A DNA stretch of 41,079 bases, taken from a virus. Each line of letters starts with the position of its first letter. Within the stretch, counting starts at the first letter, position 1. The translations under genes and the position numbers were made by a program. Location: the IMG/VR virus record IMGVR_UViG_3300020202_000144, positions 1 to 41,079 of that record, one strand, 5' to 3'. Positions 1-41,079 of the stretch are shown here, one piece after another. The notes beneath the pieces are model-generated. The model had not been told where the DNA came from. It was given only the letters and a program-made list of their open reading frames with translations, and searched no databases.

Positions 1-502
1 TGCGCTTACCCAGAAGGCTGAAGGCACGCTCGGCCCCGCCTGCGATGGCCCCCTCGGTAGCTCCGCGCACCAGGAGGCCCCCGCCGAGCCTTCCCGCCAC
101 GCTGGCACCAGCGGCATCGGCCAGGCCCATCGGGGTGTATCGCAGGGCCGTGGAGCCCGCTCCGGCCCCTCCAAGGGCGCCCATGGAGGCCAGGATTGCC
201 GTACCGGCCCCCGCTCCTCTGGTAATCGGGTTAGCCTGAGCAACCTTCTCAGACTCCATCCAGGGCATCGCATGCTTGGCCAGGGCGCCGTAACCGCCCA
301 GGGTAAGCGCATCGAGCCCGCCTTCACCAAAGGCCTGGAGCTGGTTTAGGCCTCCGCCGTACTGTTTCTCAGTCAGCCGGGCCTGGGTAGCCTCTGGCGT
401 CTCGAGCTTGACGCCCAGATCCAGGGCCTTCTGAAGCTGGCTGGCCGGAATCGTCCCCGCCTGCCCGGTGGGGAAGATTACGTTAACGCGCTCCTCGGCC
501 AT
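1..502 (-). CDS. Putative DNA-ejection/internal virion protein, N-terminal part (gene cut by window edge)
   Basis: This is the first 167 or so codons of a gene that runs off the left edge and resumes at the right edge (38921-41079). Across the 126-base terminal repeat the two parts are in the same frame, giving one protein of 842 residues. The ATG at 502-500 overlaps the stop of the upstream gene as TAATG, so the start is well supported. The N-terminal part is Ala/Gly rich with short hydrophobic stretches and no catalytic motif. Position after the tail genes and size suggest the largest of three ejection-complex proteins, like the T7 gp14/15/16 set; that role is inferred from order and size, not from a recognised domain. 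The first six bases of the window do not match the other copy. Confidence 0.75.
   Translation of the reverse strand, partial: MAEERVNVIFPTGQAGTIPASQLQKALDLGVKLETPEATQARLTEKQYGGGLNQLQAFGEGGLDALTLGGYGALAKHAMPWMESEKVAQANPITRGAGAGTAILASMGALGGAGAGSTALRYTPMGLADAAGASVAGRLGGGLLVRGATEGAIAGGAERAFSLLGKR
7..132. repeat. Terminal direct repeat, left copy (circular-contig overlap)
   Basis: These 126 bases are identical to 40954-41079. Because the interrupted reading frame is continuous across them, the repeat is best read as assembly overlap of a circular or circularly permuted genome, not a biological terminal redundancy. Confidence 0.9.
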
Positions 503-2115
503 TACTTCTTGAACGAGCGCTCGGAGTCCCTGGAGATATCGCCGACCTTGCCGTCAAGATCGCCAATGAGCTCGTTGCCAACAAGCGGCTCCCACCTCTC
601 TCCTTGGTAACCAGCCTGGTTCAGCAAGTAGTTTGACTCGTCGATAAAGCCGTTGGCGACGGTCTGGATACCGGCGTCGTTGGCGATAAAGTCGGACTCG
701 CTGCCGAGCATGCCGTCGTAATGTTCCTTGGTGCCGGAGTCCATCGTCCCGGAGCGCTCCAGCCGGCGGAGGAGCGACTTGGAGCGCCGGTAGAGAGCCC
801 CCAGCATGGCCTGCTCCGAGCTCAGCCCTGTAACGCCGAGCTTGGTGGCCAGGGCCTTAAATCGCGTCTTAAAGCCCTCGGCGCCGTGGGTGCGGATGGC
901 CGTGATGGCATCGGACATGCCCTTGAGCTGGGCCGACGCTGTCATCGTTTCGCGGACTTGCTTATTGAGCTCTTTTTCTAGCCCCTGAGGCACCAGCACC
1001 TTGCCCTGGCGCGTGGGGTCAAGAAGCATACGATCCGGGTCAAGCTGTGGTGCCTGCTTCTCCGAAGTGAGCTTCTTCTGGAATGCGAGCGTATCCGTCT
1101 GGTTAACTACCTGGGCGGAGTCGTTTAGCATCTTGCTCACGGCGGCCAGGTTGGAGTTGCGCCGCTCCTGGCGCTTCTCTCGAACGTCCATGAGCATGAG
1201 CTCGGCTTCCTTGGCCTGAGCCTCGTTACGGATACCGGCGGCCTGGGTGAGAATCATCTTCTCCGCCCCGGCATAGAGCAGATCCTCGTGCTTAACCTTC
1301 TGCTCCAGCATCCAGATGGCCTTGGCGCGTGCGTCTTTTAGATCGCTCCGCTCGTTGGCCAGGGCGCGCCACTTATTCTCAAGGTTGGCCTGCTGGGCCG
1401 CGATGTCGCGATCAATGGCCCCCTGCATAGCCTGGAGCACGGGGTTCGGGCCCTTGTCGCCGCGCCGAACCTGAAGCAGGCCCGCGAGCCCGGCCGTGAT
1501 CGCAGCCCCGATCACCAACCCGGGCTTGTCCTGAAAGAGCCTCCCGGGGTCGACCTGACTAGCCGCCAGTGCGTCGTTTTTCTGCTGGATCCGCCCGGCC
1601 CACTCGTCCAACTTCTGATTCTCAGCCTCGCTGGCCTTAAACGCGCCCTTGTCACCAAAGAGCGCGTCCTGGCGCTTGGCCTGAGCCTTCCCAAGCTCAC
1701 GCGTCTCGAGCTCCGAGGCCGTTTGCTTAGTAGCGGCGATGTCCTTGACCAGTCGCTCGGACTTGGCGATGTCGGCCGCTTCCTGCTTAGGGTTCGGGAT
1801 GATCTGCCGAGCCAGACCGGCCGACTCGAGAGCCAGACCACGAGCCGACGTCGGGGGGCCTGCGGGAGGCTGCCGGGTGCCCACGAGCTCGCGGAGAATC
1901 ATGTCCTCCTCGTGAGACTGCTGTGCGGCCGGTGCCGGCTGAGCAAACTCGGCCGCGCCGGGCAGTGCCGCAGCCTCATCTTGGCGGAGATACGAGTCGT
2001 CCCCGTAGTACATCTCTACGCCGCCAGGGAAGAGATTCTTGTTGTACGGCGTAACCGAGCCGTCCTCGTTCTCGTAAAGATAGTCGTTAGGCGTCTCGCC
2101 AACCCAGCGCGGCAT
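502..2115 (-). CDS. Putative internal virion / DNA-ejection protein (537 aa)
   Basis: A 537-residue protein, largely helical and coiled-coil in its central part (long Lys/Glu/Gln/Ala runs, residues about 100-330), with one Gly/Ala hydrophobic stretch near residues 195-215 (GAAITAGLAGLL). The N-terminus is Asp/Tyr rich. No enzyme motif is visible. It follows the Gln/Ala-rich 295-aa protein by 4 bases and overlaps the 842-aa protein (TAATG), so the three are almost certainly co-translated. In short-tailed phages three consecutive genes after the tail nozzle usually encode the inner core proteins that form the channel across the envelope; that is the inferred role. A TAACCAG heptamer touches the start codon. 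Confidence 0.6.
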   Translation of the reverse strand: MPRWVGETPNDYLYENEDGSVTPYNKNLFPGGVEMYYGDDSYLRQDEAAALPGAAEFAQPAPAAQQSHEEDMILRELVGTRQPPAGPPTSARGLALESAGLARQIIPNPKQEAADIAKSERLVKDIAATKQTASELETRELGKAQAKRQDALFGDKGAFKASEAENQKLDEWAGRIQQKNDALAASQVDPGRLFQDKPGLVIGAAITAGLAGLLQVRRGDKGPNPVLQAMQGAIDRDIAAQQANLENKWRALANERSDLKDARAKAIWMLEQKVKHEDLLYAGAEKMILTQAAGIRNEAQAKEAELMLMDVREKRQERRNSNLAAVSKMLNDSAQVVNQTDTLAFQKKLTSEKQAPQLDPDRMLLDPTRQGKVLVPQGLEKELNKQVRETMTASAQLKGMSDAITAIRTHGAEGFKTRFKALATKLGVTGLSSEQAMLGALYRRSKSLLRRLERSGTMDSGTKEHYDGMLGSESDFIANDAGIQTVANGFIDESNYLLNQAGYQGERWEPLVGNELIGDLDGKVGDISRDSERSFKK

Positions 2116-2119
2116 CTGG

Positions 2120-3007
2120 TTACCTGTTCATGACGTTGGCAGTGGCACCGCCGGCCGTGACTCCAGCCTGCGGGCTGCCGGTGGCAACTCCGGTTCCCAC
2201 ACCCACGGCGGCCGGGATCGCGAAGCCCAGGAGTTGCTCCCACCAGGCCGGATCCTCGGGCTTGCCCTGCTGGATGCCGTAGCGCTGGAGAAGATTGTTC
2301 TCGTAGCCCATGGCGCCCTGCTGCTGGGCCTGGGCGTTGCCCAGCATGAGGTTTTGGAGCTGAGTAAAATACTGATCGTTCATGCCAGCCTGGCGGAGCG
2401 CGGCATCCACGTTAAACTGCGCGTTCTGCTGATCTGCTCCACGCCCCTGCTGGATAAGGGCATTGAGCGCGTTCTGGGCCTGCTGCTGCTCCTGAAGTCG
2501 GCCCATCATCGCGTTATAACCAGTGCCCATACCAATCTGGCCCATGTTCTGAGCAGCCTGGCGCGCGGCCAATGCTCCTTGGCCAGGACGGGCCGAGGCC
2601 GCAAGGGCCATCTGCTGCCGGAGTCCCTGAGCCCCGGCGCGCTGGGCCTGGAGCTCGGCCAACGAGGGACCATGGCCCAGAGCTTGGGAGCGAAGGAGCG
2701 CCAACTGGGCGAGCTGAGCCCGGCGGAACGGGTTGTCAATGCCGGCCTGAGGGGCGTTCCTGTCCTGGGCGAAAGCCGCTTCACCGGCCAGTTGCCGCTG
2801 CCGCTCCTGGTGCTGGTACAGAGCAAAATTATTCTTGTTGGTGGTATCCGGACTGTGCCCCTGGATGCCCGACGAGTCGGGATAGGCCAGCCCCTGAGAG
2901 CGGGAGCCCGGCGCGACCTGGCCGCCGTGGGCCGCGATAGACTGAGCAGCCTGCTGTCCCGCGGATACCACGGGGTTGTGATTCACCGTATTGGCGTTGA
3001 AGGCCAT
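2120..3007 (-). CDS. Putative internal virion protein, Gln/Ala rich (295 aa)
   Basis: A 295-residue protein starting MAFNANTVNHNP. The reading frame is open further upstream, but that part lies inside the tail gene, and the ATG at 3007 follows the tail-gene stop at 3016 by only 8 bases with an AGGTG ribosome-binding site. The centre is very rich in Gln, Ala and Arg. The C-terminus has a hydrophobic Gly/Ala/Val segment (residues about 255-285) that could insert in a membrane. It is the first of three putative ejection proteins after the tail nozzle, a position and composition like T7 gp14. Function is inferred from context only. Confidence 0.6.
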   Translation of the reverse strand: MAFNANTVNHNPVVSAGQQAAQSIAAHGGQVAPGSRSQGLAYPDSSGIQGHSPDTTNKNNFALYQHQERQRQLAGEAAFAQDRNAPQAGIDNPFRRAQLAQLALLRSQALGHGPSLAELQAQRAGAQGLRQQMALAASARPGQGALAARQAAQNMGQIGMGTGYNAMMGRLQEQQQAQNALNALIQQGRGADQQNAQFNVDAALRQAGMNDQYFTQLQNLMLGNAQAQQQGAMGYENNLLQRYGIQQGKPEDPAWWEQLLGFAIPAAVGVGTGVATGSPQAGVTAGGATANVMNR

Positions 3008-3015
3008 AGTTACAC

Positions 3016-6009
3016 CTAGATGGAGGAGGCCGAGGGAAGCTTCTGAGCCCCACGCTTGAGCCCGATTTCCAGGAGAAGCTCGGATATCCGGTAGCTCTCG
3101 GCCGTGGGGGATACGTCCTCGAACTGAAACTGCACCGCAGAGCACTTCTGCGTTGGCATGTGAATTCGCTCGCGAATAACGCCATTCGTCCAGGCCAAGT
3201 CTTTGGTCGACCCAGAGGCCGAGTAATCAAAGTACAGCGTTGCGCGTAGCGTAGTACTGCTCATGCACTCGCCAACGATGTGGGCCCGTTTCACCCGCTG
3301 GAAACCCGCTAGGCCACCTAGCTTGATCCAGGCCGTCTTAATCACGAGTTGGTAACCAGTGCCGTTGTCTGTGAATACGCTAGACGACTCCTGGCGTACA
3401 GCCGACGCGGAGGCAAGGTAGTGGTAGGCGTCGTTACAAACGACGGCCGAGAGGCCCGTGATAGAGAACGTGCTCCACTGGTTATTCTCGAAGTCGTAAA
3501 CCAGGGTAGAGCCGCTGCTAACCAGAAACCTCACCTGGCTAGCACCGGGGATCACCTTCGCAGAGGTGATCGTCTGGCTGTTGTAACTCTCGACAGGGGC
3601 GCCGATGTACTTAAGGCTATATGACTTGTCTAGCAGCCAGATGCCGCGCTGGTTGGACGCCGCGAACATCACCCCGGCAGTTGTATGGGCGATGGAGCGA
3701 GCGTTAGAGCAGCCGATGTCAGCCGACAGCAAGAGCGGCTCTGAAAAGGTTCCGTTGCCGCCGTTGTCAGGGCCGTCACCGCCCACGACGTAGATTCTCG
3801 ACTCCTTGAAGATCACCAGGTGATCGCCCGTTACGGCCATGCCGGTGATGGGGCCGCCGGTTTCATCCACCTGGATTGTGATGGCATCGCTGAAGGATAG
3901 GGGCTCGCCGTGAAATCTAAGCTTGGAGGCCCAGATCAGGTTAGGATCGTCTAATCCTGCCACAAACGTTCGGTTCCGACCGGTTGCTACAACGCTACAG
4001 GCCGGCGGAGCCACATTGTCGAGCTCCCCGGTAGACAGGTAGTCGATTTCCTTGGACACCAGCGTGGTGTCGGGCATGCCATCGTCAAACGTAACCGTAC
4101 TCACCGCGGCGTTGTTATTGAGCCATCCGTTAGTGGTTCCGGCCGTGGTGGGGTCTAGGCTGCTGACTCGGTGGAACGAAAAGTCAGCCGTCGGATTGGC
4201 TGCTGTGCGATAAATGGCGATCGACACCTCCGAGCCCGGCCCTCCAGTGTGTACCGCACCGGTTCTCTTGAGCGTGTGCGCAAGCGTAGGGATCGTCAGC
4301 TGGACCGTATCCTCGGCGCCGGCAAGGGTAACAGGGATAGCCGCCCCCGTAGTACTACGCTCTCGCTCGCCAGCGGCGTTAGTCCACTCGTAGTAGACGC
4401 GGTACCAGTAGGTAGCTGTCGTGGTCAGCCTGGTGCCGCCCACGGCCGACTTGGTTACGGCATGAACCGAGGTATCAATCTCTGGGTATAGATGGAACCC
4501 CTGCTCCACGAGCCAGCGGCCGTCATACTGCCAGAGAAAACCGCCTCCGAAGTAGGCAGCCCCGCCGACCTGGGTGGCCGCGTTCTTGGCGGCAGAGTCC
4601 AGGTCGAGGTAAACGGTTTTGATGCCACGCTCGGCGTAAACCGCCGGTTCCGTGGTAGACGTCGGCAGAACGTCCAGCCTCTCCTTGTACCCTACGGCCA
4701 CGGCATACTTGCTGCCGCTGACCAGCGAAATACTCGGCAGGTGGGCCTTGGTGGGCAAAGAGCCTGCGTTGCCGGGGAACAGCCTGGCGATCCACCTGGG
4801 GGCGTTCTCGGGAGTAACCTTACCGGTGTTCAATAGAAACGCCGTGGCCTGCAGCGTGCTCTCATGCTGCACGAGAATCGAGGCCGACGAGGTGCCAAGG
4901 GTGGCATCCAGAGGCTTGGCAATCAGCGCGCTGTGCGTGACCAGGAGGGCGCCGTTACTCCAAACCTCGCGGTTCCTGGCAGACGCCGCATTCTTTTCGT
5001 AAACAGTGACAGGCGTGCTAGTGCTTGTCCCGAAGTAACACGTGATCTGGTTGACGGTGCCCGGCGCGGCTTCGACCGTGGTAACCAGACCGAGAGGGGA
5101 AAGGGCGTTGGTGTAAACGACGCGCTCCACGGCCGCCGCAGACGCCCACACGACGCCAACGTTAGAGCCATCAAAGCTGGGCATGATGCCGCAGCACGTG
5201 GGAGCACCAGCTGCCGTCAGCGGGGTCTGGGCGCTGACTACCAGCGCAGTGCTGATGGTTCTAAGGCCAAGCGTGTTAGCCGTGGATGTATCGTAAACCG
5301 CCACCATGTTACTAGACGTGGCGCAAACATCGTAATTCGGCGTGGCGGCCAGGTTGGTGGCGATGTTCGTAAAGGCACTGCCGATCGTGCCGGCAACGTC
5401 CGAGGGTGTGATCTTTTTGACGGCCAGCGTCGTGCCAGTGACGCCAAAGAGAAAGATCGATCCGCTTAGCGCGATGAGCTTTGGCCGGGAATACGACGCG
5501 ATCTGGTACTGGGAATAGATCGCGCTCCCGGTGACGGTATCAACCACCGATAGCCTAAGGCCGCCGGCCGAGTCCTCGTAGGCCGTGATCCCAACGCCGG
5601 ATGCCTCTGCATAGTCGGCGTGGTTCTGGTTTACGTTGCGCTTCGGGACCGACCGGTGAGTTACGGTGACAGGGATGTGGGTACCCTTGTGATACCACTC
5701 GGACTGGCCGATATCATAAGAATACAGCCCCCCGACGTTCGTTCCAGAGCGCCCAAGGGCAAGAAGCTCATCCCCTCGCGAAAGTAGCGTCTGGAGCGAG
5801 AATGCTCCCATATCAAAAGCGGACGTTGCCTCGGCCAGGTAAACCGAGGTGCCAAGTTGCGTATAGCCGTAGCGCTTGCGGATGACCCCTCGAGACGTGA
5901 GCACGCCGTTGGAAAGAGTAACCAGGAATGGCGGTTCTACTGCCTTCGAGTCGCTCTTGGTGTCCAGGCCTGCCACGAATGGCACGCGGATGAGCTGAGT
6001 TTCAAGCAC
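3016..6009 (-). CDS. Tail nozzle-like / beta-propeller tail protein (997 aa)
   Basis: A large 997-residue protein made of short beta-type repeats, with Ser/Thr/Gly-rich loops and a recurring pattern of paired strands. A stretch near residues 690-800 (NLIWASKLRFHGEPLSF, then VIFKESRIYVVGGDG) is typical of podovirus tail hub/nozzle proteins related in role to T7 gp12. It sits between the tail adaptor and the ejection proteins, where the nozzle gene normally lies. The stop of the 107-aa gene upstream at 6010 directly abuts its ATG at 6009. It probably forms the hexameric tail tube end. Assignment rests on size, composition, gene order and the propeller-like segment. Confidence 0.65.
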   Translation of the reverse strand: MLETQLIRVPFVAGLDTKSDSKAVEPPFLVTLSNGVLTSRGVIRKRYGYTQLGTSVYLAEATSAFDMGAFSLQTLLSRGDELLALGRSGTNVGGLYSYDIGQSEWYHKGTHIPVTVTHRSVPKRNVNQNHADYAEASGVGITAYEDSAGGLRLSVVDTVTGSAIYSQYQIASYSRPKLIALSGSIFLFGVTGTTLAVKKITPSDVAGTIGSAFTNIATNLAATPNYDVCATSSNMVAVYDTSTANTLGLRTISTALVVSAQTPLTAAGAPTCCGIMPSFDGSNVGVVWASAAAVERVVYTNALSPLGLVTTVEAAPGTVNQITCYFGTSTSTPVTVYEKNAASARNREVWSNGALLVTHSALIAKPLDATLGTSSASILVQHESTLQATAFLLNTGKVTPENAPRWIARLFPGNAGSLPTKAHLPSISLVSGSKYAVAVGYKERLDVLPTSTTEPAVYAERGIKTVYLDLDSAAKNAATQVGGAAYFGGGFLWQYDGRWLVEQGFHLYPEIDTSVHAVTKSAVGGTRLTTTATYWYRVYYEWTNAAGERERSTTGAAIPVTLAGAEDTVQLTIPTLAHTLKRTGAVHTGGPGSEVSIAIYRTAANPTADFSFHRVSSLDPTTAGTTNGWLNNNAAVSTVTFDDGMPDTTLVSKEIDYLSTGELDNVAPPACSVVATGRNRTFVAGLDDPNLIWASKLRFHGEPLSFSDAITIQVDETGGPITGMAVTGDHLVIFKESRIYVVGGDGPDNGGNGTFSEPLLLSADIGCSNARSIAHTTAGVMFAASNQRGIWLLDKSYSLKYIGAPVESYNSQTITSAKVIPGASQVRFLVSSGSTLVYDFENNQWSTFSITGLSAVVCNDAYHYLASASAVRQESSSVFTDNGTGYQLVIKTAWIKLGGLAGFQRVKRAHIVGECMSSTTLRATLYFDYSASGSTKDLAWTNGVIRERIHMPTQKCSAVQFQFEDVSPTAESYRISELLLEIGLKRGAQKLPSASSI

Positions 6010-6333
6010 TTACCAGACCTCGATATCCACGGTCAGGGCTGCGCCAAAGCCGCTGGCAAGGAGGCGGAGATACTTGTCCTCATCAGCGCCAGACTGGTAA
6101 TTGATGTAGCCCGCAGCCGTGGCCCCGCGCTGTGCCGTGATCTGGTATCCGCTCCACCTCTTGCCAAGGCCGTGACGTATGAGCGTGACAGAGCCGTTAT
6201 TCAGCGTGACACCAGACAACGTGCGTCGGCTGGCTCTTGGATCTCCGGCAAGCTCGTTCAGGCGAGTCCTGATTTGCTCGATCACGGCGTCAACCGACTC
6301 GATGCCGGTTGTGGCCCTGGGGAGCTGTTTCAT
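6010..6333 (-). CDS. Small virion protein, unknown (107 aa)
   Basis: A 107-residue protein with a helical N-terminal third (IESVDAVIEQIRTRLNELAG) and a beta-rich C-terminal half. It lies between the tail adaptor and the nozzle gene, abutting the latter, so it is probably a minor tail or head-tail completion component. I do not recognise the family. The start at 6333 is 3 bases from the adaptor stop, consistent with translational coupling. Confidence 0.6.
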   Translation of the reverse strand: MKQLPRATTGIESVDAVIEQIRTRLNELAGDPRASRRTLSGVTLNNGSVTLIRHGLGKRWSGYQITAQRGATAAGYINYQSGADEDKYLRLLASGFGAALTVDIEVW

Positions 6334-6336
6334 GGC

Positions 6337-7026
6337 TTACCAGCGAACCCCGTGTCGGCCGGCCGGCCAGTCCGGATCCACGGCGTCGCCATAGACATCC
6401 ACGACGCGCCTAGGCGTGTTAAGGGCGCGGTTCTCGGCCATTTCCTCGATCCTGGCCATGAGTCGCTCCCTGTCCCGCTCGAGCGGCACCGTGTTACTCT
6501 CTTCCTTCTGGAGACACTTGATCGCCGCGTCTACGACGATCAGTTCTTCCCAGCCAGAGACGCCATCGACCGTGTCGGAATCGCCAGACAGGTTGGTGGG
6601 GGCCGGGATATAGATATGGCGATACACCTGGCCGCTGGCCGGAGTAGGGTAGAACGTGATCGTGGTACCGGTGATCCGGTAACCAAGGGCCTGATCACCT
6701 GCCGTGCCCACGCCGTAGCGGTTACGCTCCTGCGGCATGAGCTCGAAGAGCTCGACCCAGCGATCAGCCCCAGCCTGGTAATCAACCCCTAGAGTGGCGT
6801 AGTAGTCTGCCGGGAGGTTGACAGTGGCAGCCCCAGAGGCAGTGATCGATTGGGTGCTCTCGGCGTAGTAACCAAGGCCAGATTTCACCAAAATGTCATA
6901 AAGCCAAGTATAGCTGGCGTTGATGTAGCCGTTGATCTCGGAGTCGGAACAGAAGGTGGAATTAACCATGTCCGCACGTTCTCGGACCTTGGTGCGAAGC
7001 TGGGCCAGCGTAAACGTACGAGCCAT
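6337..7026 (-). CDS. Head-tail adaptor protein (229 aa)
   Basis: A 229-residue protein whose N-terminus (FTLAQLRTKVRERADM, then a Tyr/Trp helix) and central pattern (VNLPADYYATLGVDY; YPTPASGQVYRHIYIP) are characteristic of podovirus adaptor proteins of the T7 gp11 / P22 gp4 type that dock on the portal and carry the tail. Its place before the nozzle gene agrees. The ATG at 7026 is preceded on the minus strand by AGGTGGTGGG and by the palindrome GGTTAACC. Confidence 0.7.
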   Translation of the reverse strand: MARTFTLAQLRTKVRERADMVNSTFCSDSEINGYINASYTWLYDILVKSGLGYYAESTQSITASGAATVNLPADYYATLGVDYQAGADRWVELFELMPQERNRYGVGTAGDQALGYRITGTTITFYPTPASGQVYRHIYIPAPTNLSGDSDTVDGVSGWEELIVVDAAIKCLQKEESNTVPLERDRERLMARIEEMAENRALNTPRRVVDVYGDAVDPDWPAGRHGVRW

Positions 7027-7051
7027 GGTTAACCCACCACCTGTAAGCTAA

Positions 7052-7795
7052 CTAGCGAACCCAGAACCCGAGATTGAACTCGTACGACGTCGCGCCAGTC
7101 TGCGAAGCCGCGTGGAGCGAGAGCACGTACGTACAGCCGGGCGGCAGAACAATGGGCGCGTGCGGAATGACAGCGTGGCACTGCGCCGTACCCTCCAGAA
7201 CCATGCCGGTAGGCTGGACATGATCCGCGCCGTAGTCGAACGTATACTTATCGCCCACGACAGCAATGACGCTACGGATCAGGCCGCTCTGGATAAGCCG
7301 GACGTTGCTCGAGGCCGACGTCGTGACAAGCGCCCCGAAGTAGCACGTGGCCGACAGAGTCGAGCTCGCGTCGTGGTTGACGTTCACGGGGGTGATCGTC
7401 GAGCCGCCCGACGTGTAGCGCTCCACGCCGGTGTCGATCTTGGACACGTACCGGTGATCCGTGCCGTTGGCGCCGGCCGCCGTCACGATCAGGTGGAGCC
7501 GATCCAGATAGATCCGCTTGCCCTCGGCCGCCGTGTAGGTGTTCTTGAGCACCAGGAGGCTCTCGGCGTCAGAGAACGCGCCAGTAGCCGCGATCCCAGC
7601 GATGCCGGTGCCCGGAGTGGGGTTAGAGGCGACGAAATACGAGCCCTCGTCGGCCAGGGCATAACAGCCCTTGCCAACGAGCTGGCCGTAGGCCTCGCCG
7701 AAGCGCGAGCCACGGGCGGGGGCAATCGCCCCCTCGGTCGTGGCAGCCGGGATAGTCCGGCGGGCCTCGAGCTGTTCCTTAACGTAGTCAGCCAT
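7052..7795 (-). CDS. Structural protein, probably capsid decoration or minor head protein (247 aa)
   Basis: A 247-residue, beta-rich protein with many Gly, Thr and Ala residues and few charges, as expected of a virion shell or decoration protein. It lies in a tight cluster after the capsid gene and a 126-aa structural gene, and before the tail adaptor. The start has an AAGGAA ribosome-binding site. A TGCCTAGGCA palindrome lies just upstream. The family is not recognised; the structural role is inferred from context and composition. Confidence 0.6.
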   Translation of the reverse strand: MADYVKEQLEARRTIPAATTEGAIAPARGSRFGEAYGQLVGKGCYALADEGSYFVASNPTPGTGIAGIAATGAFSDAESLLVLKNTYTAAEGKRIYLDRLHLIVTAAGANGTDHRYVSKIDTGVERYTSGGSTITPVNVNHDASSTLSATCYFGALVTTSASSNVRLIQSGLIRSVIAVVGDKYTFDYGADHVQPTGMVLEGTAQCHAVIPHAPIVLPPGCTYVLSLHAASQTGATSYEFNLGFWVR

Positions 7796-7809
7796 GGTTT
7801 ATTCCTTGC

Positions 7810-8190
7810 CTAGGCAGTGAGCCCGGTGCGGCGGAAGATGCAGATAAAGTTGATACGATTGTTGGCGTTGGCGGAGACGTCGTCCACGGCGCCGCCGGAG
7901 GCGTCAAAGACTCGAATGGTGAGCGTCTTAGACGCCTGGGTATAGACGCCAACCTGGCAATACTTGTCGTCGGCCGAAGCCAGCTGAAGGCAGGCCACGC
8001 CCGAAATCATGTCCGGGTAGGCCTCATGAAAGGTGATGGTAAAGAGCCCGGCGCTAGTCCGAGCCACGCTCCAGCCAGCCCCCTCATTGCTCGCAGCCGA
8101 AACCGCGCCAGAGCCGTTGGGAGCGAAGGAGCCCGCCACAATGACGTATTCCTTGCCCTCGGCCCGGATGGGCGAAGTGATCTTAGCCAT
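7810..8190 (-). CDS. Capsid-associated structural protein (126 aa)
   Basis: A 126-residue beta-rich protein located directly after the major capsid gene. Its start (ATG at 8190) is preceded by AAGGAT. Composition (Ser, Ala, Gly, Val, few Lys) and position suggest a head decoration or cement protein. A strong hairpin separates it from the capsid gene and may reduce its transcription. No domain is recognised. Confidence 0.55.
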   Translation of the reverse strand: MAKITSPIRAEGKEYVIVAGSFAPNGSGAVSAASNEGAGWSVARTSAGLFTITFHEAYPDMISGVACLQLASADDKYCQVGVYTQASKTLTIRVFDASGGAVDDVSANANNRINFICIFRRTGLTA

Positions 8191-8208
8191 AGTAAATCCT
8201 TGTGTTTA

Positions 8209-8247
8209 GACGGGGCGGGCCAGGCCTCCGCCTAGCCCAACCCCGTC
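8209..8247 (-). terminator. Hairpin between capsid and decoration genes (possible partial terminator)
   Basis: Seven-base arms (GACGGGG at 8209-8215 and CCCCGTC at 8241-8247) enclose an inner GGGC/GCCC pair, about 9 bases after the capsid stop. There is no T-run downstream on the minus strand, so it may act as an attenuator or an mRNA 3'-end stabiliser and not as a full terminator. Confidence 0.45.
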
Positions 8248-8255
8248 AAGGCCAA

Positions 8256-9476
8256 CTAGATAGACATCACGCCGTTAAACGCCGGGGCCGTGCAAACTAG
8301 CTGGCCGTAGTAGCGGGCGCGAACCTCGATCCCGTCGTCCGAGGCCTGGCGGATCGCGTTGTTGCCATCGTCCATAACCAGGTGGGGGAAGCCGCCGAGG
8401 TGATGGAGCTTCCACGTGTCCATCTGGAGCACGTAGCCGCGGTTAGAGGGGCAATCGGGATCCGGGAAGACGGTGAGAACCCCGGCCGACGTGTAGATCT
8501 CAACCCCGCGGAAACCGACGCCAGCCTTCCCGCCGCCATCGTTGTAAACAACCTTGGATCCGAGCTCCTTAACGAGGGTGGAAAAGTTGGTGTGGTTCAG
8601 GTAGGCCGCATCCGGCCGCCCACCCACCATGACGCACTTCTCGGCGAGCGTAAGCAGGTTCTCGCTGATGGGCGCCGAGCTGTTATCCAGCCGGTTACCA
8701 GCAAGCCGAACCGTATCAACCGAGCGATCGACGCTAAAGAACGAGTCACCGGCCGTAGGCGCCGTGAGCGGCAGCCATCCGGCAAGGCCCTTCATTTTGA
8801 CGCCCGGATCGCCCTCCGGGAAGAGGTAATCGTTGTCGGCAAACGAACCGACGAGCGACGCATCGTTGACGGTAACCGTGCCAGCGTCCAGATCAACCGC
8901 CGTGACGTACACAACGGCCGAGTTGGTGCGGAGGCCCGAAGCAGAGTCATTCGGACCCGCAACGAGCGACATGCCAACGCTAAAGTTCTTGGCGTCAGCG
9001 GGAACCGTCAGCGTGATCGTATTGCTGGACAGCGAGCTCCGGCGGCCAATAGAGCCCGAGCCCGAGCCGTAGCACGCGATCGAGGCCGAATGCCCGAGCT
9101 GGTCGAGCATCATGTCGATCTGGCTCTTGCGAGCCTCGACAAAGGCGCCCGGGTTGTCGCGCGAAGCCATGATGGCCTCGGCGTCGATCGTGGTAACCGC
9201 GTAATCCTTCGCGCGGGTAACGACCCACTGCTCCGACTTCGCCGGGGCAATGTTGGTGTTCGTCGAACGGGTGACGGCCGTGCTCAGCGAGGCCGAGCGG
9301 GCCATCGGGTTGCCGTACCAGATCGGCACGGCCATGTTGGCGCCGGTGAAGCCGTCCTTCTTGGCGAGCTTCGAGAGGAGAACGCGATTACGGCTCGCGA
9401 CGTTCTCCGGCACGCCGGCCGGATAGAGCGTCTTGAGCATGTCTGCAAAAGTCGTAGTGGTAACAGCGGAAGCCAT
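8256..9476 (-). CDS. Major capsid protein (406 aa)
   Basis: A 406-residue protein with the size, position (after portal and scaffold) and composition of an HK97-fold major capsid protein of podoviruses. Visible features are an N-terminal helix (FADMLKTLYPAGV), a Gly/Ser linker, a segment DYAVTTIDAEAIMASRDN typical of the N-arm to E-loop region, and a long beta-rich C-terminal half ending in ARYYGQLVCTAPAFNG. It is predicted to be the main shell subunit. The ATG at 9476 is embedded in a small stem-loop that also contains the AGGAG ribosome-binding site. Confidence 0.85.
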   Translation of the reverse strand: MASAVTTTTFADMLKTLYPAGVPENVASRNRVLLSKLAKKDGFTGANMAVPIWYGNPMARSASLSTAVTRSTNTNIAPAKSEQWVVTRAKDYAVTTIDAEAIMASRDNPGAFVEARKSQIDMMLDQLGHSASIACYGSGSGSIGRRSSLSSNTITLTVPADAKNFSVGMSLVAGPNDSASGLRTNSAVVYVTAVDLDAGTVTVNDASLVGSFADNDYLFPEGDPGVKMKGLAGWLPLTAPTAGDSFFSVDRSVDTVRLAGNRLDNSSAPISENLLTLAEKCVMVGGRPDAAYLNHTNFSTLVKELGSKVVYNDGGGKAGVGFRGVEIYTSAGVLTVFPDPDCPSNRGYVLQMDTWKLHHLGGFPHLVMDDGNNAIRQASDDGIEVRARYYGQLVCTAPAFNGVMSI

Positions 9477-9494
9477 GACAGGTTGCTCCTGTCA
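9476..9494 (-). promoter_or_regulatory. Stem-loop enclosing the capsid ribosome-binding site
   Basis: TGACAGG at 9476-9482 pairs perfectly with CCTGTCA at 9488-9494 around a 5-base loop. On the mRNA the AGGAG sequence straddles stem and loop, and the A of the capsid start codon closes the stem. This could tune capsid translation. Confidence 0.5.
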
Positions 9495-9529
9495 GGCCCT
9501 CGTAAGGCAATGCTAAAAGGCTAAATTGA

Positions 9530-10549
9530 TTAGTCTTGCAACTTGCCGAGCAAGGCGAGCTTCGCTCTTTCGATGCGCTCTTCCTCGCTCATCGGGGCCT
9601 GACGCTTGGTGGTTGAGGTTGCAGTCTTTGACTGCGATAGCGTCTTGGCCGGAGTCTCTGCTTTGGTGGCCGGAGCGGATTCCGTCTGCTTAGGCTTAAA
9701 CAGCTCTGCGAAAATTGAGGCCTCTTCCTCGAGAGTCTTGTTATAGGCCTCAGCCACCTCCGCCGGAGTAGGCGTGGTGGGATCGCCAGCTTCCATGCGC
9801 TCGCGCGCCAGGTTGCTGGCTACCTGCATAAGAGAGCTGAGCGTTTCAGCGGGACGCTTGGAGTACGCTGCCTTCACGAAAAGCGCATCAGTAGCCTTGG
9901 CCAGGTGATCGGCCACGCTTGCCTGATACGTCGTGATAAAGCGCTGCGCCTCTGCCTGCTGGGCCGCCTGTTCCCGGGCCTGCCGCTCTCTTTCGAGCTG
10001 GCCGCGGAGCTCCTCGATCTGCTTCTGGAGCGAATACTGCTGCTTCTGCTCTTTGAGTTCCTTAGGGGCCTGATCCCCCATTTCTCTGGCTAGAAACTGG
10101 CCGCTGATGTCTCGAAAACCACTCTTAACCCCGAGAACCTCCTCATAGAAGGCGACAGGATCCAGAACGGCCAGATTCTTCTTGGCCTCGAATTCCTTGG
10201 CCTTGGCGAGCGCCGCCTCGAGTTCGGCCTTCTGCTTCTCCAGGGCCGCCTTGGCCGCGGCAATCTCCTGGTCGGCCTTCTTTTTGGCCCTGTGGACGGC
10301 CTCGAGGTGCTTCGAAACCTCGGGCGGGGGCGCGGCCTCTTCGGCTGGCTTGTCCGGTCTGGCGGTCTGTCCACTGTCAGCGGACGCATCCGCCTTGGGC
10401 TCCTCTTTGGTAACCGGCTTTTCCTCGGTAACCACAGGAGGCTCTGCCGGAGCCTCGCCCACGAGCTTGGCAGTCGCCAGGGCGATAAGATCGGGAGCAG
10501 TTTCCGTAGCCTCGGCCTGAACCTCGGCGCCGCTTTCAACTTCGGCCAT
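9530..10549 (-). CDS. Capsid scaffold protein (339 aa)
   Basis: A 339-residue, strongly acidic and Ala/Glu/Lys-rich protein. The first 90 residues are low-complexity (Glu/Pro/Ala). Residues about 85-130 and 175-210 form long coiled coils (Lys/Glu/Ala/Gln heptads), and the C-terminus ends in a basic helix (SEEERIERAKLALLGKL) like the coat-binding ends of scaffold proteins. It lies between portal and capsid, the standard scaffold position. It is expected to act inside the procapsid during assembly and leave before DNA packaging. No protease is visible nearby. Confidence 0.8.
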   Translation of the reverse strand: MAEVESGAEVQAEATETAPDLIALATAKLVGEAPAEPPVVTEEKPVTKEEPKADASADSGQTARPDKPAEEAAPPPEVSKHLEAVHRAKKKADQEIAAAKAALEKQKAELEAALAKAKEFEAKKNLAVLDPVAFYEEVLGVKSGFRDISGQFLAREMGDQAPKELKEQKQQYSLQKQIEELRGQLERERQAREQAAQQAEAQRFITTYQASVADHLAKATDALFVKAAYSKRPAETLSSLMQVASNLARERMEAGDPTTPTPAEVAEAYNKTLEEEASIFAELFKPKQTESAPATKAETPAKTLSQSKTATSTTKRQAPMSEEERIERAKLALLGKLQD

Positions 10550-10568
10550 GTGGGATATCCTCTTTGAC

Positions 10569-10598
10569 TTGCGGAAAACCCGGGCCCATGCCTATAAC
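10569..10598 (+). promoter_or_regulatory. Candidate plus-strand promoter for the 93-aa zinc protein
   Basis: TTGCGG (10569-10574), an 18-base spacer and TATAAC (10593-10598). The ATG at 10605 is 7 bases after the -10 box, so the transcript would be leaderless. The -10 box overlaps a TAACCAG heptamer. The -35 match is weak. Confidence 0.4.
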
Positions 10599-10604
10599 CA
10601 GTGC

Positions 10605-10886
10605 ATGGACAGCCCGCGGGTTAAGGAGCTCCTGGCAAAGCTCGTTGACGCCATCCAGGAGGAAACCAGAAATCAACTACTTGCAGCCCTAGGCGGGCCC
10701 GCCAAGGCCGCTAGGCAGGCCCCGGCCGCGCCAGTGGCCAAGAAGGCCGTCAAGCGCGATATGTCCTGCATCGCCCCAGGCTGTAAGAGCCGCTCCAAGG
10801 GGCCACGCTTTCGCTTCCTGTGCGAAAAGCACCTAAAGGCCTCGTCCAAGGACGTGGAATCCTGGCGGGCCGCTAGGTCGGGATAA
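10605..10886 (+). CDS. Small basic zinc-finger protein on the opposite strand (93 aa)
   Basis: A 93-residue plus-strand gene inside the minus-strand head operon, in the gap between scaffold and portal. It has an N-terminal amphipathic helix (VKELLAKLVDAIQEE), an Ala/Pro/Lys linker, and a C-terminal Cys/His cluster (CIAPGCKSR ... LCEKH) that could bind one zinc. It looks like a small nucleic-acid-binding protein. I start it at 10605 and not at the upstream ATG because the candidate promoter ends 7 bases before. Its 3' end overlaps the portal 3' end by 14 bases. It is probably expressed apart from the late genes, perhaps in lysogeny; that is inference. Confidence 0.65.
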   Translation: MDSPRVKELLAKLVDAIQEETRNQLLAALGGPAKAARQAPAAPVAKKAVKRDMSCIAPGCKSRSKGPRFRFLCEKHLKASSKDVESWRAARSG

Positions 10887-12729
10887 GCTGCATAGCCTCC
10901 GGGGCCAAGGCAGCCGTAGGCTGTCCACCGGCCGGATCCATAGGTCCTGCCGTGGCCATGGCCGGATCCACAGGCATAGGCGGGGGGGCCGCCGGATCCG
11001 CAGGCGTCGCAGGAACGGGCGGGGCAGGAGGGTTAAGCATACCCTCCGCCTGGCTCATCCACTGCCGCATGGCCTCGAGAATGTCTTCGGGGGCGTTCTC
11101 GTGCCTGGCCTTGAGATAGGCCATCTGGACGCGCCTGAGCCCCTGCTGCAAGTCCTGATAGGGCTCCGGCACAGGCTGCTTTCCGTCCAGGAGTTCCTCG
11201 ATGGTGGCCTCGATGTCCTCGATGGCCGCGTTAGCCAGTGACTTGGTACGCTCTAGGTCAGAGTGGCCAAGGAGCCGCCTCGCCTCATCCGTATCGATGA
11301 GCCCGGCCTGGGCCCAGTCCATAACGTCCTGCTTACGGCCGGCAGGGAGCCGACTCAGGATGCCGGCAGCCTCGATGGAGAGGCTATACTTATCCTCGTC
11401 AAGCTCGACCTGATCCCACTCGATCTTTTGCACCAGGTTCTTGGCAGAGAAGACGCTAACCACCCGTCCGCCATCGCCGTGGATCTCCCTGGAGATCTCC
11501 ACGAGCATCTTGGCGATTTCCAGATGTAGTGACTCGTAACGCTGGGCCTGGATGGAAAAGCGCTCGGTTTCGATATTGTTCAGCTCGCGGAGCGCGGCAC
11601 CGGACTCAACGTCCTGCGGCTTCTTGCTCGAGGCTGTGAGCTGGGAAATGCCTGCGAACTCGTACGCGGAGCGCTTAAGCGTCTCCTTGTACTGGTAAAC
11701 ATCGTTGCTGATGGCCTGCGGCGTCAGGAAGATGGGCGGCTTCCCGCGATAGGGGATGATGGCCCCGATCTGGTTGGTGATGTGGGCCTTGAGAGTCTTG
11801 GAGGCCACATCCACAAAGATGCGCGGGGTAGAAATCAAGTCCTGACACGCCGCGATAAACTTATTCAGCTTGTTGATTCGGAGCTGGATCCCGGTGAGCT
11901 GGGCGGCCAGCCCCTGGCCATAGAAGCCGACGACGGGCTTGCTCCAGTGGTAGAACCGGAACGGGAACGATGGCCCGCTCCACTTCTTGTCCTGGAGGGT
12001 GACGTTATCCAGACAGATGGTGTGCCGGCCATCGTCGGCTCCAGGCCCCGAGGGCAGGTGCCACGACTCGATGACCACAACCTGGTTGTCTTGCACCTGC
12101 CGATATGAGACGTACTGACGATCGTTCTTGTTAGCCAGTTCGATAGCGTTGGCGTGCTTCGGAAAATCAGCCTTCAAAACCTCGCGATCGACAAAGCAGC
12201 GATGGTGGAGTTGGCGGGGATTGCCCGTCCGACACTCCATCTCATCCACGATGATGTCATCGATGAGGCATCGCTCGAGCTTGATGTCGTTTCCGTCCCG
12301 GAACACCTTAACGACGCCGGTGCCGAAGATGCAGGCATCGCGGAACACATCCGCCGCGACGTCATAGACGTTGAGACGATGAAAGAGGCCTTCTACGAAA
12401 CGCTCCAGGAGCTTGGCCCGGCGCTGGGCGGTAAAATCAGCCCCGTCCGTCAAGAAAGTTGCACGCGGCCGGTTCTTGGCGATCATCGATGCCGCGGTGT
12501 CGATCACCGAGCAGATGACGTTTTCCTCGCCAGCCAGCGGCTTGCGGCCGTACTGGCGGCCGCGAACCGTCCAATCTAGGCCAAGGAGATCGCAGTTGGC
12601 ATAGAGCCGGGCGTGCCAGATATTCTCCTCGTGGAGGTAATCCTGCTCCTCCTCAAGGGCACGCACGTACTCAAAGACAGACTCGTGCGCCTCCCCCTTC
12701 GGGGACGTCCACCACGCGGGCGTATCCAT
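10873..12729 (-). CDS. Portal protein (618 aa)
   Basis: A 618-residue protein between large terminase and scaffold. The region around residues 300-420 (GQGLAAQLTGIQLRINKLN, later VESGAALRELNNIE and ERFSIQAQRYE) resembles the conserved core and long helix of podovirus portals. The C-terminus is a Pro/Ala/Met-rich tail like many portal barrel extensions. It forms the dodecameric ring through which DNA is packaged and to which the tail adaptor binds. The ATG is 6 bases after the stop of the small 82-aa gene. Confidence 0.8.
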   Translation of the reverse strand: MDTPAWWTSPKGEAHESVFEYVRALEEEQDYLHEENIWHARLYANCDLLGLDWTVRGRQYGRKPLAGEENVICSVIDTAASMIAKNRPRATFLTDGADFTAQRRAKLLERFVEGLFHRLNVYDVAADVFRDACIFGTGVVKVFRDGNDIKLERCLIDDIIVDEMECRTGNPRQLHHRCFVDREVLKADFPKHANAIELANKNDRQYVSYRQVQDNQVVVIESWHLPSGPGADDGRHTICLDNVTLQDKKWSGPSFPFRFYHWSKPVVGFYGQGLAAQLTGIQLRINKLNKFIAACQDLISTPRIFVDVASKTLKAHITNQIGAIIPYRGKPPIFLTPQAISNDVYQYKETLKRSAYEFAGISQLTASSKKPQDVESGAALRELNNIETERFSIQAQRYESLHLEIAKMLVEISREIHGDGGRVVSVFSAKNLVQKIEWDQVELDEDKYSLSIEAAGILSRLPAGRKQDVMDWAQAGLIDTDEARRLLGHSDLERTKSLANAAIEDIEATIEELLDGKQPVPEPYQDLQQGLRRVQMAYLKARHENAPEDILEAMRQWMSQAEGMLNPPAPPVPATPADPAAPPPMPVDPAMATAGPMDPAGGQPTAALAPEAMQLIPT

Positions 12730-12735
12730 GGAGCC

Positions 12736-12984
12736 TTACGACTTCTTGGTGAGGCGCGGAACCTGGCCATCGGGCCAGAGATCGGGATCGTCGTAGATCG
12801 TTACGCGAGGCTGCTCGGCCTCCGGCGTGGCCTTGAGCTTCTCAAGCTCTTCCGCCATGGCCGCATTCCACTCGGAGGCCAGGTCGGGAGCGTCTCGCTC
12901 GAGCTCGACCTCTCCCACCTTGACGCGGCGGAGGCCGTGGCTTTTCATGAGCGCCAGGAGGCGCTCCACCTCGTCAATCGTCAT
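12736..12984 (-). CDS. Small protein between terminase and portal (82 aa)
   Basis: An 82-residue acidic protein with an N-terminal helix (IDEVERLLALMKSHGL) and a second helix (WNAAMAEELEKLKATPEA). It overlaps the end of the terminase gene by 11 bases and ends 6 bases before portal, so it is co-translated with head genes. Function unknown; it may be a packaging or head-assembly accessory. Confidence 0.65.
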   Translation of the reverse strand: MTIDEVERLLALMKSHGLRRVKVGEVELERDAPDLASEWNAAMAEELEKLKATPEAEQPRVTIYDDPDLWPDGQVPRLTKKS

Positions 12985-14506
12985 TCCAAACCTCTTCTAA
13001 GTTATCGCGCTCCCACCAGTCAGTTTCGGCGTTGCGCTCGTATTGCTCGGCCAGGCGGGCCTCTTCCTGGGCCTCTGCCCAGGCGTAATAGGCCTCGGTG
13101 CCGCGCTTTGGCGCCTCAACCACCTGCCGGGTGTAGTGGTGGAAACAGTGACGCCAGAGGTAGACAAAGGCGTCGATCGCGTGATCAGGAAAGCCCTTGT
13201 CGATGTCCTTGCCGCGCTCGTCCCACTGCGCGTATTTCATCTGCCGCTCAAGATGGCTCCCGCGGAGCACCTTGATGCGGCCTGCCATGAGATCCGAGTT
13301 ACAGAGCTCGATGTGATCGCGCTTTTCCTGCTTCTCTGCCGGCTGGATATCGAACCCATACTCAGCGTTGAGAGACTCGATGATCGTCCTGCCGAGGCCG
13401 CCTCGGTCGCCGATCATGGCGTCGAATTGGCCGAAGATCTGCTCAGCCTTGCGCAACTCCCTGGCTATCTCGGAGACAACCAGGCCAGGCTGTGCGAAGC
13501 TGTAGACGTGGTACATCGTGTCGCACGTCTCGCTGTACGCCGCGACCTCGATGTCCGTGTCATCGTTAAAGCCTAGGTCGACCCCTAGGACGAAACGCCA
13601 CTCATGGCCATCGGGAAGGCCAAACGGGTTACCCTCGGACAGTTCCGGTAACCAAGAGTTGCGCTCATCGTTGTAGCGAAAGACGAAGCCGGAATCGTCG
13701 GCCACCCACTGGCCCAGGTACTCACGGCGCCAGATGGGATCATCGTCGTGCCACCGGTTGGCCTCCTTGTCTGCGAGGAAGCCTTGCCAGATGTGTGGCA
13801 TCGCCTGGTTATCAGAGGTATTCCAGGAGTGTCCCGACCAGGTAAACGGCCGTTCCCAGCCTTCGCGCGATCTCCAAGGCCTCGTAATCGCTGAGCCCTC
13901 GCGAGTCGCTTCGTAGAAAACGCCTGCCAGGATGGCACCCGGGGTGCCGGCCATGATCAGCGTACCGGCCCTGTCGTGCAGCGCAGGCTCGATGACCTGC
14001 TTTACGAGCTCATCGATGATGTCTGGCGGAAAGCTTTTGGACTCGTCCAGGACGACGACGTCATAGGGCTTGCCGCGGAGCTTATCGACGTCGTGGGCCG
14101 TTTCGGCCCCGGTGAGCTTGATGGAGCCGCCACGGGGGAATGTGGCTACCAGGTTGGTATTGTGGAAGTTGATACCAAGTTCCAACTCGGTATCTAGGTG
14201 TTTGAGCTCTTCCCAGATGAGGCTCTGGGCCGTTCCCCGCGTCATGGTGATGTAAACGCAGTTGGCGCGGGGCCTGGTTAGACAGGTGGTAACCAGGAGG
14301 GTGGTTAGCGCATACGTCTTACCCGCGCGACGGGGACAAAGCAGCGTCTTTTTGCGGCTGGGATCGTTCAGGAAGTCTAGCTGTTGCTGGAAGAGCCTGG
14401 AGCGGAGGAGCGAGGCCTTGCGTTCAGCTTCTTCGGCAGAGCCAGCCGCCAAATCCCTCTTCAGCCTGGCAAAGAGGGCATCTTGTACTTTCTTTTTCTT
14501 GGCCAC
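12974..14506 (-). CDS. terL: Terminase large subunit (510 aa)
   Basis: A 510-residue DNA-packaging ATPase/nuclease. Residues 57-64 form Walker A (CPRRAGKT), 148-156 Walker B (YDVVVLDES), and residues 308-315 (GVDLGFND) begin the RNase H-like nuclease domain. A further acidic site is near 370 (IGDRGG) and the last near 450 (HAIDAFVYLW). It pumps DNA through the portal and cuts concatemers. The start used is GTG at 14506 with no obvious Shine-Dalgarno sequence; it overlaps a small membrane-protein frame upstream. Length is normal for the family. Confidence 0.92.
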   Translation of the reverse strand: MAKKKKVQDALFARLKRDLAAGSAEEAERKASLLRSRLFQQQLDFLNDPSRKKTLLCPRRAGKTYALTTLLVTTCLTRPRANCVYITMTRGTAQSLIWEELKHLDTELELGINFHNTNLVATFPRGGSIKLTGAETAHDVDKLRGKPYDVVVLDESKSFPPDIIDELVKQVIEPALHDRAGTLIMAGTPGAILAGVFYEATREGSAITRPWRSREGWERPFTWSGHSWNTSDNQAMPHIWQGFLADKEANRWHDDDPIWRREYLGQWVADDSGFVFRYNDERNSWLPELSEGNPFGLPDGHEWRFVLGVDLGFNDDTDIEVAAYSETCDTMYHVYSFAQPGLVVSEIARELRKAEQIFGQFDAMIGDRGGLGRTIIESLNAEYGFDIQPAEKQEKRDHIELCNSDLMAGRIKVLRGSHLERQMKYAQWDERGKDIDKGFPDHAIDAFVYLWRHCFHHYTRQVVEAPKRGTEAYYAWAEAQEEARLAEQYERNAETDWWERDNLEEVWNDD

Positions 14507-14576
14507 TTAGCAGCCAAAGCACGCCCGTGCACCACCACAGGGCGGCCAGGAGAAAGCAGAGATAACCAAAGAGCAC
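14424..14576 (-). CDS. Possible small membrane protein overlapping terminase start (50 aa)
   Basis: A GTG-start frame of 50 codons whose start shares a base with the stop of the upstream gene (TAGTG). Residues 2-24 are strongly hydrophobic (FGYLCFLLAALWW), followed by a CPLC motif and a further Cys. It overlaps the terminase gene by 83 bases, which argues for caution. It could be a real short membrane protein or a chance frame. Confidence 0.35.
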   Translation of the reverse strand: MLFGYLCFLLAALWWCTGVLWLLSGQEKESTRCPLCQAEEGFGGWLCRRS

Positions 14577-14884
14577 TACTTCTTGGACTTGACGCGTTTC
14601 AGGGCGTCAGCCAGAGGCTCGCCGATAACAGCCTTCTCGTTGCGGCCCATCTCAAAGCCATCGGCGGCAGATTCGTCGGGGTAGTAATACAGGACGTTGC
14701 CCAGCGGAACGAATACGGCCTGCCCGGCGTGATCGCCGCGCGTATGACGAATAACCACCGAGCCGGCCTCGAGCCGGATATCCAGCGTTTCCTTGGTGCG
14801 GGCGTCGCCCATGCTAAAGCCGTACTCAACCCGGCTATCCCGAAGCTTCACAGCCTCGCGGAACCTAACCTGCTTCAGATTCAT
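14576..14884 (-). CDS. Hypothetical protein (102 aa)
   Basis: A 102-residue protein, mostly beta in its first two thirds (VEYGFSMGDARTKETLDIRL), with a short basic C-terminus (KRVKSKK). I chose the ATG at 14884, which overlaps the acetyltransferase end by 20 bases; upstream codons in this frame lie deeper in that gene. It sits in the packaging cluster just before terL. Family not recognised. Confidence 0.6.
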   Translation of the reverse strand: MNLKQVRFREAVKLRDSRVEYGFSMGDARTKETLDIRLEAGSVVIRHTRGDHAGQAVFVPLGNVLYYYPDESAADGFEMGRNEKAVIGEPLADALKRVKSKK

Positions 14885-15329
14885 CGGCTTCGGCCTTTCG
14901 GGATCGGGCCAGAACTGGCATCCAGACGGCCTGGCGGCGACCACGGAGCAGCTCGGCCACGATTGGCGTGCGATAGGTATAGAAAAACGGCTGTGAGACG
15001 TGAACGCCAGCGGCTCGGAGCAGTGCCTTAGCCACGCCCAGGCGCCGATACGGCTGCTTTACATACACGTAGTGGACGAGGGGCTTATCAAAGCCACGCT
15101 CTACACAGGCCCAGCCATAGATATCGCTCTTGGCCTCGTCTTCCCCTGGCACGTAGGCCACGTAAACCACGGAGCCGCGATCTAGAAGCTGCTGGATGGC
15201 TAGGCGATAGGCGTCGTAGTACAGGTTAAACGGCAGGAGCCCGGCTGCGTTGCTCGTCTTGAAGCTCTTGAGCCAGCTGGACATGACAAAAGGCATGTCG
15301 CGGCTCTCTGCCGGGCGGAAGGAGATCAC
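14865..15329 (-). CDS. GNAT-family acetyltransferase (154 aa)
   Basis: A 154-residue protein with a GNAT fold: N-terminal strand-helix (FRPAESRDMPFVMSSW), a central strand pair (VVYVAYVP; DIYGWACVER), and the acetyl-CoA pyrophosphate loop at about residues 90-102 (VKQPYRRLGVAKALL). It presumably transfers an acetyl group to an unknown amine or protein. GNAT-like genes are common near phage packaging genes. The GTG start directly abuts the upstream TAG stop. Confidence 0.75.
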   Translation of the reverse strand: MISFRPAESRDMPFVMSSWLKSFKTSNAAGLLPFNLYYDAYRLAIQQLLDRGSVVYVAYVPGEDEAKSDIYGWACVERGFDKPLVHYVYVKQPYRRLGVAKALLRAAGVHVSQPFFYTYRTPIVAELLRGRRQAVWMPVLARSRKAEADESEAG

Positions 15330-15515
15330 CTAAAACTCTTCAGTCTCAGCGTCGTCGGCCCTGGCAAAGGCCTCGGCAAAGAAGCGCTCGTCTTCGGCGT
15401 CAGCACAGGCGAGGCACAGGACAAAACTCTGCTCCTCGCCAGTCTCTGGATCCCAGCTGACAACGATCGTGCCATTGTCGCAGTTATCCGCGCCGCAGTT
15501 GTGACAACCACTCAT
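15330..15515 (-). CDS. Small zinc-binding protein (61 aa)
   Basis: A 61-residue acidic protein with Cys pairs CHNCGADNC near the start and CLACADAEDE at residues 34-37, a likely treble-clef or zinc-ribbon pair. It starts with an ATGA overlap on the upstream gene. The reading frame 1 base off is a shadow. It is one of several tiny zinc proteins here; function unknown. Confidence 0.65.
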   Translation of the reverse strand: MSGCHNCGADNCDNGTIVVSWDPETGEEQSFVLCLACADAEDERFFAEAFARADDAETEEF

Positions 15516-15844
15516 TCGTACTTTGTGAAGCCGGTTACCGTAGGCAGATGCTTGAAATACTCGCGCCTGGGCTCTGCCTGCTTTGGCTCCGGCTCCTTGC
15601 TCAGCGAGGCAAAGAACTGCTTACGGAGTTCCTGAAAGCAGGGCCGGCAAAAGTCCTTGCCGGTGCCCTCGACATCCAGGTACCAGTCCTCGTGGCGATA
15701 ATAGCCGCCGTCCAGAGTCCAACTGCCGTCTTTCTGCTGAGTCAGGTTGGAATCGTGCGTCATCAGTCGGCATTCCATTTCACGTCGGCAGCGATCGCAG
15801 GCGTGGTAACTGATGTGCACCTGGACGGTTTTTGTCAGCTTCAT
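15512..15844 (-). CDS. Zinc-binding hypothetical protein (110 aa)
   Basis: A 110-residue protein with two Cys pairs, CDRC at about residues 16-19 and CRPC at about 66-69, separated by a Trp/Tyr/Asp-rich beta segment. This is a two-part zinc site. The ATG at 15844 overlaps the upstream stop (ATGA), so the longer open frame is not used. It lies in the cluster upstream of terminase; function unknown. Confidence 0.65.
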   Translation of the reverse strand: MKLTKTVQVHISYHACDRCRREMECRLMTHDSNLTQQKDGSWTLDGGYYRHEDWYLDVEGTGKDFCRPCFQELRKQFFASLSKEPEPKQAEPRREYFKHLPTVTGFTKYE

Positions 15845-16275
15845 TTGGTTTCCAGCCTCGACACAAGCCGGGCCCGGTACTCTGGCGGCAACGTCCCGAA
15901 CCACTCCACCATCAGGTCGATCCGGCCCTCATGGCCCAGCTCATCGGCCTCGTCCCTGGCATCTTTCTCCAGGGCCCTGGCTTCCTTGAGCAGGCCAGAG
16001 ATAGCCCGGGCCAACTTGGTGGCCTCGGCCGTGTGGTGGGCGTCGTAGCTGTCTTTGGCGTTGATCTGGTAATCCAGCTTGTCTAGCTGGCGCCGGAGCT
16101 GGCGGAGGCTCTGCCCTGTGAGCTCGTCCAGGGATGGAGTACCCTCGCTCCTGGCTAACGGCTCTGTCGGGGCAACAAAGCTAGACTGGATTCCCTTGGC
16201 CCGGCACCGGCTGCAAGCGTCGCCGGAGTTATGGACTAGCTGATCACAGCCCGGCCCGGCACACCTGACGCTCAC
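15841..16275 (-). CDS. Zinc-ribbon and helical protein, possible small terminase (144 aa)
   Basis: A 144-residue protein beginning at GTG 16275, which overlaps the upstream stop as GTGA. Residues 5-25 hold four Cys (CAGPGC, CSRC). The rest is helical: two long helices (LRQLRRQLDKLDYQI; ATKLARAISGLLKEARALE) and a C-terminal segment MVEWFGTLPPEYRARLVSRL. A DNA-binding head plus oligomerising helices, together with a place upstream of terL, would suit a small terminase subunit, but no small terminase is otherwise recognisable and this is only a guess. Confidence 0.6.
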   Translation of the reverse strand: MSVRCAGPGCDQLVHNSGDACSRCRAKGIQSSFVAPTEPLARSEGTPSLDELTGQSLRQLRRQLDKLDYQINAKDSYDAHHTAEATKLARAISGLLKEARALEKDARDEADELGHEGRIDLMVEWFGTLPPEYRARLVSRLETK

Positions 16276-16589
16276 CCCAGAGCAGCCATGGCCGTGAACA
16301 GGCCGATCAGGGCCGTGGACTCGCGAACGGCTTTCCTGCGAGCCGGCTGGAAGAGGCAAACGCAAGGCTCAACGCTCACGCTCGTCCTAAACTCGCGAAA
16401 CGGCTTCTTGCCATAGCGCCTGGCCTGACCGTGGAGCGGCTCCGATCTGGTACGGTGCCAGACAACCTCGCCAGTACCGTTGCAACGGTTGCAGTCCAGT
16501 CTGGGGAGCTCCCCGGCGTGCCTGGCCCGGCGGATGTCCCACCAAAGCTCATTGTTCTCGGCGTCAAAGCTGGCTCGAGCGCGCTTCAA
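16272..16589 (-). CDS. Zinc-ribbon protein, first gene of late cluster (105 aa)
   Basis: A 105-residue basic protein with a DnaJ-like Cys motif CNRCNGTG (residues about 33-40) and a second Cys pair CVC further on. The start is TTG at 16589, chosen because AGGAGA lies 6 bases upstream on the minus strand; no ATG or GTG is placed as well. It is the first gene after the noncoding gap and so may head the late transcript. It might act in packaging or gene control; function unknown. Confidence 0.6.
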   Translation of the reverse strand: MKRARASFDAENNELWWDIRRARHAGELPRLDCNRCNGTGEVVWHRTRSEPLHGQARRYGKKPFREFRTSVSVEPCVCLFQPARRKAVRESTALIGLFTAMAALG

Positions 16590-16966
16590 TCGGCTTCTCC
16601 TGGTAATCCGACTGGTTACCTAGATCGATAACCAGTGGTGCGAGGCCTGTGCGTCCGCGTGGCCTGTGAGCAAAGGCGGGGCAGGCTGGCGCTATGCCAG
16701 CTATTCAATGCAGCCTTTTCAGGGGCCTGCCCCGAATTGGTTTTTGGGGATCCAGTAGCGCGGGGCTAGAGGCCCGAGGTACCCCACCCCCAAAGGGGGG
16801 GGTGATCGGGCCCCGTGCCCCACCCGGCCTCACCTGAACTAGGCCGGCTTTGGGTTGGTGCTCGGGTGAAAAAGCCTTGCTTTTGGTTCTTTCCTAAGCA
16901 AGAACGCTTGCTTAAGCCCAGAATCGGCCTTCGCCCCAGGATGGCCTATGTCCTACAGGGTACCGG
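16590..16966. other. Noncoding, hairpin-rich gap between early and late genes
   Basis: About 377 bases with no convincing gene. From left: two TAACCAG/CTGGTTA heptamers (16612-16618, 16629-16635); a 10-base inverted repeat CGGGGCAGGC (16677-16686) / GCCTGCCCCG (16725-16734) enclosing a smaller CTGGC-GCTAT-GCCAG hairpin; a CACCCCC-AAA-GGGGGGG hairpin near 16784-16803; AAAAGC-CTT-GCTTTT (16870-16884); and TAAGCAAG-AACG-CTTGCTTA (16895-16914). It is a candidate packaging site, late promoter region or secondary origin. Confidence 0.6.
16868..16884 (-). terminator. Short terminator-like hairpin
   Basis: On the minus strand AAAAGC-AAG-GCTTTT is followed by one more T and C. It lies downstream of the last early gene (16967-17179) and could end early transcription. 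The stem is short and AT-rich, so this is tentative. Confidence 0.35.
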
Positions 16967-17179
16967 TTAGCTCGAGTGCGGCTCTTTTCGGGACGTCGCA
17001 CACGCGGCCGCTGGCGGAGCCAGTTTCGCCGGAGCCAGTTTCGCCGGAGCCGCCAACTCATCTCCGTTGACAATCCGCATGGCTCGAGCGAAGCAAGCTT
17101 CGTGATAAGGCCCTTCAATGCTCTCCGTTAACGGCTCTCTGCAGAACGAAAAGATGCAGAGTTTCAGTGGCTTAGCCAT
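16967..17179 (-). CDS. Small Cys-rich protein with tandem repeat (70 aa)
   Basis: A 70-residue protein with a possible zinc site CIFSFC ... HEAC in its first 32 residues and an Ala/Pro/Lys tail containing the repeat LAPAK. The repeat comes from an exact 15-base tandem duplication (17016-17030 and 17031-17045). It is the last gene before the noncoding gap. Function unknown. Confidence 0.55.
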   Translation of the reverse strand: MAKPLKLCIFSFCREPLTESIEGPYHEACFARAMRIVNGDELAAPAKLAPAKLAPPAAACATSRKEPHSS

Positions 17180-17204
17180 GCGTGGGTTCTCTGCTTTTGT
17201 CGCG

Positions 17205-17253
17205 CTTCGCGCCTTACCGCTCGCGCGACTCTCGTTGCCCGCAGGGCGCGAAG
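17205..17253 (-). other. Inverted repeat between HNH gene and next gene
   Basis: Nine-base perfect arms, CTTCGCGCC (17205-17213) and GGCGCGAAG (17245-17253), form a strong stem just after the HNH stop. No T-run follows, so it could be a terminator of another kind or an mRNA-stabilising hairpin. Confidence 0.4.
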
Positions 17254-17255
17254 AC

Positions 17256-17639
17256 TCAAACTAATCCGCTAGTTATGCCAAGCACCGGCCCAAAACCACA
17301 TGTACAGCGGCCACGCCTTGTCTTGGCTAGGTGGCAACTGCCACAAAGCAGCTGGAGCACGTCTGGATATCCAGAAGCGATAACCCAGCGGTAAAAACAC
17401 CGATTGGCACCACGCCTTGAGCCACGGGCTCGCCTGTGCGCGGCTCCAGAACCATCGATATGGTCTAGGCTCAACTTGTCTGGGTCCGGCTCGGAGCAGC
17501 AAACGCAGCGGCCACCATAACCAGCATAGACAGCGTCGCGGAGGCGCCTGGTACGCTCGGCGGCACCCCGAGCATCGCACGGCCGACACTTACCCTTGCT
17601 GGACCGATTACTCGCGCCACAGCGAGGACATGGCCGCAT
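17256..17639 (-). CDS. HNH endonuclease with zinc pairs (127 aa)
   Basis: A 127-residue protein. An N-terminal zinc pair (CPRCGASNRSSKGKCRPC) is followed by the HNH/treble-clef core: CVCCSEPDPDKLSLDHIDG, in which LDH carries the catalytic His, then LCGSCHLAKT, in which the last His/Cys pair completes the fold. It is a DNA nuclease, either free-standing homing type or a packaging cofactor as in other phages that carry HNH genes near terminase. It is about 2.8 kb upstream of terL. Small size and lack of a DNA-recognition domain beyond the zinc pair are typical of phage HNH proteins. Confidence 0.8.
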   Translation of the reverse strand: MRPCPRCGASNRSSKGKCRPCDARGAAERTRRLRDAVYAGYGGRCVCCSEPDPDKLSLDHIDGSGAAHRRARGSRRGANRCFYRWVIASGYPDVLQLLCGSCHLAKTRRGRCTCGFGPVLGITSGLV

Positions 17640-17724
17640 CTAGATTGCGGGCCGAGAGCACGTTGCTAGGTGTTTGCGCCGGCTATTGAAACGGTGGCGC
17701 CAGCCCGCGTGGATATGTGCAGAG

Positions 17725-17738
17725 GCCCTAACCAGGGC
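17725..17738 (-). other. Small hairpin downstream of HTH gene
   Basis: GCCCT-AACC-AGGGC lies in the 119-base gap between the HTH gene and the HNH gene and contains one TAACCAG heptamer. It might end or process the upstream transcript. Confidence 0.3.
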
Positions 17739-17758
17739 AGGGCGGGTTACACAATGCG

Positions 17759-18217
17759 TTAGTACGCTTCGGCCCGGCGCCTAAGTCTGCGTAATAGCTC
17801 GCGCACAGTTGACAGAGGCTTGCCATATTCAGCGGCAAGGCGGCCCAGTGATTTGTTATCCCTGTAGAAACCGTAATAGAACGCAAGTTGTAGCTCGCTC
17901 ATCTCGGTGCTATGGCGAGCCACGTAGCGCTCGAGCTGCTCCAGGAGCTCCGGCCTACGCTCTTTCCTGGCTACAGGCACCCGCTTAGGTTCCTCGTCAT
18001 CGTGCCAGAGACCTCCGCCCCAGATACTGTCGCGATAGGCCTGGATCTTGGTTTGGAAGGCACCAGCCGACTTGGGCCCATAACCAGGAGATAGGCCACC
18101 GTCGGCCATCCTGTCGTGCCAGGGCGGATAGTAAATCCAGAGATCATCGGAGTAGGCTTCACCCTCGAGCTCATCAAAGAGCTCCTCGGCGCTATAGCCA
18201 CTCCGACCTGGCCTCAC
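17759..18217 (-). CDS. HTH protein, sigma-region-4-like; possible late regulator (152 aa)
   Basis: A 152-residue protein. The C-terminal 55 residues read as a sigma-70 region 4 type helix-turn-helix: ELQLAFYYGFYRDNKSLGRL, then AAEYGKPLSTVRELLRRLRR, with conserved hydrophobic spacing. The N-terminal part is acidic and aromatic and not recognised. Such proteins in phages often switch on late genes (as ArpU/RinA-like regulators do), and its place at the end of the early module fits that. The start is GTG with a GTGA overlap on the upstream gene. Confidence 0.65.
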   Translation of the reverse strand: MRPGRSGYSAEELFDELEGEAYSDDLWIYYPPWHDRMADGGLSPGYGPKSAGAFQTKIQAYRDSIWGGGLWHDDEEPKRVPVARKERRPELLEQLERYVARHSTEMSELQLAFYYGFYRDNKSLGRLAAEYGKPLSTVRELLRRLRRRAEAY

Positions 18218-18444
18218 CAGCCGTTGCCCGTGCCCTCGGTAGCCCGCGACACCTTAAGCCGGTACAGAGGCTTGCGGTTCTCTTCCGTGGCGTCAGGATT
18301 CTCAAACAGCTGGATGCGATCGCCGGGATTGAGCGTGATAGGCTCCTTAACCTGACCAGAGAAACCAGCCCCACGGTTCTTCCACAGGCCAGCCAGATCC
18401 TCCATGCTGCCACGCTTCGCCGTCGTATTGCCCTTGGTATTCAT
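18214..18444 (-). CDS. Hypothetical protein (76 aa)
   Basis: A 76-residue protein with a beta-rich middle (PITLNPGDRIQLFEN) and a polar N-terminus. A strong AGGGGGAG ribosome-binding site lies very close to the ATG at 18444. It overlaps the HTH gene by GTGA. Phages carry similarly sized proteins of unknown role in replication clusters; I do not recognise a family. Confidence 0.65.
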   Translation of the reverse strand: MNTKGNTTAKRGSMEDLAGLWKNRGAGFSGQVKEPITLNPGDRIQLFENPDATEENRKPLYRLKVSRATEGTGNGW

Positions 18445-18460
18445 CTCTCCCCCTTGCCTT

Positions 18461-18811
18461 TTACTTCGGGTTCCACTCCCACTTCACAGAGCACGCCTCG
18501 ACACTATCGCCGTGAGCTCGCTCGGTAACCAGTCCGCGATACTCAATTCCCCTGGCCCCTGGCATATAGGCCATCAGGGCGTGGCCGCCGTACAGCTCGG
18601 CCGAGCGGAGTAGCTCGTTCCACTCTTCCCGGCTAATGGCACCCTTGCGCTTGCACTGCACCATTAGGATTCGAGGGCTGTGCTCACGCACGGCCAGTAT
18701 ATCCACGATGCCCTTGGAGCCGCCCGAGCGCACGGCATAGTATCCATGCCGCTGGATGTCAGCCTTGACCCGGTTCTCGAAGGCGTAGCCTTGCTGGTAC
18801 CTAGTGGTCAT
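18461..18811 (-). CDS. Holliday-junction resolvase-like nuclease (116 aa)
   Basis: A 116-residue protein with the Hjc-type nuclease core: an N-terminal helix containing a Glu (YAFENRVKADIQ), then RSGGSKGIVDILAV with the catalytic Asp, and MVQCKRKG, giving the E ... D ... QxK pattern of archaeal-type Hjc/RecU-like PD-(D/E)XK resolvases. It likely cleaves branched DNA before packaging. I start at ATG 18811, which overlaps the upstream gene by 11 bases. It is one of two such nucleases in this module. Confidence 0.75.
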   Translation of the reverse strand: MTTRYQQGYAFENRVKADIQRHGYYAVRSGGSKGIVDILAVREHSPRILMVQCKRKGAISREEWNELLRSAELYGGHALMAYMPGARGIEYRGLVTERAHGDSVEACSVKWEWNPK

Positions 18812-19076
18812 CGCCGATCTTGACAAGGCCGTGCCGAACGGCGGTTACCACGGTTTCAAACTGCACGCGAAGACGCTCGTTATCCCTTCGCAGCAGCTCG
18901 TTTACCTCCACCAGCCTCTCGTAACACTCTGGCTTCTCGTCGTTACAACAGCATCTCTGCGTGGATTTTGGGATACTAGCCAGGCGCATAGCGCTGTTCT
19001 TCTTGTAGAGTTCGTCCTCAAGTTCTCTGATACGCGCCCAGAGGAATTCGACTTCGAAAACAACCTTCTTAGGCAC
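18801..19076 (-). CDS. Coiled-coil protein (91 aa)
   Basis: A 91-residue helical protein: two heptad segments (EVEFLWARIRELEDELYKK and ERLVEVNELLRRDNERLRV) separated by a CCC...C cluster that might bind metal. The start is GTG at 19076, just inside the end of the upstream gene; the longer frame would overlap it heavily. Function unknown. Confidence 0.55.
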   Translation of the reverse strand: MPKKVVFEVEFLWARIRELEDELYKKNSAMRLASIPKSTQRCCCNDEKPECYERLVEVNELLRRDNERLRVQFETVVTAVRHGLVKIGDDH

Positions 19077-19380
19077 ACCAGCACCCGCGACACGACACAG
19101 ACAAGGCCTTGCCATACAGAGCATCATGGGCTATTGCCCATGCGTCGGAAGTAAGCATAAACGGATGGGTGTTTCTGTCTCTGTGCCACCCAACGAGAGC
19201 ATTCATACAATCCTTATAGCTCGGCCCATCGTTCCAGCCGTACCAAACTGCGTTTGCGCAATACGAGCGCGTGGATCCGTCGTCCCTGATGGCCAGGACG
19301 GCCTCTTCCAGCCTGGCAAGGCCTGGCTCGATGGACTTCATTTGCTCCCAGGTCAGACTGTCGTCCATATCAGCCTCCAT
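19069..19380 (-). CDS. Hypothetical protein (103 aa)
   Basis: A 103-residue protein with several Trp, Cys and His residues (YCANAVWYGWNDG; GWHRDRNTHPF) and a Cys-rich end (CRGCWCA). No family recognised. The ATG at 19380 abuts the stop of the previous gene at 19381. A second ATG lies four codons later. Confidence 0.6.
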   Translation of the reverse strand: MEADMDDSLTWEQMKSIEPGLARLEEAVLAIRDDGSTRSYCANAVWYGWNDGPSYKDCMNALVGWHRDRNTHPFMLTSDAWAIAHDALYGKALSVSCRGCWCA

Positions 19381-19626
19381 TTATCCAACTTCCGGATAAG
19401 CATCACGGAACGTCAGCGACGTGCCGTCATTGTTGACAAAAACGCCCATCCATTCCCCGGCGAAGTCACCCACCACGTAGTAATCAATCCTGCCAGTGCC
19501 AAGGATAGGCTCCAGATCTGTACTCCACTGCCTTACGTCGCCTCTGTAAGAGGCCTCGGACCTGTCAGGCCCAATGCTCTCATTGGGTAGCAGGCGGAGG
19601 CCTTTGCGAGCGCGCAATTCCCTCAC
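19381..19626 (-). CDS. Hypothetical protein (81 aa)
   Basis: An 81-residue protein with a beta-rich C-terminal half (IDYYVVGDFAGEWMGVFVNN). It starts at GTG 19626 with a GTGA overlap on the upstream stop. Unrecognised. Confidence 0.55.
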   Translation of the reverse strand: MRELRARKGLRLLPNESIGPDRSEASYRGDVRQWSTDLEPILGTGRIDYYVVGDFAGEWMGVFVNNDGTSLTFRDAYPEVG

Positions 19627-19793
19627 TGGAGTTGCTCCCTGGCCACCGAGCGAACCTCGAGAAAGAGCTCGCAGCCGTTGGCCGTTGCCTCGAGCTTGTC
19701 AAACAGAGCATAGGCCCGCTCCTCGTCCTCGCCTTCGTACAGCGTGGCAGCGGCGCCGGTGTTGTCCGTGACCGTGACGGCGTAAAAGCGCAT
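19623..19793 (-). CDS. Hypothetical small protein (56 aa)
   Basis: A 56-residue acidic alpha/beta protein (FYAVTVTDNTG ... ERAYALFDKLEA). The ATG at 19793 overlaps the stop of the upstream membrane peptide as TAATG, so that start is preferred over an upstream one. Unrecognised. Confidence 0.6.
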   Translation of the reverse strand: MRFYAVTVTDNTGAAATLYEGEDEERAYALFDKLEATANGCELFLEVRSVAREQLQ

Positions 19794-19888
19794 TAATGCC
19801 GCCACCTGTCCTCGCCAAAGAGGAGCCAGAGCATCGCGATGAGGCCCAGGGCAAGCGCCGCCTGGTAACCGAGCTCAGCCCAGCTCAA
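19793..19888 (-). CDS. Micro-membrane protein, TTG start (31 aa)
   Basis: A 31-codon frame beginning with TTG that overlaps the MazG stop as TTGA and ends in TAATG at the next gene. Residues 8-22 form one hydrophobic span (AALALGLIAMLWLLF) followed by a charged tail GEDRWRH. The tight junctions on both sides support it as a real single-span membrane peptide. Confidence 0.5.
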   Translation of the reverse strand: MSWAELGYQAALALGLIAMLWLLFGEDRWRH

Positions 19889-20208
19889 AGGCGACTCCGG
19901 CTGGCCTCGTCGCTGTAACCCTCAGGGTAGCGCCTGGCGAGCTTGTCCAGATTCATCTGAGCCACCTCTTCAAGCGTGAGCCCAGCTCGGTGGGCGATCG
20001 TGGCGATATGCCAGAGCACGTCACCAAGCTCAAGCGCCAGCTTGGTGCGGTCGAACTCATGGCCGTGGTAAACATACTTCTTGATGACCTCGGTGGCCTC
20101 ACCGGCCTCCCCGATGAGTCCAAGGGCGAGATAGGGCAGGGCATCGCGACGCTCGCCAAGCGTCCGCAGAGCTCCAGACTGGTAATCGAGCAACGTCATA
20201 TGCGTCAT
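19885..20208 (-). CDS. MazG-like nucleotide pyrophosphohydrolase (107 aa)
   Basis: A 107-residue protein with the MazG/all-alpha NTP pyrophosphohydrolase pattern: GLIGEAGEATEVIKK supplies the first Glu pair (EAGE) and LALELGDVLWHIATIAHRAG supplies the E..D metal-binding helix; the end reads NLDKLARRYPEG. It hydrolyses nucleoside triphosphates and may adjust dNTP or alarmone pools during infection. The ATG at 20208 makes an ATGA overlap with the preceding gene. Confidence 0.8.
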   Translation of the reverse strand: MTHMTLLDYQSGALRTLGERRDALPYLALGLIGEAGEATEVIKKYVYHGHEFDRTKLALELGDVLWHIATIAHRAGLTLEEVAQMNLDKLARRYPEGYSDEASRSRL

Positions 20209-20405
20209 GGCTTCTCCCCCTGCGCAGAGCACATCCGTTCGGCGAGGCCAAGGCCACGCTCCAGGTCCAAGGCCATCTCGAGCGCATGGCGCAGGACATC
20301 GTCAACCACGCCCGGGCTGTCGCCGTAGTAGGCGGCCTCGAGTACGTTCCGAAGCGCTACCGCTTGGCCTTTGGCCGCTAGGACCAGCCTCTGTGCCGTG
20401 GACAC
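20205..20405 (-). CDS. Hypothetical helical protein (66 aa)
   Basis: A 66-residue helical protein starting at GTG 20405. There is no Shine-Dalgarno sequence; a candidate promoter with operator lies immediately upstream and would give a leaderless mRNA. It is co-translated with mazG-like (ATGA). Role unknown. Confidence 0.6.
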   Translation of the reverse strand: MSTAQRLVLAAKGQAVALRNVLEAAYYGDSPGVVDDVLRHALEMALDLERGLGLAERMCSAQGEKP

Positions 20406-20411
20406 GGACAG

Positions 20412-20441
20412 AAGCTAGCAGTTAACCGGCATGCCAGTCAA
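20412..20441 (-). promoter_or_regulatory. Candidate operator-promoter, second early unit
   Basis: On the minus strand TTGACT (20441-20436), 18 bases, and a weak TAGCTT (20417-20412). The spacer starts with GGCATGCC, inside the near palindrome GTTGACTGGCATGCCGGTTAAC (18 of 22 positions symmetric). The GTG start at 20405 is 7 bases past the -10 box. The same layout occurs at 25.87 and 26.44 kb. Confidence 0.5.
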
Positions 20442-20485
20442 CTACATTCTACGCCTTCCCGGGCGGAGAATGCGGGAGCATTTCG

Positions 20486-20815
20486 CTATGCTGTCGCTCG
20501 AGCGCTGCTCTTCAGCAGATGCTCGGTGCCTGTGCGAGCCCTATCGATGGCTCGGGTGAAGGCTACCCAGTCTGTATTATCGACGGTGCCGATCTGCCAC
20601 TCACCGTCGATCATCCTGTCCATGTTGTCTAGCTTGGCGTGCAGATACGCCGCAGCACATGCCAGCTCGTCGCCAGACATGTCCCACGCCCGGAGCATCC
20701 GGTGACAGGCCGTGAGCAGCTCGGCGTTTGCCGAGCGGAGCTCCGATGCCAGCTCACGGCCATCAGAAACCTGTTTCTTAAGCCTCTTACAGAGGAACAT
20801 GATAGGTCCGAGCAT
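20486..20815 (-). CDS. Hypothetical helical protein (109 aa)
   Basis: A 109-residue helical protein (VSDGRELASELRSANAELL; AAAYLHAKLDNMDRM). It is followed by an 80-base gap containing the candidate promoter and preceded by a hairpin after the helicase gene. No family recognised; no signal or membrane segment. Confidence 0.55.
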   Translation of the reverse strand: MLGPIMFLCKRLKKQVSDGRELASELRSANAELLTACHRMLRAWDMSGDELACAAAYLHAKLDNMDRMIDGEWQIGTVDNTDWVAFTRAIDRARTGTEHLLKSSARATA

Positions 20816-20866
20816 ACGAATCTCCCCTCTGCCACACCGCCAGTTCCCTACCCTGGCGAATGCAAC

Positions 20867-20886
20867 GCCCCCTCACCAATGGGGGC
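20867..20886 (-). terminator. Hairpin at the helicase stop
   Basis: GCCCCC-TCACCAAT-GGGGGC, a perfect 6-base stem with an 8-base loop, reaches the helicase stop codon. No T-run follows. It may mark a partial end of the first early transcript before the second operator-promoter. Confidence 0.45.
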
Positions 20887-21854
20887 TACCTAAGAGCCCA
20901 ATAAGGCAACTCGGATGCCGCGATACGCTCGAACTTGTCCCCTGCGGCCCGCCCCAGGACGTACCCAGATTCGTAGCGTCCAAGTGAAACGTTGTATCTC
21001 AGGAGGCCCGTATACTGTGTCACCGAGCCATCCATACGGTTCTTAGGCGTCGTTATATAAGTTAGCACGGTGTTAGATGGCGCGCCACTCTTCCCGTTGC
21101 CCCGCGAAATCATAATCACCCGTGTCGCCACTTTCACGATATCGGAGCTACCCATAAAATCTTCGATATCCGGGACGATACTCCGGTCTTGGCGATCACG
21201 CTTACGCAAATGAGCAACCAAGATGATCGGTTTACCTAGCCCAATGGACAGGTCGCGGATGCGCTTAACGATGGCCTTATAACCACGGTTCTCGTTATCG
21301 TCGTGGGTATCGACGTAGTGCAAGTGATCCAGGATGATGAGATCCGTCTGATCCTGGATAGCCCGGATAGCCCTGTCCAGGTGAGACAGGCCGAACTCGC
21401 CACCCTCGAGGTAGAACGTACTCAAGCTGGCAAACTCTGTTCGGAGCCGATCCTCGACGTCGAGGCCAGCGAATTCCCAGTCCAACTCACCGCGATACCA
21501 CGCCTGGTAAGAAAGCTTTGCGGGCACCTCGCGGCCGGTAACCAGAAAGGCATCGACGAGCGCACGGTATTTAAGACGCCGCTCGATCTCTTTCGGTTCG
21601 GCCTCGAGAGCGAAGTAATGCACGCGCTTTCCGGCCAGAAAATTGGCCTGTGCGATACTGGCCGCTAGCGCCGTTTTACCTACGCCAGTGCGGGCGCCGA
21701 CTAGAATCAAGTCGTTAGGCAAAATCCCGCCTAGTGCATCGTCCAGGTAGCCAATCCCATACCGCAACTCTTTTCGGAGAGCCAGCTTGCGCTCATGCTC
21801 CTCGTTGATAAGCCGCTGCGAGGAGCTGGCGAAGTTGAGGCCAAAGTCGATCAC
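20886..21854 (-). CDS. DnaB-like replicative helicase (322 aa)
   Basis: A 322-residue RecA-fold ATPase. Walker A is at residues 53-61 (GARTGVGKT), followed by LAASIAQANFLAGKRVHYFALEAE and Walker B LIILDHLHYVD; a motif with KPIILVAHLRK is the usual DnaB/RadA sensor. It lacks the N-terminal DnaB collar domain, as in several phage helicases. It unwinds the phage fork with the neighbouring prim-pol. The start is GTG at 21854, overlapping the upstream TGA; the longer frame lies within the primase gene. Confidence 0.82.
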   Translation of the reverse strand: MIDFGLNFASSSQRLINEEHERKLALRKELRYGIGYLDDALGGILPNDLILVGARTGVGKTALAASIAQANFLAGKRVHYFALEAEPKEIERRLKYRALVDAFLVTGREVPAKLSYQAWYRGELDWEFAGLDVEDRLRTEFASLSTFYLEGGEFGLSHLDRAIRAIQDQTDLIILDHLHYVDTHDDNENRGYKAIVKRIRDLSIGLGKPIILVAHLRKRDRQDRSIVPDIEDFMGSSDIVKVATRVIMISRGNGKSGAPSNTVLTYITTPKNRMDGSVTQYTGLLRYNVSLGRYESGYVLGRAAGDKFERIAASELPYWALR

Positions 21855-22717
21855 TGGCCGACCTCGGCGAGCTCGGGAAAGACTTCCTTGAGCACCTCTG
21901 CGCAGCGCCGGGGGCTGTTGCCAAACCACCTGAGCCACTGGTACAGGCTCGGCCCACCACGGCTCAGGCTGCCAATCCTCCCCTGGTTATCGATCCAGCA
22001 ACTGCTACACCGGCCGTTGACGTACACGTTTTGGTTACCGCGTGTCGTAGGACGGAGTTCGTAACGCTCTCCGTTGACGGCCGGGTGGCCGCTCAGCCGC
22101 CGCAGCCCCTTGGCACAGTCCAGGCGAAACACGGCCTCCCAAAAGCCGTCTGAGGCGTAGGTCTCGACCTGCATTGTGGGTCTCGGACCCATGCTTAGAC
22201 CATCGGCGTTTAGCGGGTAGGCTTGAGCGATTTCGTGTTCCCGATAACCAACATCCCAAAACCAGACAACTTTAACCAGGAAGGGATCGGCCGGATCTTT
22301 CTGGTGCAGGTAGCCGGGGACTCGCATGATGCGGCAGACGTCTCGAGCTCGCTCGTCCGCGCCGTAGAACGGCACGAGCCGATGTCGCACGATGTCGTCC
22401 CACGACTCCGGTGTGGCATCCTTGGCCTTCCAGTAGGCGTGGTAGCCGTTCTTAGTCTCTATAACCAGTGTGGGAGCGAGCGGAGATCGCTGAAGCCTAG
22501 CCATCTGCTCCTCCTTGCTGCCACTGTCGATATCGACGTACCAGGCCAGGATCCGATCCAGGTTCTCGCGGCGCCTAGCGCCGTGGAACAGGTTCACGGC
22601 CCAATAGATGCCAAAGCCTTGGCGGTTCATTTCTCCCGCCTTGACCGGATCGATATCCAGACATGATGGGTTGCTCAGCCGATCATAGTCGTGGATTGCG
22701 TACCAGGTGTTCCACAC
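21851..22717 (-). CDS. Primase-polymerase (archaeo-eukaryotic primase fold, 288 aa)
   Basis: A 288-residue protein with prim-pol motifs: catalytic aspartates at residues 62 and 64 in YVDIDSG, a His motif in ETKNGYHAYW (87-96), and RIMRVPGYLHQK (about 129-140) corresponding to the third motif of plasmid and phage RepB-like primases. A Cys pair CSSC and aromatic C-terminal region (YQWLRWFG) may bind DNA. It should synthesise primers for replication with the helicase directly downstream. A CTGGTTA heptamer overlaps the start. Confidence 0.78.
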   Translation of the reverse strand: MWNTWYAIHDYDRLSNPSCLDIDPVKAGEMNRQGFGIYWAVNLFHGARRRENLDRILAWYVDIDSGSKEEQMARLQRSPLAPTLVIETKNGYHAYWKAKDATPESWDDIVRHRLVPFYGADERARDVCRIMRVPGYLHQKDPADPFLVKVVWFWDVGYREHEIAQAYPLNADGLSMGPRPTMQVETYASDGFWEAVFRLDCAKGLRRLSGHPAVNGERYELRPTTRGNQNVYVNGRCSSCWIDNQGRIGSLSRGGPSLYQWLRWFGNSPRRCAEVLKEVFPELAEVGQ

Positions 22718-22720
22718 TGG

Positions 22721-23470
22721 TTATCGACCTGGCTTACTCTCTTCACTGGTAACAGGGCGAGGCCACGCATTCTTAGCATTAAGCTCTTTGATGGCCTCGT
22801 CGAGCTCGTCTGGCTTGTCTACCTGGGCGGCGCCCAGGGCCCGGTCGAAGTTATCCGGGCGCCAGTTCGTATCGCCGTTGAACCACCTTGCCGTCTCGGC
22901 CCTCTCGCGGCTTTCCTTGGCGTACTGCCGGAGCACGGCCTCACACTCGGCCTCGGTGATGCCATCGTGGAGCAGCGAGGCAATGCGCATGAGCCGTTTC
23001 TCGGTGGCCACAAGGGAAGACGTTACTCCCAGGGCGTCGCGCCTGAGCTCGTCCTGGAGCCGCCACAGTCGCTCGCATGGCTCTCGGTAGCGCTCTACCA
23101 GCCGACGCTTCGACTGATACTTACGCTTCAAATTTTGCGTAGATCTCTTAGATCTTTTAGCTAAGCCATGGCTAAAAGCGCCTCGTGGTTCGCTAACGCT
23201 TGTATAGCACGTTTTTGACCCGCTTTCAAGAGAAAAGCGACGTGCCAGTTTAATATTTTCAGAAGCCAAGTAAACACAGCCGTCTAGCAGCTCCTGAGTG
23301 GCCTCCTCCAGCCAGTCCATCCCCTCCCTGGCGACGTCTAAGTGTCCGTACTGCTTACGGCCATGGCGCATTCGCTCGGCAATTCGCTCCAGAACGAGGC
23401 GCTCATCCTCGTTCATGTCTCGGACGTCCATCCATCCAGCGCCCCCCGAGAGGATGTGGCTATCGCTCAT
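22721..23470 (-). CDS. Replication protein: N-terminal MazG/diphosphohydrolase-like segment and phage replisome-organiser C-terminus (249 aa)
   Basis: A 249-residue protein in two parts. Residues 20-70 (ERMRHGRKQYGHLDVAREG, then EEATQELLDGCVYLA) resemble phage dATP/dGTP pyrophosphohydrolase or MazG-like helices. Residues about 150-235 (CEAVLRQYAKESRERAET, then WFNGDTNWRPDNFDRAL) resemble the C-terminal domain of phage replication initiation proteins. Between them is a Ser/Lys/Arg-rich linker encoded by an unusually AT-rich stretch with repeats, a candidate origin. It lies just upstream of primase and helicase. Confidence 0.6.
   Translation of the reverse strand: MSDSHILSGGAGWMDVRDMNEDERLVLERIAERMRHGRKQYGHLDVAREGMDWLEEATQELLDGCVYLASENIKLARRFSLESGSKTCYTSVSEPRGAFSHGLAKRSKRSTQNLKRKYQSKRRLVERYREPCERLWRLQDELRRDALGVTSSLVATEKRLMRIASLLHDGITEAECEAVLRQYAKESRERAETARWFNGDTNWRPDNFDRALGAAQVDKPDELDEAIKELNAKNAWPRPVTSEESKPGR
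23101..23275. other. Candidate replication origin inside the replication gene
   Basis: An AT-rich island in GC-rich surroundings. It has three copies of ACGCTT (near 23105, 23123, 23195), a palindrome CTTTTAGC-(9 bases)-GCTAAAAG (23154-23178), a repeated AGATCT (near 23141 and 23150), and an AT-rich patch (TTTAATATTTTC near 23249). Origins within the initiator gene are known from lambda-like phages. Confidence 0.45.
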
Positions 23471-23753
23471 TCTGGCCCCCGGAGGTAATCTGGCGGGCCA
23501 ACCTGCGCCGATTTACCAAACCGGCCTGTTTCGACTTACGACGGTTTGCAAGTGTCCGTAACTCCACGAGCCGATCTTGGCGAGCGGCCATACTGTGGGG
23601 CCATAGCGGGCAACCGGTGTCGGCGCAGCGCTTGGCCTCCTCGAAATCTCCGCCCATGCACTCGATGCAATTCATTTGGATGGCGGCGTCTACATCCCCG
23701 GCCAGGCGCTTGCGCTCGATAGTTCGAAACTTCGCTCGGATTGCCTCACGCAT
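23460..23753 (-). CDS. Zinc-binding phage protein with CPLWPH motif (97 aa)
   Basis: A 97-residue basic protein with four Cys (CIECMGG, then CADTGCPLWPH), a pattern that recurs in small phage proteins of unknown function and probably binds one zinc. The tail is Arg/Lys rich, suggesting nucleic-acid contact. It overlaps the nuclease gene upstream by 8 bases and the replication gene by 11 bases. Function unknown. Confidence 0.65.
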   Translation of the reverse strand: MREAIRAKFRTIERKRLAGDVDAAIQMNCIECMGGDFEEAKRCADTGCPLWPHSMAARQDRLVELRTLANRRKSKQAGLVNRRRLARQITSGGQNER

Positions 23754-24243
23754 CGGAATCCTCCCACCCGGGTACCTCGTCCAAGGCGTCCAGGGGAACG
23801 AAAATCATCCCCCCGCGCCCCATCTTCGGGCCCTCATACACGCGCATATTCTGCTCAACCTTTGCCAGGGTGCTGGCCACGGGCCTGGCCGTGCCGTGGA
23901 TCCAGACGATCCATACGGGGGCCCCGGTACAGGCTTCCACGGCCTGGTAATCCCGGAACAGGCGCAGGCTGATGCCTGTCTCGAGCCGCCCCGTAGCCCT
24001 GGTATAGTCCGGCCGAGTCTTGTACTTGACCTCGACGAACCTGAGCTCCCCGTCTCGAGCGGCCAGAAGATCAGGCATCACAAGACTGGTTATCGGGCCT
24101 CGCCCCTCGAACCGAGGTGCCTTACTGTCGCCCTTGCCGGAGTAGTCGTATACCGGCAGGACGCGCCAGCCACGGGCCTTGAGCCAATCGGCCATACGAA
24201 CCTCGTACGTACGGCCGAGCTCGAGAGAGTCTTCAAACGTCAT
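23746..24243 (-). CDS. PD-(D/E)XK nuclease, VRR/Hjc-like (165 aa)
   Basis: A 165-residue protein with an alpha/beta nuclease core: DWLKARGWRVLPVYDYSG, then VMPDLLAARDGELRFVEVKYK, giving the PD...(x)ExK pair that binds Mg2+. The C-terminal half is a beta/aromatic lobe (APVWIVWIHG). It resembles phage proteins annotated as endonuclease or Holliday-junction resolvase. I start at ATG 24243, which overlaps the upstream stop (ATGA). Target unknown. Confidence 0.7.
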   Translation of the reverse strand: MTFEDSLELGRTYEVRMADWLKARGWRVLPVYDYSGKGDSKAPRFEGRGPITSLVMPDLLAARDGELRFVEVKYKTRPDYTRATGRLETGISLRLFRDYQAVEACTGAPVWIVWIHGTARPVASTLAKVEQNMRVYEGPKMGRGGMIFVPLDALDEVPGWEDSDA

Positions 24244-24338
24244 GGGCCGAGGACATAGGCGATGCAGAGATACGTCCAGATCGCGGCCCATCCGACGACG
24301 CTCACGCAAACCCACGCGGTGACAAATCGCTCGCTCAT
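24240..24338 (-). CDS. Micro-membrane protein (32 aa)
   Basis: A 32-residue frame with ATGA overlaps at both ends. Residues about 6-30 are hydrophobic (AWVCVSVVGWAAIWTYLCI), so it is a single-span membrane peptide. The tight coupling with neighbours supports it as a gene despite its small size. Confidence 0.55.
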   Translation of the reverse strand: MSERFVTAWVCVSVVGWAAIWTYLCIAYVLGP

Positions 24339-24508
24339 CGGGCTCTCCGTTCTGCGATGTCGTTACAGAAGTCCACGATGGAACGAGTGCGGGTGAAGTG
24401 GAGGCGGAAACAGGCGATCGAACAAAGACACAGCTCGTAGCCGTTTGCCATCTTCAGCGTCACGCCGTCCATGCCAACATCGCGCTTGCATTCTTTACAG
24501 TGCCGCAT
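24335..24508 (-). CDS. Zinc-binding protein (57 aa)
   Basis: A 57-residue protein beginning MRHCKECKRDVG, with a second pair CLCSIAC near residues 27-33, so it should fold as a small zinc ribbon or MYM-like finger. The start overlaps the methyltransferase end by 14 bases. Longer upstream starts lie in that gene. Function unknown. Confidence 0.6.
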   Translation of the reverse strand: MRHCKECKRDVGMDGVTLKMANGYELCLCSIACFRLHFTRTRSIVDFCNDIAERRAR

Positions 24509-25241
24509 GGCTTTCCTCCTGGAACATGTCCAGTTGCTCCTGGGCCTCGCGGAGTCGCAGTCTGGCCGACTCCGCATACCGGTTGTTTCGCTCGATCCCG
24601 AGCGCCTCGCGGCCGAGTCGTTTGCAGGCTACGAGCGTGCTCCCTGCGCCGGCAAACGGGTCGAGTACGATGTCTCCTGGGTTGGTAAAGTCCCGGATCA
24701 CGGCCTCCATGAGACACAGAGGCTTCTGCGTTGGGTGAAACCGGCGGATCCCTGGCTCGATGCTCGGAGCGATGTACGTGGCTGGCCGGCCTCCACCGTT
24801 CCACTGCATACGGCCGCGCTTGCGCGGGGCGTGGAATATCGCGATCTGCTCCGTGCCAACCGCAGGCCGATCCCCGGTCATCTGGGGCATGGGGTTGGAC
24901 TTCACCCAGGTTCCCATGCGGACGTATTCGGCGCCGGCTTCCTCGAGACACTGGCGCCACTCCACCAGACTGATCTCGTCACAGAAGATGATGATCCAGC
25001 GCTTGGCAAGCCGGCAGAACTTGAGCGAAGCAGAGCTCATGCGGGCCCGGTTCATGGCCTCGAAGTCGAGTTCATCTCGCTTCTTGGCCCCGTCCTTACG
25101 CCGCTCGAGGCCGAGGCGTGAGTGCACCCTGGCGGAGTACGGAGGGTCACAGATGATGTGGTCGACCGAACTGTTTTCCATCTTGGCCATCACCTGATAA
25201 CAATCCCCGGTGATAACCCCGTCGTCCGTGAGGATCTCCAT
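24495..25241 (-). CDS. DNA methyltransferase, beta class, N6-adenine or N4-cytosine (248 aa)
   Basis: A 248-residue SAM-dependent methyltransferase. The catalytic motif IV is DPPY (residues 32-35), followed later by HPTQKP (about 170) and by the SAM-binding motif DPFAGAGST (about 195-203). This IV-before-I order defines the beta class. DPPY favours adenine N6 as target. No restriction enzyme is nearby, so it is an orphan that may protect phage DNA from host restriction or mark it. It is the third gene of the leftward early unit. Recognition site unknown. Confidence 0.88.
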   Translation of the reverse strand: MEILTDDGVITGDCYQVMAKMENSSVDHIICDPPYSARVHSRLGLERRKDGAKKRDELDFEAMNRARMSSASLKFCRLAKRWIIIFCDEISLVEWRQCLEEAGAEYVRMGTWVKSNPMPQMTGDRPAVGTEQIAIFHAPRKRGRMQWNGGGRPATYIAPSIEPGIRRFHPTQKPLCLMEAVIRDFTNPGDIVLDPFAGAGSTLVACKRLGREALGIERNNRYAESARLRLREAQEQLDMFQEESHAAL

Positions 25242-25243
25242 GG

Positions 25244-25381
25244 CTACACCTCCACCATGTCCAGCCCAAGGAGGGCGTACTTGGCCCGGACGGCGGTAAA
25301 GCTGATAGTGGCCACGGCCATCTTTGCCACGGCCTTGCCCGTCTTGGGATTGAAGACAATCACACTCACCATCGCGCTCAT
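25244..25381 (-). CDS. Small hypothetical protein (45 aa)
   Basis: A 45-residue frame filling the gap between the zinc/winged-helix gene and the methyltransferase, ending 2 bases before the latter. It starts MSAMVSVIVFNPKTGKAVAK and is alpha/beta with no membrane segment. Spacing and codon use support it; function unknown. A plus-strand frame over the same bases is a shadow. Confidence 0.5.
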   Translation of the reverse strand: MSAMVSVIVFNPKTGKAVAKMAVATISFTAVRAKYALLGLDMVEV

Positions 25382-25413
25382 GCTCGTATTAATCGGCGTG
25401 CCGTTTAACGACT

Positions 25414-25836
25414 TTAGGGCCGATCGTTAAGTAGGCGAAACAGCCGGACATGGCCGCCGCCGCGCAAACTGGGATTGCACTCGTCGTAGGTGCCGTCGCG
25501 GCTCGGGTTGAGCCGCTGAACGCGCCGCAGGCGGCCGAGCCGCTCTAGCACCTGGTCAAGTCCGTCCTTGGAGAGTTCGGTGATCTCTTTAAGTTCGTTG
25601 TAGTTAGCGGATCCGCCCAGTTCCATAAGGGCGAAAATCACTTCGCTGTCTCCGTAGTGCTCACCCAAGAACCACGCACAGTCGCCACACTGAGACTCGG
25701 TAACGAGGCGCATGCGCCCGCACTCACAAGGCGTACCCGAAGCCGGGATCGCGGCCTTCTTGCGGATACATTGCCTACACTTGCGCCCCTTACCGTTCCT
25801 GCGCCGGACACCGCAGATGACGCACAGTGAGTCCAT
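25414..25836 (-). CDS. Zinc-finger winged-helix regulator, first leftward early gene (140 aa)
   Basis: A 140-residue protein. The N-terminal 50 residues hold eight Cys in pairs (CVIC, CRQC, CECG, CGDC), two zinc ribbons; residues about 65-110 form a winged helix (VIFALMELGGSANYNELKEI, LSKDGLDQVLERLGRL). As the first gene divergent from the repressor it may be a Cro-like or antirepressor regulator, or an early DNA-binding protein. I prefer ATG 25836 over GTG 25845 because the candidate -10 box ends at 25846. Function inferred from domains and position. Confidence 0.65.
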   Translation of the reverse strand: MDSLCVICGVRRRNGKGRKCRQCIRKKAAIPASGTPCECGRMRLVTESQCGDCAWFLGEHYGDSEVIFALMELGGSANYNELKEITELSKDGLDQVLERLGRLRRVQRLNPSRDGTYDECNPSLRGGGHVRLFRLLNDRP

Positions 25837-25845
25837 GGCATGCAC

Positions 25846-25873
25846 AGTAAAACGGCGTGCCAGACAATGTCAA
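25846..25873 (-). promoter_or_regulatory. Leftward early operator-promoter
   Basis: On the minus strand TTGACA (25873-25868), a 16-base spacer with GGCACGCC, and TTTACT (25851-25846). The ATG at 25836 is 10 bases after the -10 box, too close for a ribosome-binding site, so the message would be leaderless or nearly so. The repressor gene diverges from the same gap. Confidence 0.6.
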
Positions 25874-25928
25874 CGTGTCATGAATTTATCGCTAGTGAGC
25901 GCCAGAAGTCTGTGGTAGTCTCTGACTC

Positions 25929-26375
25929 ATGGCTCGCCCGTTCAAAACACCAGAAGAGACAAACGAGGATAAGTTTTTCGGATCCTGTCTGGAGCAGTGG
26001 CGCCAAGAGTCAGGCTTCAGCCGGGAAGAGGTACATGTGATTACCGGCTTACCCATGACGTCTCTCCGTCGTTGGGAGGCCGGGGTAAGAATCAACGCCG
26101 AAGCCAAGAGGAAGCTTCTACATCTCTACGGCGTAAAGCACATCCCGCTATTCGGGGCTCCGGTGCACGAGATCTCCGAGGCCAGAGATGCTGACTCAGC
26201 CCCGGCTTTCTACCTGGTTACCAACCGCAAGCGCCTGCCCGACCTGAAGTGGGTTGCCGAGGCCGAGCGCGCCCTGGCCGAGGTCAACGCCAAGTGGCGC
26301 GAGAGCCTTGGTGGCCAGCGCAAACCGAAGCTGGTGCCCGTGCCAACTTCGAAGCAGAAGCAGCAGCAGCGCTAA
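25929..26375 (+). CDS. XRE-type repressor/regulator (148 aa)
   Basis: A 148-residue protein with an XRE-like helix-turn-helix at about residues 22-60 (FSREEVHVITGLPMTSLRRW), followed by a basic, Gln-rich tail (KQKQQQR). It is transcribed divergently from the leftward early unit across an 83-base gap, the classical place of a temperate phage repressor. It lacks an obvious LexA/CI peptidase domain, so induction must work differently or it is a Cro-like protein. It is the best candidate to bind the GGCRTGCC operators; inferred. Confidence 0.7.
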   Translation: MARPFKTPEETNEDKFFGSCLEQWRQESGFSREEVHVITGLPMTSLRRWEAGVRINAEAKRKLLHLYGVKHIPLFGAPVHEISEARDADSAPAFYLVTNRKRLPDLKWVAEAERALAEVNAKWRESLGGQRKPKLVPVPTSKQKQQQR

Positions 26376-26438
26376 GCTTCGCAAGATCCCCCGCCCCGCT
26401 CCTGGTTACCGCCTCTTACCAAGCGCACTCGTTTATCG

Positions 26439-26467
26439 TTGACTAAACCGGCATGCCGGATTATCAA
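26439..26467 (+). promoter_or_regulatory. Rightward early operator-promoter (recombination operon)
   Basis: TTGACT (26439-26444), exactly 17 bases, TATCAA (26462-26467). The spacer holds the 12-base palindrome CCGGCATGCCGG, flanked by GTTGA/TCAAC arms. The ATG at 26474 is 7 bases after the -10 box, so the mRNA would start at the codon. Confidence 0.65.
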
Positions 26468-26473
26468 CGAAGC

Positions 26474-27154
26474 ATGACGAAGCCGGGTGAGATTCATTCG
26501 CTCCTGCTTAAGGTGATGGCCGACGTCGGCCCGATCACCAAGGGCAGGGAAAACACACACTTCAAGTACAGCTTTCGTGGCATCGATGACTTGTACAACG
26601 CCATCCAGCCGGCGCTGATCAAACACGGCGTGACGGTGACACCCAGCGTCCTCGACGTCTCTCACTGGGAACTCGAGGGCAAGAGTGGTCCGATGTTTCG
26701 GATCGTGGCCAAGGTGGCCTTTACCTTCACCGCGGTCAGCGATGGCTCTGTGAGCGTCGCGGTGACCCTGGGCGAGGGCCTGGACTCTGGTGACAAGGCC
26801 TGCAATAAGGCCATGTCTGCGGCCATCAAGTATGCCTTTATCCAGTCGCTGTGTATTCCCACGGAAGGGCTCAGCGAGGATTCTGATAGCGAGTCGCCAC
26901 AGGCGGTGTCGCTTCAGCGAAATAAGCAGCATAGCGAGCCAGCTCCGGCATCGGCTCGGGCGCGTAGCGTGGCGCCGGTTCCTGCCGCAGGGGATGCTCT
27001 GACGGAGCTCCGCGCCTGGCTCGCATCGGCCAAGGAGCAGGCTGATCTGGAGAAGATCGCTGCCCAGGCCCAGGCCCGGCTTAGCCCGGCGGATCAGGCC
27101 AAGTTCCGCAGGGAGTATGGCGAGCGCAAGGCCCAGATCGGAGCCAGTCGGTGA
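26474..27154 (+). CDS. ERF-family single-strand annealing recombinase (226 aa)
   Basis: A 226-residue protein with the ERF core: FKYSFRGIDDLYNAIQPALI (residues about 30-49), then a beta sheet (FRIVAKVAFTFTAVSDGS) and DKACNKAMSAAIKYAFIQ, which is diagnostic of ERF/Rad52-like annealing proteins. It anneals single strands during phage recombination and repair. The C-terminal 60 residues form a separate helical end. The upstream ATG at 26453 lies within the promoter spacer, so 26474 is preferred. It works with the exonuclease two genes downstream. Confidence 0.85.
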   Translation: MTKPGEIHSLLLKVMADVGPITKGRENTHFKYSFRGIDDLYNAIQPALIKHGVTVTPSVLDVSHWELEGKSGPMFRIVAKVAFTFTAVSDGSVSVAVTLGEGLDSGDKACNKAMSAAIKYAFIQSLCIPTEGLSEDSDSESPQAVSLQRNKQHSEPAPASARARSVAPVPAAGDALTELRAWLASAKEQADLEKIAAQAQARLSPADQAKFRREYGERKAQIGASR

Positions 27155-27369
27155 GGGTGCTGGACGGCGAGGACAAGGGCAAGGCCGTGGGGCTGGCCAA
27201 TAATATCCGCGCCTTGCTAATCGGGTCGGGCACGGCAGTGGCCGTTCATGCCGTGGGGGCGGTTGTCATTGCTCTCTGCCGGACCGTTGGCATCTCTGTG
27301 GAACGCTTCTGCCTGCTCATGATCGATGCCAACAAGGTCGTGGATGCGCAGAGGAAGGGGCCGAACTAG
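27151..27369 (+). CDS. Small protein with hydrophobic centre (72 aa)
   Basis: A 72-residue protein starting at GTG with GTGA overlap on the ERF stop. A hydrophobic span (ALLIGSGTAVAVHAVGAVVI, residues 21-40) may be a membrane helix. It lies between the annealing protein and the exonuclease. Family not recognised. Confidence 0.55.
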   Translation: MRVLDGEDKGKAVGLANNIRALLIGSGTAVAVHAVGAVVIALCRTVGISVERFCLLMIDANKVVDAQRKGPN

Positions 27370-27371
27370 CT

Positions 27372-28541
27372 ATGGCTAATCCCACTGGCTCGAGCATGGC
27401 CAGGGCGGCGCAGTGCCCCGCCTCTCACGCCTTGCCGCAGGTGCGCACCGAGTCCGGTGAGGCCGCCCAGAGAGGCCACGCTATCCATGACTATCTTTTC
27501 AACGTGTCAGAGCTCGGTGCCGAGGCGGCCCTGGCGAAGGTACCGGAGAAGTACAGAGCCGACTGCGAGCGCGTCGACCTGGAGAAGCTGCCGGTGATCC
27601 CGGCGAGCTACTCGGCGGAGGTGGCCTTTGTTCTGGATGTGGCGAGCGGTGCGTCGCGTGTGGTGGGCCAGAATATTGGCCGCAATTATCCTCCGTTGTC
27701 CAGTACAGAGGTGGCGCTCACACTGGATGTCGTGGCTCTTGATGGGGAGGACGGGGTATATCTCCTCGACTGGAAAACGGGACGTGGCCACATCCCGCCT
27801 GCTAAGCAAAATTGGCAGCTCAAAGCCGGAGCGGTAGCAGCCTGCAAGGCCTACGGCCGTACCACCGCCGTGGTTGGCATCGTCAAGATCGCAGAGGACG
27901 GCTCCGTGCACTACGACGAGGCCATGTACGATGCGATGGAGATTGATGCGGCCCTGAACGATCTCCAGCGAATCGTGGCCAGGGTTCTCGAGGCGGAGGT
28001 CGACGTTAAGAGCGGCCGTACGCCCAATGTGGCCACGGGGGCGGAGTGCCGCTGGTGCCCGGCCTTCGCGGCCTGCCCGGCGCAGATGGCCCTGGCTAAG
28101 GAGCTGGCAGTTAGCCCGGATAAGGCGCTCTTGCCGGTAAACAGGGCCGGCGAGCTTACGCCCTACGGGGCCAAGCTGGCCTATGACAAGGTGATCGCGG
28201 CCGAGACGCTGGTTAAGCGAGCCAAGGAGGCCTTGTATGCGTATGCGTCCCGATACCCCATTGAGCTTGGGGATGGGCGGGTGCTGGGCCCATACGACGA
28301 TCGACGTGAATACATCGACGGGGAAGTTGCCCACTCCGTTCTTGCTGAGAAGTTTGGGCCGGATGTGGCGAAGGAAGCGACAGAGCTTTCTACGTCGGCT
28401 GCTGCGATTGAGCGGGCTGTCAGGCCTCTCGCTGCACGAGGAAAGCTCGCGGCGCTCATGAAGGAGATCAAGGCGGCCGTTAAGGCCAGGGGCGGGGTGA
28501 GGGAGAAAGTTTACCAGACGATCCGAGAGTACAAGCCGTGA
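27372..28541 (+). CDS. Cas4/RecB-like exonuclease, DUF2800 type (389 aa)
   Basis: A 389-residue PD-(D/E)XK nuclease. The N-terminus has a lone Cys (AAQCPASHALPQ) and the typical GHAIHDYLF helix; the catalytic core is GVYLLDWKTGRGHIPPAKQN (D..K) with NWQLKAGAVAACK; the C-terminal cluster CRWCPAFAAC supplies three more Cys. One Cys plus three distal Cys is the Fe-S arrangement of Cas4 and AddB. It should make 3' single strands for the ERF protein. The gene starts 3 bases after its neighbour. Specific family name is from memory of the motif set. Confidence 0.8.
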   Translation: MANPTGSSMARAAQCPASHALPQVRTESGEAAQRGHAIHDYLFNVSELGAEAALAKVPEKYRADCERVDLEKLPVIPASYSAEVAFVLDVASGASRVVGQNIGRNYPPLSSTEVALTLDVVALDGEDGVYLLDWKTGRGHIPPAKQNWQLKAGAVAACKAYGRTTAVVGIVKIAEDGSVHYDEAMYDAMEIDAALNDLQRIVARVLEAEVDVKSGRTPNVATGAECRWCPAFAACPAQMALAKELAVSPDKALLPVNRAGELTPYGAKLAYDKVIAAETLVKRAKEALYAYASRYPIELGDGRVLGPYDDRREYIDGEVAHSVLAEKFGPDVAKEATELSTSAAAIERAVRPLAARGKLAALMKEIKAAVKARGGVREKVYQTIREYKP

Positions 28542-28831
28542 GTGAAATCGTCATCAGTAAGTCTGCTCTCGAGAGAGAGGTGGATGAGCTTCTCGAGGCG
28601 TACGGGAGGAGGCTGAGTCGCTGGTACTTCGGCGGAGTGATCGAAGGTGAGGAGGTGCGGGTGTCGCTTACGTACCGGCGCCAGGGAAACGAGGAAGTGC
28701 CCGGATTCGTCTGCCATCTGGTTATCGACGATGACGACAAAGGCCATCGTTACTACGTACTAGAGCTCGGCGATGGCACGGTAGTTACCTCGGAAGATTT
28801 CGACGCGGGGGTACACGAATGGCCGCTGTAG
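28538..28831 (+). CDS. Hypothetical protein (97 aa)
   Basis: A 97-residue acidic alpha/beta protein beginning at GTG with GTGA overlap on the nuclease stop. Residues 45-95 form strands (VRVSLTYRRQ; HRYYVLELGDGTVVTSE). It might be an accessory of the recombination module. Unrecognised. Confidence 0.55.
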   Translation: MSEIVISKSALEREVDELLEAYGRRLSRWYFGGVIEGEEVRVSLTYRRQGNEEVPGFVCHLVIDDDDKGHRYYVLELGDGTVVTSEDFDAGVHEWPL

Positions 28832-29094
28832 ATACGATTTCCGCTGGCGACGAGTTCGCTGGCCTCGTCGCCGGGCTTAGTGACAGGGAGTTTGCTCTCT
28901 ACGCGGCCAAGGCGATGACTGCCGCCATGGACGCGATCAAGAGCCGTAGCCCTCGAGCCCTGGCCGTTGTCCTGCACATCATGGATGTTATGACCACGGA
29001 CGGGAAGCGGCGTGGGTTCATTGATGGGAACGAATACAAGATGCTCGAGGAAGTGATCGGCGAATTCAACTTCCCGCCGGGCAAGGGGAACTGA
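28819..29094 (+). CDS. Hypothetical helical protein (91 aa)
   Basis: A 91-residue helical protein (DREFALYAAKAMTAAMDAIK; KMLEEVIGEF). It overlaps its upstream neighbour by 13 bases and the next start as TGATG. No recognised domain. Confidence 0.55.
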   Translation: MAAVDTISAGDEFAGLVAGLSDREFALYAAKAMTAAMDAIKSRSPRALAVVLHIMDVMTTDGKRRGFIDGNEYKMLEEVIGEFNFPPGKGN

Positions 29095-29291
29095 TGCGCG
29101 TCGTGGTTGAGTTTAACGAGGAGGAGCTCAAGGAGTTGGTTAACCGGCGTATGCAGGAGCTTGGGTATGCCGCGCTCGAGACGTCGATCTATACCACCCC
29201 GAGCCAGTTCGGGCTGAACGGGCCGGAGAAGTGGCGTACCAAGGCCGTGATCGTGGTTCAAACCACCGAGGCCGAGGGGATCTATCGGTGA
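29094..29291 (+). CDS. Hypothetical protein (65 aa)
   Basis: A 65-residue protein, one helix (FNEEELKELVNRRMQELG) followed by a short beta part. It starts at the TGATG junction. Unrecognised. Confidence 0.55.
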   Translation: MRVVVEFNEEELKELVNRRMQELGYAALETSIYTTPSQFGLNGPEKWRTKAVIVVQTTEAEGIYR

Positions 29292-29482
29292 TGGAGTTTA
29301 CCAACCACCGGCTCCGAGCTCTGCTGCGCATGCCCGGCAAGACGATGCCCGGGCTGGCAGCAGAGCTCCTTGAGGCCCGGCGGATGCTGGCGGAGTGGCT
29401 CCGGCATCTGGACGGTCAGAATCCACGCCACACCGGCCTTGCGCAGCATACGGTTAGCTTTCTGGGGGAGGACTGGGACTGA
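29291..29482 (+). CDS. Hypothetical helical protein (63 aa)
   Basis: A 63-residue basic/helical protein (LRALLRMPGKTMPGLAAELL, then RMLAEWLRHLDG). Start ATG 29291 overlaps the previous stop (TGATG). Unrecognised. Confidence 0.5.
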   Translation: MEFTNHRLRALLRMPGKTMPGLAAELLEARRMLAEWLRHLDGQNPRHTGLAQHTVSFLGEDWD

Positions 29483-29970
29483 TGCCGGGGCAATATCTGA
29501 CTACCGCGCAAGCTGCTGCTTTTCTTGGTTACAAAACCAAGGCCGGGCTATTGATGGCAATGGCCAAGGGCAAGATCAAGCCGGCCGGTCGCCGTGGCGG
29601 CACGGGTACTTACGTATGGTTGAAATCCGATCTTGACTGCTTCTTAACGGGTGGCGTAGGGTCGTTATATGGCAGGTCAGAAAACGGGCTGGAAACGCCA
29701 TGCGGGGTACGAGATCGAGGCGACTTCGACGCTGAAGGGGGTTTGGAGGACGCGGGACGGGAGGTGGTACGTCCGGGGCCACGCGACGGATCCCAAGACG
29801 GGGAAGCTCCGGGAGGTGAGCCGGTGCTTGTCGGTGGCATCCGCAAGCGACGCAAGGGCCTGGTTAGAGGACGGGCTCGAGCGGATTCGCACGGGCGGTC
29901 CTACAGCAACGAGGATGCGATTCGGGGAATACGCGAAATTGCTCTTCGCGCGAAAGGTGGAGCTCGGTGA
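29482..29970 (+). CDS. Excisionase-like MerR/HTH protein, frame overlaps integrase (up to 162 aa)
   Basis: A reading frame whose first 56 or so residues (YLTTAQAAAFLGYKTKAGL ... VWLKSDLDCFL) match the MerR-like helix-turn-helix of phage excisionases, with the wing in GRRGGTGTYVW. The frame stays open for 100 more codons across the integrase start at 29669, but that part is low-complexity, Gly/Arg rich and probably a by-product of overlap, unless the overlap is functional. Position just before int is standard for xis. The start has a TGATG junction with the upstream gene. Confidence 0.6.
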   Translation: MPGQYLTTAQAAAFLGYKTKAGLLMAMAKGKIKPAGRRGGTGTYVWLKSDLDCFLTGGVGSLYGRSENGLETPCGVRDRGDFDAEGGLEDAGREVVRPGPRDGSQDGEAPGGEPVLVGGIRKRRKGLVRGRARADSHGRSYSNEDAIRGIREIALRAKGGAR

Positions 29971-30874
29971 TCTGGCTTCGCTGAAGTCGGTAGAGACGTG
30001 GGAGTCGGTGCTTAACGAGCACCTGATGCCGTACTTCGGTGAGTATTACTTGGATGCGATTACCAAGTCGGACATTGCGAACTGGTTATCGATCCAGGCC
30101 AGGCTGGTAACCAGCAAGAAGTATAGTCCGAACTCGGTAAATAGTTGGCTGGCCAAGCTCAAGGTGATCATGGCCGCCGCGACGGATGAGTTTGACTTGG
30201 CCAAGGATCCGGCGCTAAGGGTCAAGCCGCTGGATGCCTCGACCTGGCGTACCTATACCCGGGAGGCTCCAAATGCGCTCCGAGCCGTTGACGTGCCCCG
30301 TTTTCTGCGAGAAATGCGCCTCAGCTTCCCCCAGCACTACGCATTCTGTGCGCTTGGGTTCGCTACTGGACTTCGCCCGAGCTCGTTGCGCCCGCTGCGG
30401 AGGATTGGCAGCCAAGCTGATCTTGACTGGGCCACGGGGATTCTTTGGGTGCGACGGAGCCACACGGTACGGCAAGAAGTGATGGAGAAGACAAAGACGG
30501 CCAGGGATCAGGAGATTGCGTTACCGCAGGAGATGCTGGAAATCCTGAAATGGCACGTCGATCGGTTGCCAAGGACGCGAAAAGACAGCGAGCTTTTGTT
30601 CCCGGGGAAGGGCGGTAGATTGCGGAGCCGCTCGTGCCTGGATAAACCGTTCGAGGCCGTAGCCAGGGCTATCGAGCTCAAGTACCCGGTGACGCCCAGG
30701 GCTATGCGGCGCACGTTCAAGGACTTGTGCCGGGCCGCGGCGGTGCAGGACGTGGTGTCAAAACAGGTGTCTGGACACGTCACGGACGAGATGCACGAGC
30801 ATTATCAGACGGTGCACCTGGATGAGCAGCGGCAGGCACTGGCCAAGGTGATCGAGCTGTTCAAGGCTGCCTAG
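29669..30874 (+). CDS. int: Tyrosine-type integrase (401 aa)
   Basis: A 401-residue site-specific recombinase. The N-terminal 130 residues carry the arm- and core-binding SAM-like domain (FGEYAKLLFARKVELGD). The catalytic domain has Arg236 (ATGLRPSSLRPL), a Lys-bearing beta hairpin, AMRRTF with Arg347/348 where HxxR is usual, GH at 369-370 and the nucleophile Tyr379 in MHEHYQTV. The usual His of HxxR is replaced by Pro/Ala (TPRAMRR). The start is ATG 29669, since an in-frame TAG lies 12 bases upstream. It should recombine attP at 33.5 kb with a host tRNA-Val. Confidence 0.9.
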   Translation: MAGQKTGWKRHAGYEIEATSTLKGVWRTRDGRWYVRGHATDPKTGKLREVSRCLSVASASDARAWLEDGLERIRTGGPTATRMRFGEYAKLLFARKVELGDLASLKSVETWESVLNEHLMPYFGEYYLDAITKSDIANWLSIQARLVTSKKYSPNSVNSWLAKLKVIMAAATDEFDLAKDPALRVKPLDASTWRTYTREAPNALRAVDVPRFLREMRLSFPQHYAFCALGFATGLRPSSLRPLRRIGSQADLDWATGILWVRRSHTVRQEVMEKTKTARDQEIALPQEMLEILKWHVDRLPRTRKDSELLFPGKGGRLRSRSCLDKPFEAVARAIELKYPVTPRAMRRTFKDLCRAAAVQDVVSKQVSGHVTDEMHEHYQTVHLDEQRQALAKVIELFKAA

Positions 30875-30882
30875 GAGGGGGT

Positions 30883-31083
30883 ATGTGGAAACCACTCGAG
30901 TTTGAAATGCCCCAAGAGCATGAGTACGTCTGTGCCAAGAACCATCGTTATAAGGGCCCGCCATGGAAAATGAATGTACAGGGCCATAACTTCTACGCCC
31001 AGACTGCGGATCTGTGTCCTCAGTGCGTGGTTGATATGTACAACAGTCATGCCGCGGCGAGCAAATGGCCTCCGAGAAAGTAG
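30883..31083 (+). CDS. Small zinc-binding protein (66 aa)
   Basis: A 66-residue protein with Cys at residue 17, a CPQC pair at 45-48, and several His. A good ribosome-binding site (GGAGGGGG) is 2 bases before the ATG. It immediately follows int. Function unknown; might bind DNA. Confidence 0.6.
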   Translation: MWKPLEFEMPQEHEYVCAKNHRYKGPPWKMNVQGHNFYAQTADLCPQCVVDMYNSHAAASKWPPRK

Positions 31084-31412
31084 ACAATTGTCAGCGTTGT
31101 AATCGGCCAGGGACGAAGCTAAAGGCCGACGGCAAATACCTGATGCGAGACAGGGTTGCCTGCGGGTGGTGCGACATCTGGCTGGATAGCGATGACGGCG
31201 TGGAGAGGAAAATTAGATATGCACTTGACTTCCGATGCGGTGACTGTGTCTGGAACGACCCAATCGGCACGGTTACGCTATGTTCACGCTGTCTGTCGTC
31301 CAGGATCTCGGTGTCCAGCGGGGAGTGGCCGGACGATTCCAAGGCTAGGTATCTCGGTTATCGCTCGGTCGAGGAAATGCGCCGGGCGCTAGACAAGGCT
31401 GTGGCCTCGTGA
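31065..31412 (+). CDS. Cys-rich zinc protein (115 aa)
   Basis: A 115-residue protein with four Cys pairs (CQRC, CGWC, CGDC, CSRC), likely two zinc ribbons. It overlaps the previous gene by 19 bases and has a C-terminal helical end (SVEEMRRALDKAV). Codon use is like the phage core. Function unknown; a small nucleic-acid-binding protein is likely. Confidence 0.6.
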   Translation: MASEKVDNCQRCNRPGTKLKADGKYLMRDRVACGWCDIWLDSDDGVERKIRYALDFRCGDCVWNDPIGTVTLCSRCLSSRISVSSGEWPDDSKARYLGYRSVEEMRRALDKAVAS

Positions 31413-31735
31413 ATGCCATTCATCCCGTTTTTTTGAGGTTTCGCATGACTCCCGGGAATAACCTTCGATTCCTTTCACTAGCGGGAATCCTTGCGGTTTC
31501 GGGCTGCGATCCGGACATCGCCGTGCGCGTGCCGTGCGGGTACAAGGCCGTGATTGAGTACCAGGGAGACACGCTCGTCGTGGACTACCGGCCGCAGGCT
31601 CCAGGCGACGTCGCCGGCAAGAAGCGCCGCGAGTACATGCATCAGCGGCCGAATGAGGACATGCACACGGACGGCGCCGGGGTCATCGTGCAGGAGTGCC
31701 TCGCCGCCCCCTCGAAGCCGGGAGGGACGCCGTGA
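31409..31735 (+). CDS. Predicted lipoprotein (108 aa)
   Basis: A 108-residue protein with a lipoprotein signal: hydrophobic segment LRFLSLAGILAVSGC, lipobox AVSGC. GTG start with GTGA overlap; a better-placed second start may be the ATG at 31445. The mature protein is hydrophilic with two more Cys. It opens the GTG/GTGA-linked cassette and could be an envelope protein expressed from the prophage (superinfection exclusion or fitness). Inferred. Confidence 0.6.
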   Translation: MNAIHPVFLRFRMTPGNNLRFLSLAGILAVSGCDPDIAVRVPCGYKAVIEYQGDTLVVDYRPQAPGDVAGKKRREYMHQRPNEDMHTDGAGVIVQECLAAPSKPGGTP

Positions 31736-32049
31736 GCGCCGTACCGAAGTGCATCGTGTGGTCGTACGAGTACGCCGAGGGCTTGCGGATGCGCCTGCTC
31801 ATCCGGCCCGACCAGGAATGGCACTTCTACCTGCACGACGAAAAGTTGGTCGGCGAGGAGGACCTCTACGACCCGGGCTCCGAGAAATGGGAGGTCATCG
31901 AGGCCGTGGAGTTCAACGCCGAGACCGCTCGACGCCTCGGGGCCGTGCTCACGTTCGAGGGTGGACTCGCCACCCCCACCCCCTCTCCGCCGGACAAGGC
32001 GCTCGAGAGCGCCGGTCCTGCGATCGGAGATCGCAAGGAGGGCGAGTGA
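31732..32049 (+). CDS. Cassette protein 2, hypothetical (105 aa)
   Basis: A 105-residue protein starting at GTG (GTGA overlap). Its first half is beta-rich (RMRLLIRPDQEWHFYLHDE) and its tail is Pro/Gly rich. Codons are strongly GC3-biased relative to neighbours upstream. Unrecognised. Confidence 0.55.
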   Translation: MSAVPKCIVWSYEYAEGLRMRLLIRPDQEWHFYLHDEKLVGEEDLYDPGSEKWEVIEAVEFNAETARRLGAVLTFEGGLATPTPSPPDKALESAGPAIGDRKEGE

Positions 32050-32312
32050 GCCGCCTCTGGAAAGTTAGGTACACGATCGAGATGGAGATGCCTGTCTACG
32101 CGGCGACGCAGGACGAGGCGCTCGACGTGGCGGAACGCTTCTGGCGGGACGACATGGCCCACTGCGACCCGGAGCCGGAGTTCTCGGCCCCGTTCCCCAT
32201 CAGCATCCGCTCGGAGTTCCCCGCGGACTGGACGGGCACGTTTGCCTGGGCGATGGACAAGGTGCGCCGGAACGTCGATGCGCTCGTCGCCACCCCCTCG
32301 GAGCCCAAGTGA
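32046..32312 (+). CDS. Cassette protein 3, hypothetical (88 aa)
   Basis: An 88-residue protein beginning at the GTG of a GTGA junction; the longer open frame in the track lies in other genes. Core WKVRYTIEMEMPVYAATQDE followed by Trp-rich segments. Unrecognised. Confidence 0.55.
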   Translation: MSRLWKVRYTIEMEMPVYAATQDEALDVAERFWRDDMAHCDPEPEFSAPFPISIRSEFPADWTGTFAWAMDKVRRNVDALVATPSEPK

Positions 32313-32656
32313 TCGACCTCAAGGCCATCCGGGAGCTACGAGATGACCCTCGTCTACGCGCCCCGGACGCGATGATGCGTGCGCTCATCTACATTGAGGA
32401 CACGGGCAAGCTCCTCGCCGAGGTCGAGCGCAAGGCCAGCGAGCTGGCCGACGCACGCCTCCGCCTGGAGCGGGCTGAGCAGGAGGCGTTGCGCCTGCGG
32501 GCCGAGCGAGACGAGACGCTGTCATATCTCGCGGAGTTCGTGGACATCCCCGAGGTGGCATGCCCGAATGCCCTCCGGTGCGACTGCTACGACCGGCGGT
32601 GCGTGAAGCTGTACGGCTTCCTGGCCCGCTTCGGAATTGCGAGCGACCCCAAGTGA
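32309..32656 (+). CDS. Cassette protein 4, coiled coil with Cys cluster (115 aa)
   Basis: A 115-residue protein: a coiled coil in the middle (KLLAEVERKASELADARLRL, then EQEALRLRAERDE) and a C-terminal Cys cluster (CPNALRCDCYDRRC). Starts at GTGA. Unrecognised; could bind metal. Confidence 0.55.
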   Translation: MIDLKAIRELRDDPRLRAPDAMMRALIYIEDTGKLLAEVERKASELADARLRLERAEQEALRLRAERDETLSYLAEFVDIPEVACPNALRCDCYDRRCVKLYGFLARFGIASDPK

Positions 32657-32730
32657 CCGCGCTGGCGGCGAAGGACAAGCCCGACAAGTCGGGCGGGCCT
32701 CGGGCCAAGGGCCCGAAGGAGGCGGCGTGA
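32653..32730 (+). CDS. Cassette micro-ORF (25 aa)
   Basis: A 25-codon frame bounded by GTGA junctions on both sides. It is Lys/Gly/Ala rich (KDKPDKSGGPRAKGPKEAA). It could be a translational bridge between its neighbours or a tiny peptide. Confidence 0.35.
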   Translation: MTALAAKDKPDKSGGPRAKGPKEAA

Positions 32731-32975
32731 GCGAGGACGAAATGCCTCCACCCTGCGGTCATCTCATGGAACCACGTCACTGGGCGAGCGAGGACCCTAT
32801 CGGACCGGCGCCCGTGACCTGCCCCGGTAGTAACCAACCCGTCCGCGTCGGCCAGGTCGGGCTCGGCTTCCTCAAGACTGTCTGCCACGTCTGCGGGGCC
32901 GAGTTTCCGGCAAGGGGATATCACCACGGGATGGTCCCGCCGCATGATGCCCCCGCGAAGGAGCCGAAGCCGTGA
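32727..32975 (+). CDS. Cassette zinc protein (82 aa)
   Basis: An 82-residue protein with CGH near residue 11, a lone Cys (VTCPGSN) and a CHVCGAEF pair near residue 54, a probable zinc ribbon. GTGA junctions at both ends. Unrecognised. Confidence 0.5.
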   Translation: MSEDEMPPPCGHLMEPRHWASEDPIGPAPVTCPGSNQPVRVGQVGLGFLKTVCHVCGAEFPARGYHHGMVPPHDAPAKEPKP

Positions 32976-33262
32976 GCGAGCGCACCCGGTACATCCCTGC
33001 GGCCGTTCGGATCAAGGCGCCGCCCGGCTGTGCGGAGGAGCGTCTCGTCGTCGATGTCCTCGCCGAGGAGGTCCGCATCTCGGTGCAGGCTCGGTACGAT
33101 GGCGAATCCTGGGGCCCGCGCTGCAACACTCTCGTCGCATCAATGGACGAAGCCCGCGCCCTCCGCGACGCGCTGAACGAGGCGCTCGACGGCAAGCCCA
33201 ACGCCGAAGCCCAGGCCGCGGCGAGGACGCGGCTGGGGGATGAGGAGAAGAGGGAGGGCTAG
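32972..33262 (+). CDS. Cassette protein, last of the GTGA chain (96 aa)
   Basis: A 96-residue protein, beta-rich first half (RIKAPPGCAEERLVVDVL) and helical second half (EARALRDALNEALDG). Starts at GTG of a GTGA junction. Unrecognised. Confidence 0.5.
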   Translation: MSERTRYIPAAVRIKAPPGCAEERLVVDVLAEEVRISVQARYDGESWGPRCNTLVASMDEARALRDALNEALDGKPNAEAQAAARTRLGDEEKREG

Positions 33263-33264
33263 AT

Positions 33265-33450
33265 ATGGAGACATTTGTGGTTGCCAAGAACATCAACGGG
33301 CAGTTAGTGGTATTGTGCCCGTGGTGTAAGAAGCGACATTTTCACGGAGCCCTGGGCGGCTTTGGGGTAAGAGCAGCGCACTGTGCCAGCGGTCCCGGCG
33401 TCGGGCGAGAATACGTTCTCATCGACGCACCCAAGCCACCACCCAAGTAA
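33265..33450 (+). CDS. Small zinc-knuckle protein (61 aa)
   Basis: A 61-residue protein with CPWCKKRHFH, a likely zinc site completed by a later Cys (HCASG). ATG at 33265 is 2 bases after the previous stop. It is the last gene before attP. Codon use is less GC-biased than in the cassette. Function unknown. Confidence 0.55.
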   Translation: METFVVAKNINGQLVVLCPWCKKRHFHGALGGFGVRAAHCASGPGVGREYVLIDAPKPPPK

Positions 33451-33453
33451 GCC
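33440..33453. repeat. attP arm repeat, left
   Basis: CACCCAAGTAAGCC, repeated with one change at 33630-33643 on the other side of the tRNA core. Candidate arm-type integrase site. Confidence 0.4.
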
Positions 33454-33532
33454 CCAATCAGCCCCGCCAAGTGGTTCAAACTTCGTTCAAGACGATCTAC
33501 GTAACCGGCCGAAACCATACATAGCCGGACGT

Positions 33533-33578
33533 CTTCACACGGAGGAAGTCGCTGGTTCGATCCCAGCATCGCCCACGA
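33533..33578 (+). other. attP: attP core: 3' half of a tRNA-Val(CAC) gene
   Basis: The sequence reads as a tRNA from the anticodon loop to the end: loop TTCACAC (33534-33540) with anticodon CAC, stem GGAGG, variable AAGTC, T-stem GCTGG, T-loop TTCGATC, T-stem CCAGC, acceptor ATCGCCC (33568-33574), discriminator A, then CGA. The 5' half is absent upstream, so it is no gene but an attachment core that restores the host tRNA on integration. Spurious frames across it encode the well-known tRNA-derived peptide MLGSNQRLP on the minus strand. Confidence 0.85.
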
Positions 33579-33629
33579 ATAAAACCGGCTAGTTAGAGAA
33601 CGGCCGAGATCAAGACTACCCAACCTTCC

Positions 33630-33643
33630 CACCCAAGTAGGCC
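33630..33643. repeat. attP arm repeat, right
   Basis: CACCCAAGTAGGCC, matching 33440-33453 with one mismatch, 52 bases right of the tRNA core. Confidence 0.4.
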
Positions 33644-33670
33644 ACCCTAAAGTTCCGGGAGTGACGGCCG

Positions 33671-33970
33671 ATGGTCTGGACCATGCGCATGGCCATGGTT
33701 CTAGTTCTAGCGGTTGGGTGCAGCGTGGGCGAGGGGGCCAGGTGCGAGGCCATGGCCAGGGCCATGTGCAAGCGGCAGCAGATTTGTGACAAGGAGAGGT
33801 ATGGCCAGGCGGGGGAGGACACGAGCTACTGCGAGTCGGTGCAATACGAGGCGTGCTCCAAGAGGCCGGTGAGGATGTTCAAACAGGAAGAGTGCGTAGC
33901 AGAGATCCGGGAGTGGAACTGTGAGTTTCTTGGGATGAGCGACAGGCTCCCGATGGAGTGTCAACCTTAG
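33671..33970 (+). CDS. Predicted lipoprotein, Cys rich (99 aa)
   Basis: A 99-residue protein with a lipoprotein signal (MAMVLVLAVGCS; lipobox LAVGC) and six further Cys in pairs (likely disulfides in the periplasm or at the cell surface). The gene lies immediately right of attP, so in a prophage it would sit at the opposite end from int. It converges with the minus-strand gene at its stop (4-base overlap). Could act in superinfection exclusion or lysogenic conversion; inferred. Confidence 0.6.
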   Translation: MVWTMRMAMVLVLAVGCSVGEGARCEAMARAMCKRQQICDKERYGQAGEDTSYCESVQYEACSKRPVRMFKQEECVAEIREWNCEFLGMSDRLPMECQP

Positions 33971-34203
33971 TCCGGCAGGATGATCTCCACGTCCTCGTAC
34001 TGCAAGGACTCGAGCCAGACGTCGTAGCAGCCGGCGCAGCGCCTGGTGGGTGGTCGACGCTCCACAGGCTCGTAGGGGCTCACCCAGAGCGCTAGGCCCA
34101 TTCCGGGCTCGTTGGTGCCCCCGCCGCAGTCGTCACAATACCCGCGGCCACAGTAGCGCTTGCTGGGCTTAGTAGGGAATTCCGTACTGTCGGGCGACTT
34201 CAC
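33967..34203 (-). CDS. Zinc-binding hypothetical protein (78 aa)
   Basis: A 78-residue protein with Cys pairs (YCGRGYCDDCGGG; RCAGCYDV), likely two half-sites of a zinc ribbon. No ATG exists in this frame near the start; GTG 34203 overlaps the protease gene by 35 bases. It is the last gene of the late unit. Function unknown. Confidence 0.5.
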   Translation of the reverse strand: MKSPDSTEFPTKPSKRYCGRGYCDDCGGGTNEPGMGLALWVSPYEPVERRPPTRRCAGCYDVWLESLQYEDVEIILPD

Positions 34204-34627
34204 GGAGCTTGTCCTCCTTGCCGTCGCCGGTGAGGTGCCACAGGATGATGTGGCCGAGCTCGTGGCCGAGCGACGTCCGGCTCAGATCCCAGCCGTTTTG
34301 GTAGACAACCCAGGTGAATTTCTGGGGCCAGACCGCCAGGCCGTAAATCTCCCTCGCTTCAAAAACGAGCTTGGGGACGAACGTCATACGAATCCCGCGC
34401 ACGGCCTCGCGGATATCCGACTCGCGATCGGGGTACGCGGTTAGCCAGAGGCGGATCGTGCGCTCGGTTTCCAGCTCAATCTCATCCCGCTGGATATCGA
34501 ACTTGGCCGGAAAAACCTCGAGCTCATGCTCGGTAATGAAGTACTTGGGGCCCTTGTTTCGCCTGGGGGCCGTGGCACAGGCCGCGCCGATGGCGATCAG
34601 CAGTAGGATAAGTAGAATAGTTTTCAT
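34169..34627 (-). CDS. Lipoprotein with HExxH metalloprotease motif (152 aa)
   Basis: A 152-residue protein. It starts MKTILLILLLIAIGAACAT, a lipoprotein signal with lipobox IGAAC, so it should be anchored in the envelope. Near residue 123 it has HELGHIILWH, the zinc-protease HExxH motif with a following His. The protein between is helical and aromatic. It is the next-to-last late gene after the spanins. It could degrade envelope or peptidoglycan-linked protein at lysis or act on the cell surface. The motif is seen; substrate is unknown. Confidence 0.7.
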   Translation of the reverse strand: MKTILLILLLIAIGAACATAPRRNKGPKYFITEHELEVFPAKFDIQRDEIELETERTIRLWLTAYPDRESDIREAVRGIRMTFVPKLVFEAREIYGLAVWPQKFTWVVYQNGWDLSRTSLGHELGHIILWHLTGDGKEDKLREVARQYGIPY

Positions 34628-34740
34628 GCTAAGCGTCCGTATGTCCGGCCGCACGCGTCGCAGGAGCCGAACCAAAGGCTAGTGGTTACTTTCCTGAGGC
34701 AGAGTCCTCGCTCCGCCTTGCAGCTGGGGCAGGCCCGCAC
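34624..34740 (-). CDS. Possible small zinc ribbon overlapping spanin gene (38 aa)
   Basis: A frame with CPSCKAERGLC ... CDAC, a neat zinc ribbon, running from within the outer spanin gene to an ATGA junction with the lipoprotease. GTG at 34740 is a possible start; a longer version from 34842 is also open. The clean Cys spacing and stop/start coupling favour a real gene, but overlap is extensive. Confidence 0.45.
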   Translation of the reverse strand: MRACPSCKAERGLCLRKVTTSLWFGSCDACGRTYGRLA

Positions 34741-34991
34741 AAGGCGTAGGCCTCGTTGGCCCAGCCGTGCATTGCCTCCAGGTACATCACCAGATTTCGC
34801 GTGCTTGGAAGATCGAGACACACGGCGAAGGGCGAGGGACACTCAGGAGGGCCCGTTACCGTCACCGGGCCCGGGCTTGGCGGAGCCTTTAACCGGCACA
34901 CCGTCAGCCTTTGGAGAGTCCTTGGTTTCGTCTGGCTTGAGCAACTGCTCAAGGCGAGTCCGAAGCAAATCGCCGTTATTAGTCGAGGCAA
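34686..34991 (-). CDS. Outer-membrane spanin lipoprotein, Rz1-like (101 aa)
   Basis: A 101-residue protein with lipobox LSSC (ITAICFGLALSSCSS) and a Pro-rich mature part (PPSPGPVTVTGPP), as in o-spanins. It starts inside the Rz-like gene in another frame and overlaps it by 149 bases, the embedded layout of Rz/Rz1. It joins the i-spanin to fuse the membranes at lysis. A few Cys (CPSP, CLD) may form disulfides. Assignment is by topology and architecture. Confidence 0.78.
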   Translation of the reverse strand: MPRLITAICFGLALSSCSSQTKPRTLQRLTVCRLKAPPSPGPVTVTGPPECPSPFAVCLDLPSTRNLVMYLEAMHGWANEAYALCGPAPAARRSEDSASGK

Positions 34992-35211
34992 GCAAACCCA
35001 TCAGTTGTCGGTTAGAGGAATCCTTAAACTTCAACGCCGCTTCGAGCCGTTGGATGGCCTCGTCGGCGTCTAGCTCGAGCCTGTCGATCTGAGACTCGGC
35101 GGAGCGCAGGTAGCGGCGGAGCTCGGAGGCTTCCTGCCGGTAGATGCGTCTGGCCCCGTAGAAGCCAGCTCCTAGTCCGGTAACCAGCGCCAGAAGGCTA
35201 AGCCACCACAT
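34843..35211 (-). CDS. Inner-membrane spanin, Rz-like (122 aa)
   Basis: A 122-residue protein: an N-terminal membrane anchor (LSLLALVTGLGAGFYG), then a long coiled coil (ELRRYLRSAESQIDRLELDA), then a polar Pro/Gly-rich end. This is i-spanin architecture. Its ATG overlaps the holin stop (TAATG). With the embedded lipoprotein downstream it spans the periplasm. Confidence 0.78.
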   Translation of the reverse strand: MWWLSLLALVTGLGAGFYGARRIYRQEASELRRYLRSAESQIDRLELDADEAIQRLEAALKFKDSSNRQLMGLLASTNNGDLLRTRLEQLLKPDETKDSPKADGVPVKGSAKPGPGDGNGPS

Positions 35212-35408
35212 TACTTGGTGGCCTTCACAGCCTCTCTGGAGCCGATATAGCGATAGGCGGTAGCCAGGGAGGCCACGAAAGCGGCCAGTTTGACGCTCCA
35301 GTGGCTCTCGGGAAAGAAATCCCCAGCAATGAACAGGGCCGGGATCTGTGTGGCGACGGTGATAAGAAATTCGCTGGTTTGCCAGCCGGGCTTAGTCTTG
35401 GCAGCCAT
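35211..35408 (-). CDS. Holin (65 aa)
   Basis: A 65-residue protein of two predicted membrane helices (FLITVATQIPALFIAGDFF and KLAAFVASLATAYRYI) with a short polar N-terminus (KTKPGW) and basic tail (SREAVKATK). Size, topology and the neighbouring endolysin and spanins match a class II-like holin; the KPGWxTxEF start is common in such proteins. It should make lesions that release the endolysin. The ATG at 35408 overlaps the upstream gene by 17 bases. Confidence 0.75.
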   Translation of the reverse strand: MAAKTKPGWQTSEFLITVATQIPALFIAGDFFPESHWSVKLAAFVASLATAYRYIGSREAVKATK

Positions 35409-35604
35409 CTTTGTCCTCCAGCTTTCGCCACCTGTCCTCGCAGACGGCGTTTTCCTGCTCCAGCTTATTGACCCGCGGCAGGAGCCGATCAAACAGGCCC
35501 TCCAGCCTGTCCGTGCGACTGGCAACAAGCTTGACGGTTACCCAGGCCCCGCCAATGGCCGCCGCGGCCGACAGCAGCGGCAGAAGTTCGATAAGCTCTT
35601 TCAT
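35392..35604 (-). CDS. Small membrane coiled-coil protein of lysis cluster (70 aa)
   Basis: A 70-residue protein with one membrane helix (LLPLLSAAAAIGGAWVTVKL) and a C-terminal helical heptad region (LLPRVNKLEQENAV). It lies between endolysin and holin; it may be a second holin, an antiholin, or a membrane lysis factor. ATG 35604 is 7 bases after the endolysin stop. Function inferred from position. Confidence 0.6.
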   Translation of the reverse strand: MKELIELLPLLSAAAAIGGAWVTVKLVASRTDRLEGLFDRLLPRVNKLEQENAVCEDRWRKLEDKDGCQD

Positions 35605-35611
35605 GGCTTCC

Positions 35612-36031
35612 CTACGAGGTTTGGCGGGTACCAGTCCACCGGGCCAGCCGTTGGCCAGGTCGAACATCCACGTGGACGAAGGTTGGGTAAAGCCCCAGGC
35701 CTCCAAGCCGGATCCGGCGCATATTGTGAAGCTCCAAAAACAGATCGTGGAGCTTCTCCGGGCTGTAGCCGATTACCTGGATATCGGCCGCGCGGCCCTC
35801 CATGTGCTGGCTCTTGCGAGCGGCTCCCGGAAGTTTCTTGTTATATTCAGGAGATCGATAACCAGAGAGGATATAAAAACCCTTGCCGACGATAGCTCGA
35901 GCCACTTCCATGGCCTCGCAAAGCGGCATGAGCCTCTCCTTGATCCACTCAGTGGGATACTCCGCCCGCTCCAGGCCCCTCTTGGCCGGCTGAGCGAACT
36001 CGGCTAGGCTGAAGTGCGGCGTAACTAACAT
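35612..36031 (-). CDS. Endolysin, M15-type D-Ala-D-Ala/L-Ala-D-Glu peptidase (139 aa)
   Basis: A 139-residue zinc peptidase of the M15 family: SGYRSPEYNKKLPGAARKSQ (residues 56-75) carries the typical SGYRSPxYN motif, then QHMEGRAADIQV with His76 and Asp83 and FVHVDVRPG with His120. These are the zinc ligands (His, Asp, His). It cleaves peptide bonds in the peptidoglycan stem. I start at ATG 36031, which overlaps the tailspike stop; the upstream start lies inside that gene. It has no signal peptide, so it depends on the holin. Confidence 0.88.
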   Translation of the reverse strand: MLVTPHFSLAEFAQPAKRGLERAEYPTEWIKERLMPLCEAMEVARAIVGKGFYILSGYRSPEYNKKLPGAARKSQHMEGRAADIQVIGYSPEKLHDLFLELHNMRRIRLGGLGLYPTFVHVDVRPGQRLARWTGTRQTS

Positions 36032-37377
36032 ACGAATGCCGTACAACCCGGGGCCAGGATCGAAGCTTGGGTATGGTTACCGCGATTGATCATGACCGGC
36101 CTGGACGAGTCGCCGGTGACGTGACCAGCGGATAGGTTAAAGAGGCGGCCGCGCTTGAGCCAGATTCGGCCGCCGGAGAAGTGGGTTACAGCGTTGCCCA
36201 CGTCAGACTCGTGCCTGACGGCGACACAGCCCTGATAGGGCCCCGGGAGAGCGTCGTCGATCGTTTCGTATTCCTGTACGAGGTCGCAATCCTGGAATAC
36301 CCATGAGTGACGCGTGGGCCTGGAACGCCACACCAGCGCCGTGACTGGCGTGAGCTTGATTTGGCTGTCCTGGACGTAGAGCCCGGCATAGTCCATGGAC
36401 TCGTTTTCTAGGATGGCGCAGGGCGGAGAGCCGCCGGAGAAATCGTACTTGCCATTTGTGAACACGTTACAGGCCGACAGGCTGGCGCCGACGATGCGCG
36501 CGCCACCAGCTCGGAGCCGAATCGGAGCCCCGGCCGTCATGAACGAGCCACCCAGAATCTCGGTAACGTGGCGAGGGTGGGTGTGCACCCCGCTGCCGCA
36601 CCCACTGGACACCACGGCGCCGATAATTCTCAGGGAGCCGAAGCCGTCCACGGGCGGGCCGTTACACTGATAGGCATGTCCTGCCGCGGCCGTGAAACAC
36701 GTATCCCTCACCGTGACGTCAAAAGCAGGGTTGATATACAGGCAGTGATCCCGCCAGCTAACGCCAGGGTTCGGATCTCCCGGGCCCTGCAAGATGCCGC
36801 TTTCTACGTTTCTGTAATAGCCGCGTACCACCTCGACCGTGGCACCCAGGTAGGCCGTATCGACGCTGCCACCTGGCATGGGGTGGGTGTGAAGGTAGGG
36901 CGAAACAAACGCCGTCCAATCGTTATCGGTGAGTTTGGTGGACGTCCGGCCACCCAGGGCCTTGAAACAATACCGCGTGTTGTAAATCTTTGTATTCGTT
37001 AACTCGACCCGGCAACGCTCGGTGCCCTGGTAGGAGTGCAGGACGGCATGGTGCGTATCCATACCCCCGCCCTCGATCTCAAGGTTGGTGATCGAGACAT
37101 CGACCGGGCAATCCGTATAAAGGCCACAGGCGTGGTAGGCCTGCGGGTGGACACCAAGCTTAAACTTGGTTCCCGCTGGCACGGCCAGATTGAGCTTGCC
37201 CGTGATCGTGGCACAGCGGTTGTGCAGGCCCTCCCCGGCGATTTCGTAGGTTCCCGCGGCACACGTGACGTGTGGATCACCCAGGAAGGCAGAGTTATCC
37301 AAGGCAGTCTGGAGCGCCTGGCGGTTGTCCTCCGCCGTGCCAGACGTGCTCAGGCCGTAGGCGTTGAGATCGATCAC
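36025..37377 (-). CDS. Tailspike, right-handed beta-helix (450 aa)
   Basis: A 450-residue protein starting IDLNAYGLSTSGTAEDNRQA, the N-terminal fold found at the front of pectate-lyase-like phage tailspikes, followed by many short repeated coils with Asn/Asp turns and Cys, typical of a trimeric beta-helix. It probably binds or cuts a surface polysaccharide and so defines host range. It starts directly after the 67-aa gene and before the endolysin. Catalytic residues are not identifiable by eye. Confidence 0.7.
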   Translation of the reverse strand: MIDLNAYGLSTSGTAEDNRQALQTALDNSAFLGDPHVTCAAGTYEIAGEGLHNRCATITGKLNLAVPAGTKFKLGVHPQAYHACGLYTDCPVDVSITNLEIEGGGMDTHHAVLHSYQGTERCRVELTNTKIYNTRYCFKALGGRTSTKLTDNDWTAFVSPYLHTHPMPGGSVDTAYLGATVEVVRGYYRNVESGILQGPGDPNPGVSWRDHCLYINPAFDVTVRDTCFTAAAGHAYQCNGPPVDGFGSLRIIGAVVSSGCGSGVHTHPRHVTEILGGSFMTAGAPIRLRAGGARIVGASLSACNVFTNGKYDFSGGSPPCAILENESMDYAGLYVQDSQIKLTPVTALVWRSRPTRHSWVFQDCDLVQEYETIDDALPGPYQGCVAVRHESDVGNAVTHFSGGRIWLKRGRLFNLSAGHVTGDSSRPVMINRGNHTQASILAPGCTAFVC

Positions 37378-37581
37378 TTACTTGGCCTTCAGAACCTTGG
37401 CACACTGGTCAACCGGCTTAACCGAGCCGTCGCCAAGATAATCCCACTGATAACCGGGGAGGACACCGAGCTCCGCAGCCTTGGCGAAAAGTCTGCTTTC
37501 GAAAGCGTGTTTCTTGGCAGACAGCTCGGAATCGAGCTTGACGATAGCCTTGTACTCTTCCACGGCCTCTTCCTGGGTCAT
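37378..37581 (-). CDS. Small helical protein (67 aa)
   Basis: A 67-residue protein with an N-terminal coiled coil (EEAVEEYKAIVKLDSELSAK) and a short Trp/Tyr-containing end (YQWDYLGDGSVK). It lies between fibre and spike genes; perhaps a chaperone or tail-attachment factor. A ribosome-binding-site hairpin sits just before its ATG. Confidence 0.55.
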   Translation of the reverse strand: MTQEEAVEEYKAIVKLDSELSAKKHAFESRLFAKAAELGVLPGYQWDYLGDGSVKPVDQCAKVLKAK

Positions 37582-37595
37582 ATCAGCTCCCTGAT
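37582..37595 (-). promoter_or_regulatory. GGAG displayed in a tetraloop before the 67-aa gene
   Basis: ATCAG-(CTCC)-CTGAT on the plus strand forms a perfect 5-base stem; on the mRNA the loop is exactly GGAG, one base before the ATG region. It may present or occlude the ribosome-binding site. Confidence 0.45.
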
Positions 37596-37598
37596 TCG

Positions 37599-38474
37599 TT
37601 AATCGTCAACGTATAGCATACGCTTGCCGCCAGCCCCTGTATCGGCCTTGACCATCTTCACCACGGCCGCGCCGCCGTCATGCACGGCCAGCTTCAGGAC
37701 CGTTTCGCCGTCGGCCGACACGCCGCCCATGATGTCCGCGATGGTGGTCGAGTTATTCTTCCAGCGGCAGACGACGTCGGTCGCGTTCCGTGTGCTACCG
37801 CTTCGGAGGACGACGTCCTCGTTCGCGTTTCCGCTGGCCCGGCCACCACTGATCTGTACAGTCTGGTTCGTCCCGCACGAGAGCCCAACCGTCTCGCCGG
37901 AGACGAACATCTGCGCGCCCGAGGTCGAGCCGAAGGCGAGCACTTGGTTCGCGGCGACGACGAGGTGCGAGGTCGTCGTGATGACGCCGGTGCTATCGAC
38001 CTTGAGCACGGTCGAATAGCCGCCCGAGTTGATCTGCCGGAGGAGGTGCCACTCGCCCGTAGGAGCGGAGGTTCCCTGGATTGGGATAACTTGCTGGGCG
38101 AATTCGACAGGCTGGCTTTCCGCCGTCGCGTTGGTTTTCCAGCCGCGCCCGATCAGCCTGATGATTGGGCTGTACTGCTGAGCGCCTGCGCCGGCCGGGG
38201 TGGTATTTTGGAACGTGGTACCGCCAGAGGTACCGGTGCCTACGTTGGTGGTGGTGAAGGTATTTAGCGTATTGCTATTCGCTACGGTCAGCGTGCTGCT
38301 ACCGCCGGAAACGGTGAATGAGCCTGTGACCACAGACGTGCCGGTGACGTTGATCCCACCGCTGGAGATGGTCAGGGCCCCGGTGAGCGTACCGCCAGAG
38401 AGCGGCAGGTAGGCCCCCGTCGCCCCGCCACCGATGTCCGGAAAAAAGCCGCTAGAAGGCAGATATCCAGGCAT
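37599..38474 (-). CDS. Tail fibre-like protein (291 aa)
   Basis: A 291-residue protein rich in Gly, Ser, Thr and Val, with the repeat YLPLSGGTLTGALTI near the start, a hallmark of phage tail fibre and collar repeats, and a globular C-terminus (ETVLKLAVHDGG). It follows the 143-aa structural gene and precedes a coiled-coil protein and the tailspike. It should be a trimeric, receptor-contacting fibre. No intramolecular chaperone motif seen. Confidence 0.7.
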   Translation of the reverse strand: MPGYLPSSGFFPDIGGGATGAYLPLSGGTLTGALTISSGGINVTGTSVVTGSFTVSGGSSTLTVANSNTLNTFTTTNVGTGTSGGTTFQNTTPAGAGAQQYSPIIRLIGRGWKTNATAESQPVEFAQQVIPIQGTSAPTGEWHLLRQINSGGYSTVLKVDSTGVITTTSHLVVAANQVLAFGSTSGAQMFVSGETVGLSCGTNQTVQISGGRASGNANEDVVLRSGSTRNATDVVCRWKNNSTTIADIMGGVSADGETVLKLAVHDGGAAVVKMVKADTGAGGKRMLYVDD

Positions 38475-38476
38475 GG

Positions 38477-38908
38477 TTAACCCCTGGAGAGGAGCCAGAA
38501 ATCACAGGTGGTTCCTGATCCGCCCATGGCCAGGATCTGGATATAGATCCTGTCAAAGACGAGAACGGCCGGCCCCAGAACCTGGGTAAACTGGAGTTTG
38601 TCCGTGGCGATCTCGCCGACGGCCGTGGAGGCGTTGATTTCTCCGCGCTCGGTATCCGTGGAAGCCGTGCCCAGCGGATACCACTGCTCAGTCTTGTCCG
38701 AATAGCACCAGATGCGGGCCTCTAGCGTAAGCGTGCCGGTGCCCGCCGTACTGTGAGCGGCGATAGCGAGGTTTTGCTCGCTGCCACGGAAGCCGTAATC
38801 AGGGCTTCCGGGCGTCTCGCCCAGATGCAGGCTAACGCCCGCCGTGGCTCCGCTGGGCGCAGCGGTATTGGTGGCCGACGTGGCGCCGGCCAGGACCTTG
38901 AGATGCAT
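38477..38908 (-). CDS. Virion protein adjacent to fibre (143 aa)
   Basis: A 143-residue beta-rich protein (LTLEARIWCYSDKTEQWYPL; VLGPAVLVFDRIYIQIL), similar in style to small tail-surface or fibre-base proteins. The AAGGAG ribosome-binding site is clear. It ends 2 bases before the fibre start on the same strand. Family not recognised. Confidence 0.55.
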   Translation of the reverse strand: MHLKVLAGATSATNTAAPSGATAGVSLHLGETPGSPDYGFRGSEQNLAIAAHSTAGTGTLTLEARIWCYSDKTEQWYPLGTASTDTERGEINASTAVGEIATDKLQFTQVLGPAVLVFDRIYIQILAMGGSGTTCDFWLLSRG

Positions 38909-38920
38909 TAAGCTAACTCC

Positions 38921-41079
38921 TTACGGTCGGTTCTGAAGGGCTTGCGTCGGCGTAGGCTCGGGAGAGCCAAGCTTGGACATATTCGGGCTGGCCTGCGGCT
39001 TCGCTTCTTCCTGAGCGAAAACGGCTTGCCTGGCTCGGACGTTCTGCGGCTCCATGGACGGATCCACGGGCACTTTCATCATCAGCGAGAGTTGGATACG
39101 GCTCTTGTAGGGCAGGGTGGCTTGGAGTTCAGCCAGGTTTTTGGTTACCAGGGACTGCATCTCCCGGTAAGCAGCCGGCCATACTGCTTCGAGCGTATCC
39201 ACGTCCTCTTTCGTGAGCTTGCCCTCGGACATGAGCTCGATGGCCCTAACTGGATCCTCCGCCATAACGGCCTTGCGGGCCCACTTGGCGATCTCCGCAT
39301 CCGGCGGCCGCCAGTTGTCCTTGGCATAGGGAGAGGCCACGCTAGGGCGCTTCGGCAAGCTCTCAATAAGAAACTGGAGCTTGCGCTCGAGCCTCTCCTG
39401 GAGCGCGTCGGCTAGTTGCGGGTTTGCGGCCCTGACGCCAGCCAACTGCTCATAGATACGGCTCCTAGCTCCCTCGGGGCTGGCAGCGAGCTTGGTGAGC
39501 TCCTCGTGGCGCTTCTTGAACGAGGCCAAAGAGGTATCCTTGGCTTTGCTGTCGCCGTAAGGATTCTGTCCTACCGCGGCCGCAGCCGACTTCGTGGACG
39601 CCTTTGCCGTGCCCTTGCCGAGCTTTTCCACCCCGTCGGCCACTCTGCGGATAAACGTGTCCTTGGAAGCCAGGAGCTTGGCCATGTTCTTACTGGTGGC
39701 CATTCCCCGTACCATGTCGCCAGCCCAGGCCCCCGCGAGCATGCCCGCAGGGCCGCCGATGGCATGCCCCACGGCTCCGCCGAGCATCGCGCCTGCACGG
39801 TTACCGAGAAAGCCGGCAACCTTGCCCGCGAGGCCTTCAGAGGCATCCGGGGCCCCCTTGGCCGCGCCGATCGTCTTGCGATAGAGCCTTTCCTTGACCA
39901 GTGTCTCGAGGCTGGAACCGGGCGCAGGATCGGGTAGGCCCTCGGCCTTGGCGAAGGCGTTGATCTCGTCCCGGCTGGCCTTGAGTCCCTTGCCCTCGGC
40001 CAGGTCGACCAGGGCCTTGGCATCGGAAACGTTGTCTGTGGCCCGAAGCTTAGAAATCTGCTCCGCTCGGGCCGCGAACTCCACGTCTAGCTGGGCCAGT
40101 TTTTCGCTGTTCACTGGCTTGGCCAGTTGCTCCATCTTGGCCTTGATGCTCCTGAGATCGCCCTGCATGAGCTTGGCGAAATCATCCACAACGGCCTCGC
40201 CGCCCTTGTAGGCCTGGAGGAGGTCGATAGCCTTGTCCTGGGCGTTCTTGATTGCGCCCAGGGCGACGGGATCGTCAACAATCTGGCGAAGCCGCTCATC
40301 CGGCTCGAGCGTGTATTCCGTCTTGCCACGCTTCTTGCCGATGGCCTTCCTGGCATCCGTCATGTCGGCCCGAGGGTTCTCGTTGCCGATATCTTCCATC
40401 TTGCCCTTGCGAACGGGGCGATACGGCTCCATGCCCTTGCGGGCCTCGAGATATGCGTCTGCCTGGGCCTTAAGCTCAGGCCTATCGACGGCCATTTTCT
40501 TGGCAAAGCCGTCGTATTTGTTGAGGTACTTCTCGGCCGTAACCGCGTCTTGTTTCCAGCGGGAGAAAGCCAGCTCGTAGGCCTCGGGATCAGCCTTTAC
40601 GGCCGCGAGCTCGCCCGCAGATTCTGACGCTGCCTTGAGCCGGGCCACCTCTTCCTGGTAAGCAGCTCGGTTGGAGGCCTGCTCCTCGCTCAGGGCCTTG
40701 GCATAACCCCGCCTGGTGGCAGCCGTGGGCCGGCTCTTATCGAAGTCGTCCAGGATGGAGCGGAGGCTGCCGTCGTTACCAGAGGCCTTGGCCGCGGCCC
40801 TGTCTAGGATCCCCTCCGTGGCCTTCCTGGCTTGCTTGGTAAGGCCCCCGATGGCCAGCCCCAGCCCCCCGGCTCCCGTCCCGATGGCCCCGCCCCAGAA
40901 CACGCCAGAGCCAATTTCCGAGGCAATGATATCAAGGGTTACCGGATCGTCCGTACCCAGAAGGCTGAAGGCACGCTCGGCCCCGCCTGCGATGGCCCCC
41001 TCGGTAGCTCCGCGCACCAGGAGGCCCCCGCCGAGCCTTCCCGCCACGCTGGCACCAGCGGCATCGGCCAGGCCCATCG
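38921..41079 (-). CDS. Putative DNA-ejection/internal virion protein, C-terminal part (continues from window start)
   Basis: The rest of the 842-residue protein that starts at 502 on the minus strand. Visible are a Gly-zipper membrane segment (MLGGAVGHAIGGPAGMLAGA) in the middle, several coiled coils (DVEFAARAEQISKLRA), and a Pro-rich end. It reads like a large, mostly helical core protein. As the last gene before the fibre cluster it fits an ejectosome subunit. No lytic transglycosylase motif (as in T7 gp16) is visible. Stop at 38921. Confidence 0.75.
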   Translation of the reverse strand, partial: MGLADAAGASVAGRLGGGLLVRGATEGAIAGGAERAFSLLGTDDPVTLDIIASEIGSGVFWGGAIGTGAGGLGLAIGGLTKQARKATEGILDRAAAKASGNDGSLRSILDDFDKSRPTAATRRGYAKALSEEQASNRAAYQEEVARLKAASESAGELAAVKADPEAYELAFSRWKQDAVTAEKYLNKYDGFAKKMAVDRPELKAQADAYLEARKGMEPYRPVRKGKMEDIGNENPRADMTDARKAIGKKRGKTEYTLEPDERLRQIVDDPVALGAIKNAQDKAIDLLQAYKGGEAVVDDFAKLMQGDLRSIKAKMEQLAKPVNSEKLAQLDVEFAARAEQISKLRATDNVSDAKALVDLAEGKGLKASRDEINAFAKAEGLPDPAPGSSLETLVKERLYRKTIGAAKGAPDASEGLAGKVAGFLGNRAGAMLGGAVGHAIGGPAGMLAGAWAGDMVRGMATSKNMAKLLASKDTFIRRVADGVEKLGKGTAKASTKSAAAAVGQNPYGDSKAKDTSLASFKKRHEELTKLAASPEGARSRIYEQLAGVRAANPQLADALQERLERKLQFLIESLPKRPSVASPYAKDNWRPPDAEIAKWARKAVMAEDPVRAIELMSEGKLTKEDVDTLEAVWPAAYREMQSLVTKNLAELQATLPYKSRIQLSLMMKVPVDPSMEPQNVRARQAVFAQEEAKPQASPNMSKLGSPEPTPTQALQNRP
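40954..41079. repeat. Terminal direct repeat, right copy
   Basis: Identical to bases 7-132. Joining the copies closes the circle and restores the 842-residue gene. Confidence 0.9.

Follow-up and report, generated by a model that had tools for sequence, protein, structure and literature searches.

In an uncultured temperate phage, the integrase gene and a candidate attachment site are separated by a tightly packed row of six, perhaps seven, small genes, whose GC content at third codon positions (GC3) is the highest in the phage. This block is probably a polycistronic module that entered the int-attP interval from a source of higher GC content, and that is expressed by read-through to yield accessory proteins whose translation would mostly be coupled at GTGA overlaps.

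A gene row between integrase and an attP-like sequence

The window, meaning the whole stretch of DNA that was analysed, is the 41,079-base IMG/VR virus record IMGVR_UViG_3300020202_000144 and represents a podovirus-like phage. It carries virion-side genes for terminase, portal, major head protein and internal virion protein, together with genes for a DnaB-like helicase, an Erf annealing protein, an exonuclease and an endolysin. The gene for a tyrosine-recombinase integrase of 401 aa was located at 29669-30874 on the plus strand (PHROGs phrog_1, E 2.2e-40). A second IMG/VR record of 10.7 kb, L002 (IMGVR_UViG_3300020215_000402), is 99.99% identical to window positions 6807-17528 and is nearly the same phage.

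On the other side of the block, at 33534-33575 on the plus strand, we identified the 3′ half of a tRNA-Val(CAC), running from the anticodon loop to the acceptor and composed, in order, of the anticodon loop, GGAGG, AAGTC, the T-stem GCTGG/CCAGC and ATCGCCCA. The same tRNA-Val 3′ end, again without a whole tRNA gene, occurs in two further phages, L003 and L009. From this likeness, we infer that the phage may integrate at 33534-33575, which would then be its attP core. The original prediction had placed the block between integrase and attP, and this position was borne out. In L003 and L009, attP and the integrase gene are about 130-200 bp apart and have nothing in between, compared with 2.65 kb in the window's phage, indicating that this interval need not hold additional genes. 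The candidate core is flanked by a 15-base direct repeat, CCACCCAAGTA(A/G)GCC, at 33439-33453 and 33629-33643 on the plus strand, the two copies being possible integrase arm sites. When 84,980 genomes were searched for a host carrying the tRNA-Val 3′ end, no match was obtained.

All genes of the row and its neighbours are on the plus strand. Upstream of the GC-rich block, in a stretch of low GC, lie genes for a small CxxC protein (30883-31083, 66 aa, GC3 0.61) and, as the immediate neighbour, a zinc-ribbon-like protein with eight cysteines (31065-31412, 115 aa, GC3 0.67). The block itself consists of genes for a predicted lipoprotein (31445-31735, 96 aa), an acidic small protein (31732-32049, 105 aa), a small protein with a 24-residue stretch resembling T7 gp2 (32046-32312, 88 aa), a probably helical protein with a Cys-rich C-terminus (32309-32656, 115 aa), a zinc-ribbon-like protein (32727-32975, 82 aa, GC3 0.75) and a last small protein (32972-33262, 96 aa, GC3 0.86), at whose stop codon the GC content falls. 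A frame of 25 codons at 32653-32730, which has no Shine-Dalgarno sequence, is a doubtful seventh gene. The downstream neighbour, encoding a CPWC zinc-finger-like protein (33265-33450, 61 aa), has an ordinary composition (GC3 0.63). The GC content of the block by codon position was 0.70/0.48/0.85, which fits real coding.

Composition and borders of the block

Composition was analysed with a gene set from a simple custom caller and hand corrections, as opposed to a standard annotation. The GC3 of the block was 0.852 over 600 codons, while other windows of 600 codons had a mean of 0.745 (sd 0.027) and a maximum of 0.817. When GC3 was compared gene by gene, the block genes were also higher (Mann-Whitney P = 1.3e-4, or 1.7e-4 against small genes only), and permutation of the gene order gave P = 1.5e-4 for a run of seven genes this high. 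The block thus has a composition unlike that of the phage, as is looked for in a moron or lysogenic-conversion cassette. The total synonymous codon bias of the block (G = 113) was exceeded by other windows, which reached up to 157, indicating that the outlier property is GC3 and not whole codon preference. Therefore, the more GC-biased codon use that had been proposed holds for GC3, but total codon bias is not unique to the block.

In a free segment search, no GC segment of the window was stronger than 31501-33250, whose log-likelihood gain was 19 compared with 8 for the runner-up, and GC change-points were placed at 31501 and 33240-33260. The int-attP interval is accordingly a mosaic, with a GC content of 54.3% at 30875-31500, 68% at 31501-33262 and 58% at 33263-33970. 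Moreover, the dinucleotide delta* of the block was 0.127 against a mean of 0.069, a value reached by only 4 of 197 windows. These sharp borders, the near-extreme dinucleotide signature and the position beside the att site support the earlier suggestion that the block was captured from elsewhere. Because the source replicon was not found, this case for acquisition is one of composition. The module would have replaced DNA of the int-attP interval or been added to it, and its source may have been a host-like replicon or another phage of higher GC content. Immediately before the block, the stretch at 30875-31500 encodes two CxxC-rich small proteins at 54% GC, and its low GC suggests a second module that may have a different origin.

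We also considered that the block might be native to the phage lineage, as an ordinary early or lysogeny operon whose high GC3 arose by chance or by local selection without recent acquisition. Chained small-gene operons are common among the phages related by their capsids, some of them abutting int, and the operon upstream of the block has three GTGA junctions of its own. However, the permutation result for the GC3 run (P about 0.00015), the sharpness of the GC change-points and the outlying dinucleotide signature all argue against a native origin, which we regard as unlikely. An assembly chimera of the metagenome contig would equally produce a GC-rich stretch, and a single record covers this part of the phage, the near-identical L002 spanning 6807-17528 only. 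Yet the lipoprotein frame crosses the left composition border unbroken and the right border coincides with a stop codon, the next gene starting 2 bases on, which makes such an artefact very improbable.

Relatives of the phage and of the block were also sought. The head protein matched 24 further IMG/VR records (29-45% identity), and these relatives share virion proteins, while the non-virion matches in the fetched pieces were the exonuclease (in L042 only) and an integrase match at 25% identity. No close relative of the phage was found, and none of the distant ones has the block. The protein encoded at 32046 gave no match in the full records of the relatives, in a search run without a positive control, and neither did the other block proteins in the fetched pieces. 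Since the remaining non-virion genes are mostly unshared as well, absence of the block from the relatives says little. Scans of block proteins by patterns, which detect close relatives only, returned no homologue from IMG/VR (n = 4) or from genome contigs (n = 1), and tblastn against phages (n = 6) returned none either; the proteins starting at 31732 and 32309 are among those with no homologue found. At the DNA level, the block matched nothing among phages and plasmids. The proposed search for the block in other genomes thus yielded no relative, at limited sensitivity.

Absence of a dispersed heptamer had been put forward as a further mark of the block. We assumed this heptamer to be CTGGTTA, the most over-represented 7-mer, with 35 copies of CTGGTTA/TAACCAG in the window against about 4 expected. 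It is indeed missing from the block, but with 1.6 copies expected this is not significant (P about 0.2), and we rejected the absence as a sign of foreign DNA. The copies often lie within CTGGTTACC or CTGGTTATCGATC, with the largest gap at 30108-35181, and could be repressor or stoperator-like sites. GGTAACC occurs in 29 copies in the window.

GTGA junctions and expression of the row

Seven GTGA junctions had been listed, at 31409, 31732, 32046, 32309, 32653, 32727 and 32972, and all were present, each with a 4-base overlap with the preceding TGA stop. A seven-link chain of GTGA frames did not arise in any of 200 dinucleotide shuffles, which gave at most 4. The accompanying claim that seven genes start with GTG stood only in part: the words are in place, but the one at 31409 is probably not used and the one at 32653 opens the doubtful 25 codons. 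GTG starts were commoner in the block (6 of 7) than elsewhere (15 of 62; Fisher P = 0.0025).

For the lipoprotein, ATG 31445 is a more likely start than GTG 31409, given the Shine-Dalgarno sequence GAGGT (31435-31439) five bases upstream of the ATG and the normal, short N-region of the signal peptide that results. With this better start available, the GTGA at 31409 is probably incidental. Good Shine-Dalgarno sequences were found before 31732 (GGGAGG), 32046 and 32727 (GGAGG); those before 32309 and 32972 (GGAG) were weaker.

Further GTGA overlaps exist outside the block, upstream at 27151, 28538 and 29288, and there are three more on the other strand. In the relatives L026, L029, L038, L040 and L044, we counted 9 to 15 open frames, some of which are perhaps not genes, chained by ATGA, GTGA or TTGA overlaps, so 4-bp overlaps in succession are nothing unusual for these phages. 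As far as the overlaps are concerned, only the uniform GTG starts set the block apart. The integrase frame of L040 runs directly into its chain, the chain of L038 reaches up to the integrase, and small co-directional genes follow the integrase in L039. These int-linked operons share 4-bp overlaps, CxxC proteins and int adjacency with the block, but they mix ATGA and GTGA and show no sequence similarity to it. At L040:4620-13798, the chain after the integrase frame includes a frame of 806 codons that reads as glycosyltransferase-like.

Successive 4-bp stop-start overlaps, as expected of a translationally coupled operon, are present in the block, and overlap coupling is established for such bacterial gene pairs (PMC6728339). 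We propose that transcription of the block would come from the int operon upstream, by read-through, and that ribosomes terminating on a preceding stop could reach most starts at GTGA, aided by the internal Shine-Dalgarno sequences. Our search for sigma-70-like promoters at 28500-35000, with a consensus that may not be that of the host, found none, and the block's single terminator-like site lies on the minus strand. RNA structure predicted at 32640-32735 and 31395-31450 was no better than in shuffles.

Block products and their possible roles

The products would mostly be small soluble accessory proteins, non-essential to the phage, with the first probably exported as a lipoprotein. In that protein, counted from ATG 31445, a VSGC lipobox occupies residues 18-21 after a hydrophobic stretch, as identified by motif and not by a trained predictor. 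The block therefore does open with a predicted lipoprotein as proposed, though most likely from this ATG and not from the GTGA at 31409. The lipoprotein matched no known family, exclusion protein or defence protein in PHROGs, NCBIfam, PADLOC, Pfam or phage records. Neither Pfam nor NCBIfam gave any block protein a score above a curated cut-off, and PADLOC gave no defence match. The protein encoded at 32727 matched weakly to phrog_6601 (E 2.6e-5), a PHROGs family of unknown function. AlphaFold2 models made without an alignment had pLDDT values of 51.5 for the 32046 protein and 50.3 for the 31445 protein, and were not interpretable.

We examined the 32046 protein as a candidate T7 gp2-type RNA polymerase inhibitor. 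It resembles T7 gp2 in the 24-residue stretch, but PF16857 scored 24 bits against a Pfam cut-off of 27 and covered half of the profile only, and phmmer gave E 0.39. The same profile also gave sub-threshold hits in 5 of the 14 control genomes, and the candidate was rejected on these grounds.

Accessory genes are known to adjoin int or att sites in P4 and P2 elements and others (PMC9122126), and the block is similar to these slots in position, but it has no recognisable defence gene and shares no sequence with them. Likewise, the lysogeny modules of Streptococcus thermophilus phages contain genes for Ltp-type superinfection-exclusion lipoproteins (PMC3952083); there too a phage lipoprotein gene stands in the integration region, but no similarity to the block lipoprotein is detectable and the host type is different. 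These precedents, the lipobox protein placed first and the position adjoining attP would agree with a moron cassette in which the lipoprotein stops DNA entry of superinfecting phages, like Ltp of TP-J34, and the other genes are helpers. Against this, we found no likeness to known exclusion or defence proteins and recognised no promoter or terminator of its own, and the lipoprotein fold model is of low confidence, so that we consider this reading doubtful. Taken by itself, a superinfection-exclusion role of the lipoprotein is possible. The broader expectation that the block changes host properties or excludes phages gained nothing beyond this lipobox, as PADLOC, Pfam, NCBIfam and PHROGs gave no assignment. 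It is highly improbable that the row represents a novel exclusion or host-takeover system of several genes from an unsampled phage lineage, in which the exported lipoprotein, a gp2-like protein that binds RNA polymerase and helpers of the zinc-ribbon type would be made in a fixed ratio by serial GTG reinitiation.

Accessory modules of this sort are a common kind of thing. The probably acquired module described here adds a further clear example of likely exchange of modules in an int-attP interval, with borders that can be measured, in a lineage without close cultured relatives. Its sequence promises no particular function, and since no relatives were detected for its genes, any function demonstrated for them would be new. 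Beyond attP, we observed a lipoprotein-like gene at 33671-33970, encoding a protein of nine cysteines with AVGC, and at 34169-34627, on the minus strand, a gene for a GAAC lipobox protein with an HELGH metallopeptidase motif.

Follow-up and report, generated by a model that had tools for sequence, protein, structure and literature searches.

A probable attP carrying a tRNA-Val(CAC) 3' half and paired arm-type repeats in the circular genome of an environmental phage

Integration into tRNA genes by way of a common core is well documented. In the usual case the common core is a tRNA 3' half of 30-45 bp, and the gene is rebuilt at one junction (PMC10865867); the anticodon loop is among the main crossover subsites, accounting for 2083 of 3919 islands (PMC4383910). 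The arm-type sites of phages L5 and Giles lie in direct pairs, and in Pixie two arm sites on the left and three on the right flank a tRNA-Lys core of 47 bp (PMC3203893). Fionnbharth and Gaia, which represent tRNA-dependent lysogeny, have a lambda-like integrase, paired arm sites and integration in a tRNA gene, with cores of about 8-10 bp, a tRNA that is not rebuilt and a full tRNA carried by the phage (PMC10865867).

Here we describe a locus, centred on positions 33534-33575, that is in all likelihood the attP of a temperate phage, with predicted arm-site pairs and a predicted tRNA-Val(CAC) target. It lies in a contig from an environmental sample (IMG/VR record IMGVR_UViG_3300020202_000144, positions 1 to 41,079), of a virus known only from metagenomes; the window is this whole stretch of 41,079 nucleotides. 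Its features are as follows.

7..132, no strand: terminal overlap, identical to 40954-41079, which closes a 40,947-base circle
29482..29970, + strand: HTH_17 ORF, excisionase-like candidate (match below the Pfam cut-off)
29669..30874, + strand: tyrosine recombinase (integrase), 401 aa (PF00589 above cut-off; phrog_1, E 2e-40)
33428..33435, + strand: predicted arm-type site P1, CACCCAAG
33439..33453, + strand: predicted arm-type site P2, CCACCCAAGTAAGCC, overlapping the last codons and stop of ORF 33265-33450
33534..33575, + strand: predicted attP core, tRNA-Val(CAC) 3' half, with a predicted crossover in the anticodon loop (33534-33540)
33617..33624, + strand: predicted arm-type site P'1, TACCCAAC, weaker
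33629..33643, + strand: predicted arm-type site P'2, CCACCCAAGTAGGCC
33643..33650, + strand: possible third right-arm site, CACCCTAA, two mismatches, 13 bases after P'2; weak
33671..33970, + strand: Cys-rich predicted lipoprotein, 99 aa, starting 95 bases past the tRNA 3' end

Like the mycobacteriophages L5, Giles and Pixie, all with tyrosine integrases, the phage pairs a common core with predicted direct arm-type sites in pairs. Unlike them, it has a different arm sequence, a predicted tRNA-Val(CAC) target, an attP 2.7 kb from the integrase gene and an integrase unrelated to theirs by tblastn. A second likeness is found in Nonomuraea gerenzanensis, where plasmid III (NZ_LT559120.1), a 59 kb circle, carries a tRNA-Val(CAC) 3' half beside integrase fragments and the chromosome holds a complete tRNA-Val(CAC) gene. 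Both are circular elements that join such a half to an integrase; however, the plasmid integrase adjoins the core, no sequence kinship links the two and the hosts differ. Fionnbharth and Gaia differ in that the phage described here has a longer core, about 42 bases, and carries no full tRNA. We also considered the class of tRNA-dependent lysogeny, into which the phage does not fall because of this long core and the lack of a phage-borne tRNA gene. The kind of integration is thus an ordinary one, and what is new is an orphan phage as a member of the tRNA-targeting integrators.

The core, TTCACACGGAGGAAGTCGCTGGTTCGATCCCAGCATCGCCCA, is 42 bases long, within the range typical of common cores that are 3' parts of tRNAs (30-45 bp), and runs from tRNA position 32 in the anticodon loop to discriminator base 73. 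Within the loop TTCACAC the anticodon CAC occupies 33536-33538; the 3' anticodon strand GGAGG, the variable loop AAGTC, the T-arm GCTGG-TTCGATC-CCAGC (33551-33567), the acceptor strand ATCGCCC and the discriminator A at 33575 follow in order. Nowhere else does the window contain a T-arm whose stem has five paired bases; dinucleotide-shuffled versions contain 0.08 on average. ARAGORN found no full tRNA in the window, as expected of a sequence that holds only half a tRNA gene, and an Rfam search of 32400-34800 likewise gave no match, which is expected for a tRNA half. The 5' anticodon strand CCTCC that would close the stem is missing from the phage, where ACGTC stands in its place, indicating that the similarity begins at the anticodon loop. 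Indeed, the blastn match to Nonomuraea tRNA-Val(CAC) (88% over 43 bases) starts exactly at position 32; other matches were to a cyanophage tRNA-Val(UAC) and to E. coli tRNA-Val. The 28-base T-arm and acceptor part, GTCGCTGGTTCGATCCCAGCATCGCCCA, which excludes the anticodon, has exact copies in three unrelated viral contigs, all of them (3/3) inside a tRNA-Val(CAC) gene. Furthermore, a generic tRNA-Val 5' half joined to the phage segment was called as tRNA-Val(cac), in a chimera whose anticodon strand was rebuilt as the complement of GGAGG and which therefore proves only that the segment can complete such a tRNA. The sole good T-arm, the 28-base matches and the chimera call uphold what the preliminary description had read from the letters, namely a tRNA-Val(CAC) 3' half from anticodon loop to discriminator.

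The anticodon matters for the choice of target, since a crossover in the T-loop, possibly in some other tRNA gene, would make the CAC in attP coincidental. Only the host gene would show where identity ends on the left, and a degenerate core that includes the anticodon loop was found in no genome searched, which would suit such a crossover. However, TTCACAC stands exactly 17 bases ahead of the T-stem, as in a tRNA, and each of the three exact T-arm matches belongs to a tRNA-Val(CAC) gene, so that we regard it as very unlikely. Slightly more improbable still is that the segment is a remnant of a phage-borne tRNA-Val gene that has lost its 5' half, with no attachment site at all. Genes for tRNAs are common in phages, and the three viral contigs with the exact 28 bases carry them within tRNA arrays. 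Against a remnant, the tRNA sequence breaks off precisely at the anticodon loop, which is known as a crossover subsite; the half sits between paired direct repeats of a kind scarce elsewhere in the genome; an integrase is encoded in the same genome; and there is no other tRNA in the window.

The displaced 3' half of a tRNA also marks the ends of prophages, and the contig could in principle be a prophage with host flanks, the tRNA half being an attL or attR junction. This is extremely improbable. The 126 identical bases at the two contig ends close the sequence on itself and make the genome complete, and phage genes run on at both sides of the core; together these identify the site as attP and exclude a prophage junction, provided that the overlap did not arise as an assembly artefact. 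At the very start of the contig 6 bases fall outside the match, a possible reason why a test for end repeats would overlook it. A second IMG/VR contig, 3300020215_000402 (1-10722), comes from the same virus, with 99.99% identity to 6807-17528; this near-identical fragment was all that a search for TerL relatives among viral contigs returned. The genome also encodes an Erf recombinase, an exonuclease, a DnaB helicase, TerL, a portal, a major head protein and a tape-measure-like protein, a gene set that completes a tailed temperate phage. This orphan phage, which has no close known relatives, is very probably temperate.

Returning to attP, its flanks contain the direct repeats P2 and P'2, 15 bases with one mismatch (consensus CCACCCAAGTA(A/G)GCC, at 33439 and 33629), about 80 bases from the core on the left and about 50 on the right. 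The preliminary description had given 14 bases at distances of 80 and 52. Shuffling the flanks 400 times produced no comparable pair, and of 421 placements sampled across the window one other had such a pair. Both repeats turn out to be the stronger half of a tandem pair of ACCCAA motifs, a pairing that had gone unnoticed before. The copies start at 33429 and 33441 on the left (12 bases apart) and at 33618 and 33631 on the right (13 bases apart), all in direct orientation. They make up four of the seven ACCCAA on the + strand of the whole window, a count that makes the case look somewhat stronger than it is because the motif was picked after the repeat had been seen, although the two extra copies fall outside that choice. 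We infer that these flanking pairs serve the integrase as arm sites, a role the earlier reading had already thought likely for the repeats. With the tRNA half, arm-type repeats and a tyrosine integrase all in one closed circle, its central claim of a complete attP holds.

The integrase gene lies upstream of attP at a distance of 2.7 kb, more than usual. By eye we read its motifs as R236, R344, R347, H370 and Y379; on this motif reading, Arg 344 replaces the His of the catalytic pentad RKHRH (PMC8138268). Residues 1-100, where an N-terminal arm-binding domain would lie, precede a SAM-like domain and gave no family match. A single-sequence model of the protein was unusable (mean pLDDT 39), and no convincing relatives were found in viral contigs, phages or plasmids. 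Across the stretches examined of twelve phages related through the DnaB helicase, we found neither a similar integrase nor a tRNA half whose core matched. Judged from sequence, the HTH_17 ORF adjoining the integrase gene may be an excisionase. It overlaps the start of the integrase gene by about 300 bases in a different frame; the HTH domain stops before that start, and the overlapping tail is possibly non-coding, or the overlap is real.

By analogy with the known systems, this phage would insert at the anticodon loop as follows. The integrase would bind the arm sites of CACCCAAG type, paired to the left and right of the core, through its N-terminal part, and the core itself through its central and catalytic domains. 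A host tRNA-Val(CAC) gene would then undergo strand exchange inside its anticodon loop and receive the circle; one junction would bear the host gene completed by the 3' half from the phage, and the other the 3' half displaced from the host. The restored tRNA-Val(CAC) would end in TTCACACGGAGGAAGTCGCTGGTTCGATCCCAGCATCGCCCA, with CGA and not an encoded CCA at its end, and CGAATAAAACCGG would follow at the lysogen junction, which would run on into the lipoprotein gene. At the opposite prophage end the small genes of 30883-33450 would come first, with the integrase gene 2.7 kb in. This layout agrees with the prophage ends proposed before, with the integrase and small genes at one and the lipoprotein at the other; the "cargo" attributed to the integrase side was a guess, and the small genes between the integrase and attP have no family match above the cut-off.

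A search of host genomes for tRNA-Val(CAC) 3' ends followed by this phage had been put forward as the check. Neither the exact 42-base core nor a degenerate version matched among about 85,000 species genomes; the target gene, its restoration and the use of this site are therefore predictions. The core (exact, degenerate or with the predicted anticodon stem) was equally without match in other viral contigs, and no attB, attL or attR was seen in the genome or viral collections. The Myxococcota are one conceivable host group, to which the style of the Cys-rich lipoprotein and the GC content may point. Since the predicted insertion site is a tRNA-Val(CAC) gene with a known 3' half, the host could be recognised from its genome, and the integrase and attP would add one more tRNA-targeting integration module.

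The Cys-rich lipoprotein has no family match and no relatives in viral contigs. Between the tRNA end and its gene we found neither a terminator nor a stable RNA, and no recognisable promoter between the restored tRNA and the gene. As the gene lies on the same strand, 95 bases past the tRNA, the host tRNA promoter could drive it. That this promoter expresses the lipoprotein, a surface protein, in lysogens only, making it a location-switched lysogenic conversion gene, is a speculative and unlikely proposal.

Several neighbouring ORFs deserve brief mention. Between the integrase gene and attP, 31409-31735 (+) encodes a lipoprotein-like protein (LAVSGC), and 31554-32312 (+), an ORF probably out of frame in its N-terminal part, weakly matches PF16857 (RNA polymerase inhibitor) over 24 C-terminal residues, below the cut-off. 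On the opposite strand, 34169-34675 (-) directly follows the Cys-rich lipoprotein and encodes a second lipoprotein-like protein, with a HELGH zinc-peptidase motif (HELGHIILWH). Elsewhere, 34843-35211 (-) encodes a small membrane-anchored coiled-coil protein that by eye resembles an inner-membrane spanin.
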